From the NCBI GenBank assembly GCA_964017235.1, contig OZ024929.1, positions 26,347,464 through 26,411,463 on the forward strand: 64,000 bases of DNA. Reading direction: 5' to 3'. Below, one piece after another: positions 1 through 64,000 of this stretch (position 1 is the stretch's first letter; every line of letters begins with the position of its first letter). Origin of the DNA: Sabellastarte sp. h YS-2021. Lineage: Eukaryota; Annelida; Polychaeta; Sabellida; Sabellidae. The notes beneath the pieces were generated by a model. That model ran no database searches. It saw nothing but the letters and a program-made list of their open reading frames with translations, and was not told where the DNA came from. A program made the position numbers and the translations under genes.

Positions 1-1209
1 ATAGCCAAAAATCAAGACTTTATGTTAATGATAAAATTATGTTTGAGGCCCATAAAGGCCATACTTAGACATTTATTTTCTACATTTTTCACATATTTTG
101 CCCAGTAACTTGGAACTGGTAAGTCTGACAAATCTCAAACAAGTCCATATGTAATCTTTGTCAGTGGAAAATTTGGAGTCTGTAGCATTAATTTTATGGT
201 AACCTTAAGGTCTCTTAAAATTCCCGTAGAGACCCAATTTATTGACTTTTTGCTATTTTTAAGCCCTATAGCTGTCATACTGTGTGGTTGATAAAGCTGA
301 AATCTCCTCTGGGAATATATTAATATATTCTTTCGAATTTCTTACTACAGTAACCGAAGGTGTGGTCCACGAGGTACATAGGTTTGTGATTCAGTTGTCT
401 TTTGGTGTAATATAGCGACATAAAGCGCATGGAGGAACATGGGACGTTTTGCCAGTGTTACAGAAGGTTGTATACAAATCTCGAAACGGTAATTGAAGAA
501 CAGGGGTGTTTCGCCAAACGCCTATAACTGCGAATTACACCGCTGGTAGTGTGAACAACTCGGATGAAATTGGGCGATCTAGGAGACGGTTCCTGTAACT
601 GCGGGACACACCGCCTGTAGTGTGAAAGGGGCATAAAATCAATCTGGTGGTAAATGATTGTTTAGAAAGTGATTGGTTATCTGTTTATATAATTTTTTTC
701 CTATTTTTATCCTGTCTTGTTCATAACTTTTAAAATAACATGAACTGAGTTATCTACTTTTAATGTTAATTATGTGCAAATCTAAGCAAAAATGGTATAG
801 CTGAAAAAGTGAAAAAATGAAAAATGGTTTATAATAAACATGAATCAGACAAAAGTGGTGTGAGATATGGCCTGTCTGGGAATATGTTGATATCGAGCTG
901 GCACAATCTAGTTAATCACCTTCCTTACCTGTACTCGGGTGTGCAATTGATCGTGTCACCTGAGTACAGGTATATTATTAATCATCTTACCTGTGTTCAG
1001 CTGTTTTTACAGATACTAACTACATTAACTAAGACTTTAGAGCAATCACAGGTATTAATAATTTGAACTCATAGAAATTGGAATTTTTGTGTGCAGAACC
1101 GTGTACTGTTTTATAGCCATTTCAGACTGCACATATTAATTTTGTGTAGATTTGTGTAAATATTTACAAGATATTACTCCTTTATAGACATTTAATGCCA
1201 CTGTTTTAG
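1..1209 (+). other. intron upstream of the acidic last exon
   Basis: No coding signal seen. It holds a short duplicated phrase (ACACCGC...TGTAGTGTGAA-like) around 535-630 and a hairpin at 926-972: 16-base arms with one mismatch (TACCTGTACTCGGGTG and its complement) around a 15-base loop. Confidence 0.45.
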
Positions 1210-1462
1210 TGATTTCGATGAGGAAGAGATGGCAGCTCTGGATAAATCTGCCAGTGATGATGATGAAGATGATAGTGACCCAGAAAGTGAAAGTGACATG
1301 GACAGTGAAGGTGATGGAGAAAGTGAAAGTGAAGGTGATAGCGAGGAACATTCCAAGCTGAAAAGTAGGAAAAAGAAAGTGGAGGAGGAATCAGAGGAGT
1401 CAGATGAAGGGGACATGGTGGAAGATTTTAATTTGTCTGATTTTGAAGAAGACAAGGATTAA
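1210..1462 (+). CDS. last coding exon of an unidentified plus-strand gene, very acidic C-terminus
   Basis: Begins after acceptor CTGTTTTAG at 1209 and reads DFDEEEMAALDKSASDDDED, then Ser/Glu/Asp repeats, a basic patch KLKSRKKKVEEESEES and a final EDFNLSDFEEDKD before TAA. About 83 codons. Composition resembles acidic tails of nucleolar or chromatin proteins (general resemblance only); no domain lies in the window, so I give no name. A canonical AATAAA 12 bases past the stop and its low-complexity acidic bias in one frame support a true terminal exon. It is convergent with CEP104. The upstream exons lie to the left of the window. The opposite-strand reading frames over it are shadows. Confidence 0.75.
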
Positions 1463-1473
1463 ATTGATCAATT

Positions 1474-1479
1474 AATAAA
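1474..1479 (+). promoter_or_regulatory. poly(A) signal of the plus-strand gene
   Basis: AATAAA 12 bases after the TAA at 1460-1462. Confidence 0.65.
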
Positions 1480-1904
1480 GCATCCCTTGAAAGGGGCACT
1501 TTTTGTTTTCATGTCCAGTTTCCCCACTGCTGCATTATTGTCTCCCTTGAAGATCTCCCTTATTAGAGGATGGATTCTAACCATTTTTGGCATTTATATA
1601 TCTTAAGTGTGATAAAATTTTTGTGCATGCTATTTTTACCTTTACTAATGTCACATGACCAAAACTTATTTTTTAGGGTACATCTGCTCCACTTTGCCAC
1701 TGATCCAAAACTATTTTCTGTCGGAGGTTATTTCACGTATGTGTCAATACTATCAAAATCTCAAGAAGATTAGATTTTGGGAATGATTGGACCACAATTG
1801 AGCAATTTATGAGCATTTTTAAACCAGGTAGTAATTAGAAAATTTAAATTCAGTAGGACCCCCATATCACCTTATCTATTGCATTTGCAGCCATAAAATA
1901 TATT

Positions 1905-2815
1905 TGGAGGTTATAGGAAACTATATGCAGATATGCAGGGAGTCGAGAAAGCTGATCAGATTTACCTCCCCCCCCCCCCCCATGGGTCAAACTGGGGTCA
2001 TAAAATATAGAAATAGACAACGACGAGCGAGGGGTTATATGCGATTTTACAACGATTAGCGATATTAGGATCTAATGCGCTAATCGTTGTAAAATCGCAT
2101 ATAACCCCGAGCTCGGAGTTGTCTATTTCTATTCTAACATGACATTTGAAAATTATCTTATAAAAATTAGTTTTGAAGCTATTTTGTACAAAAATATACG
2201 AATATTCTATAAAGATTATTTATCAAATGGTGTAGTTGAAATATTGGAAGAGCCACAAATAAAATAACCCTTTCTTTGTTAAACGTCCTTTAACTTTTGT
2301 ATATTCATATCAGTATATTATATTTTCAGATATAAGAATCCCTGAATATCGTATTTACCATTATTTTTTGTATTTAATAAAAAAATCTAGGCTATTACTT
2401 GATATTTTCTTTTTGCGAAGCAGCATTGTGAGCGATAAAATAGAACTAGGGAAGTTATGCGGGGTTTTACAGAGCAAATTTTTGTGTCTTAGCCAATCAG
2501 AATCGCGGACACAGCCGTGTCATGTTAGAATCACAGATTTTGGCTTTAATCTCCTTTGTGGCTGCTTTAAGACCTTTTGAATGTATTGGGAGGTAATAGG
2601 ACACCATATGCAGGGGGTCTAGAAAGCTGGTCAGATTTATCCCCGGTTCCCCTGTATGGGTCAAACTGGGGTCATAAAATATTGATTATGTGTTTTTGGC
2701 TTTTATCTCCTCTATTACTGCTTTTAGAGCTCTTAAATATATTGGTAGATAATCGGAAACCATATGCACGGAGTCAAGAAAGCTAGTCAGATTTACCCAC
2801 TGACCCCATTTCCGA
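1905..2815 (+). repeat. three diverged copies of an intergenic repeat
   Basis: A module containing CATATGCA, GAGTC, AGAAAGCTGGTCAG, ATTTACC and TGGGTCAAACTGGGGTCATA occurs near 1915-2000, 2580-2690 and 2745-2810. The first copy is interrupted by a C-run (about 1967-1981) and followed at once by the palindrome at 2007-2132. Confidence 0.6.
2007..2132. repeat. long near-perfect palindrome (fold-back element)
   Basis: The inner arms are perfectly complementary for 31 bases (from GGGGTTATATGCG to GATTAGCG, then the reverse after a 16-base centre). The outer ATAGAAATAGACAAC pairs with GTTGTCTATTTCTAT, with a short mismatched stretch between. Likely a foldback MITE or a cruciform-forming repeat; no target-site duplication was found. 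Confidence 0.75.
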
Positions 2816-3904
2816 GCAGGAAGTAGTTAACATCTCCCTTGTCTTCAATCAGTGGCCCAGATCCTGGTTACCATAAGGATCCATCTTCCAGCTCTATCTA
2901 CGATTCAGCCTGATTAAAATTTGTTCATCTGAACAAGGGTTCTCTCTTCCCTACATAATATTAACCACATTTGTTGCATGGAATTAGTTAGGTAATGTCA
3001 CTTTGCTAACAGTTGACATGTGAGATTTCAGATTGTGCTTCATGTGCAATTTTGGTCCTAGTTGCTACCAATATGTTTTAATGGTTTCATCAGAAGTCCT
3101 TTCTTTGGGGTTTTGTTTGTGAACTCCTCTCATCTCCAGTTAGTAAGACTGTCTTTTCACTGTCAATTCATTAATACATCAGGGATCTGGACCCATCAGA
3201 TCCCATATTCATTACAGCCAATTGGATTGCAAAAGTTTGGTCATATGTCTGTTACATCAGTACTGTAAAGAGGAGAAATTATTGATTGGTTCTGCTGGGA
3301 CTCGATCTCACTGCCTTTGGCTTACATAAAGAAATAAACAAATCTGGCACATTAACCAGTTGAGCTTAAGGGGAATTCGCTGGAGGCCCAGGTGTTAAAA
3401 GAACTGACATGTGGGAGGATATTACAGTCGCATCATTTTGAGATTGCAATAAATTTGGATAAGTCGGGATGAGAAGTTAGGGAGAATTCAAAGATGATCA
3501 GGATCAGTCGAGATTAGTCCTCCGACAAATCATACATTCCGTAATCAGGACACATTTTTATGCCCCTTTTTGGATTTTTTGGTCATTTCCTCCCCGATTA
3601 AACCTAAGTTTGAAATTGGGGATTCCATAGCAACAGTCCTTGAATATGGAACCATCTCATAACTCTCAAAAAAAACTTAGCACAAGATAAATAACCAGAA
3701 TCATGAGATAAATAACAAGCCTCAGATAATATATAAGAGGCACCAGATAAATAGAAATATGGCTTTAGTCATGGGGCGATAAAAACCCTTCTATCAGTTT
3801 AGTGAATTGTTTTTGTGTAAAATTAATGATCTTTTTTTTATCTTTATAAGGAAAATAAAGTAATGATACCATTTAGCTTTCATTAAACTCAATTCAGAGA
3901 AATC

Positions 3905-4215
3905 TTTTATGTCAAATGGGGGGGGGGGGGGGCATATCAAAAAGCCCTAATATCTCCCTTCTCATTGGTCGTAGGGGTTTGGAATGATAAAACAACTTCT
4001 TGGAAATCGTGTTCTGCAAATCTTCTGCAGTGTCAAATTTGACCTTTGACCCCTGCTTCAAGGTCATGTAGGGTCATCATGCTAAAAGGGACTTCTATAC
4101 GCCTTATAATTGGTTCTAGGGCTTCAAAATATGAAAACAACTTGTAAGAAATCATGACCTGTGAATCTTATATCTGACAACATTTGGTGGATTCTGTATA
4201 CTTCTTACAACTGAA
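3905..4215 (+). repeat. two diverged units related to the 147-bp repeat, after a G-run
   Basis: A run of G at about 3919-3932 precedes phrases such as CATTGGTCGTAGGGG, TTTGACCTTTGACCCCTG and TTCAAGGTCA, the same wording as the array at 6716-7710. Confidence 0.5.
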
Positions 4216-4989
4216 GTTGTTCCTAAGATTTTCGCAAATCTCCATTTAGTTGTACCTGCGGGCTGGGGTTCTTGCCTGCCGAGGCTGGCTATTTTCTCAG
4301 ATGTTATCTTTGTCTGTGGAGGCACAGATAGATGAAATCATATGTAGACACTTGAATATCTCCTTTACAATAAGGCCTATCAAAGTCATTTTGGCAGTTA
4401 TAATCTGTAGGCACGGAAATTTTTTTGACAGGTACGAATTTGATTGTCGAGCTTTATCAAGGTCACAAGATCAAAAGCAACTCTTTTTCCTGTACTTCCT
4501 TTTCACCACATTTTCTCAGCAACTACTTTTTGGGGATCCACAAAATTTTACCAGCACTTCCTAACATCAACATCTTGGCGTCAGTCCAATTTCAATCGGG
4601 CCATAATTAATCTACTGAGAGCCAATTGATTATGGATTTTTGGACACATACTGTGTATATTTACTTATACTGAGGAGATTACACAGGGTCAGTATGTTAT
4701 TGAATCATGAAAATTAGCTTTATAGCTTCAAAAGTTAGACCTTCATATTGAGGTTACCTTAAAATCAGCCAAATCAGGTGTCTTTGGTAAGCAGTATACA
4801 GACAGAAGAGATTTGTAAAATCTGAAATATCTCTTCATTTCGGATTTGGAGCTTTAGAACGTATTTAGGGGTAATATGAAACCACGGCCTGTGATTCCCA
4901 AAATCACATCAAAATTCCAATTAATTGAGTGCCTTCCACAATGTGTTGTCTCAAGTTATATAATAGATGGATAGATCTGGTCTGCTTGT

Positions 4990-5513
4990 ATAATAGGAAA
5001 ACGTCCCGAATGACATATACAGGAAAAATATATCAAGAATGAAGATAGCAATATTATACGAGTGTGTAGCACGAGTATTATATTGTTAATCTTCATGAGT
5101 GATATATTTTTTCTGTATATGTCTGATGAGGGGTGTTTTACTTTTATTATCCACCATTTTGTGCGATTTATGGGTCAAATAATATGAATAGTTTATGAGA
5201 AAATGTGAAACAGACTGTCAAAAAGCATGAGCAACACTGAATATAAAACTTCAATCTTTAACTTGCAATATCTCAGTCATTTCTGCATGGATTTTTATGC
5301 AACATACATCAGCAGAAGCGCTACAATAACACCTTTCTAATGATATATTATACATATTTGTAAGTTGCATACTTTCCGAGATATTGTTGAAAAACTGGAA
5401 GTGCTTCACACTCATTATCCATAGTACCGGGGCGCCAGTGTATACAAAAAAAATACATCCCGGTCTGTATTTCCCCGTATTCAGGGCAAATACGTCGCAT
5501 GCTGGATAATAAA
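4990..5513 (+). mobile_element. about 520-bp dispersed element, copy 1
   Basis: Nearly collinear with the reverse complement of 39158-39684. Both copies run from TAATAGGAAAAC to GGATAATAA. The first part folds into a 112-base imperfect hairpin (5012-5123) beginning GACATATACAG and ending CTGTATATGTC. No ORF, so non-autonomous. Confidence 0.7.
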
Positions 5514-6328
5514 AATATTTATGTCTTTGTATATTTGTATTGAAAGTGTGTTATATGTCATACATGGAAAATATGAATGCATTTTACTGCTATTTGTTTT
5601 TAGATGAACAAGATATTGATTTTCTGGTAATAATTTACACAGTGGCTTCATATTTTATGTACCTTTTAATATGCCTTGTAGTTCTGTATTACTACCAACA
5701 ACCCTATTCATGTATTTTACAACCCATCATTTTGATATAGATTTGATATCAGTGGTCCATTCTATAGTCCAGATCCATTACAAGCTTGAAAGTGTTTCTT
5801 GTAAACTTGTTTCTGAAAACAGAATATATAATCTGATAAAATAAAATATAATAACTCTGATAATGTCATTGGTAAATTTTGGTGTAATTTAGAAAGAAGA
5901 TCAACTAATTTTTAGCATTTCATCAGTGTTAATAGAAATATCAACTTAGAAAGCTGGAGGCTTTTTACTTTTTGATTAATATGAACACTTAAAACCATGT
6001 CTCATTAGTACAGAAATATACCTTTCTCATTTTGTACATAATATTTGCAGGAGTTTTACTGTAAATTTGACCAATGAAACATACAATAGATCAATGCAAA
6101 AGAATCCACTATTTTTAATGCATGTGAAGATCAAGAGAAGGAAGAAGGAAACTAAAACCCAATCATGGAAAATATCACAATTCCATCTTTGCATAAACAG
6201 GGCACAAACCAATAGACCCCAACAAAACACTTCCACTTTTGTACATAGGGTACACTTTTTACTATATTATTGCACATAAAAACTTAAGATATATGCAGTG
6301 TCCTGTTCATAAAATGTGCATATTATTG

Positions 6329-7751
6329 TATCCACCGGATAGCATCTGGTGGATATTATGGATTTCGCTTCGTGACGCCGCCGCTGCCACAGTGTGTAGA
6401 GAGATTTCACCATTACCTCTCAAACGAAAAAAATATTATAGCTAGCCTTCTCAAATTTGCAGATATTCATAACCATAAAATCTTGCCTGGGAATATTTTT
6501 GGCCTCCTTTTGAAAAACAAGATGGCCACCACAGGTGTTTTTTCGACTTTCAGCAAGGACTTTTGATGGCCCTCTAGAGCAAAGGGTATTATAGGTAGAG
6601 ATTTCAAATTCGCAGGGTATGTTCCTCATTACAAAATCATGACTGGGAATATTTTTGGCCTCATTTTGAAAAACCAAGATGGCCGCCATGGGCGTTTCTT
6701 TGTCAGTCATGAAAAGTGCTTATATCACCCTTATTATTGGTCCTAGTTTTGGGATAGTAAACCAACCTATAGGAAATCATGGGCTGGGAATCTTTTGGTG
6801 TAGTCTGATTTGACCTTCGAGCTCTCCTTCAAGGTCGAACAAGGAAGTGCTTATAACTCGCTTATTATTGGTCCTAGAGGTTTGGGATGGCAAACCAACC
6901 TATAGGAAATCATGGGCTGGGAATCTTTTGGTGTGGTCATATTTGACCCTGTACCCCTCCTCCTTGAAGGTCAAACGAGGATAGGCAAACTTAAAAGTGC
7001 TTATAACTCACTTATTATTGGTCCTAGAGGTTTGGGATGGTAACCAACTTAGAGGAAATCATGGGCTGGGAATCTTTTGGTGTGGTCAGATTTGACCTTG
7101 TATACTTCCTTCAAAGTTAATCGAGGATAGCCAAACTTAAAAGTGCTTATTACTCTCTTATTATTGGTCCTAGAGGATTGGGATGGTAAACCAACCTATA
7201 GGAAATCATGGGCCGAGAATCTTTTGGTGTTGTCAGATTTGACCTTGTACACTTCCTTCAAAGTTAATCGAGGATAGCCAAACTTAAAAATGCTTATAAC
7301 TGGCTTATTATTGGTCCTAGAGGTTTGCAAAGTGAAACCAACCTATAGGAAATCATGGGCTAGGAATCTTTTGATGTGGCCAGATTTGACCTTGTGCCCC
7401 TCCTTCAAGATCAAACGACAATAGCCAAACTTAAAAGTGCTTATAACTCGCTTATTATTGGTCCTAGAGGTTTGGGATGGTAAACCAACCTATAGGAAAT
7501 CATGGGCTGGGAATCTTTTGATGTGGCCAGATTTGACCTTTGACCCCTCCTTCAAGATCAAACGACAATAGCCAAACTTAAAAGTGCTGATAACTTGCTT
7601 ATTATTGGTCCTAGAGGTTTGCAATATGAAACCAACTTATAGGAGGTCATGGGCTGGGAATCTTCTGATGTTTTCAGATTTGATCTTGAGCCCCTCCTTC
7701 AAGGTCAAATGATGGTTCACTGGCTTTGGTCAGTTGTCTTTTCGGTGCATA
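6329..7751 (-). mobile_element. hairpin-ended repeat element with 147-bp tandem body
   Basis: At its low end a hairpin TATCCACC...GGTGGATA (6329-6355) is followed by a GC-rich segment (GACGCCGCCGCTGCC, about 6375-6389). The body holds two copies of a phrase with AAGATGGCC (6520 and 6678) and then seven tandem units. The far end has GGTGCATAC near 7743, one base off the hairpin arm. Boundaries are approximate. Same plan as the elements at 22377, 34360 and 40588. Confidence 0.45.
6716..7710 (+). repeat. tandem array, seven units of about 147 bp
   Basis: Unit starts (GTGCTTAT-like) at 6716, 6847, 6997, 7143, 7289, 7437 and 7584. Shared words: TTATTATTGGTCCTAGAGG, AAATCATGGGCTGGGAATC, CTCCTTCAAGGTCAAACGA. 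No coding potential. Confidence 0.9.
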
Positions 7752-9153
7752 CAAATTTGCATTGGTTCTCCGATGCGTAGGTCTAGTTGACAAATGTAAT
7801 CAGGCTTAAGATTGGAGGACAAGGTATGCTATGGTACAACACATTCCACTGCACAGTTAAAGGTTGAATAACAGTTTATTTAAATAATAGTCAGCTGGTA
7901 AACAAGAATTAGCAGAATACAAGGTCAAATTCGGCTTTATGTCCCTCTTATCTATCCTATTTTTTTATCTCGTATCTGAATCATCAGGACAGATTCTTGG
8001 TGTATCAAACCTTCCCAAATGAGCTGAATTCCAAGCAACAGACCAACCATAGAGGCAAGATTTTTACAGCATATATGATAAACAGGAAAAAGCAACAATA
8101 AAACCAAGTAAATTTAGCATAAGAATATTTATTTATGAAGTTGTTCTTCCACTTAAAAAGTTTGCATGAAAACTGGAGAAATATCGGACTTCACAGTCAC
8201 TTATTACAAGTAATCAAAATTTGGAATACTGAAATTGAAGGAAATATTAGTCATTAATTTAGCGGTTTTAACTGATAATTTTAAACATTCCTTTTTCAAT
8301 TTTAAACCTTTAACAATTTTTTAAACAGAAACTGACTATTTCAAAACATTTCGAATACAATTTTTTCCAGCTAAACATTTCCACTAAATAACGTAAATGG
8401 TCTTTTGTTGTAAGACTCTGGAAGACAAACTTACATTCACAATTTAGTCAACACAGGATGTCTTTTTTTTTTAAGCATTGAAAACCTGGTTTCACATCAA
8501 GAATTTCTAAAAATCTGCTCCCAAGTAAGTTTTATATTGACATACATTAGTTTTGTGTTAAACTATTACATGGCTTGGTTGAAAAGAATACTATAATTAC
8601 AAATTTACAGTAAGATTTTTTTCCATGCAGATATGATTCAATATAAGGGTTCATTACAACCATGTTTCAAGTTTAACAATGTGAATAAAATACCATATTA
8701 CATAAACAGAGTAACAATACATATAAGAGACACATTACAATACTGACAGGAAACATGTTTAAGAAGAAAATACACATAACAAAATCAGTAAATAGGAAAT
8801 AAAGATGAAATAAAATCAATAAGTTACACCTCAAGATCACCTGAATTCAGTGGACGGGCTTCTGATCACAAAAACAAACTCATCACAGAATGTCATTGTG
8901 GATAAAATTAAAATAACGTACATGCATTTGTAAATGAATTAACTGAAAAGTGTATTATAAATAACGGATAGTAACACATAGCACCATCTAACTAATATAT
9001 GATAAGGATTATGATACAGATGATGTAGGACTATAATCTATGAAAGATCGGTTCTTATCCAGCTACAACTTAAAATTGTGTGATAATAAAAATATGTGAT
9101 CTATAGTCTATACACAGTATTACACCATACAGCTGACTGGAAAACTAGACTCG

Positions 9154-9171
9154 GTGAGTGGATCCACTCAC
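9154..9171. repeat. perfect 18-bp palindrome
   Basis: GTGAGTGGATCCACTCAC equals its own reverse complement. Isolated, inside CEP104 3' DNA. Confidence 0.8.
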
Positions 9172-10940
9172 GTTTTCTATTTATTTTTTCTCAAATACGG
9201 CCTGTCAGCTTATTATAAAAAGCACGCTTGAATTTATTTGATTTTACATTTAAACATCCTGCATCAAGAATATATAACTGTGGAATCCCACCAGTGTTAA
9301 CAATCTATGCAGTATCATAGTTGGTGCCCCATTCTTATCAGTATGAGTTGTTTTGTTCACTATAGGGTTACTGGACAGTCAGGGACAAGCTGGAACTCCA
9401 GTAAACTGTCCATCAATACGTAGACATGGTGCTGAAGTAAGCTTACCTGAAGACTGAAGCTTTAAAACAATAAAACAAAACAAATGTAAGACTTCAACAG
9501 TAACGACAGATCTCTCACTGCACAATACTCTCATGACAAGAAACAATGGAATACTTAAACATACTAAAAATGGCACAATTGTTAACGTCTAATGTACGAA
9601 AAATGCAATTTCACAGCCTGTATAAATTGTTCTGAGTGATGATATTAAATACGAAGTATTTATTTTGTATTTACATTAAACTAATCCAGCGTTGATCACC
9701 AAGAACATCGTCATTTGCAACAATATAGTTAACTTAGAAATATCTAGCCCACTAGTTTTCTACATGTGGGCGGTCATTAAAACATGATGCACATGTGCAA
9801 ACATAAAGTGCATTTTTCTTTTGCAGATATACTTCAAAGGGAAACTTAAAATATCAAATTCCCAAGTTTAGAATATGTTGATCAATTATACATGACAAAA
9901 TAAAGTAAATCATAGTTCATGGAAAATGGAAGGTATATCCTAGCATTTAAATCTTCAACTTACAACAGAATGCCTACAGTTCACTAAAAACATGAAACTC
10001 GTTCAGCTACACTTTTATAGTTATCAAGCACATTTTACAAACAAGAAATGACATAGTTATAGTATAAATGTGCCAACGTATCACAGAGGGTTAGAAATCA
10101 GTGGGGTATGTCCAGACGATGGCTACCATTAACACAAATTCACAGGAACAGAGAGCAATTAATGTGGAACATGTTGCAGTCTTTTAAATCTTTCACTGGG
10201 GATACCTCTCAAATTGGCCCACATAAAGCAAAATACATGGAAATTCTGTGACAGATTAGACGACTACAATAAGTGTGCAACAATAAAAATAATCCCATTA
10301 TTGAAAGCCACAGTGATGTGTGTTTTCCCAATGGCAACTTGTACCTGCTGTAGTGAATTACTCACTTCTTACTCCAAGCATCTCACTGGGACTTGTAACA
10401 TTTTACTGGAACACATTTTCATACCACATTTATTGCCCATTCATCACAGGAGACCGAGGGTGTATTTGTTCTAGTCTGGCTTTCTCACATATAATAAGTA
10501 ATCACTCTTGCATGTATACTTAGCCAAGAAAACACAAGATATATTGTCTATTTAATCTTTATAAAACTTGCATTTCATTTTCGATTAAGTATATATGACA
10601 ACAAAAGCATCACAGGGGGCAGGAATGTCAGCAGATTAATGAAATGGGGTTTGTGGGACACATAAGCTGTTAACTCAGAGAACACATTAAACTCGATGGA
10701 AGGATAACAACAGTACATTTTGCAGCAGCCGTTAGTGAATTCCCGTGAATTGATTAAACCATTACATAACAGATAGCACTTAACGACATCCTTAACTGTC
10801 TTTTTATCAGGTCATCACGTTTATTCTAAGATTACGACAAGAATCTGTAAACTAAATCACATTTTCTTCCTCTAAAACAGCCATTTGCAAGGCATTTTCA
10901 TTCACCTTACTATTTAGATCACATGTAGCATTTGATTTGT

Positions 10941-10946
10941 TTTATT
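10941..10946 (-). promoter_or_regulatory. candidate CEP104 poly(A) signal
   Basis: AATAAA on the minus strand, 207 bases downstream of the stop. Nearest canonical hexamer; whether it is used cannot be told from sequence. Confidence 0.4.
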
Positions 10947-11152
10947 TTTCCCCAGATAATATGTGCAGTCAGTATTATATATTCTACATGTTCACGAGTT
11001 TATATCTCAGTGTTCAACAGATTATCAGTAAGCCTGTTATTTATCACAATCTCTATTATTCCATAATGCACACATATATCGGTCCACAGATAGGATGTGT
11101 AGATATGAGGACACACTGATGGCTTGCTCAGTGTGCCAGGATTTTGATGACA

Positions 11153-11220
11153 TCATCGCTTGGCTCCAGCTTTCCCTGCAGGTTTTGCAGCTCCCTTGCC
11201 TCCTTTACCGCCATCTTTAC
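11153..11220 (-). CDS. CEP104: CEP104 last coding exon, stop TGA at 11153-11155
   Basis: Residues 917-938: a Gly/Lys/Ala-rich tail, KDGGKGGKGAAKPAGKAGAK then R and stop. Ends AKR as the human protein does, but has no SxIP motif. Acceptor TTCTCCAG. Confidence 0.92.
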
Positions 11221-14200
11221 CTGGAGAAAACACAGTTTACAACACAACACTTAGCCACAACAACAGTTAATGTGAATATGTCAAATCGTGGTAAACTTCT
11301 CTGAATAGTTTTACAAAAGTTTTGCAGAGTCAACATGTTAAGCAGAGACAAGTACATGTAATTAGTTCATTAGTATTTTAACATGTTATCAAATATTGGC
11401 TACAAATAAATTGGGAATGACTTGAGCTGTTGACCAAATTTTAATAATTAAAACCAAGTCGGCACTGTGCTTTATTTGAGGAAAATAAACATATTTTTAA
11501 AAATACAGAATTAAGATATTATTTCATAGGCATAAACAAAAGTAACTTTGAAACACAAGCTTAGTGTTATGCTGTAAGCAGGACATGTTGCAGCTAGTAT
11601 TGACTTGTAACCAGAAAATAATCTGAACAGGACACAGCATTGGAAATCTTGAATTTCTTACAACATCCCAATGAAGTATATGCTGGATGAAAGTTGGTAA
11701 AGAGTATAAAGAGCAGCCTCTATGAAACAGGGACTGGTGACACAGGCAAAAATTATGGGATACTTTAACAAGTAAGCATGTGAAGTAACAGTCCAAGAGA
11801 AAACTAGAAGACACAGAAGGTATGCATGGAGAATGTTTTGAGTATTGAACCATTTCCAGGAGAAATTGTTAATATGTATGACTGTATGTTCTTAGGTGTT
11901 TTACTGTTACTTTAAGTGAATAAGTCTGCCTCATGTGTTTTGTGCTGTCTGTGAGTAATTTTATTGTGTAAATAGATTCTATCATTACCTTGTCTATTTA
12001 GTGCTGCCAGCCTGCGGGGGTTCTGCTTGCAGCCATCTTTTCCCATTAAGTGCGTCTTCCAGCTGTCTTCTCCCGATGAAATATTCTGGTGACATAATGG
12101 ACAGTGGCTTTTGCCGGACTCTGAGGCTAAAACACAATTATATAGAAATATTAAACTTTCATACAAAAAAACCTCAATTACCTAACTGAAACACATGTGC
12201 TTAAATAAATAACAGGAATGTTTATCTCTTCATTTTTGTTCCTACTCTCTGTGTTATTTATCTTTTTGGTCGACATGACACCTCTCATCTTTATACATAC
12301 ACACGGTACCAGTGTACCATGTTTACCAGAAAACTTCCAGGTCCACTGAAGCTGCTACTCACAAATGTTACAGGTCCGTAGCAAAGGTTGCCCGTCCATA
12401 TTTCTATGTACGTTAACTCAATGCTAACTTTCAAAATTGTCTTGTGCTAAAAAAATAAATGATTTACTGTTACTTCATATAATGCTAAGAATGGTGGACC
12501 TAGTCATGAACAGGACATCTGGTCCTGTAACTGTAGAAAGATACAGGTCCATCAGAATAGTTACCCTTCTCAGATGGTATTAATGTATGAAAAGTTGTCC
12601 TGAAAACATTTCCTCCACCCTTACAGCTACCAATCAAAATATCACCCGTATAATGTGTTGAAAACAATGTCAGAACTACAATTAAATATTAGAAGTGAGA
12701 GAGCATCTGCACAGATACATACGGTTGTCTGTTTTGTCGGCTATATGTTGCTGGAAATCTGTCTTTAGGATAGCCTCAGAGCAGCGTGGACATTTCTGGA
12801 AGTTGTCTTTTGCTTCACATTCTGTGAGTAAGTGATCGGTCAGACCAGCTATCTCCACTACCTGCAGGAAAAAATAACATAAAAAAATAATGCAACACAC
12901 AGGTTACAGGTAAAGTAAGGCATCAAATGTATCAATAACTACCCCGAAAATCTTACTCTTAATAGTCTGCTAGGATTCATTCTGAAGAGAAGTGGGCTAG
13001 TTTGACCTCACTGAAAAAGATTTTTCTGAACTAGCACTAATAATATGGATGAGTCAGTATCAAAAACGTGTAGATTGCAATACAAAATCATTCTGATACC
13101 ATGATTTTTGAAGAGATGCATTATAGTACACCCCAAATCAGATAGGCCCCTGACATAAAATGCTCTCAATACCTAGATACTGGCAACAACAACCCATTCT
13201 TAACTGATATCACTTTGACATAACCTCATTATTTACTCGCACTTCACAGACTTTGCACTTACTCCATATTTACTCTAAAATCTGCTACAAATCTGCTTGG
13301 TGCTTATTTCTTCTGAGTATAGAGTACTAACACTGAAACTTGCTAGTTTAGGAGTTTAACACTGGAAATACTATGAGTAGGTGATGTTATGTGTCATAAT
13401 TGTTAATAATATATATTGTGGGAAAATCATAAAATGAAAAAATTTCAATATGGCTTGGGACTGACCACTGGCCAGACACTGAGCAGCCAACTTTGTCTAA
13501 AGGTGTCCCATTACAGTGTTCATTTTACTACGCGTTTCCGCGTCTTTTGTCGCTATACTGGGGCGAAAAGACGCGTACACGTTATGGTCCCGAGTCGCGG
13601 TGACGCATATATCTTGCATTGTCGCCCGCGTTTTCGCTGTAAATATTGGGAAAGTTAGACGAATTTTGTTTCAAAATCAAAGAAAATGACACATATATTG
13701 TCTTTTTAACCCAATTCCTCCATGTTTCCTTGCTTCTAAATGCCTTAATTTGATTGGTCAAGCGGAAACGGCACTGTCCAATCATACTTCGTTTAACAAA
13801 AATTCAGTATTTATCAATAGAAAACACGTTTATAGTAAGTGATGTAAACTCACCAGTGGCTGTAAATTTCAACTTTTTTCATAGATTTATTAAATATATA
13901 TAGAAATTAATATCTATTGCACAATAAGATTTTATTATCCAGTTTTTAATATTTTCACTTCTTAAAGTATAGTTTTGCATAATGCACTCTTGCAAGTGAC
14001 TTCTAAGACAATTGTTAACAAGTAACAACAAACATTTTAAACTACTGTGTGACAAACTTTAAAAAAATTGCATCTATGTTAATAACAAATTTTCGACTGG
14101 AAAAAAGTTAAATAATAATTTAACTTAAACTTTATATGGTATGTTATTGCTTTAAAACCAGTTTTTTTTTTTAAAAAGTGGCAAATTTATATCCATTTAC

Positions 14201-17200
14201 ATAAATAAATGTCCGGAGTTTTTTTGTATGAAATAAAAACAACTCCCTGAGTGAACCTATGTCAAGGTGAGTTAATTTTTTTTCTAGTTTTAGATAGTGC
14301 AGGGTTGGACCATATTTAGTGAAACAAAAAAAAATGAAAAAAAATCAGTAAAAAATACTTTAATTATTGCAAATCATGTACATCATAGGAAATACATCAT
14401 GCTGACTAAAAATATGTCTTGAATTGAAATAACGTTTTTTTCACAGTGAGTAGAGTTGAATTTGATTTAGTATTTTTTTATTATTAGTAGTTTTTTTCTC
14501 CTATTTAAGTCAATTTGCTCAACTGTAAGGTTAATTTTGGTCATTTGACTCATCGCATTTAGTAAATGTCTCACCAAAATTTAGTAAAGGAGTCATTTGA
14601 CTCAAGTAGCTCCAACTCTAGAATGAACACTGCATTACATTTGTGGGGAACCAGGTAATGTAATCATAATCTTGATGCCAGCACTGACTATACCTGTTTA
14701 CAATTAGAACATCTTTTCAACATGGGACAACTCTTCCAGTAGTGAAGGTCAAGGCCTTCCTCTGTGAATGACTCATTCTTCTCTCCACAGAAAATGCAGG
14801 TGCTGGAAATATAATGACCAATCAAATTTACTAATCTCTCCAGTCATCCTTTTTCTTTCAGTATTAATCAATATATACATTTTATGGATTTCAATGCCAC
14901 ATTTTGATTAATGGAACAGATTTTTTTTTTTTTGAGTGTTCCACTGATTGACGGATTTTTGTTTAGTATTACCTTTAATACATTGTTGAAGTCATGACAG
15001 GTAGTTGGGGGGATGGAGGAAAGCTGTGCATACAAACTGGTCGCCATTCTGCACAGAAAACCATCCGACACCAGCAATCAACTACCAACCTTCCCACTTA
15101 CGCTTGGACAGGGAACAGGACCCAGGCACTGAGAGGTGGTTGGCAAGTGTGTTACCAACAATGCCACTGTACTTATTATTATTTGGTCACAGTCGCTAAG
15201 TGACTCTTCTATGTGGGTGGAGGGTTAGGGTAGGCATCCTTGTACATGGATTGTGGATGTGGTTTGTGTTTACATTTCTTTATTTTCACAGTAAATAAAT
15301 TAACATTGCTAAAGAGCCTTCGTTTAGAAAGCCATGACCACTTTTTGTTTCAATTTGATTTAAAAAATTCTTGCACCAGTGTGTGGGGTTTAACGAGACA
15401 CAGATTTGTACCTGCCGCAATACATACTTAACCTAGTACGAATGTACTAACACAGTTCTTACTAGTGTACTTGCTGGTCTATCTGGTACATCTTAATTCT
15501 TATCCTTGTCTGGGACTCTTTTCCACAAAGGTTTGAGTCAAATTTCAGGATTAAGTTGGCTATATTGGCATAAAAAAGTTAAGCCTAAGACTTGACTAAG
15601 ACTTCCTGTGAATATGGCCCCTACAGTTGGAAGGTGTGGATCTTCAGTACAGAGTATGTGTACTTACTGGTCTATCTGGTAGAGGGTGGCCACATCTTCA
15701 TCCTTCTCCTTGTCTGCAGGTGGAGGGGGTGGAGGTCGCTCTGCTTTCTTCTTGTTCTTCTTGTCTTTTTCCTTTTTCTTGTCATCCTTCAAGACTGCGT
15801 CATTCACAGGCTACAAATTGATATGCATTTCATACCTCATCCAACAAGAAGTCAACACAGCTATATAATGGTTAGAATAAAATTGAGTTATTTCATAGAG
15901 AAGTAATATGTCAATAATTTTGTCTTATCACTTAGGATATCTCTTGTTCCAAAAATATTAGAAATGTACAGGGGTCAAGATCACACTTTGTTCCAGCTTT
16001 ATAAATCATTCTCTGCATATTAGTAGGTACATTGTTTATCAATATCGGCAATATTTATGGTACTGAAACAAGGTTGCCAATATCCCAAAGGATGTGTGGT
16101 TTGCTATTTTCTGCTGTTTTCATAGCTAAAAAGTAGAAAGAAAGGTAAACATTACATGAACTTTGTCTATCTAGTATACTGTCAAAATCTTTAGCTCACA
16201 TTGTGTCTGACTTATATAACCAGACTACTCACAGCCTTGCCCGATGTCATGTCTTTTAACTGCTGTAACTGCTGCTGTAGAGCTTCTATCTCCTTCTGTT
16301 TGGCCTGCTCTTGATCCTGCTTCTGTTTCTACACAAATTTACAGGGTCAGTGATGAGATATGACACTCCTTTGATATATAGGTTATACTGATACAAGCGT
16401 TCAGCTATTTCCACATATTACAGCCAGATTCAAACCTAGATTTGCCATATCTGAAAGCAATAAACTACATCCCTTCCCCCACCTACCCTTCCAAATGTAA
16501 GTGCTCTCTGATTCTCAGGCAATAGTAAGACACATTCTCTGTTATTGCCAAGGAGTTAATTCAAACCACCTACCACAGAGGGGAGAGTCGAGTAATTATT
16601 TGATAGGTTCAGGCCCTACTAGGACATTTTAGGGTTGTCTGAATTGAGTAAGAACTACTTCTTATCAACTTTAATGAGAGATCTTAAAATAACATTTGTT
16701 AGTTTAATGTTTTAAAATTTTTTAATCTTACAAAATTTAAACAAACGCAGATGTTAGAATTTAATATCTCTTCATACACCACACAAATATACAAAAGACT
16801 TAGTGAAACAAATTTTTAGGTGTAATATCTGGCTTCAATCATTTAGTCCCACTTACACCTACTTCAAACTACTAGAAAATATAAGCAGACCAAGCTATAG
16901 CAAGCTATGATGATCTTAGGTTTCACATTTGCATATTATTGTAAAATAGAATATTGCCAAGTTCCAAGTTTGAGACAGACATCATGTCATTTCAAAAGAT
17001 ATCAGGATTAGGTTCCAGTAATGCAAAGGAACAGTGCTAGTTATACAATGAACCATTACAAATTGTAACAAATTTTATTGTAATTTAACTTTTTACAAGT
17101 TAAATACTTACCTTATCCTCACAAGTGCTTGTTTGGTTTTGTGGAGCAAAAACGTATCGACCGACAAGAATTTTTTAAGGAATATTCTTGTCACAAGAGG

Positions 17201-18487
17201 TGACCCCTTGTCTGCGCATGTCCGCGCTTGCGCAGTAGTCGTTGTCGACAGACGAATGTCGAGAGCTCTTCATTGTATTTTTGGTCCCCAGAAAACAAAT
17301 TATGCGGGGAGGTAGGGTGTGTTTATCCTTGTGAGGATCTTAGGTCTCCACATCTTAGGTTATATATTACTTCTTCAACACAGATAAGTAATTTGCTAAC
17401 CTCAACAAGAGATCCATGATGTGGTCGTCATTGTTGCTGCTGTTGATGTTGTAGATAATTTTACAACAAATCAAATAGCAGTATTAACCATCACCCAGTA
17501 TTGGCCGGAGATGTCTGCATGACTCCCCAAACAAGATGTCATCATCTGACAATGAGAATATCTCCAAGCAGGCAAACTGAACTGCATAAACTGCAGATAT
17601 GGGGCCATATGTAAGTCAAGAAAGACATATGTCAGTGACACAACACTTGTATAACTGGAGAGAACATAAATATGGAAGTCATATCAATAACATGTATAAA
17701 TACACAAAATCTGACTACATGCTGAGGTGAATCCACAAGGCCCAAATTGTTCATGGACTGGTCATGGGATTGCCAAGCTACATCTTCGAGTGGAATGTAG
17801 CAAAGAATTGTGGGTCTTCCAATAACAAGAGTTTGATATCTGCTCAGGTAAGACCCCACTCTTGAAAACTAAAGAGGCAGCCATGGATGTAATATGTGTC
17901 TCAATGTATGGATTCTGAGAATCAGAATTAAAGGACTGGCAATCTAATCATGCATCCAGATTGATCCAGGAAGAGATAGCAGAACTCAAGATATCTCCGT
18001 CAAGCCTTCCGTAAAAGATATGAGCAAGAGATTCTTCACCTCCTTGAAGTACTTGTACTGTCTTGATAGTAACTAAGTACTGTAAGAGGGCAGAGTGACA
18101 CAACATCAGTCCAACGTCAGCTCAAGAAAGGTTTGTGAGCTGGAATGACCACTGGTTTGAGCCATTTGGGGCATCAGAAGCCAACTGATTCTTGCTAAAA
18201 GGCAGGAGAAGGAGACTTTCCCTTTTCTCCAAGCAGTAGTCCTGTCCAAGAAGGATGTAAGTGCTGTAGGAGGACAACGAATCATGTGTCCAGGCAATTT
18301 GAGTTCAGGAATGATCTAGAGCTGAAGTGACCACTGGAGCCAATCTAGACCAATTGAGGCTAATAGGTCCTTGCTGAAAAGGTAGGTAGGAGGGAGAAAC
18401 TGTAACCTCCTTCCTATGAGGCTTGTGTCTGAAGGAGCCAAAGTCCGAGAATACACTTCAAATGCCATTGCAACAGTCTTGCAAGTC

Positions 18488-18523
<36 letters not shown>

Positions 18524-19776
18524 ACTGACCTCCTTTAAAGGTTAATAAGGAGCCTTTTGTGAAAATCAACAGAAGCAAAGGCAAATCCCTTGATGCTACA
18601 CCTCTGTTAGCAGTGGGCTTCTCTCTATAAACACTTGCAATAGGCCTTTAAAGATCCAGGCTTTTGCTCAACTCCTGCACAAAAAATGTAAATGCTCAGT
18701 TTTGGCTGCTGCAAAGCCAACAATAGTGACAGGTTTCAGATTTTTGCAAGTAAATGGATCAAAAAATCTGGTATATTTGAGACAGTAGGCTCTGAGATGG
18801 CCACCTTATTCTGTGGGTACCAGAGCTCAAAATGGCCCATCATGACTCATACATTCCAAGATGAGGGTCCTAGGGATGCCCTAAATCTCTCTACCCCTTG
18901 CTCAGAGAATGATATAAGAGATTCTGAGTGGTGTTAAGGTGCCAAGCATGAAGGTACCAATGCAACAGATTCAGATGGTATTTCTGACTGAATGGCTGTT
19001 TCTGAGACCAGTGAAGTAGCTGTAATGGAGGTTTGGTTGAATGACTCACCAGACCCCAAAGCCAATGCATCATGGGCCACCAAGGGGCCACTACAATCAT
19101 TTTGCACCTGGTGTTCACTTGTTCAATGACTTTTTGGAATAAGTGGTATAGGACAAAAGGCCTAGCAGTCCAGAACCTCCAACAAGATGTTTAATGCATC
19201 TATGTTCAGAGCATTTGCATCCGGGACTGTCAACATAGAATGGAAGTTTGTGACTCATATTGGTGGCAAAAATCTCTACCATTGGTATTTGACAAACTAT
19301 GTAAATCAAATAGAATATTTAAAGATGAAGAGACTATCCTGTCTGTATTATTTCGTTCTTTGTGGAGAGGCTGTCATGATATCTAGGCAACCCTGAATAT
19401 ATCTGGCTCATATGAGAATATTTCAAGGATTGCAGTAGGCCAAGATGCAGCATACCTGCATAAAACACCTATTGTTGACTTGTGCCAAACTTGCACATTG
19501 TCTAGAACCATAAAGGGAGTAAGAACCATTCTGTACAGATTACTTTTGTCCCTTCTGTAGAGATCATTGAGTATGACATTTAAGCAACCCCAGAATATTT
19601 CTGTCTCTTATGAGTATATTCCAAGGATTGCAGTAGGCCAGGATGCGCCAAACCTTTATCCCTTCTGGAGATGATGTTAGGTATGACCTTTAAGCAACCA
19701 AGAATATGTCTGTCTGTTATGAGTATATTTCAAGGATTGCAGTAGGCCAAGCTGCGCCAAACTAGGAGGTATATGC

Positions 19777-19811
<35 letters not shown>

Positions 19812-22800
19812 TGTTTGTTCAGATAACCGAACACAGTGGTGTTGTCTGATGCTATCAGAATTCTTTGGTGTAGAATTTGTCTTGAAGGCTTTTAAGGGCT
19901 GAACACACTGCCTTCAGTTGTATGACATTGAAATGTAATATATACATTTTTAACCGTCCAAAGCCACTGACTGTGATGCTTTAAGATGGGATCATCAACC
20001 CTGGTTTAATGCATCTATGAAAATAAGGGAATTGTGTACCTGTGTATAGAAAAGGCATCCTATTTCCCATTTTTTTGGCATTTTCCACCACTGAATATAC
20101 CTTTTCAGAAGGATTTGAAACAGGAATTCTCACAAGTCGTAACTGGAGATATTGCCAGTTTGTTGTAGATACGGCTGAAAGGCACACATACTTAAGTAAC
20201 CCATTGGTATAGTCTTTTCCAAAGATGCTCGTACCCCTACCTGGGATATAAGCAACCTTGGGGTCATTTGTGATGAGATCTCCACTTCCTGAAAAGATTT
20301 CTCAATTTTTTAAAATTTATTTGTGTTAGAAAGACATTTCCTTGTACCAATATGCAGTGGTAACCTAGGAAATCGATCCTTGTGTGGGCTCGAGCTTGGA
20401 TTTTTATCAGAAACTAATCACAAAGCTGAGATGCTGAAGAATTTAGATGAATTCTTGGTTTGAAGCAAAAACTGGTGTCTTCTGTGTACACTTAACAACA
20501 GTGGTCCAGGTATTGGTGAACTCATATTCTGCGAGACGGAAGAATGGGTTTTGCCTATTTTACTACTGGTGTGAATACAAGAGGGGTGGTCGCTAGTCTG
20601 AAGTTCAGTGCTTTGAACTGATAGGTTTGACCGTGTACATTAAACTGAAGTAGATGTTGAAAATCTGGGTGAGTCGGTACATAGAAGAACGCATCTTTTG
20701 TAACCGAATTTCTAATAATTTCCGCTGTCTCCAGTTTAAATGATGCGACAAGCAGGTATTTATTGACATAGTAAACGAACTTCACTCGTGGGCAATGACC
20801 GTTGAAGTCGTAGTTAGAAATCAATTCAGGACACTGAGATCTATCACAGGTCGTCATTAGCCGAGTTTCTATACAAGAAATAAACTGCCATAGAAACCTT
20901 TAGTTCTGCAATTGTTGAGTGGATAAATCGCTTTCTTTTGAAGCATTTAAGCGGTATATCTAGTATTGTAGCCATGTTTTCCTGTCTGACGTCATCGCTT
21001 GCATTGTGGGTAGTACAGGCATTGGCGAATTCGATTGGGGAGTAATTCGACAACTCCAACTCAAAATTCGCACAACTCTGTGATGGCAATGAAAATATCC
21101 CATCACTGCCAGTAATACTGCAAGAAGAGCCTGCATGGTGACTTGCATAAATGTAGCCACGTTCCTATGTATCAATCTCTCCTGGTAAACTAGGAAGAGT
21201 GATTATATGAAGATCTGTAAAATTACTGCTCGATGTTTTCCTTCTACATATCAGAGGGTAACAGGACAAATAATTACTGGACATAGCCCCTGTCCTGTAT
21301 ATACTGTGCAAAAACACCCTCGTAAAAGTTGGAAGCAAGGACTTCAACACCATACTTCATCTAGCCAGTTTGATCTTCGTTGAGTTTGCAGAAGAATTAA
21401 CTCAAAAGTCACAGTATTCTTTCCATTGGAGACATGGCCATAGGAAGGTTTTATTATCTAGTAGATAGTTATTGCAATTCTTCAACAGGGCTGAACAGAC
21501 AAGCAGTGCACATACTGCCCCAAAGATGTCTGTTGGATCTTCATCCAAATTTACAGCAAAGGAAGGTAATCTGTCCATATTTTCATGTCTGAGCAGCAGG
21601 AAGTTGACTGTACCTGCTGGGAAGCAATATACTAACTGCAAAGATCAGTGGATAGGCTTCTGTAGTCGTTCTTTTGGAGGGAGACCTGTTACTGTACCAG
21701 AGTGGTGCTCCACCCACAGTAAAGAATCTACAACCTCCGTTGCAAAGCCAGCTGCATTCTTTCTTCTTTGTTTTCCACTGAAAACTTTACAGCAAAATCT
21801 TCTTGGCATCCCTTTCATTGACAAGGAGGTAGTTCCAATCGAATAATGGGCGAGTACATCGGAAGATATACACTGTCTTCCACTGAAGACTTTACAGCAA
21901 CATCTTCTTGCACATCTTATTCTGACCCTTTTCAGGACAAGGGAGGCAGAATTAGAGGTAGTACCAGTCCAATAATGGATAACTACAGGTAGGTGCACAC
22001 TTGCACGCTTCAAAACTTCATAGACTTTCATCCGTGAATGGACGATAATAAGGAAAAATACGTGTTGCTCCCATATCGACCAAAAATATAATGAAGAGCT
22101 CTCGACATTCGTCTGTCGACAACGACTACTGCGCAAGCGCGGACATGTGCAGACAAGGGGTCACCTCTTGTGACAAGAATATTCCTTAAAAAATTCTTCT
22201 TGGTCGATACGTTTTTGCTCCACAAAACCAAACAAGCACTTGTGAGGATAAGGTAAGGCTATTTTACGCAATAAAAAATATAAATTATACAACAAATTGG
22301 TTGAAGATTCAGTTCTAATTATACAATGAGTTGGTTATAGTTATACAAACTTACAACAAGGCCACTGCTGCAGTGGTTATCTCCCGCCTCAGAATCAGTA
22401 ATAATGGAGAACTAAAGGAGACATAAGGCCTTTGTAGTAAGATAACCCCACTTGACATTGGAGAAGGGGTCAAAGGTAAAAGTCAGCAATTGGAAAAGAG
22501 TCTCAGGCCTTGACTTCATATAAGTCGTTTTCACTTTTGAAACCCCTAGTAGCAATGATAAGGGATATACCGTAAGGCCTTTTTAATAGGATAATCCCAT
22601 TTAACATGTGATATGACGGCCATTTTGTTTTTGAAACTAGGCTAAATTACTATCAGGCTAGCTTTTCTAGCCATATAGCTTCTGTGCAAATTTGATGAAG
22701 CTAGCTGGAATATTTCAAGATTTAGAGCACCTTTACGATTTTCAAACAATTAGCTATGGCGGCCATTTTGTTTTTCCACATGAGGCTAAAATTTTGCAGA

Positions 22801-25800
22801 GACAGGTTTTCATAGCCATAAACATTCCCTTCAAATTTGGTGAAAATATCTTTATAAGTGAATGAGATATTAAGGTTTATGTAAAAACATGACGAACGGA
22901 CGGATGGAAGGCATTTTATAATCTCCCGACCACGGCCTTCGGCCGCAGGCGGGAGATAATATACTAGCTCAAGTTAGACAACGAGTCAACTCTACCTTCA
23001 CATCATCCTTGGAGGGCTTTCCATCAATTCTGTCAAAGGCTTCAAACAGCTGCTTGTACACCATGTTTTTGCGGGTCTTTTCATCATCTGGAGGCAGGTG
23101 GTCTTTGACAGGTGCTCCTACATCTCTGTATAAAGACACGATGATCTTCTCAGCCTTCTCACGCACCTCGCCTGCATTGTGCTGGATGGCCACTGTGCAG
23201 AACTTCATCATATTCTCAACACTCAGACCACTGAAGTGAAAGAAAGACAATATGTACACAGATAGGATAATATAATTGGAAATTTGAGTTATTTTGATCA
23301 CTGGGTTGTCTGCAACTCAGCATAAAATCCTTTGTTGTGTCCTAGTTCAAAAGGCTTCTTGAGTGAAATGCTGGGAACTCTGCAAATATAGAAGTTCAAA
23401 TGTCCAATGTTTGGTTGTGGTGGCTGAACTCCTATTGTAATTCAACTTAAATGGGTCTTATTTATATGCAATCTACTGTAGTAAACAGAGTTTATCACCA
23501 TCCAATCGGTGTCTGATAACATTTTCAACAGTCCGGCAACTGAAGAATGTTAATTAGCTTTAACTGAACTTTCAATAATTGGAATAAGTCATATCACAAC
23601 CAGCAGTTGAAACCATATTCAAATTGTGAACTTCAAATTATTTTACTTAATTGCAACATAAGCAGAACTAGACATACAAGACTCTTGCAGTACAACAATA
23701 CTATTATCCAACTAATACTTATCATATTCTCAACACTCACTGAGTTCTATGGTGTACAAAGGCTAGAACAGTTCATGTGAAAGGCATGATACATATAAAA
23801 TAATATCACATTGCAATAATCCCAGCCACTGAACTTTCATGCTACTTTACTGCAAACATAATGGCATTGGACAATGATTCTATAGTTAACTTCTCTTTAC
23901 AAAATTCATTTACTTCAACCATCTGTGGTTGAAACCAGTTAGTTCACCACAGTTATTTCATTATCTTGGTACTTTCAAGGTATCCATTTTAAAAAACCAG
24001 ATTTGATAAGCTCTAACAGCAATGTGTTGAATGTATATTGAGAATGTTATGGCACTGAATCTGAGGCCAATCCCTGTCTCCGTCAATCACACATAAATCA
24101 AATGTACGGCTTGCACAAAATGTTAGGGGAACTCATTCTGCAGTTTGTAAACAATTTACAAACCACCATACTCACTCACCTGTTGTTGATGCCATGCTGT
24201 TTGTAGAGCTGGTCCAGTATCTCAGTCCTGCTGAGAGCTAGACGTGGGGCGGCAGTCAGTTTGAACGGTTTCACACACTCAACAGGAACTACATGGGTTG
24301 GCTGCAAGTACAGATGAAATTTTTCAGTTTGTGAAATTTATTATCCAGAAAAAAAAATAAAAAAAAGAAATAATTAGACTGAATTCATGGGGCATTCTTG
24401 ACATTTTTTGACATTTTAAGGCAGTTTATGAATTTCATTTTTTGTTATTATAAAAGATATCAAAATGTCTTGGTAAACATAAGGGGTCTCAATAAGCATT
24501 CCCACATCTGCAGGCCCCAGGTGCTCTCACATCAGCCGGGGGTTTACCACATATTAAATAGTAGAAATAAGAATAAACTATGCTACACTTGTACTTTTGT
24601 TCACCAGTAATTTACTGTTACATCATATCACAGTTTGGCTGTTACACTGTAAGGTTTGAGTAGCTTTATTCAGTCTCTTACCATGACTTCTCGGAACTTG
24701 GACTCTTCAATTATGAAACTCTTGGCAGTATCTCGATTTCTCACAGCCTGAAAAATATGTGGTGCTACAAATGTAATGGAATTATAATTTTTGAAACTCA
24801 ATTACATTTCATATGTAATAAGAAAAATAATAGAAAAGATTATGGTCTCAATTATAGAGTATACATATTTGGTCAAAGTTAGGGAATTACATCCATTTGA
24901 ACAGCTGAGGTTCTTGCAGTACTGACTCTGTGATAGCAAACATGTTGCCATGAGCTGAGTTTGAACCCACAGCCAAAATACATTTTGTCATGAACCAAAA
25001 CACTCACTCCTACTAACTTTGATGGCTATTTACTTGGAAAATATATAACTTTACTAATCACACTTACCGTAGTTGGCATAGGATATGGTTCATAAAAACA
25101 CCATGAAATTCTACACATCAATGATGCTCTTGATTTATTTTTAATTTAATTGACTACTAATTTACCTCTGACTAGTATGAGACATATTTTCTCAGTTTTT
25201 CCTGAAGGCACCATTTTTGTCTACTTATGCTGGTCAGACTACTGTCACTGCCATATACACTTGGGGCGCAAAGTCCACCACCTCTATCACACTTACTGGG
25301 GACATCATAATACCCAAATCTATGCCAAGTGAGCACTCTCTACAACTGCTTTAATAAGCAGCCACGGCATCAGGTGTACTTAAGAGACACCTAGCCAGCT
25401 GACCCACATGTAAGGAGAAGGCAACACTCACATGAATTTATACTATGTGGGGAACCAAATATTGGTGGAGCAAGAAATCCATTTAGAGAGAGGATTATAA
25501 ACATCATTTCCAGTGCTAAAATTACTGATAATATGCTAAACCAATCCTAACATTTCCACTTAACAACACCACACTCACTAACATGAGTTTTAGTGTGATT
25601 GAATGGCCAAACACTTTACTAAACCCACATACCTAACATAGGCATAATGTCTAATTTGGTATCCATGTGGGATGTGCTAACCATTAACCTATTGGCATCA
25701 ATCAACTGTGTAATAGTATTCCTCTTATTGTATAGTAGGTGCCACTGTACCTCTTACCCCCCTACTAATAATTTATATCTCTATGAAAACACACAGCCAT

Positions 25801-28800
25801 TACTTTTTGTTTGGTGACTACTTTGCCATGAATCTTGAATGGTCTAAGTTGAAGCTTTGAATTCCTATCAACATCTGAGGTTCTGTCAGGACAGTTGTTC
25901 AGTTTAACAGTTGTGGCTGTAATCCATGTGCTGTATGAACTGGATTTCAATACACACAGCAAGTCCACTTATAACAGGCAATATACTGCAAAGTGTGAAT
26001 ACATTGATAACAACGAAGACTTACGGTGTCTCCGATTTTGTGAAGCAGACCTGGTAGTGTCTTTTCTACAGTGTATACCGTGTCTGGCTTACCCAACCTG
26101 TAATACATAAAATACAAACCTATGTACAAACTAAAGCTGTGACGAGTAGTAAAAATCCATCCCGGGAGCCTGAGCTACCCAAATTTGTCTCACAATATAA
26201 TATTTGCATGGTTTAGTGTGCACATTTTTTCTCTCAACAATGGTGGTTTCTGGAAACAATGTCTTTGCATTAAAATAGTTGTGAAAGGCATTGAAACCTT
26301 ACTGTTACAAAATGAGAAATATTATATGAAACTCCCAATATACAAAGTAGGGCTGCAAGCGAGCCCGAAAATGCCCCTCGTTTCCTCGCGAAAATTTAAA
26401 GTTTGCAAATGCTTAAAATATAAAAACTGAAAACGGAAACACCTTATACTAGTAAAATATATAAATATGTTCATATTTTTAAAGAAAAAGTTAAATCTAA
26501 TTTTGAAGTAGATTTTATGTCTATTTTTAGTTGTTTTCAAAGACCCGATTCACTTTTCTTGACTCGAGTATTAGACTGAATCGTTTCATTTCCGAGTAAC
26601 CGAAGAATCGTTGCAGCCTTAATACAAAGTATTCTGATGTTTTGCTGTGTTGTCATGTTGTGTTGCACTACAAAACATCACCTAGTTGGCAACAATATAA
26701 TATATTGTGAAAAGAAGTTAACGACTATTGAGTGGCTCAGAAAGCACTCAAAAGGTTTCTGACAATGTTTGCAGGAAACAAAGGAGAACTCAGAACGTTG
26801 ACTGTAAAATGGGATTTTAGCTCCACTCACTTGTAGTTTGGTATGTATTCCTCCAGCACCATACGCAGCAGGTTCAGAGATGCTGTGAACACCTACAACA
26901 ACAAAGTGTGACTTTGAATTAAGGCGTGTTTCAGGTTTAACACAGATTTTAATATGTTTTATATACTAGTATATCAAATTATAATATCAAGTTTCTGGTA
27001 TGTGACACTTGTACACACACAGTTAAGTAAGATTACTGCACAGGTTACTATTGGTATTTGGTAAGTGTTCCAATTATCATTTTCAAATCAAGTTTGAGAT
27101 ACAGCCAAGACCTTAAGGTATAGCCAGAAATTCTGTCTCCCTCTCTCTCTGTGAGGTATAATATGCATTAAAAATTTGAAAAAAAACAAAAAAACAAAAC
27201 ACCGAATGAGAGATTTTATATGCTGTATGGTAACTCCTCAAGAGGAGCTATCAAAATTAATCATGAAAAGAATATTGTTTTGTGGGAAAACTATGACAAA
27301 ACAACAAACTTTTGCTAAACCATTCAATTAAGAGGACAATCAATTTTTAAAAAATATTAGCTGTGTAAGTAGAACCAGTAGATATTGAATCAGATTGAAT
27401 GTCTGAAAATCCAAAAATTCTTCTTAAGTGACAGATTGCCATAACAAGAACCAAATCAGTTTGATAATATAGGTTTCGGTTATACAGAGTTCACAGAATG
27501 CATTATGCTTTGTCTCACTCACAGACACGACTTTGTCCTTGATGCCTCTGTTGACAAGGAACACAGCTGCCCTCAACATGGTCTTAGCATCATCTTTGTT
27601 TGAGGAGCGAGACTCGTTCATCTGTTTGTAGACCTCCAGCAAAGCATCCTCTCGAAAGGACCATGTCTTACTGTAAGCCTTAGATGCCTGTGAAGAATTA
27701 TACACACAGGTTTCATTCATTAATTGTTAAGGTAGTTCACTAAATTATTGGCCAAATAAGCAAGTTTTTGTTTTCAACTTTGACCAAAAATATAAGGGTT
27801 ATAACTAATTGGTCAATTAAGGTCAATTGAATGTGTACTGGTATGTTGCTTGCTGGAGGAGTAAGACTGCAAAAATATCCATGTTAGTGTAAGCTTTAGA
27901 CACCTGCAGAAAATAACACCCGGTTTTATAATTTAAAGCTGTAGATGAAAGAATGTCAAATTCACCACAACAGGTGAGCTGTACTACTGTAGTGTTGGTA
28001 ATTCTCCTCATAATAAGAATTTTTGTGATTATAAAGGCCAATTTTATTCTATATTATTATGGTTCTTGCTATTGGTCTCTGTGGTCTTGCGACTGAGGTA
28101 TAGGACTTTTGTGCAGATGGTCTGGGGTTTGATCTTTGGCCAGGCTATGAATATTTTACTCTTGGACAAAGTACTTGGTTCATCTTCATCCAGGAATATA
28201 AAGGGGTACCGACACTAGTTTGGCAAGTAAGCCTTAACAGGCTGGGATCCTGTTCAGTGTAGTAGAAATACGATGAATAGCTTCTTGTCACATAAACTGG
28301 AGATAAGCACCAACCACACGGCCCATTATTATTATTATTATTTCTATAGCGCTTCATTATAATTACTCATTAGATATGAAGAATTACTTTACCGCTTACT
28401 TATTTTGTTGCATACTTTCAAAGGATATTTTTGAATGTTCTGTCTTGCTTCAGAATCAGCAAGTATTGAGATTAAGCACCACCAAGGAATTGAATAGATT
28501 AGATAAGAACTAGGGTGAAGTGGTTGGCATTCTGCCAGCCACAGAGTCGAATCTTAGGACAGCAGTGGGTGTTGAAATCTATAAACTTGCTATTATCGCC
28601 CGCAAGACAGAGTGAGGTGCGGTGACAGTAAAATATTGCTGGATTATATATTTGTAAAATGTTGTTAGAAACCCCATTGTAGCCTCACGTTTTCATCACT
28701 CTGTGGGTGTACAACTACCAGCATTTGATATTTTATTTGTTTTAAATATTGCGAGAAGACGGAGTGAGGTGCGGCGACAGTAAAATATTGCTGGATTATA

Positions 28801-31800
28801 TATTTGTAAAATGTTGTTAGAAACCCCATTGTAGCCTCACGTTTTCATCACTCTGTGGGTGTACAACTACCAGCATTTGATATTTTATTTGTTTTAAATA
28901 TTGCGAGAAGACGGAGTGAGGTGCAGTGACAGTAAAATATTGCTGGATTATATATTTGTAAAATGTTGTTAGAAACCCCATTGTAGCCTCACGTTTTCAT
29001 CACTCTGTGGGTGTACAACTACCAGCATTTGATATTTTATTTGTTTTAAATATTGCGAGAAGACGGAGTGAGGTGCAGTGACAGTAAAATATTGCTGGAT
29101 TATATATTTGTAAAATGTTGTTAGAAACCCCATTGTAGCCTCACGTTTTCATCACTCTGTGGGTGTACAACTACCAGCATTTGATATTTTATTTGTTTTA
29201 AATATTGCGAGAAGACGGAGTGAGGTGCAGTGACAGTAAAATATTGCTGGATTATATATTTGTAAAATGTTGTTAGAAACCCCATTGTAGCCTCACGTTT
29301 TCATCACTCTGTGGGTGTACAACTACCAGCATTTGATATTTTATTTGTTTTAAATATTACGAGAAGACGGAGTGAGGTGCAGTGACAGTAAAATATTGCT
29401 GGATTATATATTTGTAAAATATTGTTAGAAACACCATTGTGGCCTCACGTTTTCATCACTCTGTGGGTGTACAACTATGTACCAGCATTTGATATTTTAT
29501 TTGTTTTAAATATTGCGAGAACACGGAGTGAGCTGCGGTGACAGTAAAAGATTGCTGGCTTACTGGTATATATTTGTAAAATATTATTAGAAACCCCATT
29601 GTAGCCTCACGTTTTCATCACTCACTTCTAGTACATGCAAAAGTGCCTTCGAGTGGTTGAATGTAGAACTACAGAGTTTGAATATTTTCATTGTCTCTGC
29701 CAGAGGTGTTCTCGAATCTGATTGGCTGAACAATAAATGTGTAGTACTACCGTGACGTCACTTCATTCATTAATTTCTTTGCGGTTTATTTGTTTCACAA
29801 ATTAGTAATAGGCTGTAGATGCGCAGACAACAATTTTACATTAACAGTGACTGCGTGATAAACCAGCAGACCAATAAATTAATTGGGGTTTCCACGTCTA
29901 GAAACCAGCAGACGAAACCGTTAAAAAAGACTCGTTCGAGTAGGCCATTACAATAGCAAACACAATAGTTTCTAGGACATCCGGGACCTTACAGAAAGCC
30001 AGACGTAGTACTAGACAAGCTTTTTACTTTATAAAATATAACTGAATAAAAGCATTAAAAATCTTCAAAATGGCAGAGTGTATAATATGCACCTTAATGT
30101 ACCGATATGTGAACAAATATTATGCAGAATTTGATATTTAAGGGTTTAAACGGCCAATTTAAAATCGTGGCCACAACTCAGTACATAACTCGAATCTACG
30201 ATTCGACTAAAAATTAATACACTATCATTACCAATGGCAACCCAAATGTTTCTATGACAATGGCAGCCTCTCTTTGGTCCTTCTCATTCATTGGTTCTGG
30301 CTCTCCCGTCACATTTCCTCCTGCAATACATGTGAGAGAATAGTGAACAAACATGGTCAGTCATTGATTTGTAACAGAAACTTTTCCATACAAACTTGTC
30401 AAAACCGGTGAAAACATGTGACACTTTAAATAAAAATACAACTGCATTTTCCAGGAATTTAAGTGTGGCAATGACCACAGTATATTGAACTGACCACTGA
30501 TATCATAACTGTGATGACATCACAATACCGAGACCTCACCATCATCTTAATAACTGACAATTTTTCAGTGCCAAAAAAAAATTCATTGGCTTTAAGCAAT
30601 TTTATCAATGTTAGAAAGAATCATAATTAAATATTGATTGTTGAAACATAGTCATATTAATTGACAAAAGATTAATTCTGAAGTTCTTAGCCATGTTTCA
30701 CGTTTTTCACAAAGATAATCACACGTTTTTTACAAACATAATGACAATCATTATCACACTAATGAGAAAATCTCTGACAAGTAAAACATATACATACCTC
30801 CAGCCTCATCTGTTACGTCGTCATCGTCTGGGTAAGGATTTCTGAAGATACAGGTACAGAATGTGACCCTCACAAAACTTTAACTCAGGCAATATCTTCA
30901 TTCACTTCTAAAAACATACTGCCTAAACCAAGCTCAGTGGCTGGCATAAAATGCCATATAATTCAAGATCATGTGACAAGAATTCAGGAAATGTGGAACA
31001 AATTGTATAAACAAAGCAAAATTCTTAAACAATGTCAAGACATAACACTGACAATCTATGTTGCGACTGGAATTAGTTTATAAATTTAAAATTTCATGAA
31101 AAGAAAATCCATTTATATATTTATTTAAAAATTCAAGGGAATGACGATATGGACATATACAAAACTTAAACACAGTGTCACTTGAAAAAATAGTATATAC
31201 ACATATGTTTCTATTATTACTTTACAATTGATTTTGATATGTACCACTGTAAAACATAACCACAAAATATAAACAAGGATTGGGGTAACACTTACCACAT
31301 GAACCATATTTACAAAAAACAGGGAAATGTAATCTTTTAATACATTCCATTCATAAGCACAGTGAATTGCTTATAAAGAATACAAGAATACATAAATCAT
31401 TGGTAGTGACAAGAATTATCACTTTATAACTATATACTACAGTTAAATTGGTGTAAGAGGAAGACTGTCAGTAGAATTCCCTTCAGAAGAAAAGCACATC
31501 TGGTCTCCAGGGTGTCATTTTCAAGAAGTTTACACTTTTATCTGGAATTGCTGTTTAAGTAGACATATTGTTCTGTTATTTTCATATTTCTCTTAACAGG
31601 GTTTTACTGTAGAATTAGATACATGTTAATATCTACATTAAGGAATTCTGATTAAATGCAATGCATACATGTACAACAATCCACATAACTGTTTTATAAA
31701 AAAAGTCACTTTTGTATGTACAAACCATTGTGTTTATTTTTAACGGAATGTCTTACTTAGTCGAGGGCAGAGGTCTTTCATCATAGGCAGTTTCGTGGTC

Positions 31801-33482
31801 AAATGGAGTTTCTTGTGATCGACGTACATCACTACGACTATATACAACATGCAATAGGTTATACACAGAATATACAGAATACACAGAAGCTGGAATTGTG
31901 ATTGGAGAAATGGTATGATTAAATATAACACTCTAGCTGTTTACCCACATTTTAGTAATTTTTACAACAGTGATATTGGACAATGTTAAAATGGGGAATG
32001 TGACATTCACTACTGGGATCACTCATTAAAATCAACCTTGAGCCCTAATGACCTTATAATAATCATCTTTCAGGATAATAACTACAGGGTGTATACACTA
32101 AATTTCAATATTTTTTCCATGACTTTTCCATGTCTTCTTCATGACTGAAGCTTTAAAATCAAGGACCTTTTACATGTTTCATGGCATTATGGAGACATGT
32201 ACCAAGGCCACAGGGGAAGATGTGACAGGCCGGTTTTGCCTTTGGGAACCATGCACAAGGTTCCAGTCACAGTACAGGAAGATGTGAAAGACACCAAAAT
32301 TTGATCTGATTACATAAACGTATCCTCGTATTGAAGTACCAGATGAAAGAAAGGAACAATGACGTTTCTCGAGAGGATGCCTTTTAATTTCCATGACTTT
32401 TATGAATTTTCCAAAACCTGAAGTCAATTTCCATGATTTTTCCAGGTATGGAAAAAAAATGGAATTCCATGACTTTTCCAGGTTTTCCATGACTGGATAC
32501 ACAATGTAGCTACATGAAGGCATATTGAGGACGGAGGTCATTCCTAAAAAATAACCTGGTCTTTATGACCTTGCTCATGTATCAAGGTAAAGCAGTTAAA
32601 AGGCTTAACTCAGATATATAAAGTAAGACCAGTGTTGATTTTCAAAATTAACCTTGACCCTTATGATCTTGTGTATGTATCAGGGTAAGGATAAAGCTTT
32701 GGTAGGTACTGAATGGTGAAGTTATCATCAACCGTGATATCATCACAAGACGTTTGAAGTAGAGAATACAGTGCTTGAAATTTTCAAAATATTTTATGTT
32801 TTAGGCTAAATATTATACCTCCCAAGTACAAAGATACTTTAAACTTTGACAAAATGTGCCAAGTCTTATTGCTAACTGTATGAATATATTTAAATCCTTT
32901 TAAATTTCTGAACTTGTCATAAAATTGTACATGTAATAGAAATATTCAATAATGCAAAGTAAAAATAACTGGGTTTTACATTTATTTACATTGAGAAATT
33001 GAAAAATTTAACTACATGTACAATTATATCCTAAGACTTCTTCCTAGAAGTATAATCTCTCAGTGTTATGTGACTTAAAACTGCAGTAATTACCAATTAG
33101 GGTGAAGTAAATATCAAAACTAAACTAAAACAACAAAATAATGGTATGACTTTGTTCTTGAAATCTAATGATGATAATAATATATTTATATTTATCTGTA
33201 CAGAAAAAAAAAATCACTGCATTCCTATATACAGTGCATAATTATACATTTTAGTTAATTTAAATTGCAACAGACTTTAAACAGGGGTTTGTGAATATAT
33301 GAAAACATTACACCAGTGCTCATATAAAATGCAGTGACTAGATTAAAGGAATCAATATAAATTCAAAGAATATTATTACATAACTACTAACATAAATACA
33401 TATAATTTCAACTGAAATGCTCACAGGGTTTATTCACACATATATGAAATACTGACCTGCTGTGACATTTAATTTATGAGAT

Positions 33483-33541
<59 letters not shown>

Positions 33542-36500
33542 CCCATCTTAATTTGGCCAACTTCTTAAATTGGCACAACAATGGAGAAAACAATATGTTC
33601 ATACTCTAACCAGTCATGATTGTTGGTACCAAAATATTACTTTGTAGGCTGCCTGCTGATAGGTCATGTGCTATATGAGGCAGAGTTTTCTATAACGCGC
33701 TCCTTAACAAGCACCGAAGAAAAGAATTAAGACAACCTGAAGTCAGTGCATATTCTTCCCTTGAATCCCACATTGCTGCTTTGTACTAAGGATGGGTTGT
33801 TAGCATATTTTTCATTTCGGGATCTCACCAGTTAAAAAATGTTTTGATAATAGGATTCTGAAAAAGGATGCATTCTAGTACACCCCCAAATGGATGGGCC
33901 ACTGACAGGAAGTGAAACTAATGAAAACAAAACATGGCAGTTTAAAGTTTTAGAACAAAATTGTTGTAAAAGTCGCCCCAAAAAAAAAATATATATATAT
34001 GGGATAAAAGTGCAGCCACAATTTTTTCAGATTTGAGGTTTGTTCCCATATTTACAGTTTTCCTTTGATTATATTGGTTGACAATTGAGATCATGGTGGT
34101 TGTAAAATGTTGTCCGGGTATTTCAGTAAAATGCTCTTGATGCATAGATACCAGTCCACCCACCCATTCCTACTTTGTATCTAGTTTTTCAATGAATTTG
34201 GACCATTTTGGGGGAACCAGGTGACCTGTCAAAGCCTTACGTAACAACATGTACCATTGTACCCAAAATGTACATCATAAAATCCTTTCACTTGTGTCTT
34301 CATAATAAAATTAATGCACTAATACTTAATTAACTAGATTGGGCCAACTCGGCGCCAACATATCCCCAGACAGGTCATCACTCACGCCACAGGTTTTGAT
34401 CGGGAATTTTTTATTTAATCCATTTGTTGTATGCCATAAATATTGGGAAAAGTTATATGAACTTCAGCACATCAATCTACTAAGTTTATATCTTCCCAAG
34501 GAAGATGGTGTATCCCCAGACGTCGAATACATAACTCAACAGATCATATTTTCAATCTTCCTGCAAAGGGTATTTAAATGATTGATGATTGAATGTCCAT
34601 TCTAAATTCATAATTCCAAAAGCGTATCTCTGTTTCTATATTTGTTCACAAATAAAATATTATTTAAAAATCATATATTATTTATATTATTATTTTATTA
34701 TATTATTTTTAGAATTTGCATTGTTTTTCAGTTATTCATTTCCTCAATTCCTATATATGTGGTCCATATATATGCAACCTAAATATGTGACACAATCTCA
34801 GTTCTGACTCCCTTTGTCTTAGATAATTAGATAATGAAGCAAACACCACCTCCCACCCCCACCTCTCTCCCCTTCTCCACACCTCTCTCACTATTACAGA
34901 AGATCTGTATACCTTTGTTTATTTAGTGTCACTCAATAGCTGGAGGTCCCAGAGGTGGGTGGGGGATGGGGGGTGGGACTACAAAGAGATGGAGTGCTGC
35001 AGCACAAATGGTAAACAAACACTTATAATATAAAAGGGGTAATCAAATACAAAAAGCTCAGTTAATCTTATCACTAAAATAAAATCAAATATATATATAA
35101 GGAATGTCCAACAGGAAGATTATATACCTCCAGAATTAAATATAAATTATCAAACGACAAGAACAGATTTATAATAATAATTCAGAATTGAGAATTTTAA
35201 GTATGTGATTATCAATTGAAATGAGTTCGTAACTGTAGGAGCTGTGTCAAAATTAAGGCAAGTTGAATAAAACTGGGCTAGTTGAGGGTTAAAAATCCCC
35301 TATTTTTACTACATAAGGCTATAATTTCATTAATATTTGGGACTTAAAGCTCACCAGAAAATAACAGTGTCCATTTTGCCTACTTGAATATATTTAACCA
35401 GTTTCATATTAAAAAGTTAAAAACTCAGCAAGTAGAGAGATAACACACAAAAATAAGTTCTTAAAAGCCTAAGATAGCCATAACATTATTAATATTCAAA
35501 ATTTAGATAGACAGGCACTTCCTTTGAAAAATTCAAAGATTTCAGCTCTATGAGCCACATAGTTTGACAGTTACAGGGCTTTAAAGTGGCATAATATCCA
35601 TAAATTGGGTCTCTGTGGGCATTTTACAATTGTTAAAGAGACCTTAGCAATTAAACTACAGAACTGAAACTTTTTGGGGGCATACACAACAAACAAAAAT
35701 TATATATAATACAGTTTAAGACTTGTCACACTAAGCATTTCCAAATAACAGGGCAAAATACAGAAAAAAATGTCAAAAAAGGTCACTTGGGCAAGTGTCT
35801 ATGGCCCTCATACACAGGTTAAATGTCTACTAAAAGCCTTGATTTTCGGCACATGTGAAAAGGACATAATAATGCATTCCCAGATGGGATTTCAGCTCAA
35901 TCAATCACATAGTTTAACAGTCACAGGGCTTAAAGGTGGCAAAAAGTCCAAATATTGGGACTCTGTGGGCCTTTTAGAGATCTCGATGTGGCCTTCAAAT
36001 TAAAGCATCAGACTTAAAATCTGCTACATACTAAGACTACACATAGAATATGTATCTAATAATAAAGTTTGAAACTTCTCAGACTCACCATTTCCAAGTT
36101 ACAGAGCAAAATATGTGAAAAATGTCTTAAAACGGTCACTCGGGTGGGTGTTAATGGTCCTCATACAGAGTTTAAATGTCTACTTGAAGCCTTGATTTTT
36201 GGCACATGTAAAAAGAACATAATAATGTATTCCCAGATGAGATTTCAGCTCTATCAGTCGCATAGTTTAACAGTCATGGGCCTTAAAACTGGCAAAAAGT
36301 CCAAAATAGTGGGTCTCTATGGGGCCTTTTAGAGACCTCAATGTGGCCTTCAAATTAAAGCTTCAGACTTAAAATTTGTCACATACTAAGATTACACATA
36401 GAATATGTATCTAATACAGTTTGAAACTTCTCAGACTTACCATTTCCAAGTTACAGGGCAAAATATGTGAAAAATGTCTAAAAAGGGTCACTCGGGTGGG

Positions 36501-39500
36501 GATTTATGGTCCTCAAACACAGGTTAAATGTCTACTTAAAGCCTTGATTTTCGGCACATGTAAAAAGGACATAATAATGCATTCCCAGATGGGATTTCAG
36601 CTCCATCAATAACATAGTTTAACAGTCACAGGGCTTAAAGGTGGCAAAAAGTCCATATATTGGGTCTTTGGGAGCCTGTCAGAGACCTCAATTTGACCTT
36701 CAAATTAAAGCTTCAGACTTAAAATCTGTTACATACTAACATTACACATAGAATATATATCTAATACAGTTTGAAACTTCTCAGACTTACCATTTCCAAG
36801 TTACAGAGCAAAATATGTGAAAAATGTCTTAAAAGGGTCACTCGGGTGGGTGTTTATGGTCCTCATACATGGGTTAAATGTCTATTAAAGGCCTAAATTT
36901 TGGAGTACATACAAGAAAAACATATTGATATATTCTCAGATGATATTTCACTTAGATGAGAGACATAGTTTGAAAGCTACAGTGCTTGAAGATGGCAAAA
37001 AGTCCATAAATTGGGTCTCTGTGGGCAATTTTGAGATCTTAAGTCGGCCTAACAGGTAAACCTACAGCCTTTAAATTTTTCACAGACAAGGATTACATAT
37101 AAGAGTTACATCTAGTGCAGTTTGAGACTCATCGGAATTACCACTTCCAAATTATAGGGCAAAATAAGTTAAAAATATAGGAAAAAAGTCCTAAGTGGGG
37201 TCTTTATGGGCCTCAAAGACAATTTTCTCCTCAACTTAGTCTTGATTTTCGGCACATGTACTAAGAATATATTAATGTGTTCTCAGGTAAAATTTGAGGC
37301 AGATAAGCCTCATAGTTTGTGACCTAGAGGGCTCTAAGTGGCCAAAAGTGCAATTTCTGACCTTAAGGTGGCCATAAGTTCTTTATTATTGGGAGTTTAA
37401 GGTCACCTTAAAATAGGGATCTTCCTTTGGACATCCTTAACATGTGTACCAAGTTTGAAAAAAAAATATTAATCCATTTTTGAGTTATCGCGTCCACAAG
37501 GAAATTTCTACGGCGGCGGCGCGACGGACCTGAATCCAATATATCCCCGACTTTCGTCTGGGGATATAATTAATTAAGGCTCTTAGCTACATAGTACCCA
37601 GATGAGAAGAGCTTGGGTTTTACTGGGAAGGGTGGAGCAGACATATCAGTCAGGGGTGAAAGTGCAGGCTTGTTAGTTGCAGGAGAGTCGGCATTCAAAG
37701 TATGCTCTACCCTGTGAAATGGGTGATATAATGTGATTAAAGGGACAACACAAATGGCAAAACATGAATAAATAACAACAAAAATTCAGGTTATATATCG
37801 CTTCATGAAAAAAAATATACTTACCTTACATATGAGAGTGCATGCCTTGAGTCCCCCAAAGTCAAGATTTCTTTCCGATTGTTTTAGTCACAGAATAGAC
37901 TTTAGGTGGGTATTTGAAACTCCACTTTAAACATTGATCTGACTCAGATTACTTGAACTCGTAAAAAGCAATTAACAAAATGGGGATACCAAATCAGTCA
38001 AATGCTATGCCATATTTTTGTCACTGGAGACACTTTGAAGTTCCATTCAGAATTAGACAAAGTCAGTACTTCGCTGTGTGAAAGGTATAAACTGTTGGCC
38101 GCACAATCACACTGAGCTAAATGATACACTATTCTAGTGACTTTTGTTTTAGCTTCTCTACATTAATAAGCAAAAGGAAATGCACAAGTTAACCGAAGTG
38201 TTCAATCATTCCTTCACAAGCTGATCATTTGAAAAAAGAACACATTCAGGATTCAGATTGAAATGTAAAGGAATTAACAATTTGCTATATATTTTCCAAT
38301 TATCTAATTTATAAAAAATGTTCATACATGTATTTATATTTTGGAATTCACAGGGAAACAAATCATAAAAAACCCGCTTGTAGAAGATTCTGATTAAATA
38401 ATGTCCTTTGTTTTAGATTTGAAATGTTTTCATTTGTTACTAGTTTTCAGATATACAGCAAAGAGTAAATGCGTTCACCTTTCAGACACCAATAGAATAT
38501 GTGCAGCCAATAAACAACAGTTATACGAGGAACACATTTAAAAAGAGAACTGGTGCATTGGGATTGGTCCTCACTTGTCCTGAGACTTCTTTGCTCGACT
38601 GGTGTCTAATCTGTCAGGCTTTTTATCAGTCACATTTCTGTCTGCTTCACGTTTCACTTTGCTGTGTGGTTATTTGAGGGTTAGAATATGTACACATACG
38701 TATGTTATAACAAAAGGAATTGAAAAGCAATGAATGTACAACAGAAGGTCAGACTAATATCTAACTCAGCTACTTTAATTTTTGAATGTTATTATTGTAA
38801 AAAGTAGCATGCCAATTAAATTAATATAAATTTTTGTTTTAGTAACATCTTTGATTGTCCTATTGACTGTCTGGTTTTACACAGGAAGAAGAAATCATAA
38901 ATCAAAAGCTAGTCTATCAGATGGTCCAATGGGTGAAATTGTACAAAATTAAAAGTTGCTTAATTGTACTTATATAATGTGTTAGTTGTTATTTGTTATA
39001 CACTACACACTACTGGTATCAGACACCATACAGTGGAAAGAGCATTATTAAGAGTGAAGACTCATCACACAGCAAAACCCTCAAATTCAATTGTAACTCA
39101 TACACAGGACATACAGTATGAGACAAGACCAGAACATGCATGACTCAAATCTCATGTTTATTATCCACCGCGCGTTGTATTTGACCCATATAAAGGGATA
39201 CATGGAGCAGGATATATTTTATTTGTATACAACGGCGCCTCTGTACCATGGATAACTTGTGTCAACAACTTCCAGTTTTTCACCAATATCTCAGAAACTA
39301 TGTTACCTACAAAATTATGTATTATATATCATTAGAAAGGTGGTTTTATAGCACTTCTGCCATGTGTGTTGCATAAAAATCCATGCAGAAATAAAGGAGC
39401 TATTGCAAGTGAAAGATTGAAGTTTTGATATTCATTGTTGCCTGTGCTTTTTGACAGCCTTTTCACATTCTCTCATTAAATATTCATGTTATTTAACCCA

Positions 39501-42500
39501 TAAATCGTACAAAATGGTGGTTAATAAAAGTAAAACATCCCTCATTGGACATATACAGAAAAAATATATCCCTCATGAAGATTAACAATATAATACTTGT
39601 GCTGCACACTCGTATAATATTATCTTCATTTGTACAGGTGATATATTTTTTCTGTATATGTCATTCGAGAAGTTTTCCTATTATGTTCAGGGTATGAATG
39701 TATATTTGGGGAACATCATTGTACTCACTCAGCGATAGCTCAAGACATGATGGTTGAGTGGAGGAATGTTTTTCTCAGGATTTAGTCAACAGTATTTTTG
39801 GGGAAAATCAGTGATATATTCACATGGTAATAGCTGGGAAATGCTAGTTAAGTGAAAAGGATATAAAAAAGTGTCCTCTATATATATCAGGTATATATAT
39901 CACTATACTTGGCACTAGTAGATCTACCCTTGTCTAAGTACAAGTATTTTTCAGATACACAAATCGTGCGATACACAGATGTATATTCTGTCAGGAACGG
40001 ACTTAATATTTTGGGACTATGGGGAGAATGTAACTTAACTTTCTTGGCAATGGCTGAGATATCCTGACTAAATACAAGTATTTTTCAGATGCCAAAATCA
40101 TGTGGTACACTGGCATATCATTTTTATAACAGGTAACTGTATACTTTAAGGTTTATCAGGGGGATGTGACTTTATTTACATGGTAATGGGAAATTATGAT
40201 TATGTAGGTGTAGGTATTTTTGTGATGTTACTGTTTCTTCTGTACTCAAGCCAGTACTCACTTTGAGATTGCCGGCAGTGGTCTCTCATCATTAGGCTGA
40301 GGTGAGTAGGTGCGGGCTGGTGGTAATGGGGTGTTTGCTAGCTCTGACAGTAGACGAGGAGGGGTCTGCTGTCTGGGCGGGTCTGAAATACACATATCAA
40401 TTCATTTTCCATTCACAATAAACAGACCATAAAGAGAGATTACTTATGATCTACATAGGTAGAAAATTTAGTGGGGAAAAAATATTTCACAAATTTCCAA
40501 ATTTTGAAAAAACTAGAAATAGGACGCCCTGTTGATAGTAGATGCGAATAGAAACAGGATAGCATAGAACACACATTACCATGTGTAATGTCCACCCCAT
40601 GAACCTTGCCCAAATTGTACAGTAGTCTTACAAGACCCTGTTTCATTTGTAAAATATATGAATGATGCTTAAATATTTATTAGTGTAGATGTAAATGATT
40701 TCAGCTTCATGCCTTTTTGCATTGGTTGGGTTGAAAATTTTGACGAAATCACTCTATCTTGCACGGTTAAGAAGATAGAAGCAAATTCCTGTTTTTCTAT
40801 TTTTGGCAAAAATTTGAAAATTCAAAATGGCCGCCATTTTTGGGAAAAGGAAATTTTTTTGAAAATTGCCAAGAGTACATTTCTTAGATACCCCATGGGT
40901 CGAAAATTTCAACGAAATAACTCTATTTTGCACGGTTAAGGCCAGTTTGTGTTTTTCCATTTTGGGCAAAAATTCGAAAATTCAATATGGCCGCCATATG
41001 TGGGGAGGGGAAAATTTTTGGAAAATTGCAAAGATTACATTCCTTAGATACCCTGTGGGTTGAAAATTTCGACGAAATCGCTCTATCTCGCATGGTTAAG
41101 GAGATAGAAGCAAATTTGTGTTTTGCCATTTTTGGCAAAAATTAAAAAATTCAAAATGGCCGCCATTTTAGGGGAGGGGAAATTTTTTTGAAAATTGCAA
41201 AGATTACATTCCTTAGATACCCTGTGGGTTGAAAATTTCGACGAAATCGCTCTATCTCGCATGGTTAAGGAGATAGAAGCAAATTTGTGTTTTGCCATTT
41301 TTGGCAAAAATTAAAAAATTCAAAATGGCCGCCATTTTAGGGGAGGGGAAATTTTTTTTTAAATTGCCAAGAATACAATGCTCAAATACCTGTGGGTCGA
41401 AAATTTTGACGAAATCGCTCTATCTCGCACGGTTAAGGAGATAGAAGGAAATTTGTGTTTTGCCATTTTTGGGGAGGGGAAAATTTTTTAAAAATTTTAA
41501 AGATTACATTCCTTAGATACCCTGTGGGTCGAAAATTTCGACGAAATCGCTCTATCTCACACAGTTAAGGAGATAGAAGGAAATTTGTGTTTTGCCATTT
41601 TTGGCAAAAATTCGAAAATTCAAAATGGCCGCCATTTTTGGGGAGGGGAAAACTTTTTAAAAATTGGCAAGAGTACAACTCTCAGATACCCTGTGGGTCG
41701 AAAATTTTGCCGAAATCGCTCTATCTCGCACGGTTAAGGAGATAGAAGCAAATTAGTGTTTTGCCATTTTTGGCAAAAATTCTAAAATTCAAAATGGCCG
41801 CCATTTTTGGGGAGGGGAAAATTTTTTAAAAATTACCAAGAGTACAATGCTGAGATACCCTGTGGGTCGAAAATTTTGACGAAATCACTCTATCTCGCAC
41901 GGTTAAGGAGATAGAAACAAATTTGTGTTTTGCATTTTTGGCAAAAATTCTAAAATTCAAAAATGGCCGCCATTTTTGGGGAGGGGAAAATTTTTGGAAA
42001 ATTGCAAAGATTGCATTCCTTAGATACCCTGTGGGTCGAAAATTTCGACGAAATCGCTCTATCTCGCACGGTTAAGGAGATAGAAGCAAATTTGTGTTTT
42101 GCCATTTTTGGCAAAAATTCGAAAATTCAAAATGGCCGCCATTTTAGGGGAGGGGAAATTTTTTTTTAAATTGCCAAGAATACAATGCTCAAATACCTGT
42201 GGGTCGAAAATTTTGACGAAATCGCTCTATCTCGCATGGTTAAGGAGATAGAAGGAAATTTGTGTTTTGCCATTTTTGGGGAGGGGAAAATTTTTTAAAA
42301 ATTTTAAAGATTACATTCCTTAGATACCCTGTGGGTCGAAAATTTCGACGAAATCGCTCTATCTCACACAGTTAAGGAGATAGAAGGAAATTTGTGTTTT
42401 GCCATTTTTGGCAAAAATTCGAAAATTCAAAATGGCCGCCATTTTTGGGGAGGGGAAAACTTTTTAAAAATTGGCAAGAGTACAACTCTCAGATACCCTG

Positions 42501-45500
42501 TGGGTCGAAAATTTTGCCGAAATCGCTCTATCTCGCACGGTTAAGGAGATAGAAGCAAATTAGTGTTTTGCCATTTTTGGCAAAAATTCTAAAATTCAAA
42601 ATGGCCGCCATTTTTGGGGAGGGGAAAATTTTTTTAAAAATTACCAAGAGTACAATGCTGAGATACCCTGTGGGTCGAAAATTTTGACGAAATCACTCTA
42701 TCTTGCACGGTTAAGGAGATAGAAACAAATTTGTGTTTTGCATTTTTGGCAAAAATTCTAAAATTCAAAATGGCCGCCATTTTTGGGGAGGGGAAAATTT
42801 TTTGAAAATTGCATAGAGTCGAAAATTTCGACGAAATCGCTCTATCTAGCATGGTTAAGGAGATAGAAGCAAATTTGTGTTTTGCCATTTTTGGCAAAAA
42901 TTCGAAAATTCAAAATGGCCGCCATTTTTGGGGAGGGGAAAACTTTTTAAAAATTGGCAAGAGTAGAATTGTCAGATACCCTGTGGGTCGAAAATTTTGC
43001 CGAAATCGCTCTATCTCGCACGGTTAAGGAGATAGAAGCAAATTAGTGTTTTGCCATTTTTGGCAAAAATTCTAAAATTCAAAATGGCCGCCATTTTTGG
43101 GGAGGGGAAAATTTTTTTTAAATTACCAAGAGTACAATGCTGAGATACCCTGTGGGTCGAAAATTTTGACGAAATCACTCTATCTTGCACGGTTAAGGAG
43201 ATAGAAACAAATTTGTGTTTTGCATTTTTGGCAAAAATTCTAAAATTCAAAATGGCCGCCATTTTTGGGGAGGGGAAAATTTTTGGAAAATTGCAAAGAT
43301 TGCATTCCTTAGATACCCTGTGGGTCGAAAATTTCGACGAAATCGCTCTATCTCGCATGGTTAAGGAGATAGAAGCAAATTTGTGTTTTGCCATTTTTGG
43401 CAAAAATTCGAAAATTCAAAATGGCCGCCATTTTTGGGGAGGGGAAAACTTTTTAAAAATTGGCAAGAGTAGAATTGTCAGATACCCTGTGGGTCGAAAA
43501 TTTTGCCGAAATCGCTCTATCTCGCACGGTTAAGGAGATAGAAGCAAATTAGTGTTTTGCCATTTTTGGCAAAAATTCTAAAATTCAAAATGGCCGCCAT
43601 TTTTGGGGAGGGGAAAATTTTTTAAAAATTACCAAGAGTACAATGCTGAGATACCCTGTGGGTCGAAAATTTTGACGAAATCACTCTATCTTGCACGGTT
43701 AAGGAGATAGAAACAAATTTGTGTTTTGCATTTTTGGCAAAAATTCTAAAATTCAAAATGGCCGCCATTTTCGGGGAGGGGAAAATTTTTGGAAAATTGC
43801 AAAGATTGCATTCCTTAGATACCCTGTGGGTCGAAAATTTTGCCGAAATCGCTCTATCTCGCACGGTTAAGGAGATAGAAGCAAATTAGTGTTTTGCCAT
43901 TTTTGGCAAAAATTCTAAAATTCAAAATGGCCGCCATTTTTGGGGAGGGGAAAATTTTTTGAAAATTGCATAGAGTCGAAAATTTCGACGAAATCGCTCT
44001 ATCTAGCATGGTTAAGGAGATAGAAGCAAATTTGTGTTTTGCCATTTTTGGCAAAAATTCGAAAATTCAAAATGGCCGCCATTTTTGGGGAGGGGAAAAC
44101 TTTTTAAAAATTGGCAAGAGTAGAATTGTCAGATACCCTGTGGGTCGAAAATTTTGCCGAAATCGCTCTATCTCGCACGGTTAAGGAGATAGAAGCAAAT
44201 TAGTGTTTTGCCATTTTTGGCAAAAATTCTAAAATTCAAAATGGCCGCCATTTTTGGGGAGGGGAAAATTTTTTTTAAATTACCAAGAGTACAATGGTGA
44301 GATACCCTGTGGGTCGAAAATTTTGACGAAATCACTCTATCTTGCACGGTTAAGGAGATAGAAACAAATTTGTGTTTTGCATTTTTGGCAAAAATTCTAA
44401 AATTCAAAATGGCCGCCATTTTTGGGGAGGGGAAAATTTTTGGAAAATTGCAAAGATTGCATTCCTTAGATACCCTGTGGGTCGAAAATTTTGCCGAAAT
44501 CGCTCTATCTCGCACGGTTAAGGAGATAGAAGCAAATTTGTGTTTTGCCATTTTTGGCAAAAATTAAAAAATTCAAAATGGCCGCCATTTTAGGGGAGGG
44601 GAAATTTTTTTGAAAATTGCAAAGATTACATTCCTTAGATACCCTGTGGGTTGAAAATTTCGACGAAATCGCTCTATCTCGCATGGTTAAGGAGATAGAA
44701 GCAAATTTGTGTTTTGCCATTTTTGGCAAAAATTAAAAAATTCAAAATGGCCGCCATTTTAGGGGAGGGGAAATTTTTTTTTAAATTGCCAAGAATACAA
44801 TGCTCAAATACCTGTGGGTCGAAAATTTTGACGAAATCGCTCTATCTCGCACGGTTAAGGAGATAGAAGGAAATTTGTGTTTTGCCATTTTTGGGGAGGG
44901 GAAAATTTTTTAAAAATTTTAAAGATTACATTCCTTAGATACCCTGTGGGTCGAAAATTTCGACGAAATCGCTCTATCTCACACAGTTAAGGAGATAGAA
45001 GGAAATTTGTGTTTTGCCATTTTTGGCAAAAATTCGAAAATTCAAAATGGCCACCATTTTTGGGGAGGGGAAAACTTTTTAAAAATTGGCAAGAGTACAA
45101 CTCTCAGATACCCTGTGGGTCGAAAATTTTGCCGAAATCGCTCTATCTCGCACGGTTAAGGAGATAGAAGCAAATTAGTGTTTTGCCATTTTTGGCAAAA
45201 ATTCTAAAATTCAAAATGGCCGCCATTTTTGGGGAGGGGAAAATTTTTTAAAAATTACCAAGAGTACAATGCTGAGATACCCTGTGGGTCGAAAATTTTG
45301 ACGAAATCACTCTATCTCGCACGGTTAAGGAGATAGAAACAAATTTGTGTTTTGCATTTTTGGCAAAAATTCTAAAATTCAAAATGGCCGCCATTTTAGG
45401 GGAGGGGAAATTTTTTTTTAAATTGCCAAGAATACAATGCTCAAATACCTGTGGGTCGAAAATTTTGACGAAATCGCTCTATCTCGCACGGTTAAGGAGA

Positions 45501-48500
45501 TAGAAGGAAATTTGTGTTTTGCCATTTTTGGGGAGGGGAAAATTTTTTAAAAATTTTAAAGATTACATTCCTTAGATACCCTGTGGGTCGAAAATTTCGA
45601 CGAAATCGCTCTATCTCACACAGTTAAGGAGATAGAAGGAAATTTGTGTTTTGCCATTTTTGGCAAAAATTCGAAAATTCAAAATGGCCACCATTTTTGG
45701 GGAGGGGAAAACTTTTTAAAAATTGGCAAGAGTACAACTCTCAGATACCCTGTGGGTCGAAAATTTTGCCGAAATCGCTCTATCTCGCACGGTTAAGGAG
45801 ATAGAAGCAAATTAGTGTTTTGCCATTTTTGGCAAAAATTCTAAAATTCAAAATGGCCGCCATTTTTGGGGAGGGGAAAATTTTTTAAAAATTACCAAGA
45901 GTACAATGCTGAGATACCCTGTGGGTCGAAAATTTTGACGAAATCACTCTATCTCGCACGGTTAAGGAGATAGAAACAAATTTGTGTTTTGCATTTTTGG
46001 CAAAAATTCTAAAATTCAAAAATGGCCGCCATTTTTGGGGAGGGGAAAATTTTTGGAAAATTGCAAAGATTGCATTCCTTAGATACCCTGTGGGTCGAAA
46101 ATTTCGACGAAATCGCTCTATCTCGCACGGTTAAGGAGATAGAAGCAAATTTGTGTTTTGCCATTTTTGGCAAAAATTCGAAAATTCAAAATGGCCGCCA
46201 TTTTAGGGGAGGGGAAATTTTTTTTTAAATTGCCAAGAATACAATGCTCAAATACCTGTGGGTCGAAAATTTTGACGAAATCGCTCTATCTCGCATGGTT
46301 AAGGAGATAGAAGGAAATTTGTGTTTTGCCATTTTTGGGGAGGGGAAAATTTTTTAAAAATTTTAAAGATTACATTTCTTAGATACCCTGTGGGTCGAAA
46401 ATTTCGACGAAATCGCTCTATCTCACACAGTTAAGGAGATAGAAGGAAATTTGTGTTTTGCCATTTTTGGCAAAAATTCGAAAATTCAAAATGGCCGCCA
46501 TTTTTGGGGAGGGGAAAACTTTTTAAAAATTGGCAAGAGTACAACTCTCAGATACCCTGTGGGTCGAAAATTTTGCCGAAATCGCTCTATCTCGCACGGT
46601 TAAGGAGATAGAAGCAAATTAGTGTTTTGCCATTTTTGGCAAAAATTCTAAAATTCAAAATGGCCGCCATTTTTGGGGAGGGGAAAATTTTTTTAAAAAT
46701 TACCAAGAGTACAATGATGAGATACCCTGTGGGTCGAAAATTTTGACGAAATCACTCTATCTTGCACGGTTAAGGAGATAGAAACAAATTTGTGTTTTGC
46801 ATTTTTGGCAAAAATTCTAAAATTCAAAATGGCCGCCATTTTTGGGGAGGGGAAAATTTTTTGAAAATTGCATAGAGTCGAAAATTTCGACGAAATCGCT
46901 CTATCTAGCATGGTTAAGGAGATAGAAGCAAATTTGTGTTTTGCCATTTTTGGCAAAAATTCGAAAATTCAAAATGGTCGCCATTTTTGGGGAGGGGAAA
47001 ACTTTTTAAAAATTGGCAAGAGTAGAATTGTCAGATACCCTGTGGGTCGAAAATTTTGCCGAAATCGCTCTATCTCGCACGGTTAAGGAGATAGAAGCAA
47101 ATTAGTGTTTTGCCATTTTTGGCAAAAATTCTAAAATTCAAAATGGCCGCCATTTTTGGGGAGGGGAAAATTTTTTTTAAATTACCAAGAGTACAATGCT
47201 GAGATACCCTGTGGGTCGAAAATTTTGACGAAATCACTCTATCTTGCACGGTTAAGGAGATAGAAACAAATTTGTGTTTTGCATTTTTGGCAAAAATTCT
47301 AAAATTCAAAATGGCCGCCATTTTTGGGGAGGGGAAAATTTTTGGAAAATTGCAAAGATTGCAATCTTAGATACCCTGTGGGTCGAAAATTTCGACGAAA
47401 TCGCTCTATGTCGCACGGTTAAGGAGATAGAAGCAAATTTGTATTTTGCCATTTTGGGCAAAAATTCGAAAATTCAAAATGGCCGCCATTTTTGGGGAGG
47501 GGAAAATTTTTTGAAAATTGCAAAGATTGCAATCTTAGATACCCTGTGGGTCGAAAATTTCGACGAAATTGCCCTATCTCGCACGGTTAAGGAGATAGAA
47601 GGAAATTTGTGTTTTGCCATTTTTGGCAAAAATTCGAAAATTCAAAATGGCCGCCATTTTTGGGGAGGGGAAAACTTTTTCAAAATTGGCAAGAGTAGAA
47701 TTGTCAGATACCCTGTGGGTCGAAAATTTTGCCGAAATCGCTCTATCTCGCACGGTTAAGGAGATAGAAGAAAATTTGTGTTTTGCCATTTTTGGCAAAA
47801 ATTCTAAAATTCAAAATGGCCGCCATTTTTGGGGAGGGGAAAATTTTTTTTAAATTACCAAGAGTACAATGCTGAGATACCCTGTGGGTCGAAAATTTTG
47901 ACGAAATCACTCTATCTTGCACGGTTAAGGAGATAGAAACAAATTTGTGTTTTGCATTTTTGGCAAAAATTCTAAAATTCAAAATGGCCGCCATTTTTGG
48001 GGAGGGGAAAATTTTTGGAAAATTGCAAAGATTGCATTCCTTAGATACCCTGTGGGTCGAAAATTTCGACGAAATCGCTCTATCTCGCATGGTTAAGGAG
48101 ATAGAAGCAAATTTGTGTTTTGCCATTTTTGGCAAAAATTCTAAAATTCAAAATGGCCGCCATTTTTGGGGAGGGGAAAATTTTTGGAAAATTGCAAAGA
48201 TTGCATTCCTTAGATACCCTGTGGGTCGAAAATTTTGACGAAATCGCTCTATGTCGCACGGTTAAGGAGATAGAAGCAAATTTGTGTTTTGCCATTTTTG
48301 GCAAAAATTCTAAAATTCAAAATGGCCGCCATTTTTGGGGAGGGGAAAATTTTTGGAAAATTGCAAAGATTGCAATCTTAGTAACCCTGTGGGTCGAAAA
48401 TTTCGACGAAATCGCTCTATCTCGCACGGTTAAGGAGATAGAAGCAAATTTGTGTTTTGCCATTTTTGGCAAAAATTCGAAAATTCAAAATGGCCGCCAT

Positions 48501-51500
48501 TTTTGGGGAGGGGAAAATTTTTTGAAAATTGCAAAGATTGCAATCTTAGATACCCTGTGGGTCGAAAATTTCGACGAAATCGCTCTATCTCGCACGGTTA
48601 AGGAGATAGAAGCAAATTTGTGTTTTGCCATTTTTGGCAAAAATTCTAAAATTCAAAATGGCCGCCATTTTTGGGGAGGGGAAAATTTTTGGAAAATTGC
48701 AAAGATTGCATTCCTTAGATATACTGTGGGTCGAAAATTTCGACGAAATCGCTCTATCTCGCACGGTTAAGGAGATAGAAGGAAATTTGTGTTTTGCCAT
48801 TTTTGGCAAAAATTCGAAAATTCAAAATGGCCGCCATTTTTGGGGAGGGGAAAACTTTTTCAAAATTGGCAAGAGTAGAATTGTCAGATACCCTGTGGGT
48901 CGAAAATTTTGCCGAAATCGCTCTATCTCGCACGGTTAAGGAGATAGAAGAAAATTTGTGTTTTGCCATTTTTGGCAAAAATTCTAAAATTCAAAATGGC
49001 CGCCATTTTTGGGGAGGGGAAAATTTTTTTTAAATTACCAAGAGTACAATGCTGAGATACCCTGTGGGTCGAAAATTTTGACGAAATCACTCTATCTTGC
49101 ACGGTTAAGGAGATAGAAACAAATTTGTGTTTTGCAATTTTGGCAAAAATTCTAAAATTCAAAATGGCCGCCATTTTTGGGGAGGGGAAAATTTTTGGAA
49201 AATTGCAAAGATTGCATTCCTTAGATACCCTGTGGGTCGAAAATTTCGACGAAATCGCTCTATCTCGCATGGTTAAGGAGATAGAAGCAAATTTGTGTTT
49301 TGCCATTTTTGGCAAAAATTCTAAAATTCAAAATGGCCGCCATTTTTGGGGAGGGGAAAATTTTTGGAAAATTGCAAAGATTGCATTCCTTAGATACCCT
49401 GTGGGTCGAAAATTTTGACGAAATCGCTCTATGTCGCACGGTTAAGGAGATAGAAGCAAATTTGTGTTTTGCCATTTTTGGCAAAAATTCTAAAATTCAA
49501 AATGGCCGCCATTTTTGGGGAGGGGAAAATTTTTGGAAAATTGCAAAGATTGCAATCTTAGTAACCCTGTGGGTCGAAAATTTCGACGAAATCGCTCTAT
49601 CTCGCACGGTTAAGGAGATAGAAGCAAATTTGTGTTTTGCCATTTTTGGCAAAAATTCGAAAATTCAAAATGGCCGCCATTTTTGGGGAGGGGAAAATTT
49701 TTTGAAAATTGCAAAGATTGCAATCTTAGATACCCTGTGGGTCGAAAATTTCGACGAAATCGCTCTATCTCGCACGGTTAAGGAGATAGAAGCAAATTTG
49801 TGTTTTGCCATTTTTGGCAAAAATTCTAAAATTCAAAATGGCCGCCATTTTTGGGGAGGGGAAAATTTTTGGAAAATTGCAAAGATTGCATTCCTTAGAT
49901 ATACTGTGGGTCGAAAATTTCGACGAAATCGCTCTATCTCGCACGGTTAAGGAGATAGAAGGAAATTTGTGTTTTGCCATTTTTGGCAAAAATTCGAAAA
50001 TTCAAAATGGCCGCCATTTTTGGGGAGGGGAAAACTTTTTCAAAATTGGCAAGAGTAGAATTGTCAGATACCCTGTGGGTCGAAAATTTTGCCGAAATCG
50101 CTCTATCTCGCACGGTTAAGGAGATAGAAGCAAATTTGTGTTTTGCCATTTTTGGCAAAAATTCTAAAATTCAAAATGGCCGCCATTTTTGGGGAGGGGA
50201 AAATTTTTTTTAAATTACCAAGAGTACAATGCTGAGATACCCTGTGGGTCGAAAATTTTGACGAAATCACTCTATCTTGCACGGTTAAGGAGATAGAAAC
50301 AAATTTGTGTTTTGCATTTTTGGCAAAAATTCTAAAATTCAAAATGGCCGCCATTTTTGGGGAGGGGAAAATTTTTGGAAAATTGCAAAGATTGCATTCC
50401 TTAGATACCCTGTGGGTCGAAAATTTCGACGAAATCGCTCTATCTCGCATGGTTAAGGAGATAGAAGCAAATTTGTGTTTTGCCATTTTTGGCAAAAATT
50501 CGAAAATTCAAAATGGCCGCCATTTTTGGGGAGGGGAAAACTTTTTAAAAATTGGCAAGAGTAGAATTGTCAGATACCCTGTGGGTCGAAAATTTTGCCG
50601 AAATCGCTCTATCTCGCACGGTTAAGGAGATAGAAGCAAATTAGTGTTTTGCCATTTTTGGCAAAAATTCTAAAATTCAAAATGGCCGCCATTTTTGGGG
50701 AGGGGAAAATTTTTTTTAAATTACCAAGAGTACAATGCTGAGATACCCTGTGGGTCGAAAATTTTGACGAAATCGCTCTATGTCGCACGGTTAAGGAGAT
50801 AGAAGTAAATTTGTGTTTTTCCATTTTTGGCAAAAATTCGAAAATTCAAAATGGCCGCCATTTTTGGGGAGGGGAAAATTTTTTGAAAATTGCAAAGATT
50901 GCAATCCTTAGATACCCTGTGGGTCGAAAATTTTGACGAAATCGCTCTATCTCGCACGGTTAAGGAGATAGAAGCAAATTTGTGTTTTGCCATTTTTGGC
51001 AAAAATTCTAAAATTCAAAATGGCCGCCATTTTTGGGGAGGGGAAAATTTTTGGAAAATTGCAAAGATTGCATTCCTTAGATATCCTGTGGGTCGAAAAT
51101 TTCGACGAAATCGCTCTATCTCGCACGGTTAAGGAGATAGAAGGAAATTTGTGTTTTGCCATTTTTGGCAAAAATTCGAAAATTCAAAATGGCCGCCATT
51201 TTTGGGGAGGGGAAAATTTTTGGAAAATTGCAAAGATTGCATTCCTTAGATATCCTGTGGGTCGAAAATTTTGGACGAAATCGCTCTATCTCGCACGGTT
51301 AAGGAGATAGAAGGAAATTTGTGTTTTGCCATTTTTGGCAAAAATTCGAAAATTCAAAATGGCCGCCATTTTTGGGGAGGGGAAAACTTTTTAAAAATTG
51401 GCAAGAGTAGAATTGTCAGATACCCTGTGGGTCGAAAATTTTGCCGAAATCGCTCTATCTCGCATGGTTAAGGAGATAGAAGCAAATTAGTGTTTTGCCA

Positions 51501-54500
51501 TTTTTGGCAAAAATTCGAAAATTCAAAATGGCCGCCATTTTTGGGGAGGGGAAAATTTTTGGAAAATTGCATAGATTGCATTCCTTCGATACCCTGTGGG
51601 TCAAAAATTCTGTCGAAATCGCTCTATCTCTTACGGTTTCTGAGATATTAGCAAATTACTCAAAAGTAGTACTGAAAATACACAATGAAGTACCGAAATG
51701 GCTATTACTCATGTACTGACAAAGCTATCAGTCCCAAATGCAATACCAAGCGAGCTATGGACATAACAATCTTGTATTCAAAATTGTAGTAAAATATCTT
51801 TAATTATTTTGGCTTAAATGCACGGAAACCAATGGGTACTGAAAATAGCTGTACTTAAGTATTACTCAGTAAGCAAAAGAGGTACAACAGCCAAAAGCAA
51901 TCCCAAGCAAGCTACTGACCCAATAAGCCTGCATACCAAATTTGGTGACAATAGCTCTAATACTTTTCCTTTAAATGAGCGGAAACCATGCGTGATGCCG
52001 GACATCGGACGCCGGACATCAGACAACGGACATCGGACGGCAGAAAAAGCAAAAATAATATATCCACCCCCCAGGGGGGTGGACATAATCACTGGAACTA
52101 ATTTTCAGTAAAGTTCATTACCTACTCAAGAAATTTATAGACTGAAACTTTCAAGGGGAATTAATCTCTACTATCTAAAATCATTAGTTGAAAGAGTTAA
52201 AGCTATAAATCCAACACTATAAACTATTTCCCAATTAACAGAAAGTCATGAATTCATAACAGTAAAACTTAATATGTCCAAACTGTTCCCATAATGTTAT
52301 ATTAATCCAATATATTTGACAAAATCATGCTTAATAGGTTATATGTCATGAATAACATAAGGTCTGCCAGTATTAAGTTAAAACATTGTGAAACAGATTT
52401 TTTACAATAATTATTTCATTTAAGTTAACACCACTTTTTAATATCTCTTATACACCTTACAAAACCAGCGTTTGAAAATACATTTTACATGTGTATAATT
52501 GAAATTCAAAGAACTATAATGTGAAAAGTTAAACTGTTGAAAAACTTACCATAACCATAATCATGAGGCTGTGAAGGTCTCGGCTAAAAATACAAAATAG
52601 AAAAAGAAAATAGCTCATTATGTAACTTAAATTAAATCTTTTTTTTTTCTCAAATTAAACTAACAGATAGTTTAAAAAATCCTCCAATTTTCAAAGGTTA
52701 GGCTTTGTTGTCAAGTAAATACAAGTAAATTCAAATACAAAATGATTTAGAAGCATTGACCATCATGGATGTCATACAAAATAATGAAATATTGCCATAT
52801 GACACCCATCTTACAGCTGACAAAAATATCTCTTTGCTTTGAATTATGGGCCACACTGAACAATTCCTGATTCAGGCCATATGTCTTTGTAAACTTTTTC
52901 TTGGGGAACACAGTGACTTATTTATCTCATTTCGGACACTGTCCACTGTGCACTTGTAAATTAGTTACTCAGACAATATTATATCAACACATGGTCATGC
53001 ACAAGTAAAGAGTTGGTATCACATAGGGATGATGTCAGTAGGTCCAGTGTCTCGGTATCGAGAGCATTTTAATGAAATACCGTAAGAAAATTTGAAATCT
53101 GGCACTTCGTCTGTCAACACATATAACTGAAGGAAAACTTTAAATGTTAGAAGCATAACCCAAATCTGGATAAATCATAAGCTTTATCAAATATTTTCGT
53201 GCATTTGCAGACTTTTATACTGATTACTGATATCGTTGAGCAGACCTGCCATGTTATGGTTACAAAATTTCATAACCTCAAGCTCGCTTGTCAACACATA
53301 TAATAGAAGGACATCTTAAAATATTGAAAACAAACTACAATTTGAAGAAACTACAAAAGGTTATCTCATATTTTGTGCATTTGGGGACTTATAGTGTTAT
53401 TTTGTTTACAGGAAACGTCCATGTTTGATTGGTGTGTACTAAAATGCTAAGTCCCTGAATCGGTACAGTTTTTATTGGTGGCCTCCCAATGTACACATTT
53501 TTGATACCAACCCATGCCTTGTGTGGAGTGCTGAAATAATTTGCCACAGTTTGAACTAATCTTACCCCTGTTATATCCAACAGATCATCCAGATCCAGCC
53601 TCTGATATGACTGCAGTCGGTACTCGTCAAGTTGAATCTTCTTCAGTTTGGCCTTGTCATAGTCCTCATTCTCAACAGCCTGTCGCTTCTCCACCTCAAA
53701 CTTACCTAGCTTCTCTCCAACCTACAGAAATTAACGCAAATCTTACATCAATTAACACAAACTAACCAACTTCTCTCCAACCTACAGAAATTAATGCAAA
53801 TCTTACATCAATTAACACAAACTAACTTCTCTCCAACCTACAGAAATTAACACAAATCTTACATCAATTAACACAAACTAACCAGCTTCTCTCCAACCTA
53901 CAGAAATTAATGCAAATCTTACATCAATTAACACAAACTTACCCAGCTTCTCTCCAACCTACAGAAATTAATGCAAATCTTACATCAATTAACACAAACT
54001 AACCAACTTCTCTCCAACCTACAGAAATTAACGCAAATCTTACATCAATTAACACAAACTAACCAACTTCTCTCCAACCTACAGAAATTAATGCAAATCT
54101 TACATCAATTAACACAAACTAACTTCTCTCCAACCTACAGAAATTAACACAAATCTTACATCAATTAACACAAACTAACCAGCTTCTCTCCAACCTACAG
54201 AAATTAATGCAAATCTTACATCAATTAACACAAACTTACCCAGCTTCTCTCCAACCTACAGAAATTAATGCAAATCTTACATCAATTAACACAAACTAAC
54301 CAACTTCTCTCCAACCTACAGAAATTAATGCAAATCTTACATCAATTAACACAAACTAACCAACTTCTCTCCAACCTACAGAAATTAACACAAATTTCTA
54401 TCAATTAACACAAACTAACCAACTTCTCTCTAACATGAATAAAAAGACAATGGAATACAAACGCAAATTTATACTCATTTACATAAAATGATAAAAATTT

Positions 54501-57500
54501 TTTTTAAAAATACCATTTATAAAGCTGAGTTATTCAACGGGTACTAAATAAAGGCCTTTTATGACAAGTCCAAGTAAAAATGGCCAAAACACATGAGATC
54601 TGATCAATTTATGTATATGCAATTTATACACTGCAATATCTCCTAACTACAGCGCTCAAAATACTATGCTTACCACAACTTCAATAGTGCAGTCAAAGCT
54701 AGAATGACTGACACTTGTCCAACAGAAAAACAGAGGCTAAGAGATGACCATTTATTAAGGCCCAAGGGGCTGTGGCTGTCAACTGGAAATAGGACCCAAT
54801 GTGAGGGGCCGTCATTTTAAATTGTCATCCTAACCACCATGTGTTTGCCTGTACTTGGCATCGAACCCAAGTCCTCTCTGTTTGCAGACTACTGTGTGTT
54901 ACCCACCAGGTCGACAGTGTCATATAATCAGCCAATAATCATCCCAGAGGGTCAATTTTCATATTCTACATAAATCAGTGTTCAAATGGTGGATAAACAA
55001 TCCCTACCTTTTGCAAGTCTTGTATGGCTGCCTTGAGTTTCTTGGCATAGTCATATTTCTCCTCTGAAATTAACACAACATCAAAGAACTTTTAACTTTT
55101 TTCTTTTACTCCCCCGAATATGCAGAAATTCTCAAATAAACTTTATTCCTTAACATTTATTAATACAGGTTCCCGATTTAAAAATAAGTGAAGAAATAAT
55201 TTTATATTATAAACACTACAGAGTTTGACAATATCTCTTTGCTTAAAATAATGATTTTTGTAGCTTTTACAAGCATTGAGAGAAAAAGGCTTTGACCAAA
55301 AATAAAAATTCTTACACTTTATAAAGTTTGTATATAACATCAATACACTTTTATAAGATATTAAACCATCCATGTTTCTGGAGTATTTCAATAAGCTTCT
55401 AACACTTGTAAATATAATGGCATGGTATTCATTAACTACACAATAAAGTGGTATTTTCACATTTTCTTTCTGTACCGCAGCACTTACGTAGCACTGCCTC
55501 CTGTTTTTTGGCCTCCAGTTTGCGTATGATGCCTCCCACCTCTGGGTCCTGGTACATGTCAAAAGCAAGGTCATCCAGGGGAGAGATGTAATCTGGTCTG
55601 AAAGGGATGATTTGCATATGACAAGGCATGAGGAACCTGCTTACCACCATGTTGAGTATCTGGCTACTAGTGGCCAAGGGTGAATGGTAGTAGAAACTAA
55701 CAGAGCCAGCTTAAAACAATATTAAAGAAGTCTACAACTTTGTTTATAAACTTTTATTTTTACATAAGACAAATCAGATAAAGTGAGGTCCCCAAGCCTT
55801 TAGCTTGTTTTCCTAACTGTTGCTTTGGTCAGCAGTAGTAGCTGCCAGATTCCAGGTTGGTGCTGTGTTGACCTGAGCTAACTTAAGTCATGTTCATAGT
55901 CTGTTTTTCAGGCACCATATATGGAGGTATTTAAGACTATATTAAAGTAGGAGGTGCTATGTAGCGGCTATATTTGAGGCAAAATATGGGGTATGCACGT
56001 GACACACAGATAATGCTGAATTTACCTGTTAAAGAGGCCAGCCATGGCAGGGTCTGAAGGAGTCTTCTCATCGTCAACATAAAGCTGTTGAAACAAAGAG
56101 AGGATGTGTAGAAACTAAAAACAATGTAAAAATATTAAATCAACATCTGAATTATTAATTCAGTTGTCTTGTTTCCAGTGGCTTCAATTCCTGTTAGTGG
56201 AACTATTTACATGGAAGGATACACTACAAAGTCCAATATGGCAACATTTTCAAATGTTGTTAAGCGCTAGCTCTAGTGAAGCCCGCACTTCTAGAGATCT
56301 TTTTTTATTTTATTTATTTTTTTTTTGTCACCAGACTTTTATGAATTATGGTGGAGCATGATGAGTACCAATGATAACGCAGCAATGGGCTATGTTATTG
56401 CTTGGATGGACGACCGTCAGAGTTATAGGCCAGGTATGGAATCTGACTTGGAATGTGTTTTTGTCGCCAGACTTTCATAAACTCTATTTCATTACTTGTG
56501 TCTCTGATGGCTTTGCGGCCCATGCATGTTGACCAAAACACTTTTTATCCTTGTTCAGTGAATTATTCTTGCTATTTACTCTGCATTTTATCATGCGGTT
56601 TCTTTTAGGGGTGAGACAGGGTCCCCGGGTCCCCGCTATCGAGTGGTGCTGACGTCATATCCGACGAAACAAATCTACAAACGGATTACCCGTAATCTTG
56701 TACATCTTGAATGTTGTGTTTTATTTTGTCTTTTAATCACCTTTTTGCTAACCTAGCAACCATCGGACTTTCACTTCCTGTGAAATCACCTGAGCCTCAC
56801 TTTGGAATCAGATACTTATTTCCTGTGCACATGTAAACATACCTTGGTGAAAGATTAAATGGTTGATACTGACAGATTTATGGATAATTATTGGGGGTAA
56901 GTTGCTTTATATCTTATATTTGGAGGTTGAATGCAATTTTCCTTGATATTTTATCCACTTGCATGAATATTGCAGGTACTCGAAATCGGGCCGGGTTTTA
57001 CGTAACGAGCTCCCGGTCCCATAATTCCAGGCCCGTCTCACCCCTAGTTTCTTTTTGGTGTACACTTTATCAAGCTCATTTTTCAATTGTTATTATCTGA
57101 AATTGTATTTACATAATTTATGTACTAAACAATACATACCCCGGGTTTTGTGTTGTAGGCATCATCTCCAATTATATTAATAGCAACTAGACCAACCTTA
57201 AGGAAATAATAAATGTACATTGTTAAAATATGAAATCCACCACAAACAAGTTGCAAAATTTTCTGTAATAAATAAACTGCATAAAGTTACAAAACAATCA
57301 CAAATGAACATGCTATCATTCTAAGTAAAATAAAGGGGTTTTGAGTGGTGAAATTCACATAGTATTACTGTATCCCATGCAAGAATAACTATCTTAAGAT
57401 TATTCAACAGGTCACCCAACTAAGTAATATATACTATTAGGAATATAGTATTCAACAGAAATAAAACATTACTTTGCAAGATTTATTTTCAGCACAGGCT

Positions 57501-60500
57501 TTCATAATATTTCTGCTATCATAAACAGTGTAGATGATGGTAAACCAGAAACCTATTTGCCGACTGAAAGACACTGATCTGGTTACGTTTCGTTTTCTTT
57601 CAATCAAAACCGGTTTTGTCACATATTCATTATTTAAACATAAGCTTAACAAAATGTACAACTACAACAAATATTTCACAGTATTTTATAAATTCTATCA
57701 ATATATCACACATTTTGTCCTCAAAAGTCTTCATACAGCACATCGCAGTTCTTTATTTTTATGTGACTTATAGCTGATGCATGCATTTGAAAACTTTTGT
57801 CTTGGCATTTTCTAAATCAAACACACCTGGGTTTCCATTGACTTTCCGCTTTTGGTAACCAGTTCTAAAATTCGAATTCAACTGCAACACTATCCTTAAA
57901 ATATGCTTCAGCCACACAGACAGTGTCTATTATACATGGCTCGCATTACAGCTATGAGGCCTAAATATAGCATTACCTGGTTGTAGAGATTGTGTTTGTT
58001 GACATGATTCTTATGGATGACAAACTTGACAAACTGCCCCAAAGCATCCACATGTACTGACTTCAGCTCCCTGGCCTTGAACCCAGTCTTCTCATTATCG
58101 GCGAGTGCCACATACCTTAAAATAGAATTAATATCATACAGTCACAATGTACGTGTTCGGTACTAACATTTTACACATACCGTAAATGACCTATTTAGCG
58201 CATCCTCCCTTGTAACCGCACCCTACCTCTTTTTCCCGATGACAGTCCACAATATCCACATATTTTTTCATATATTGTACGTATTTTTACTTAATAAATT
58301 GACATTTTTATCACGACTTTCGAGTTTGTTTTCATCTACCGCCATATTTACAGGAAGTGGGTATTTCTAAATGTCGAAACACCGTTTTTCTACCGGATTG
58401 ACCGAAACTTCATCCCGGAAAGTGTGTCATGGTGGGTGCGCTAAAAGGGACATTTTTTCCCAACAAATATTGAATAAAAATAGACTTTGCTTAGCGCACT
58501 GTGCGCTAAATAGGTCATTTACGGTATATTTATTTATTATTAATGGTTATTAATTGCTTATGGGTGTCATTTATCACAAGAAAATGGATAGCCAATGCAT
58601 TTGATTTTTTACCTTAGAGAAAGTGTGAAAATACTGTGGACTATTTACTTTATTTTTGTCATGACTGGAACTGATGCTACATATAAGAATCTTCTGTAAT
58701 CAAGCAATCCAAATTAAACAGATTCTTTTGATTCTATAAATTGCACTTATTGTTTTTACTGCAACATATTAATCAATGAAGAACAGTGTGCAGACCAGCA
58801 GTGCTGGCTGTCATGTCCCAACTTACCAAGTCCCAAAAACCTTGTCATGATGCAAACATTAGTACAAGAGGCAAATTCTTTAGTCCTTGGCATTTCAAGA
58901 ATATTTGGAAATAAACCATAACCAATATAGCCAAAAATCTGTTTCTGAATTTAAAACATGAAGTGTGAACCATAACTCAAGGAAACAAATACTTAGGAGC
59001 CTTCATCATGATCTCTGCTTTATGCATAAGCTGACGACTAATGTAATTCTTACCCAAGCCTTGTATAGCGGGCATTCTGTAGTGACGGTGTGGTACCTTC
59101 TGGAACATCCCCCACATAAAACTCAATCTTTGTAGCTAAGCACAAAAAAACACACAAACAGGTATGGAAATAATACTGATGCCGGACTATTGTGGTAATG
59201 ACACAATAATAATAATACTGGGCTCTTATATAGCGCTTTTTCTATCATCAGCTCAAAGCGCTTTACACAGTATTACCCCAGCAGGGATAGCTAGCCTTGG
59301 TAACCTTACCTACTGCTGCCATACAAGGCGCAGAAGCCAGTATCCCTTAAAGCTGGGTACCCATATTTCCCCTGGGTGGAGAGAGGCACAGACCAGGTTA
59401 ACATCTTGCCCAAGGATGCTATCCCACATGAAACAGTTGGCATCACTGGGGATCAAACCCACGACCCTTGGATCCAACACCCTACCAACTGAGCCACATG
59501 AGACACAAGCTTTCAATGATGATATATGCAGTAGATATCAATTTATTTGTCAAAACATATTCACTGTACAATGTTACTTGTCCCAAAGAATTTCTGATAT
59601 ACATAATACCTAAACTTCACTTTGTGCAAAATGCTTAAATTCCTGATATGATATCTTTTAAAGCTAAAAAGTGGACAAATGACATCAACTTATTTCTTAC
59701 TGAAATTGTTCTTTTGGGGAATTCATGATTATGAGGAGCCGAAAATAAACTTGGTTGTTCCAAAATTGAAAAAGCCTTAAAATAAACCCAGGCCCTTAAC
59801 TAGAGAGAGGCTAGGTGGTCAGGAATATTAAGATTAATCACCGTCAAAAATTCAGCTCACGCAAAACAAACAATTAGTACAGTGCTAATGTTTATCCATG
59901 TTACAATATTGCCATTAAATATGAATATTTATTTTACAATGAATACCTGTATTAAACCATATATATTGTACAGTATATGGGTATTTATTATGAATACCTA
60001 CCAATAAGGTACTGATGTGATAACATTTGAATTTTCCTCAGTCTCGATCGCTTTTCTAACTGAAGAACAATATCCTGAGGATAGAGACAGAATCTGCAAA
60101 ACAAAACAAAAAGAAAGCATATTTTTCATAATACAAAGAGTTAATAAAATTTGATTTTTTTAAAAGGATTATATATGGTGACTCACAATAACAAAGGTTG
60201 TTACAATATTTTAAAATTCTTTCAGGCATACTTGTCCAAAACATTATGAGATTGATTTCTACCCCAGAACTTTTTCTTAGCAACTAAAATGCAGACTTGT
60301 GGTCTGTTTCTCAAAAATACAAGTGTATAAATGTGTATACAGTTAAACTGAAAAATTATCTGCATGTTAAAGACTCATAAAACCCTAAAAGCCCCAGAGT
60401 TAGACCAATACAAAAATTACCTCACAAACTGCATTCACACCTACAATGTTTCAAAAGCTATAAAAACTGAAGTGGGACAAAAGTGAATTTACAAAAGCTA

Positions 60501-63500
60501 ACAAAAATTTATAACTTTAGCCAACCAAAGTGTGGTAACAGGCTACCCAAAACATATTAAGTGAAAAAGGTACTTAAGTGAAGTTTACCAAATCCCACTC
60601 TAGTTTGGCACTTAGATAAAAGCAAACAAGCAGCTCCTGAGAGTGCACAAACCCTCGCCCGTGGTAAGTATTAAACAAGGCCAAAAAGTCTTTCCATCTA
60701 CAGGCACGACCTGCAAAGCCAGAAGTAGGGCAGCAATGTTAGAGCTTGGAAGCAACCAGAAAGCGAGTAGAGCACACTGGAAAATCAGATTACTCATTGG
60801 AAGGGCAAATTCCATGTGACAAAAGTCCGGTGACAAAAAAGTGATCTCTAGAATGAGCCTCAGAGAAAACAAGGCCAAAAGGTATTTCAGTCCCCTAGCA
60901 TGAGCACAAAGCCATCAGAGACACGAGTAGTGCACTAGAATTTACGAAAGTCTGGTGAGACAAAGAAATTCCAACTCAGACACATCCCACAGCTGGTCTA
61001 GATCTCAGATGGTCACCCATCGAAGTACTAGCGTAACCCATTGAAGCTTTACTTCAGTGAGCAAATACTCATCACGCTGCGCTACAATTCATGAAAGTCT
61101 GGAGACAAAAAAAAACAAGGGTGCAGTGGCTGGCTTTCTGCCAACCACAGAGTCGAATCTTAGGACAGTAAAGGGTGTTGAAATCTGTAAACTGTGTATT
61201 ATTGCCCGCATTTACAAACTGCTTCCAAAGACGTTGTTTCAGATTTGTGATGTGATGTAAAAGGTTTACAAATATAAAGGGTCTGTAGATGCGCAGTTTG
61301 AAATTTCATTTTGAAGTGAGAAGACATATTTTAATTTTGAAGCATGGGTAAAGTAAAATAAGATTAGCGAACTGGTTTATTTTGTAAACATAAAACAATT
61401 TGAAAGACATAAATAAAGTGTTATATGGATATTTTACAGAAGCGAACTGTAAGTTATTTAATAAAATATTCAACAATTTCATTTAAAATAAGAAAATATA
61501 TTTGCCTTCATATTTTTGTGATTTGTGTACATGTGGCAGTCAGTACTTTTCATGTCCGGGTAGCATCCTGTGCAGTCTTCGTCCATATATTGTCCATATT
61601 TAACATTTATAAATATTTTAAATGAAATAAAATTACCTTATTTTCGGAAGAAATATATTGCCTTTGAACCTTTGCTCATATTTGTAGTAGTTTTATTCCC
61701 TGATAAAAGCCATTTGTTGTCACGCTTTGGAAAGTACGTAAATCTGACAGACGAGCTCATGAATATTAATGAGGTGTACAAGTCCACGAATCGATCTTTT
61801 ACGCTGTAGTTTCATCTTCTTTTTATATAAGCTATCCATGATCAGTATTTTAAACCGAAATAATATAAAAATGCATCTTATTTTATAACAAATAGGTTTC
61901 TTTTCATCATTTGTCAAGCTAAACAGATAATTATATGAACTCACGTGATAACCTCTAGGCTGTATGTAGCCTAGGTTTCAACAAAATCATGTGATCACTT
62001 CTAGTCCTCATTTGTCAAACAAAAATATTAAGAAATTATGAATGAAGTGATGTCATTGTAGTACAAGCTTTCATTCAATAAAAAAGCAAATTAACTCACG
62101 AATTTCATTGTTGTAAATGCTTGTTATTTTATCCTCAAGTGTCACACAGTCATTGTTAGTGTAAAATCCTTGTCTGTGCAAACCTATATTTTATTGACCA
62201 ATATCTAGTGGATCTTTTACTGAGTAGACGTTTGTCATAAATGAGTCCATGTAAACTGCGAATTTGTAGTATTTTCATTCTCAAACAGAGCTTTTCCAGT
62301 TATATTAATTCCAAAAATTATACATTTTCAGATAAAATATTTTACAACTTCTTCCAACACTTTGAAACAGATTGACAGAAAAAATGAAATGATGTGATAA
62401 CTTCTAGGAAATGTAAACCCAAATACACAAGCGCCTTCAAGTGGTTGAAAGTAGAACTACGGAGTTGTGCATATTTTCATTGTCTCTGCCACAAATCTGT
62501 AGTAAAATAACATCCATTCATTTTTCTGTCTATCGATTTTGAAGGCCAACATTAGAAGACTTAACAACTAACAGGTTCTGAAACTGGAGGGGCACTCTTT
62601 ACGGAATATATTTGCAATTACATGTATTAAGGTCATCTTTGTGAGAAATGGAAATAAATATTGATAAAGATGTAGAAAGCAAATCAATGCACAAATTCCA
62701 TTGTCGTATGACCACCAAGTGTCGCATAGTCACTGTTAGTGTAAAAACATTGTCTGCGCATCATCCCATATTTTTATTGGCCAATGTCTAGTACTACCGT
62801 GACGTCACTTCATTCATTAATTTCTTTGAAGTTTAATTGTTTGACAAATGAGTAAGGCTGTGGCTACCTATTTTAAACACAAATATCTGTCAAGCGATGT
62901 GATTGGTTCATAACAAATACTTTTAAATTATTTGTCATGCTTCGATGAATGAATGAAGTCACGTAGATGCACAGACAATGATTTTACATTAACAGTGACT
63001 GTGTGATAAACCAGCAGATGAATAAATATATGTACACGTACTTTAATTGGACTTTTACAGCTAGAAACCAGCAGACGAAATCATTAAAAAAGACTTGTTC
63101 GAGTAGGCCATGACAATGGGAAACACAATAGTTTATAGGACATACGGGATCTTACAGAAAGCCAGACGTAGTGCTAGACAAGCTTCTTAATTTATAAAAT
63201 ATACCTTAATAAAAACATTAAAAATTTTCAAAATGGCAGTGTATACTTTACACCTTAATATACAGATATGTGTACAAATATTATGCAGAATTTGATATTT
63301 AAGGGCTTAAACAGCCGATTTAAAATCACAGCCACAACCCAGTACATAACTCGAATCAAAGATTCGACTAAAAAATGATCTCCTGAAGCTCGATCTCTAT
63401 CAAGGCTCGCGTTTAAAAACAGAAAATGGATCTTGCCACCGATGCATCCTTGGTGAAGTTGTTTGAAATTCAATTGAAAAAGAGGTTCTCACTGTGACCA

Positions 63501-64000
63501 TCATCTTATCCTATCATTTCTCCCACTTAAACTGGTTTGTACTTAATGACCCCGCCACACACCTTCCTCGTCTTTTGCATATAGTCTTCTATGATGTCAC
63601 TTTTTCTGTGCAGTAAGTGCAAAATATATGTGAAAAATAAGGAAAAAATTCTGGAGGCTCAGTCTTAATCCAGGTTTGAATCATATTTGAGGAGGACCAA
63701 GCCAAGGATAGGTCGCACCTTGTGTTAAAATATGACCCAGATCCCAGATTTATAGTTTTCAAGTTATACACATGGACAGACTACTTTATTCCTCATGCTA
63801 TTTTTTTTGGGAAGATCAAACATGTATAAATATTGTTTGTCAAATCTAACACAAACATATGTGTAATAAAGACTGTACACGGAGCTTCATCTATTCATTA
63901 TGAATTAGGATTACATTACCTGCTGGACTGCCATCCTTTTGTTGTTGGACTATGATGATTCAGTTCTAAGGCCTTGTAATTTTCTTCCTGTCCCGAAACA
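11153..64000 (-). CDS. CEP104: CEP104, centrosomal/ciliary-tip protein (28 exons seen; 5' end off the window)
   Basis: CEP104 is a centriole and ciliary-tip protein that binds tubulin through a TOG domain. Twenty-eight exons between GT-AG introns join in frame to 938 codons plus TGA; human CEP104 is about 925 residues and only about 12 of those precede the first one seen here. Counting from the first full codon at the window edge: jelly roll about 1-150, coiled coil about 185-277, proline-rich linker 278-437, TOG array about 440-708, coiled and lysine-rich segment 709-787, Cys/His zinc fingers 788-916, basic tail 917-938 ending AKR as in human. Recognised by near-identical stretches such as DYISPLDDLAFDMYQDPEV and FTEEGLDLHYWK. 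Introns carry nearly all repeats in the window. Oddities: no SxIP motif in the tail, zinc ligands changed in one finger, and a duplicated DERPLP motif in the linker. Start codon and promoter lie beyond 64000. Confidence 0.97.
11989..12126 (-). CDS. CEP104: CEP104 window exon 27 (last zinc finger)
   Basis: Residues 871-916: PSESGKSHCPLCHQNISSGE, then DSWKTHLMGKDGCKQNPRRL and AALNRQ. Close to human CPLCHENFSPGEEAWKAHLMG. C-x2-C and H-x(n)-C ligands are present. Acceptor TTTTAG, donor G|GTAATG. Confidence 0.97.
12723..12861 (-). CDS. CEP104: CEP104 window exon 26 (zinc finger)
   Basis: Residues 825-870: VVEIAGLTDHLLTECEAKDN, then FQKCPRCSEAILKTDFQQHI and ADKTDN. Human ends this finger HIKHKDC; here it reads HIADKTD, so the last His and Cys are both replaced by Asp. 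Acceptor CCTGCAG, donor C|GTATGT. Confidence 0.97.
14694..14802 (-). CDS. CEP104: CEP104 window exon 25 (zinc finger)
   Basis: Residues 788-824: HTCIFCGEKNESFTEEGLDL then HYWKSCPMLKRCSNCKQ. Two CxxC knuckles and an H/C pair; human reads CIFCGERSESFTEEGLDL here. Acceptor TTTCCAG. Donor CAG|GTATAG is unusual at +4 to +6. Confidence 0.97.
14990..15200 (-). repeat. possible decayed SINE in intron 24
   Basis: On the minus strand GGTAACACACTTGCCAACCAC and a degraded B-box-like GGGTCCTG resemble a tRNA-headed SINE. The rest of intron 14803-15667 shows nothing. Confidence 0.25.
15668..15810 (-). CDS. CEP104: CEP104 window exon 24 (lysine-rich and polyproline linker)
   Basis: Residues 741-787: PVNDAVLKDDKKKEKDKKNK, then KKAERPPPPPPADKEKDEDV and ATLYQID. 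Lys-rich followed by six prolines, just before the zinc fingers. Acceptor TTTGTAG, donor CA|GTAAGT. Confidence 0.92.
16233..16328 (-). CDS. CEP104: CEP104 window exon 23 (coiled coil)
   Basis: Thirty-two codons, residues 709-740: KQKQDQEQAKQKEIEALQQQ then LQQLKDMTSGKA. Strong coiled-coil composition, matching human EKQKKEEIKALQGQLAALK. Acceptor TGTGTAG, donor GCT|GTGAGT. Confidence 0.94.
17107..17286 (-). repeat. DIRS-like inverted terminal repeat, 3' side
   Basis: Pairs with 22078-22257. Contains the GC-rich word GCGCTTGCGCAGTAGTCG and begins CTTACCTTATCC. An ICR-like inverse copy (ATCCTTGTGAGGAT) follows at 17324-17337. Confidence 0.85.
18100..18400 (-). pseudogene. duplicated coding-like remnant inside the DIRS-like element
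   Basis: Two related segments of about 130 bp (near 18115-18200 and 18320-18385) with phrases like TGACCACTGG and AGGTCCTTGCTGAAAAG. Probably part of the polyprotein region; I could not assign a domain. Confidence 0.3.
18491..18522. repeat. T32 run
   Basis: Uninterrupted T on the plus strand (A on the gene strand) inside the DIRS-like element; could be an A-tail of a nested insertion. Confidence 0.8.
18891..19309 (-). pseudogene. RNase H-distal block of the DIRS-like element
   Basis: Two overlapping frames carry PMVEIFATNMSHKLP (19115-19309) and MIVVAPWWPMMHW...LHAWHLN (18891-19118). These match, in order, the LFAT...LP and APWWP...AWRL signatures of DIRS-type polyproteins. The frame change between them shows decay. 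Confidence 0.65.
19400..19765 (+). repeat. three short direct repeats inside the DIRS-like element
   Basis: The phrase TTTCAAGGATTGCAGTAGGC with neighbouring ATATCTGGCTCATATGAG-like words recurs near 19415, 19620 and 19728. Confidence 0.65.
19779..19809. repeat. C31 run
   Basis: Homopolymer C directly after the three short repeats. Similar C or G runs occur at about 1967, 3919 and 33487. Confidence 0.8.
20497..20857 (-). pseudogene. reverse transcriptase fragment of the DIRS-like element
   Basis: Shows DAFFYVPTHPDFQHLLQF, then TYQFKAL and ATTPLVFT, the pattern around RT motif 4 in DIRS and related retroelements. Farther on (20497-20521) a different frame reads VHQYLDH followed soon by a stop. 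The family has two Asp in that catalytic motif, so the second is lost and the frame is broken: inactive. Confidence 0.75.
22078..22257 (-). repeat. DIRS-like inverted terminal repeat, 5' side
   Basis: Inverse of 17107-17286, ending GGATAAGGTAAG. The inner flanks diverge at once after the shared TTTTTGGTC, fixing the repeat boundary. Confidence 0.85.
22377..22962 (+). mobile_element. hairpin-ended repeat element, 0.59 kb
   Basis: The left end TTATCTCCCGCC (22377-22388) is the exact inverse of GGCGGGAGATAA at the right (22948-22959). The right end forms a hairpin with ATCTCCCG (22921-22928) around CGGCCTTCGGCCG. A GACGAACGGACGGATGG segment precedes the hairpin. The body has two GGCGGCCATTTTG / GACGGCCATTTTG words. 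No ORF. It lies 34 bp from CEP104 exon 22. Confidence 0.6.
22996..23230 (-). CDS. CEP104: CEP104 window exon 22 (last TOG helices, longest exon)
   Basis: Residues 630-708. Holds GLSVENMMKF, EVREKAEKIIVSLYR, LPPDDEKTRKNMVYKQLFEA and DRIDGKPSKDDVK, close to human EVRETAVRIILDMYR and LPPDDSNTRRNILYK. Acceptor ACTTCAG, donor AAG|GTAGAG, phase 0. The DIRS-like element lies in the intron that follows. Confidence 0.97.
24180..24301 (-). CDS. CEP104: CEP104 window exon 21 (TOG)
   Basis: Residues 590-629: PTHVVPVECVKPFKLTAAPR then LALSRTEILDQLYKQHGINN. Human has IIPSYLVQPLKANSS with a similar helix pair after it. Acceptor TTGCAG, donor AG|GTGAGT. Confidence 0.94.
24682..24747 (-). CDS. CEP104: CEP104 window exon 20 (TOG)
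   Basis: Residues 568-589: AVRNRDTAKSFIIEESKFRE then VM. A helical block like human RVTAANFIQEMALFKEV. Acceptor TTTTTCAG, donor ATG|GTAAGA. Confidence 0.93.
26025..26097 (-). CDS. CEP104: CEP104 window exon 19 (TOG)
   Basis: Residues 543-567: KLGKPDTVYTVEKTLPGLLH then KIGDT; human has CVERTIPVLLTRTGD here. Acceptor ATTACAG, donor ACC|GTAAGT, phase 0. Confidence 0.95.
26348..26621 (+). mobile_element. hAT-type MITE, 274 bp, with perfect 8-bp target duplication
   Basis: Begins TAGGGCTGCAAGCGA and ends TCGTTGCAGCCTTA, near-perfect inverted ends of the hAT kind. Flanked on both sides by ATACAAAG (26340-26347 and 26622-26629), the 8-bp duplication typical of hAT transposases. No ORF; non-autonomous. 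In the intron between exons 18 and 19. Confidence 0.88.
26831..26892 (-). CDS. CEP104: CEP104 window exon 18 (TOG)
   Basis: Residues 523-542, VFTASLNLLRMVLEEYIPNY; human VFQASLKLLKMIITQYIP. Acceptor TTGTAG, donor AA|GTGAGT, phase 2. Confidence 0.96.
27523..27687 (-). CDS. CEP104: CEP104 window exon 17 (TOG)
   Basis: Residues 468-522: ASKAYSKTWSFREDALLEVY, then a block ending RAAVFLVNRGIKDKVVS. Matches human AYCKTWSYREDALL and RASVFLVRRAIKD. Acceptor TTCACAG, donor TCT|GTGAGT, phase 0. Confidence 0.97.
28073..28345 (+). mobile_element. tRNA-headed SINE-like copy ending in (ATT)n
   Basis: A tRNA-like head with a B-box-like GGGGTTTGATCTT (28124-28136), about 200 bp of body, then an (ATT)n tail at 28325-28342, followed by a TATAGCGCTTC fragment. 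Moderately decayed. Confidence 0.5.
28511..30213 (+). mobile_element. 1.7-kb dispersed element, copy A
   Basis: Begins with a tRNA-like head (GTGAAGTGGTTGGCATTCTG and B-box-like AGAGTCGAATCTTAGG), carries a 152-bp tandem array, and ends TCGAATCTACGATTCGACTA. The head and the last 460 bp are shared with 61119-63375. The end lies about 18 bp from the donor of CEP104 exon 16. Confidence 0.7.
28610..29640 (+). repeat. tandem array, seven units of 152 bp
   Basis: Unit starts (GAGTGAGGTGC) at 28610, 28762, 28914, 29066, 29218, 29370 and 29526. The middle units are nearly identical; the outer ones are diverged, the usual result of unequal exchange. Shared words: AAAATATTGCTGGATTATAT and GTGTACAACTACCAGCATTT. 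Confidence 0.93.
30232..30320 (-). CDS. CEP104: CEP104 window exon 16 (start of TOG array)
   Basis: Residues 438-467: GNVTGEPEPMNEKDQREAAI then VIETFGLPL, aligned with human EPLTEKALREASSAIDVLGE. Acceptor TTGCAG, donor TTG|GTAATG. A dispersed repeat (28511-30213) ends only about 18 bp beyond this donor. Confidence 0.93.
30798..30841 (-). CDS. CEP104: CEP104 window exon 15 (acidic linker)
   Basis: Residues 423-437: KNPYPDDDDVTDEAG. Acceptor TTCAG, donor G|GTATGT. Phase fits both neighbours. Confidence 0.82.
31757..31837 (-). CDS. CEP104: CEP104 window exon 14 (second DERPLP, symmetric 2-2 exon)
   Basis: Residues 396-422: RSDVRRSQETPFDHETAYDE then RPLPST. This repeats the DERPLP motif of exon 11, of which human CEP104 as I recall it has one. 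Acceptor TATATAG with a weak pyrimidine tract; donor AA|GTAAGA. Confidence 0.82.
32090..32510 (+). mobile_element. possible hAT-like repeat fragment
   Basis: Starts CAGGGTGTATACAC and ends near GGATACACAATGTAG, with inner runs of TTTCCATGACTTTTCC on both sides that pair as inverted repeats. No clean target duplication was found. Confidence 0.35.
33487..33543 (+). repeat. C-run followed by (AC)n microsatellite
   Basis: About 29 C, then GA and a (CA)n run. The rest of 31838-34330 shows no recognisable feature. Confidence 0.85.
34360..37567 (+). mobile_element. hairpin-ended repeat element, 3.2 kb, with 352-bp tandem body
   Basis: ATATCCCCAGAC at the left (34360-34371) is the exact inverse of GTCTGGGGATAT at the right (37556-37567). 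The right end is a hairpin (ATATCCCCGAC, TTTCG loop, TCTGGGGATAT) preceded by ACGGCGGCGGCGCGACGGAC. The body from about 35440 is a tandem array. Flanks are TAATTAA-like on both sides. No ORF with family resemblance. Confidence 0.6.
35440..37480 (+). repeat. tandem array of about 352-bp units
   Basis: The word GGTCACT(T/C)GGG recurs at 35781, 36134, 36486 and 36836 (spacing 353, 352, 350), with diverged partial units at both ends. Shared words: GATTTTCGGCACATGTAAAA, AACAGTCACAGGGCTTAAAG, GTTTGAAACTTCTCAGAC. Confidence 0.9.
37598..37711 (-). CDS. CEP104: CEP104 window exon 13 (Ser/Pro linker, symmetric 2-2 exon)
   Basis: Residues 358-395: VEHTLNADSPATNKPALSPL, then TDMSAPPFPVKPKLFSS. Acceptor TTTCACAG. 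The donor that keeps the frame is GG|GTACTA, a weak site; the nearer CCA|GTAAAA would break the join. It begins 27 bp above a repeat-element hairpin. Confidence 0.7.
38575..38661 (-). CDS. CEP104: CEP104 window exon 12 (charged linker, symmetric 2-2 exon)
   Basis: Residues 329-357, open and charged: KVKREADRNVTDKKPDRLDT, then SRAKKSQD. Acceptor CACACAG, donor AA|GTGAGG. Phase 2 on both sides, so it could be skipped without a frameshift. Supported by splice sites and phase rather than by homology. Confidence 0.75.
39158..39684 (-). mobile_element. about 520-bp dispersed element, copy 2
   Basis: Inverse of copy 1 at 4990-5513; starts TTATTATCCACC and ends GTTTTCCTATTA. The end hairpin (GACATATACAG...CTGTATATGTC) is kept at about 39549-39662. 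Located in the intron between exons 11 and 12. Confidence 0.7.
40262..40382 (-). CDS. CEP104: CEP104 window exon 11 (proline-rich linker, first DERPLP)
   Basis: Residues 289-328: low-complexity PPRQQTPPRLL and then NDERPLPAIS, which aligns with human YDERPLPAIRK. Acceptor TTTCAG, donor AA|GTGAGT, phase 2. Confidence 0.9.
40700..51655 (+). repeat. 169-bp satellite, about 65 units, with higher-order repeats
   Basis: Each unit has GGTTAAGGAGATAGAAGCAA, CCATTTTTGGCAAAAATTC, AAAATGGCCGCCATTTTTGG, GGAGGGGAAAA, ACCCTGTGGGTCGAAAATTT and GAAATCGCTCTATCTCGCAC. Unit types differ in the join after GGGGAAAA. Exact longer periods are visible: 1180 bp (seven units) from about 47.6 to 50.5 kb, 1157 bp between 42.8 and 44.6 kb, and 4059 bp between 41.9-43.4 and 46.0-47.4 kb. 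Both strands happen to stay open for long stretches, but this is periodicity and not coding. Confidence 0.97.
47600..50500 (+). repeat. 1180-bp higher-order repeat (7-mer) inside the satellite
   Basis: Matching blocks start at 47614, 48794 and 49974, and at 47945, 49125 and 50305, always 1180 apart; the segments 48120-48770 and 49300-49950 translate identically over 216 residues. Confidence 0.9.
52550..52583 (-). CDS. CEP104: CEP104 window exon 10 (34-base linker exon)
   Basis: Eleven codons and one base, PRPSQPHDYGY. The call rests on acceptor TTTTTAG, donor G|GTAAGT and phase fit with both neighbours; the disordered sequence has no conserved match. It lies just beyond the 11-kb satellite. 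Confidence 0.78.
53566..53721 (-). CDS. CEP104: CEP104 window exon 9 (coiled coil)
   Basis: Residues 226-277: VGEKLGKFEVEKRQAVENED, then YDKAKLKKIQLDEYR and a leucine/aspartate-rich end. Acceptor TTTCTGTAG, donor GGG|GTAAGA. The first 25 bases of this exon and its acceptor are copied again and again in the adjoining intron. The exon also holds a perfect donor-like word AG|GTAAGT 16-17 bases from its start. Confidence 0.96.
53722..54430 (-). repeat. 60-bp tandem array copying the exon 9 splice acceptor
   Basis: Unit starts (CCTACAGAAATTAA on plus) at 53721, 53781, 53837, 53897, 53958, 54018, 54078, 54134, 54194, 54255, 54315 and 54375; lengths 60, 56, 60, 61, 60, 60 and then the same again (a 297-bp higher-order period). 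On the gene strand each unit carries TTTCTGTAG|GTTGGAGAGAAG, identical to the true exon 9 acceptor and exon start. The two 61-bp units keep the match to GGTAAGTTTG, 25 bases into the exon. Confidence 0.95.
54720..54925 (-). mobile_element. tRNA-headed SINE-like copy
   Basis: Minus-strand head with GACCTGGTGGGTAACACAC and a good B-box GGGTTCGATGCC (54858-54869). The body runs toward 54720; the tail is not clear. Confidence 0.5.
55008..55063 (-). CDS. CEP104: CEP104 window exon 8 (coiled coil)
   Basis: Residues 207-225: QEKYDYAKKLKAAIQDLQK, heptad-like and matching human RYDYAKKLKQAIADLQK. Acceptor TTTCAG, donor AAG|GTAGGG, phase 0. The next intron holds the splice-acceptor tandem array. Confidence 0.95.
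55488..55597 (-). CDS. CEP104: CEP104 window exon 7 (signature block and coiled-coil start)
   Basis: Residues 170-206: PDYISPLDDLAFDMYQDPEV followed by GGIIRKLEAKKQEAVL. The first part is almost invariant in CEP104. Acceptor TTTCAG, donor C|GTAAGT, phase 1. Confidence 0.97.
56026..56084 (-). CDS. CEP104: CEP104 window exon 6 (linker)
   Basis: Residues 151-169, LYVDDEKTPSDPAMAGLFN; matches the acidic segment of human CEP104 before the YISPLDDL block. Acceptor CAACAG, donor AG|GTAAAT, phase 2. Confidence 0.9.
56290..56560 (+). mobile_element. SINE-like copy with a 5S-rRNA-like segment
   Basis: Related to the inverse of about 60840-61105: both have TTTTTGTC(A/G)CCAGACTTT and GTGTCTCTGATGGCTTTG. 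Between lies GCTTGGATGGACGACCGTCA, similar to the 3' half of 5S rRNA (TTGGATGGGAGACCGCC), as in SINE3-type elements. Confidence 0.5.
56606..57046 (+). mobile_element. hAT-type MITE, 441 bp, with perfect 8-bp target duplication
   Basis: Ends TAGGGGTGAGAC and GTCTCACCCCTA; both sides flanked by GTTTCTTT (56598-56605 and 57047-57054). Includes a CRE-like GACGTCA. No transposase. Sits 93 bp from CEP104 exon 5. Confidence 0.9.
57140..57196 (-). CDS. CEP104: CEP104 window exon 5 (end of jelly roll)
   Basis: Nineteen codons, VGLVAINIIGDDAYNTKPG, residues 132-150. Acceptor CCTTAAG, donor GGG|GTATGT, phase 0 on both sides. It starts 93 bp below a hAT-type MITE (56606-57046). Confidence 0.93.
57977..58115 (-). 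CDS. CEP104: CEP104 window exon 4 (jelly roll)
   Basis: Residues 85-131: GYVALADNEKTGFKARELKS, then HVDALGQFVKF and NHVNKHNLYNQ. Very close to human YVSLCDNEKTGCKARELKS. Acceptor TTAAG, donor CAG|GTAATG, phase 0. Confidence 0.96.
58180..58524 (+). mobile_element. 345-bp MITE with 23-bp inverted ends and TA target duplication
   Basis: Left end CCGTAAATGACCTATTTAGC and its exact inverse at the right (58502-58524); TA on both sides. The TA duplication and the CCGTA end suggest the Tc1/mariner-pogo group. It starts 64 bp beyond exon 4's acceptor. Confidence 0.85.
59054..59135 (-). CDS. CEP104: CEP104 window exon 3 (jelly roll)
   Basis: Acceptor TTAG; residues 58-84, with KIEFYVGDVPEG and ARYTRL. 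Donor GG|GTAAGA leaves phase 2. Corresponds to human KVEFYISESLPE and its surroundings. Confidence 0.93.
59203..59509 (-). mobile_element. tRNA-derived SINE, 307 bp
   Basis: On the minus strand: A box GTGGCTCAGTTGG, B box GGGTTTGATCCCC, body, then AAAGCGCTATATAAGAGCCC and an (ATT)n tail. The 3' words resemble the tail shared with L2-like LINEs. The best preserved SINE in the window. Confidence 0.8.
60002..60093 (-). CDS. CEP104: CEP104 window exon 2 (jelly roll)
   Basis: Acceptor TTTGCAG; residues 27-57, including RFCLYPQDIVLQLEK and KIQMLSHQYLI. The split Arg codon joins exon 1. Donor G|GTAGGT. Aligns with the human stretch around CQYPQEIILQ. Confidence 0.94.
60640..61105 (-). mobile_element. 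SINE-like copy with a 5S-rRNA-like segment, second copy
   Basis: Minus strand: TTTTTGTCTCCAGACTTTCA, CTAGTACTTCGATGGGTGAC (5S-like), CGTGTCTCTGATGGCTTTG, then an extra segment that repeats TTTTTTGTCACCGGACTTTTG. Abuts the element at 61119. Confidence 0.5.
61119..63375 (+). mobile_element. 2.3-kb dispersed element, copy B
   Basis: Same tRNA-like head as copy A (GTGCAGTGGCTGGCTTTCTG, AGAGTCGAATCTTAGG) and same end (ATTCGACTAAAAA), but the 152-bp array is replaced by unrelated DNA (61210-62420). It contains inverted 39-base arms at 62722-62760 and 62968-63006 (CAGTCATTGTTAGTGTAAAA-like) and a perfect CRE TGACGTCA near 62800, also present in copy A near 29755. Confidence 0.65.
63376..63919 (-). 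other. intron 1 end, nothing recognised
   Basis: Between the dispersed element and exon 1 I see no repeat or coding signal. Confidence 0.4.
63920..64000 (-). CDS. CEP104: CEP104 window exon 1 (jelly-roll start, runs off the edge)
   Basis: Reads VSGQEENYKALELNHHSPTT then KGWQSS (residues 1-26), matching the CEP104 N-terminus. Donor AG|GTAATG, phase 2. The upstream part, including the initiator Met, is outside the window. Confidence 0.93.

Follow-up and report, generated by a model that had tools for sequence, protein, structure and literature searches.

How can a gene choose a single 3' splice site when the end of its intron and the start of its exon are repeated twelve times in a row? The question is raised by a CEP104 gene on the minus strand of the DNA analysed here, a stretch of 64,000 nucleotides (the window) with a GC content of 36%. 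In this gene a minisatellite at positions 53697..54434 (minus strand) spans an exon boundary, covering the 3' end of intron 8 together with 25 nt from the start of exon 9, and presents 12 acceptors.

The CEP104 gene and the exon 9 junction

Six of the ten open reading frames (ORFs) scanned on the minus strand matched a CEP104 family of Pfam, one of them just at the cut-off. The best values were 8.9e-20 for CEP104_N, 3.3e-18 for the CEP104-like TOG domain and 3e-15 for the CEP104 zinc finger (ZnF), and the TOG end of the window also matched the CEP104 TOG entries 5lph and 5jo8 of the PDB. The exons near the array bear the provisional numbers 7, 8 and 9, which were taken over from the first-pass annotation. 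Exon 7 (110 nt, 55488..55597, minus strand) lies between TTTCAG and GTAAGTG and joins exon 8 in frame, according to the ORF list and direct reading. Exon 8 (56 nt, 55008..55063, minus strand) ends with EKYDYAKKLKAAIQDLQK and is followed by the donor AAG|GTAGGG at 55007. Exon 9 (156 nt, 53566..53721, minus strand) extends from VGEKLGKFEVEKRQAVENEDYDKAKLKK to DITG, is in phase 0 at both ends, joins exon 8 in phase and has the donor GGG|GTAAGA at 53565. The predicted in-frame join of exons 7, 8 and 9 reads ...EAVLQEKYDYAKKLKAAIQDLQK-VGEKLGKFEVEKRQAVENEDYDKAKLKK..., and acceptor mapping places the authentic AG, site 12, at 53722..53723 (minus strand). Because the exon 9 ORF gave only sub-threshold UVR motif scores in Pfam, assignment of the junction rests on the reading frame, the splice signals and the neighboring exons. 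The exon 7 ORF had no Pfam match, a search of solved structures with the peptide joined from exons 7-9 gave no credible relative (best E 0.11), and exon 9 had no match in a search against phages.

The window contains other repeats as well. A satellite array of approximately 11 kb (40727-51657) with a 169-bp unit and further periods of 132, 145, 337 and 469 bp separates exon 9 from the TOG exons and is therefore apparently contained in a CEP104 intron. In the CEP104 region, a probably recent array at 28604-29623 consists of 6.6 copies of a 152-bp unit with 97% matches, and the arrays at 35701-37176 and 6712-7709 have units of 352 bp and 147/441 bp, respectively. The stretches 17108-17339 and 22028-22258 yield near-identical translations in opposite orientation (e.g. 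RALDIRLSTTTTAQARTCADKGSPLVTRIFLKKF) and probably represent copies of a mobile element. When the six large array regions, from a total of 43 TRF rows, were compared with ten exon stretches picked out of the ORF list by hand, a few of them with approximate edges, the array at the exon 9 boundary was the only one that overlapped an exon.

Structure of the boundary array

TRF assigned the array at 53697-54434 a period of 60, 12.4 copies, 93% matches and a score of 1253. Together with a comparison of the units, this bears out the claim of the first-pass annotation that the intron end, the AG and the first bases of exon 9 form a tandemly repeated unit. The acceptor TTTCTGTAG|GTTGGAGAGAAG occurs in 12 exact copies, namely the real site at 53721 and 11 decoys. 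A pattern count of the junction 21-mer TTTCTGTAGGTTGGAGAGAAG gave these 12 exact copies on the minus strand, with none added when three mismatches were permitted. The earlier figure of about twelve identical acceptors was thus accurate, and since a count of 12 was reached in none of 100 shuffles (mean 0.00), a chance origin of the junctions is ruled out.

The distance from acceptor to acceptor is 60 bp in seven units, 61 bp in two and 56 bp in two, and the 11 units, when split at the acceptor, fall into five distinct sequences. The exon part of the 61-bp units contains GTTGGAGAGAAGCTGGGTAAGTTTG where the other units have GTTGGAGAGAAGCTAGGTAAGTTTG, which suggests that the ancestral unit probably measured 61 bp, composed of 36 nt of intron end and 25 nt of exon start. 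The two 61-bp units, located at 54195..54255 and 53898..53958 (both minus strand), proved identical when the units were compared; past one mismatch, 24 of their 25 exon nucleotides agree with the real exon start. Among all decoys, the unbroken match to the real exon start is 12 nt in seven and 14 nt in four. The previously noted two identical five-unit blocks of 297 bp are also present: the sequence at 54007..54328 (minus strand) repeats 53710-54031 exactly over 322 nt, at a shift of 297, in the form of a five-unit block duplication. At the left edge, a partial unit (54376..54431, minus strand) has diverged and carries GATAGAAAT in place of the donor-like GATGTAAGA.

Two of the 11 units (54135-54194 and 53838-53897) contain an internal echo in which TTTGTGTTAATTGATGTAAG and TTTGTGTTAATTTCTGTAGG lie 21 bp apart and share 17 of 20 nucleotides; with a composite unit as query, a similarity this high was reached by 3 of 400 random stretches. 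A single older segment may have given rise to both the weak donor-like site and the acceptor, or the echo may reflect the convergence of splice signals. The 13-nt sequence TTGTGTTAATTTC at 55066-55078, directly before exon 8, recurs three times in the array (four matches versus 0.01 expected) and may stem from an ancient duplication or, again, from splice-signal convergence.

Throughout the genome, all 12 exact matches to the junction were at the array. Allowing two mismatches added two further matches, the same number as obtained with a reversed control pattern, and for a 901-bp query a single place was reported in the 647 contigs. Within the reach of these searches, a dispersed repeat or a paralogous copy was rejected. 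At 30 kinase loci (110,601 bases, 29 TRF rows with a period of at least 15), no array occurred within 80 bases of 60 domain-match edges, a weak comparison in that such edges are not proven exon ends; the window and these loci together are too small a sample to judge the frequency of boundary arrays in this animal.

Donor-like sites

Donor-like sites were evaluated by their pairing energy with U1, using equal 13-nt contexts and the human U1 end. The real donors of exons 7, 8 and 9 yielded -6.8, -9.7 and -9.2 kcal/mol. All three are surpassed by a donor-like GT inside exon 9 itself (53704..53705, minus strand), 16 nt into the exon, where CTAG|GTAAGT forms a U1 duplex of -10.6 kcal/mol. This strong donor would have been carried along with the duplicated exon start. 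Within the array, GTAAGT at +16 is intact in the two 61-bp units (-10.3 kcal/mol) and weakened or lost in the other nine: the seven 60-bp units have GTTAGT (-5.2 kcal/mol), and the site of the two 56-bp units scores -1.7 kcal/mol. An intact 61-bp unit, such as that at 54195..54255, is thus divided into a 16-nt exonic part and a 45-nt interval, GTAAGT...CTGTAG, that ends at the next AG. A single 16-nt micro-exon would shift the frame.

The first-pass annotation had instead pointed to a micro-exon donor about 36 bases after the AG. Such a motif, GATGTAAGA, does occur in all 11 units, with the GT placed 31-36 nt downstream of the AG, but GAT|GTAAGA pairs weakly with U1 in every unit (-4.3 kcal/mol; equally strong pairing is seen for 23% of the 3470 GT contexts on the minus strand). 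It was therefore rejected as a micro-exon donor; the strong +16 donor had been overlooked.

Decoy acceptors and the consequences of their use

Each of the 11 decoys shares the sequence of the real acceptor between positions -13 and +12 at least. Over the 45 nt that precede the site, decoys 2-11 deviate from the real sequence at 0-2 nt; for decoy 1 an ungapped comparison gives 18 differing positions. The most extreme case is decoy 7 (decoy 54018, AG at 54019..54020, minus strand), which equals the real site over 322 nt, of which 310 are upstream in the intron and 12 downstream in the exon; its rejection must therefore rest on the exon body or on distance.

Use of a decoy, joined in phase to exon 8, would lead to an in-frame stop at nt 27 in nine of the 11 cases and at nt 78 in the two 61-bp units, in agreement with the previous observation that most units run into a stop within about 30 bases whereas the 61-bp units stay open to their end. 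The further claim that only the last acceptor provides the right frame holds because of these stops and not because of length, as the extensions of seven decoys are multiples of three and preserve the length frame. The predicted exon comprises 156 nt from the real acceptor versus 216-810 nt from the decoys. The predicted intron measures 1286 nt if it ends at the real site and 632-1226 nt if it ends at a decoy.

Related systems

Tandem repeats across intron/exon boundaries are described in PMC3087553 as lancelet "mirages", with Adh3 and the globin genes BflGb6 and BflGb9 as examples. In BflGb6 the repeated segment comprises an intron's 3' end and the 5' part of the exon, with 6 and 3 units in two haplotypes; length instability is reported, and the gain of introns from mirages is proposed (PMC3087553). 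PMC3902484 adds mirages in PGBD5, with units of 60 and 108 bp, and in TnC. Many mirage units bear AG/GT signals, and their arrays are described as evolving in concert inside and diverging at the edges. RT-PCR data on Adh3 and the globins suggest that regular splicing is undisturbed, with cryptic use being possible (PMC3087553), and for the Adh and TnC mirages the mRNA is stated to be undisturbed (PMC3087553, PMC3902484).

The CEP104 array resembles these repeats. Its unit combines intronic and exonic sequence over a splice junction, here predicted from the frame, and as in BflGb6 it is the intron 3' end and the exon 5' part that are repeated. The many copies carry AG/GT signals (12 exact acceptors, a strong GT in two of 11 units), and the interior has the pattern of concerted evolution and the edge has diverged, as seen in the five types among 11 units, the identical blocks and the left-edge unit. 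The unit of approximately 60 bp is also similar to the 60-bp unit of PGBD5. The differences are the gene, CEP104, and the number of copies, 12 acceptors compared with 6 and 3 repeat units in BflGb6. With a genome of 1.79 Gb and the 36% GC of the window, the host is also not evidently a lancelet. The lancelet genome comprises about 0.5 Gb. A boundary repeat of this type is therefore a kind already described, of which the first-pass annotation was unaware, and the array is a real, well-defined further example of it rather than a new mechanism. A literature search that combined CEP104, tandem repeats and splicing returned no paper with a relevant title, and a search for boundary arrays outside lancelets found no mollusc case of the same kind, which is no proof of absence.

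Splice-site repeats are also present in human genes. In CBS, a 31-bp VNTR that spans the junction of exon 13 and intron 13 duplicates a splice signal, as does the CEP104 array, but on the donor side and with a shorter unit. In intron 18 of ABCA7, a VNTR of 25-bp units, the first two bases of which are the GT of the exon 18 donor, correlates in length with expression, and skipping of the next exon increases as it becomes longer, whereas two frame-shifting events stayed the same whatever the VNTR size (PMC5954066). Both ABCA7 and CEP104 thus have a minisatellite at a splice site; unlike the CEP104 array, that of ABCA7 sits at a donor, and its length has been shown to correlate with skipping and expression (PMC5954066). 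Boundary repeats in duplicated human genes may form new introns, according to PMC2812944. A plant example is the potato RdRp gene, in which an intron was gained from a duplicate that crossed intron and exon and recruited a GTAAG from the exon (PMC4974935). In CEP104 the duplicate likewise runs from the 3' end of the intron into the 5' end of the exon, where a cryptic GTAAG donor is present, but in potato one duplication generated a new intron that is used whereas here there are many copies and any new intron would be putative. The two 61-bp units have both the acceptor and GTAAGT and correspond to the potato type by geometry only (16 + 45 nt).

How the array may be tolerated

In the model that we favor, and which is probably correct, the array is a passive minisatellite of the mirage type, and the exon-proximal acceptor is chosen by exon definition. 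The boundary would have been duplicated and the copies then amplified and homogenised. Because the real and the decoy acceptors are nearly equal in their local signals, the choice would fall to exon definition: the acceptor nearest to the donor of exon 9 itself would be taken, giving the 156-nt exon rather than one of 216-810 nt with stops. Any mRNA spliced to a decoy would be removed by nonsense-mediated decay, and the gain and loss of units among the copies would be expected mostly to be without effect. CEP104 would thereby be spliced correctly past the decoys. The anatomy of the array, the homology of its exon parts, the stops, the exon and intron lengths, the single locus and the lancelet parallels all make this model the probable one. 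In PMC9225289, exon definition is said to favor the splice sites closest across the exon, and the human acceptor data there back the exon-proximal rule in part: of competing 3' sites the upstream one is preferred overall, strongly so with intron definition and to a significantly smaller degree with exon definition. Against the model stand that same upstream preference (PMC9225289), which in CEP104 would select decoys, the 322-nt identity of decoy 7 and, by analogy, the ABCA7 precedent that a splice-site VNTR can alter exon inclusion (PMC5954066).

The near-identity of the decoys to the real site, their early stops and the human upstream preference would also fit a scenario in which splicing goes to decoys appreciably often and, through premature stops, reduces the productive output of CEP104. 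CEP104 is probably required for cilia, so that a strong loss should be selected against. Exon definition lessens the upstream preference (PMC9225289), and the lancelet mirages are thought to be harmless to splicing (PMC3087553, PMC3902484). As the 3'-site data of PMC9225289 are less clear, we regard the passive model as probable rather than firmly established and appreciable decoy use as unlikely, if worth keeping in mind. It is rather doubtful that the number of copies sets the frequency of exon 9 inclusion. Exon 9 is symmetric (156 nt, phase 0-0), and skipping would therefore remove 52 residues and leave the protein frame intact, which together with the skipping of an exon next to the ABCA7 VNTR (PMC5954066) makes such a rheostat conceivable; the two ABCA7 events that did not vary with VNTR size and the splicing neutrality attributed to lancelet mirages speak against it. 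A stronger version, in which selection on splicing has kept the acceptors intact and eliminated the +16 donor in nine of 11 units while copy number tunes in-frame exon 9 skipping, is quite improbable. By a hand count, three of the four kinds of unit variation lie within 10 nt around the +16 donor, and under uniform placement a hand estimate for this clustering is about 0.016, a post hoc, uncorrected value that is sensitive to the way of counting and derives from non-independent copies. Since the units are not independent, the donor losses may be one or two events that were subsequently copied, and GTTAGT (-5.2 kcal/mol) comes fairly close to the real donor of exon 7 (-6.8 kcal/mol). If selection of this kind did operate, it would amount to length-coded control of a ciliary protein.

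An error of assembly, either a wrong copy number or a wrong duplicate of the 322-nt exact block, is very improbable. The block copies are exactly identical, and one BflGb6 array is reported to have been misassembled in its draft version (PMC3087553), but five distinct unit types with indels mean that the array cannot come from one mis-joined unit, and no second copy of the locus was reported in the 647 contigs. Hardly to be expected is an intron or micro-exon in the process of birth, for which the 61-bp unit, with its 16-nt exonic piece and its 45-nt GTAAGT...AG, has the layout seen when tandem duplication produces an intron. Its donor (-10.3 kcal/mol) exceeds the real ones, the layout resembles that of the potato gain (PMC4974935), and intron gain from mirages has been proposed (PMC3087553). 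The donor, however, is weakened or lost in most units, and one 16-nt insert breaks the frame. An interval of 45 nt is, moreover, very short for an animal intron.

The locus is an unusually clean natural experiment: a single gene offers twelve 3' splice sites that match, and one decoy cannot be told from the real site over 322 nt. As this identity leaves distance and the exon body as the main cues, RNA reads would directly test the rules of exon definition and proximity. If the host is not a lancelet, repeated boundary minisatellites of this kind would not be peculiar to lancelets.
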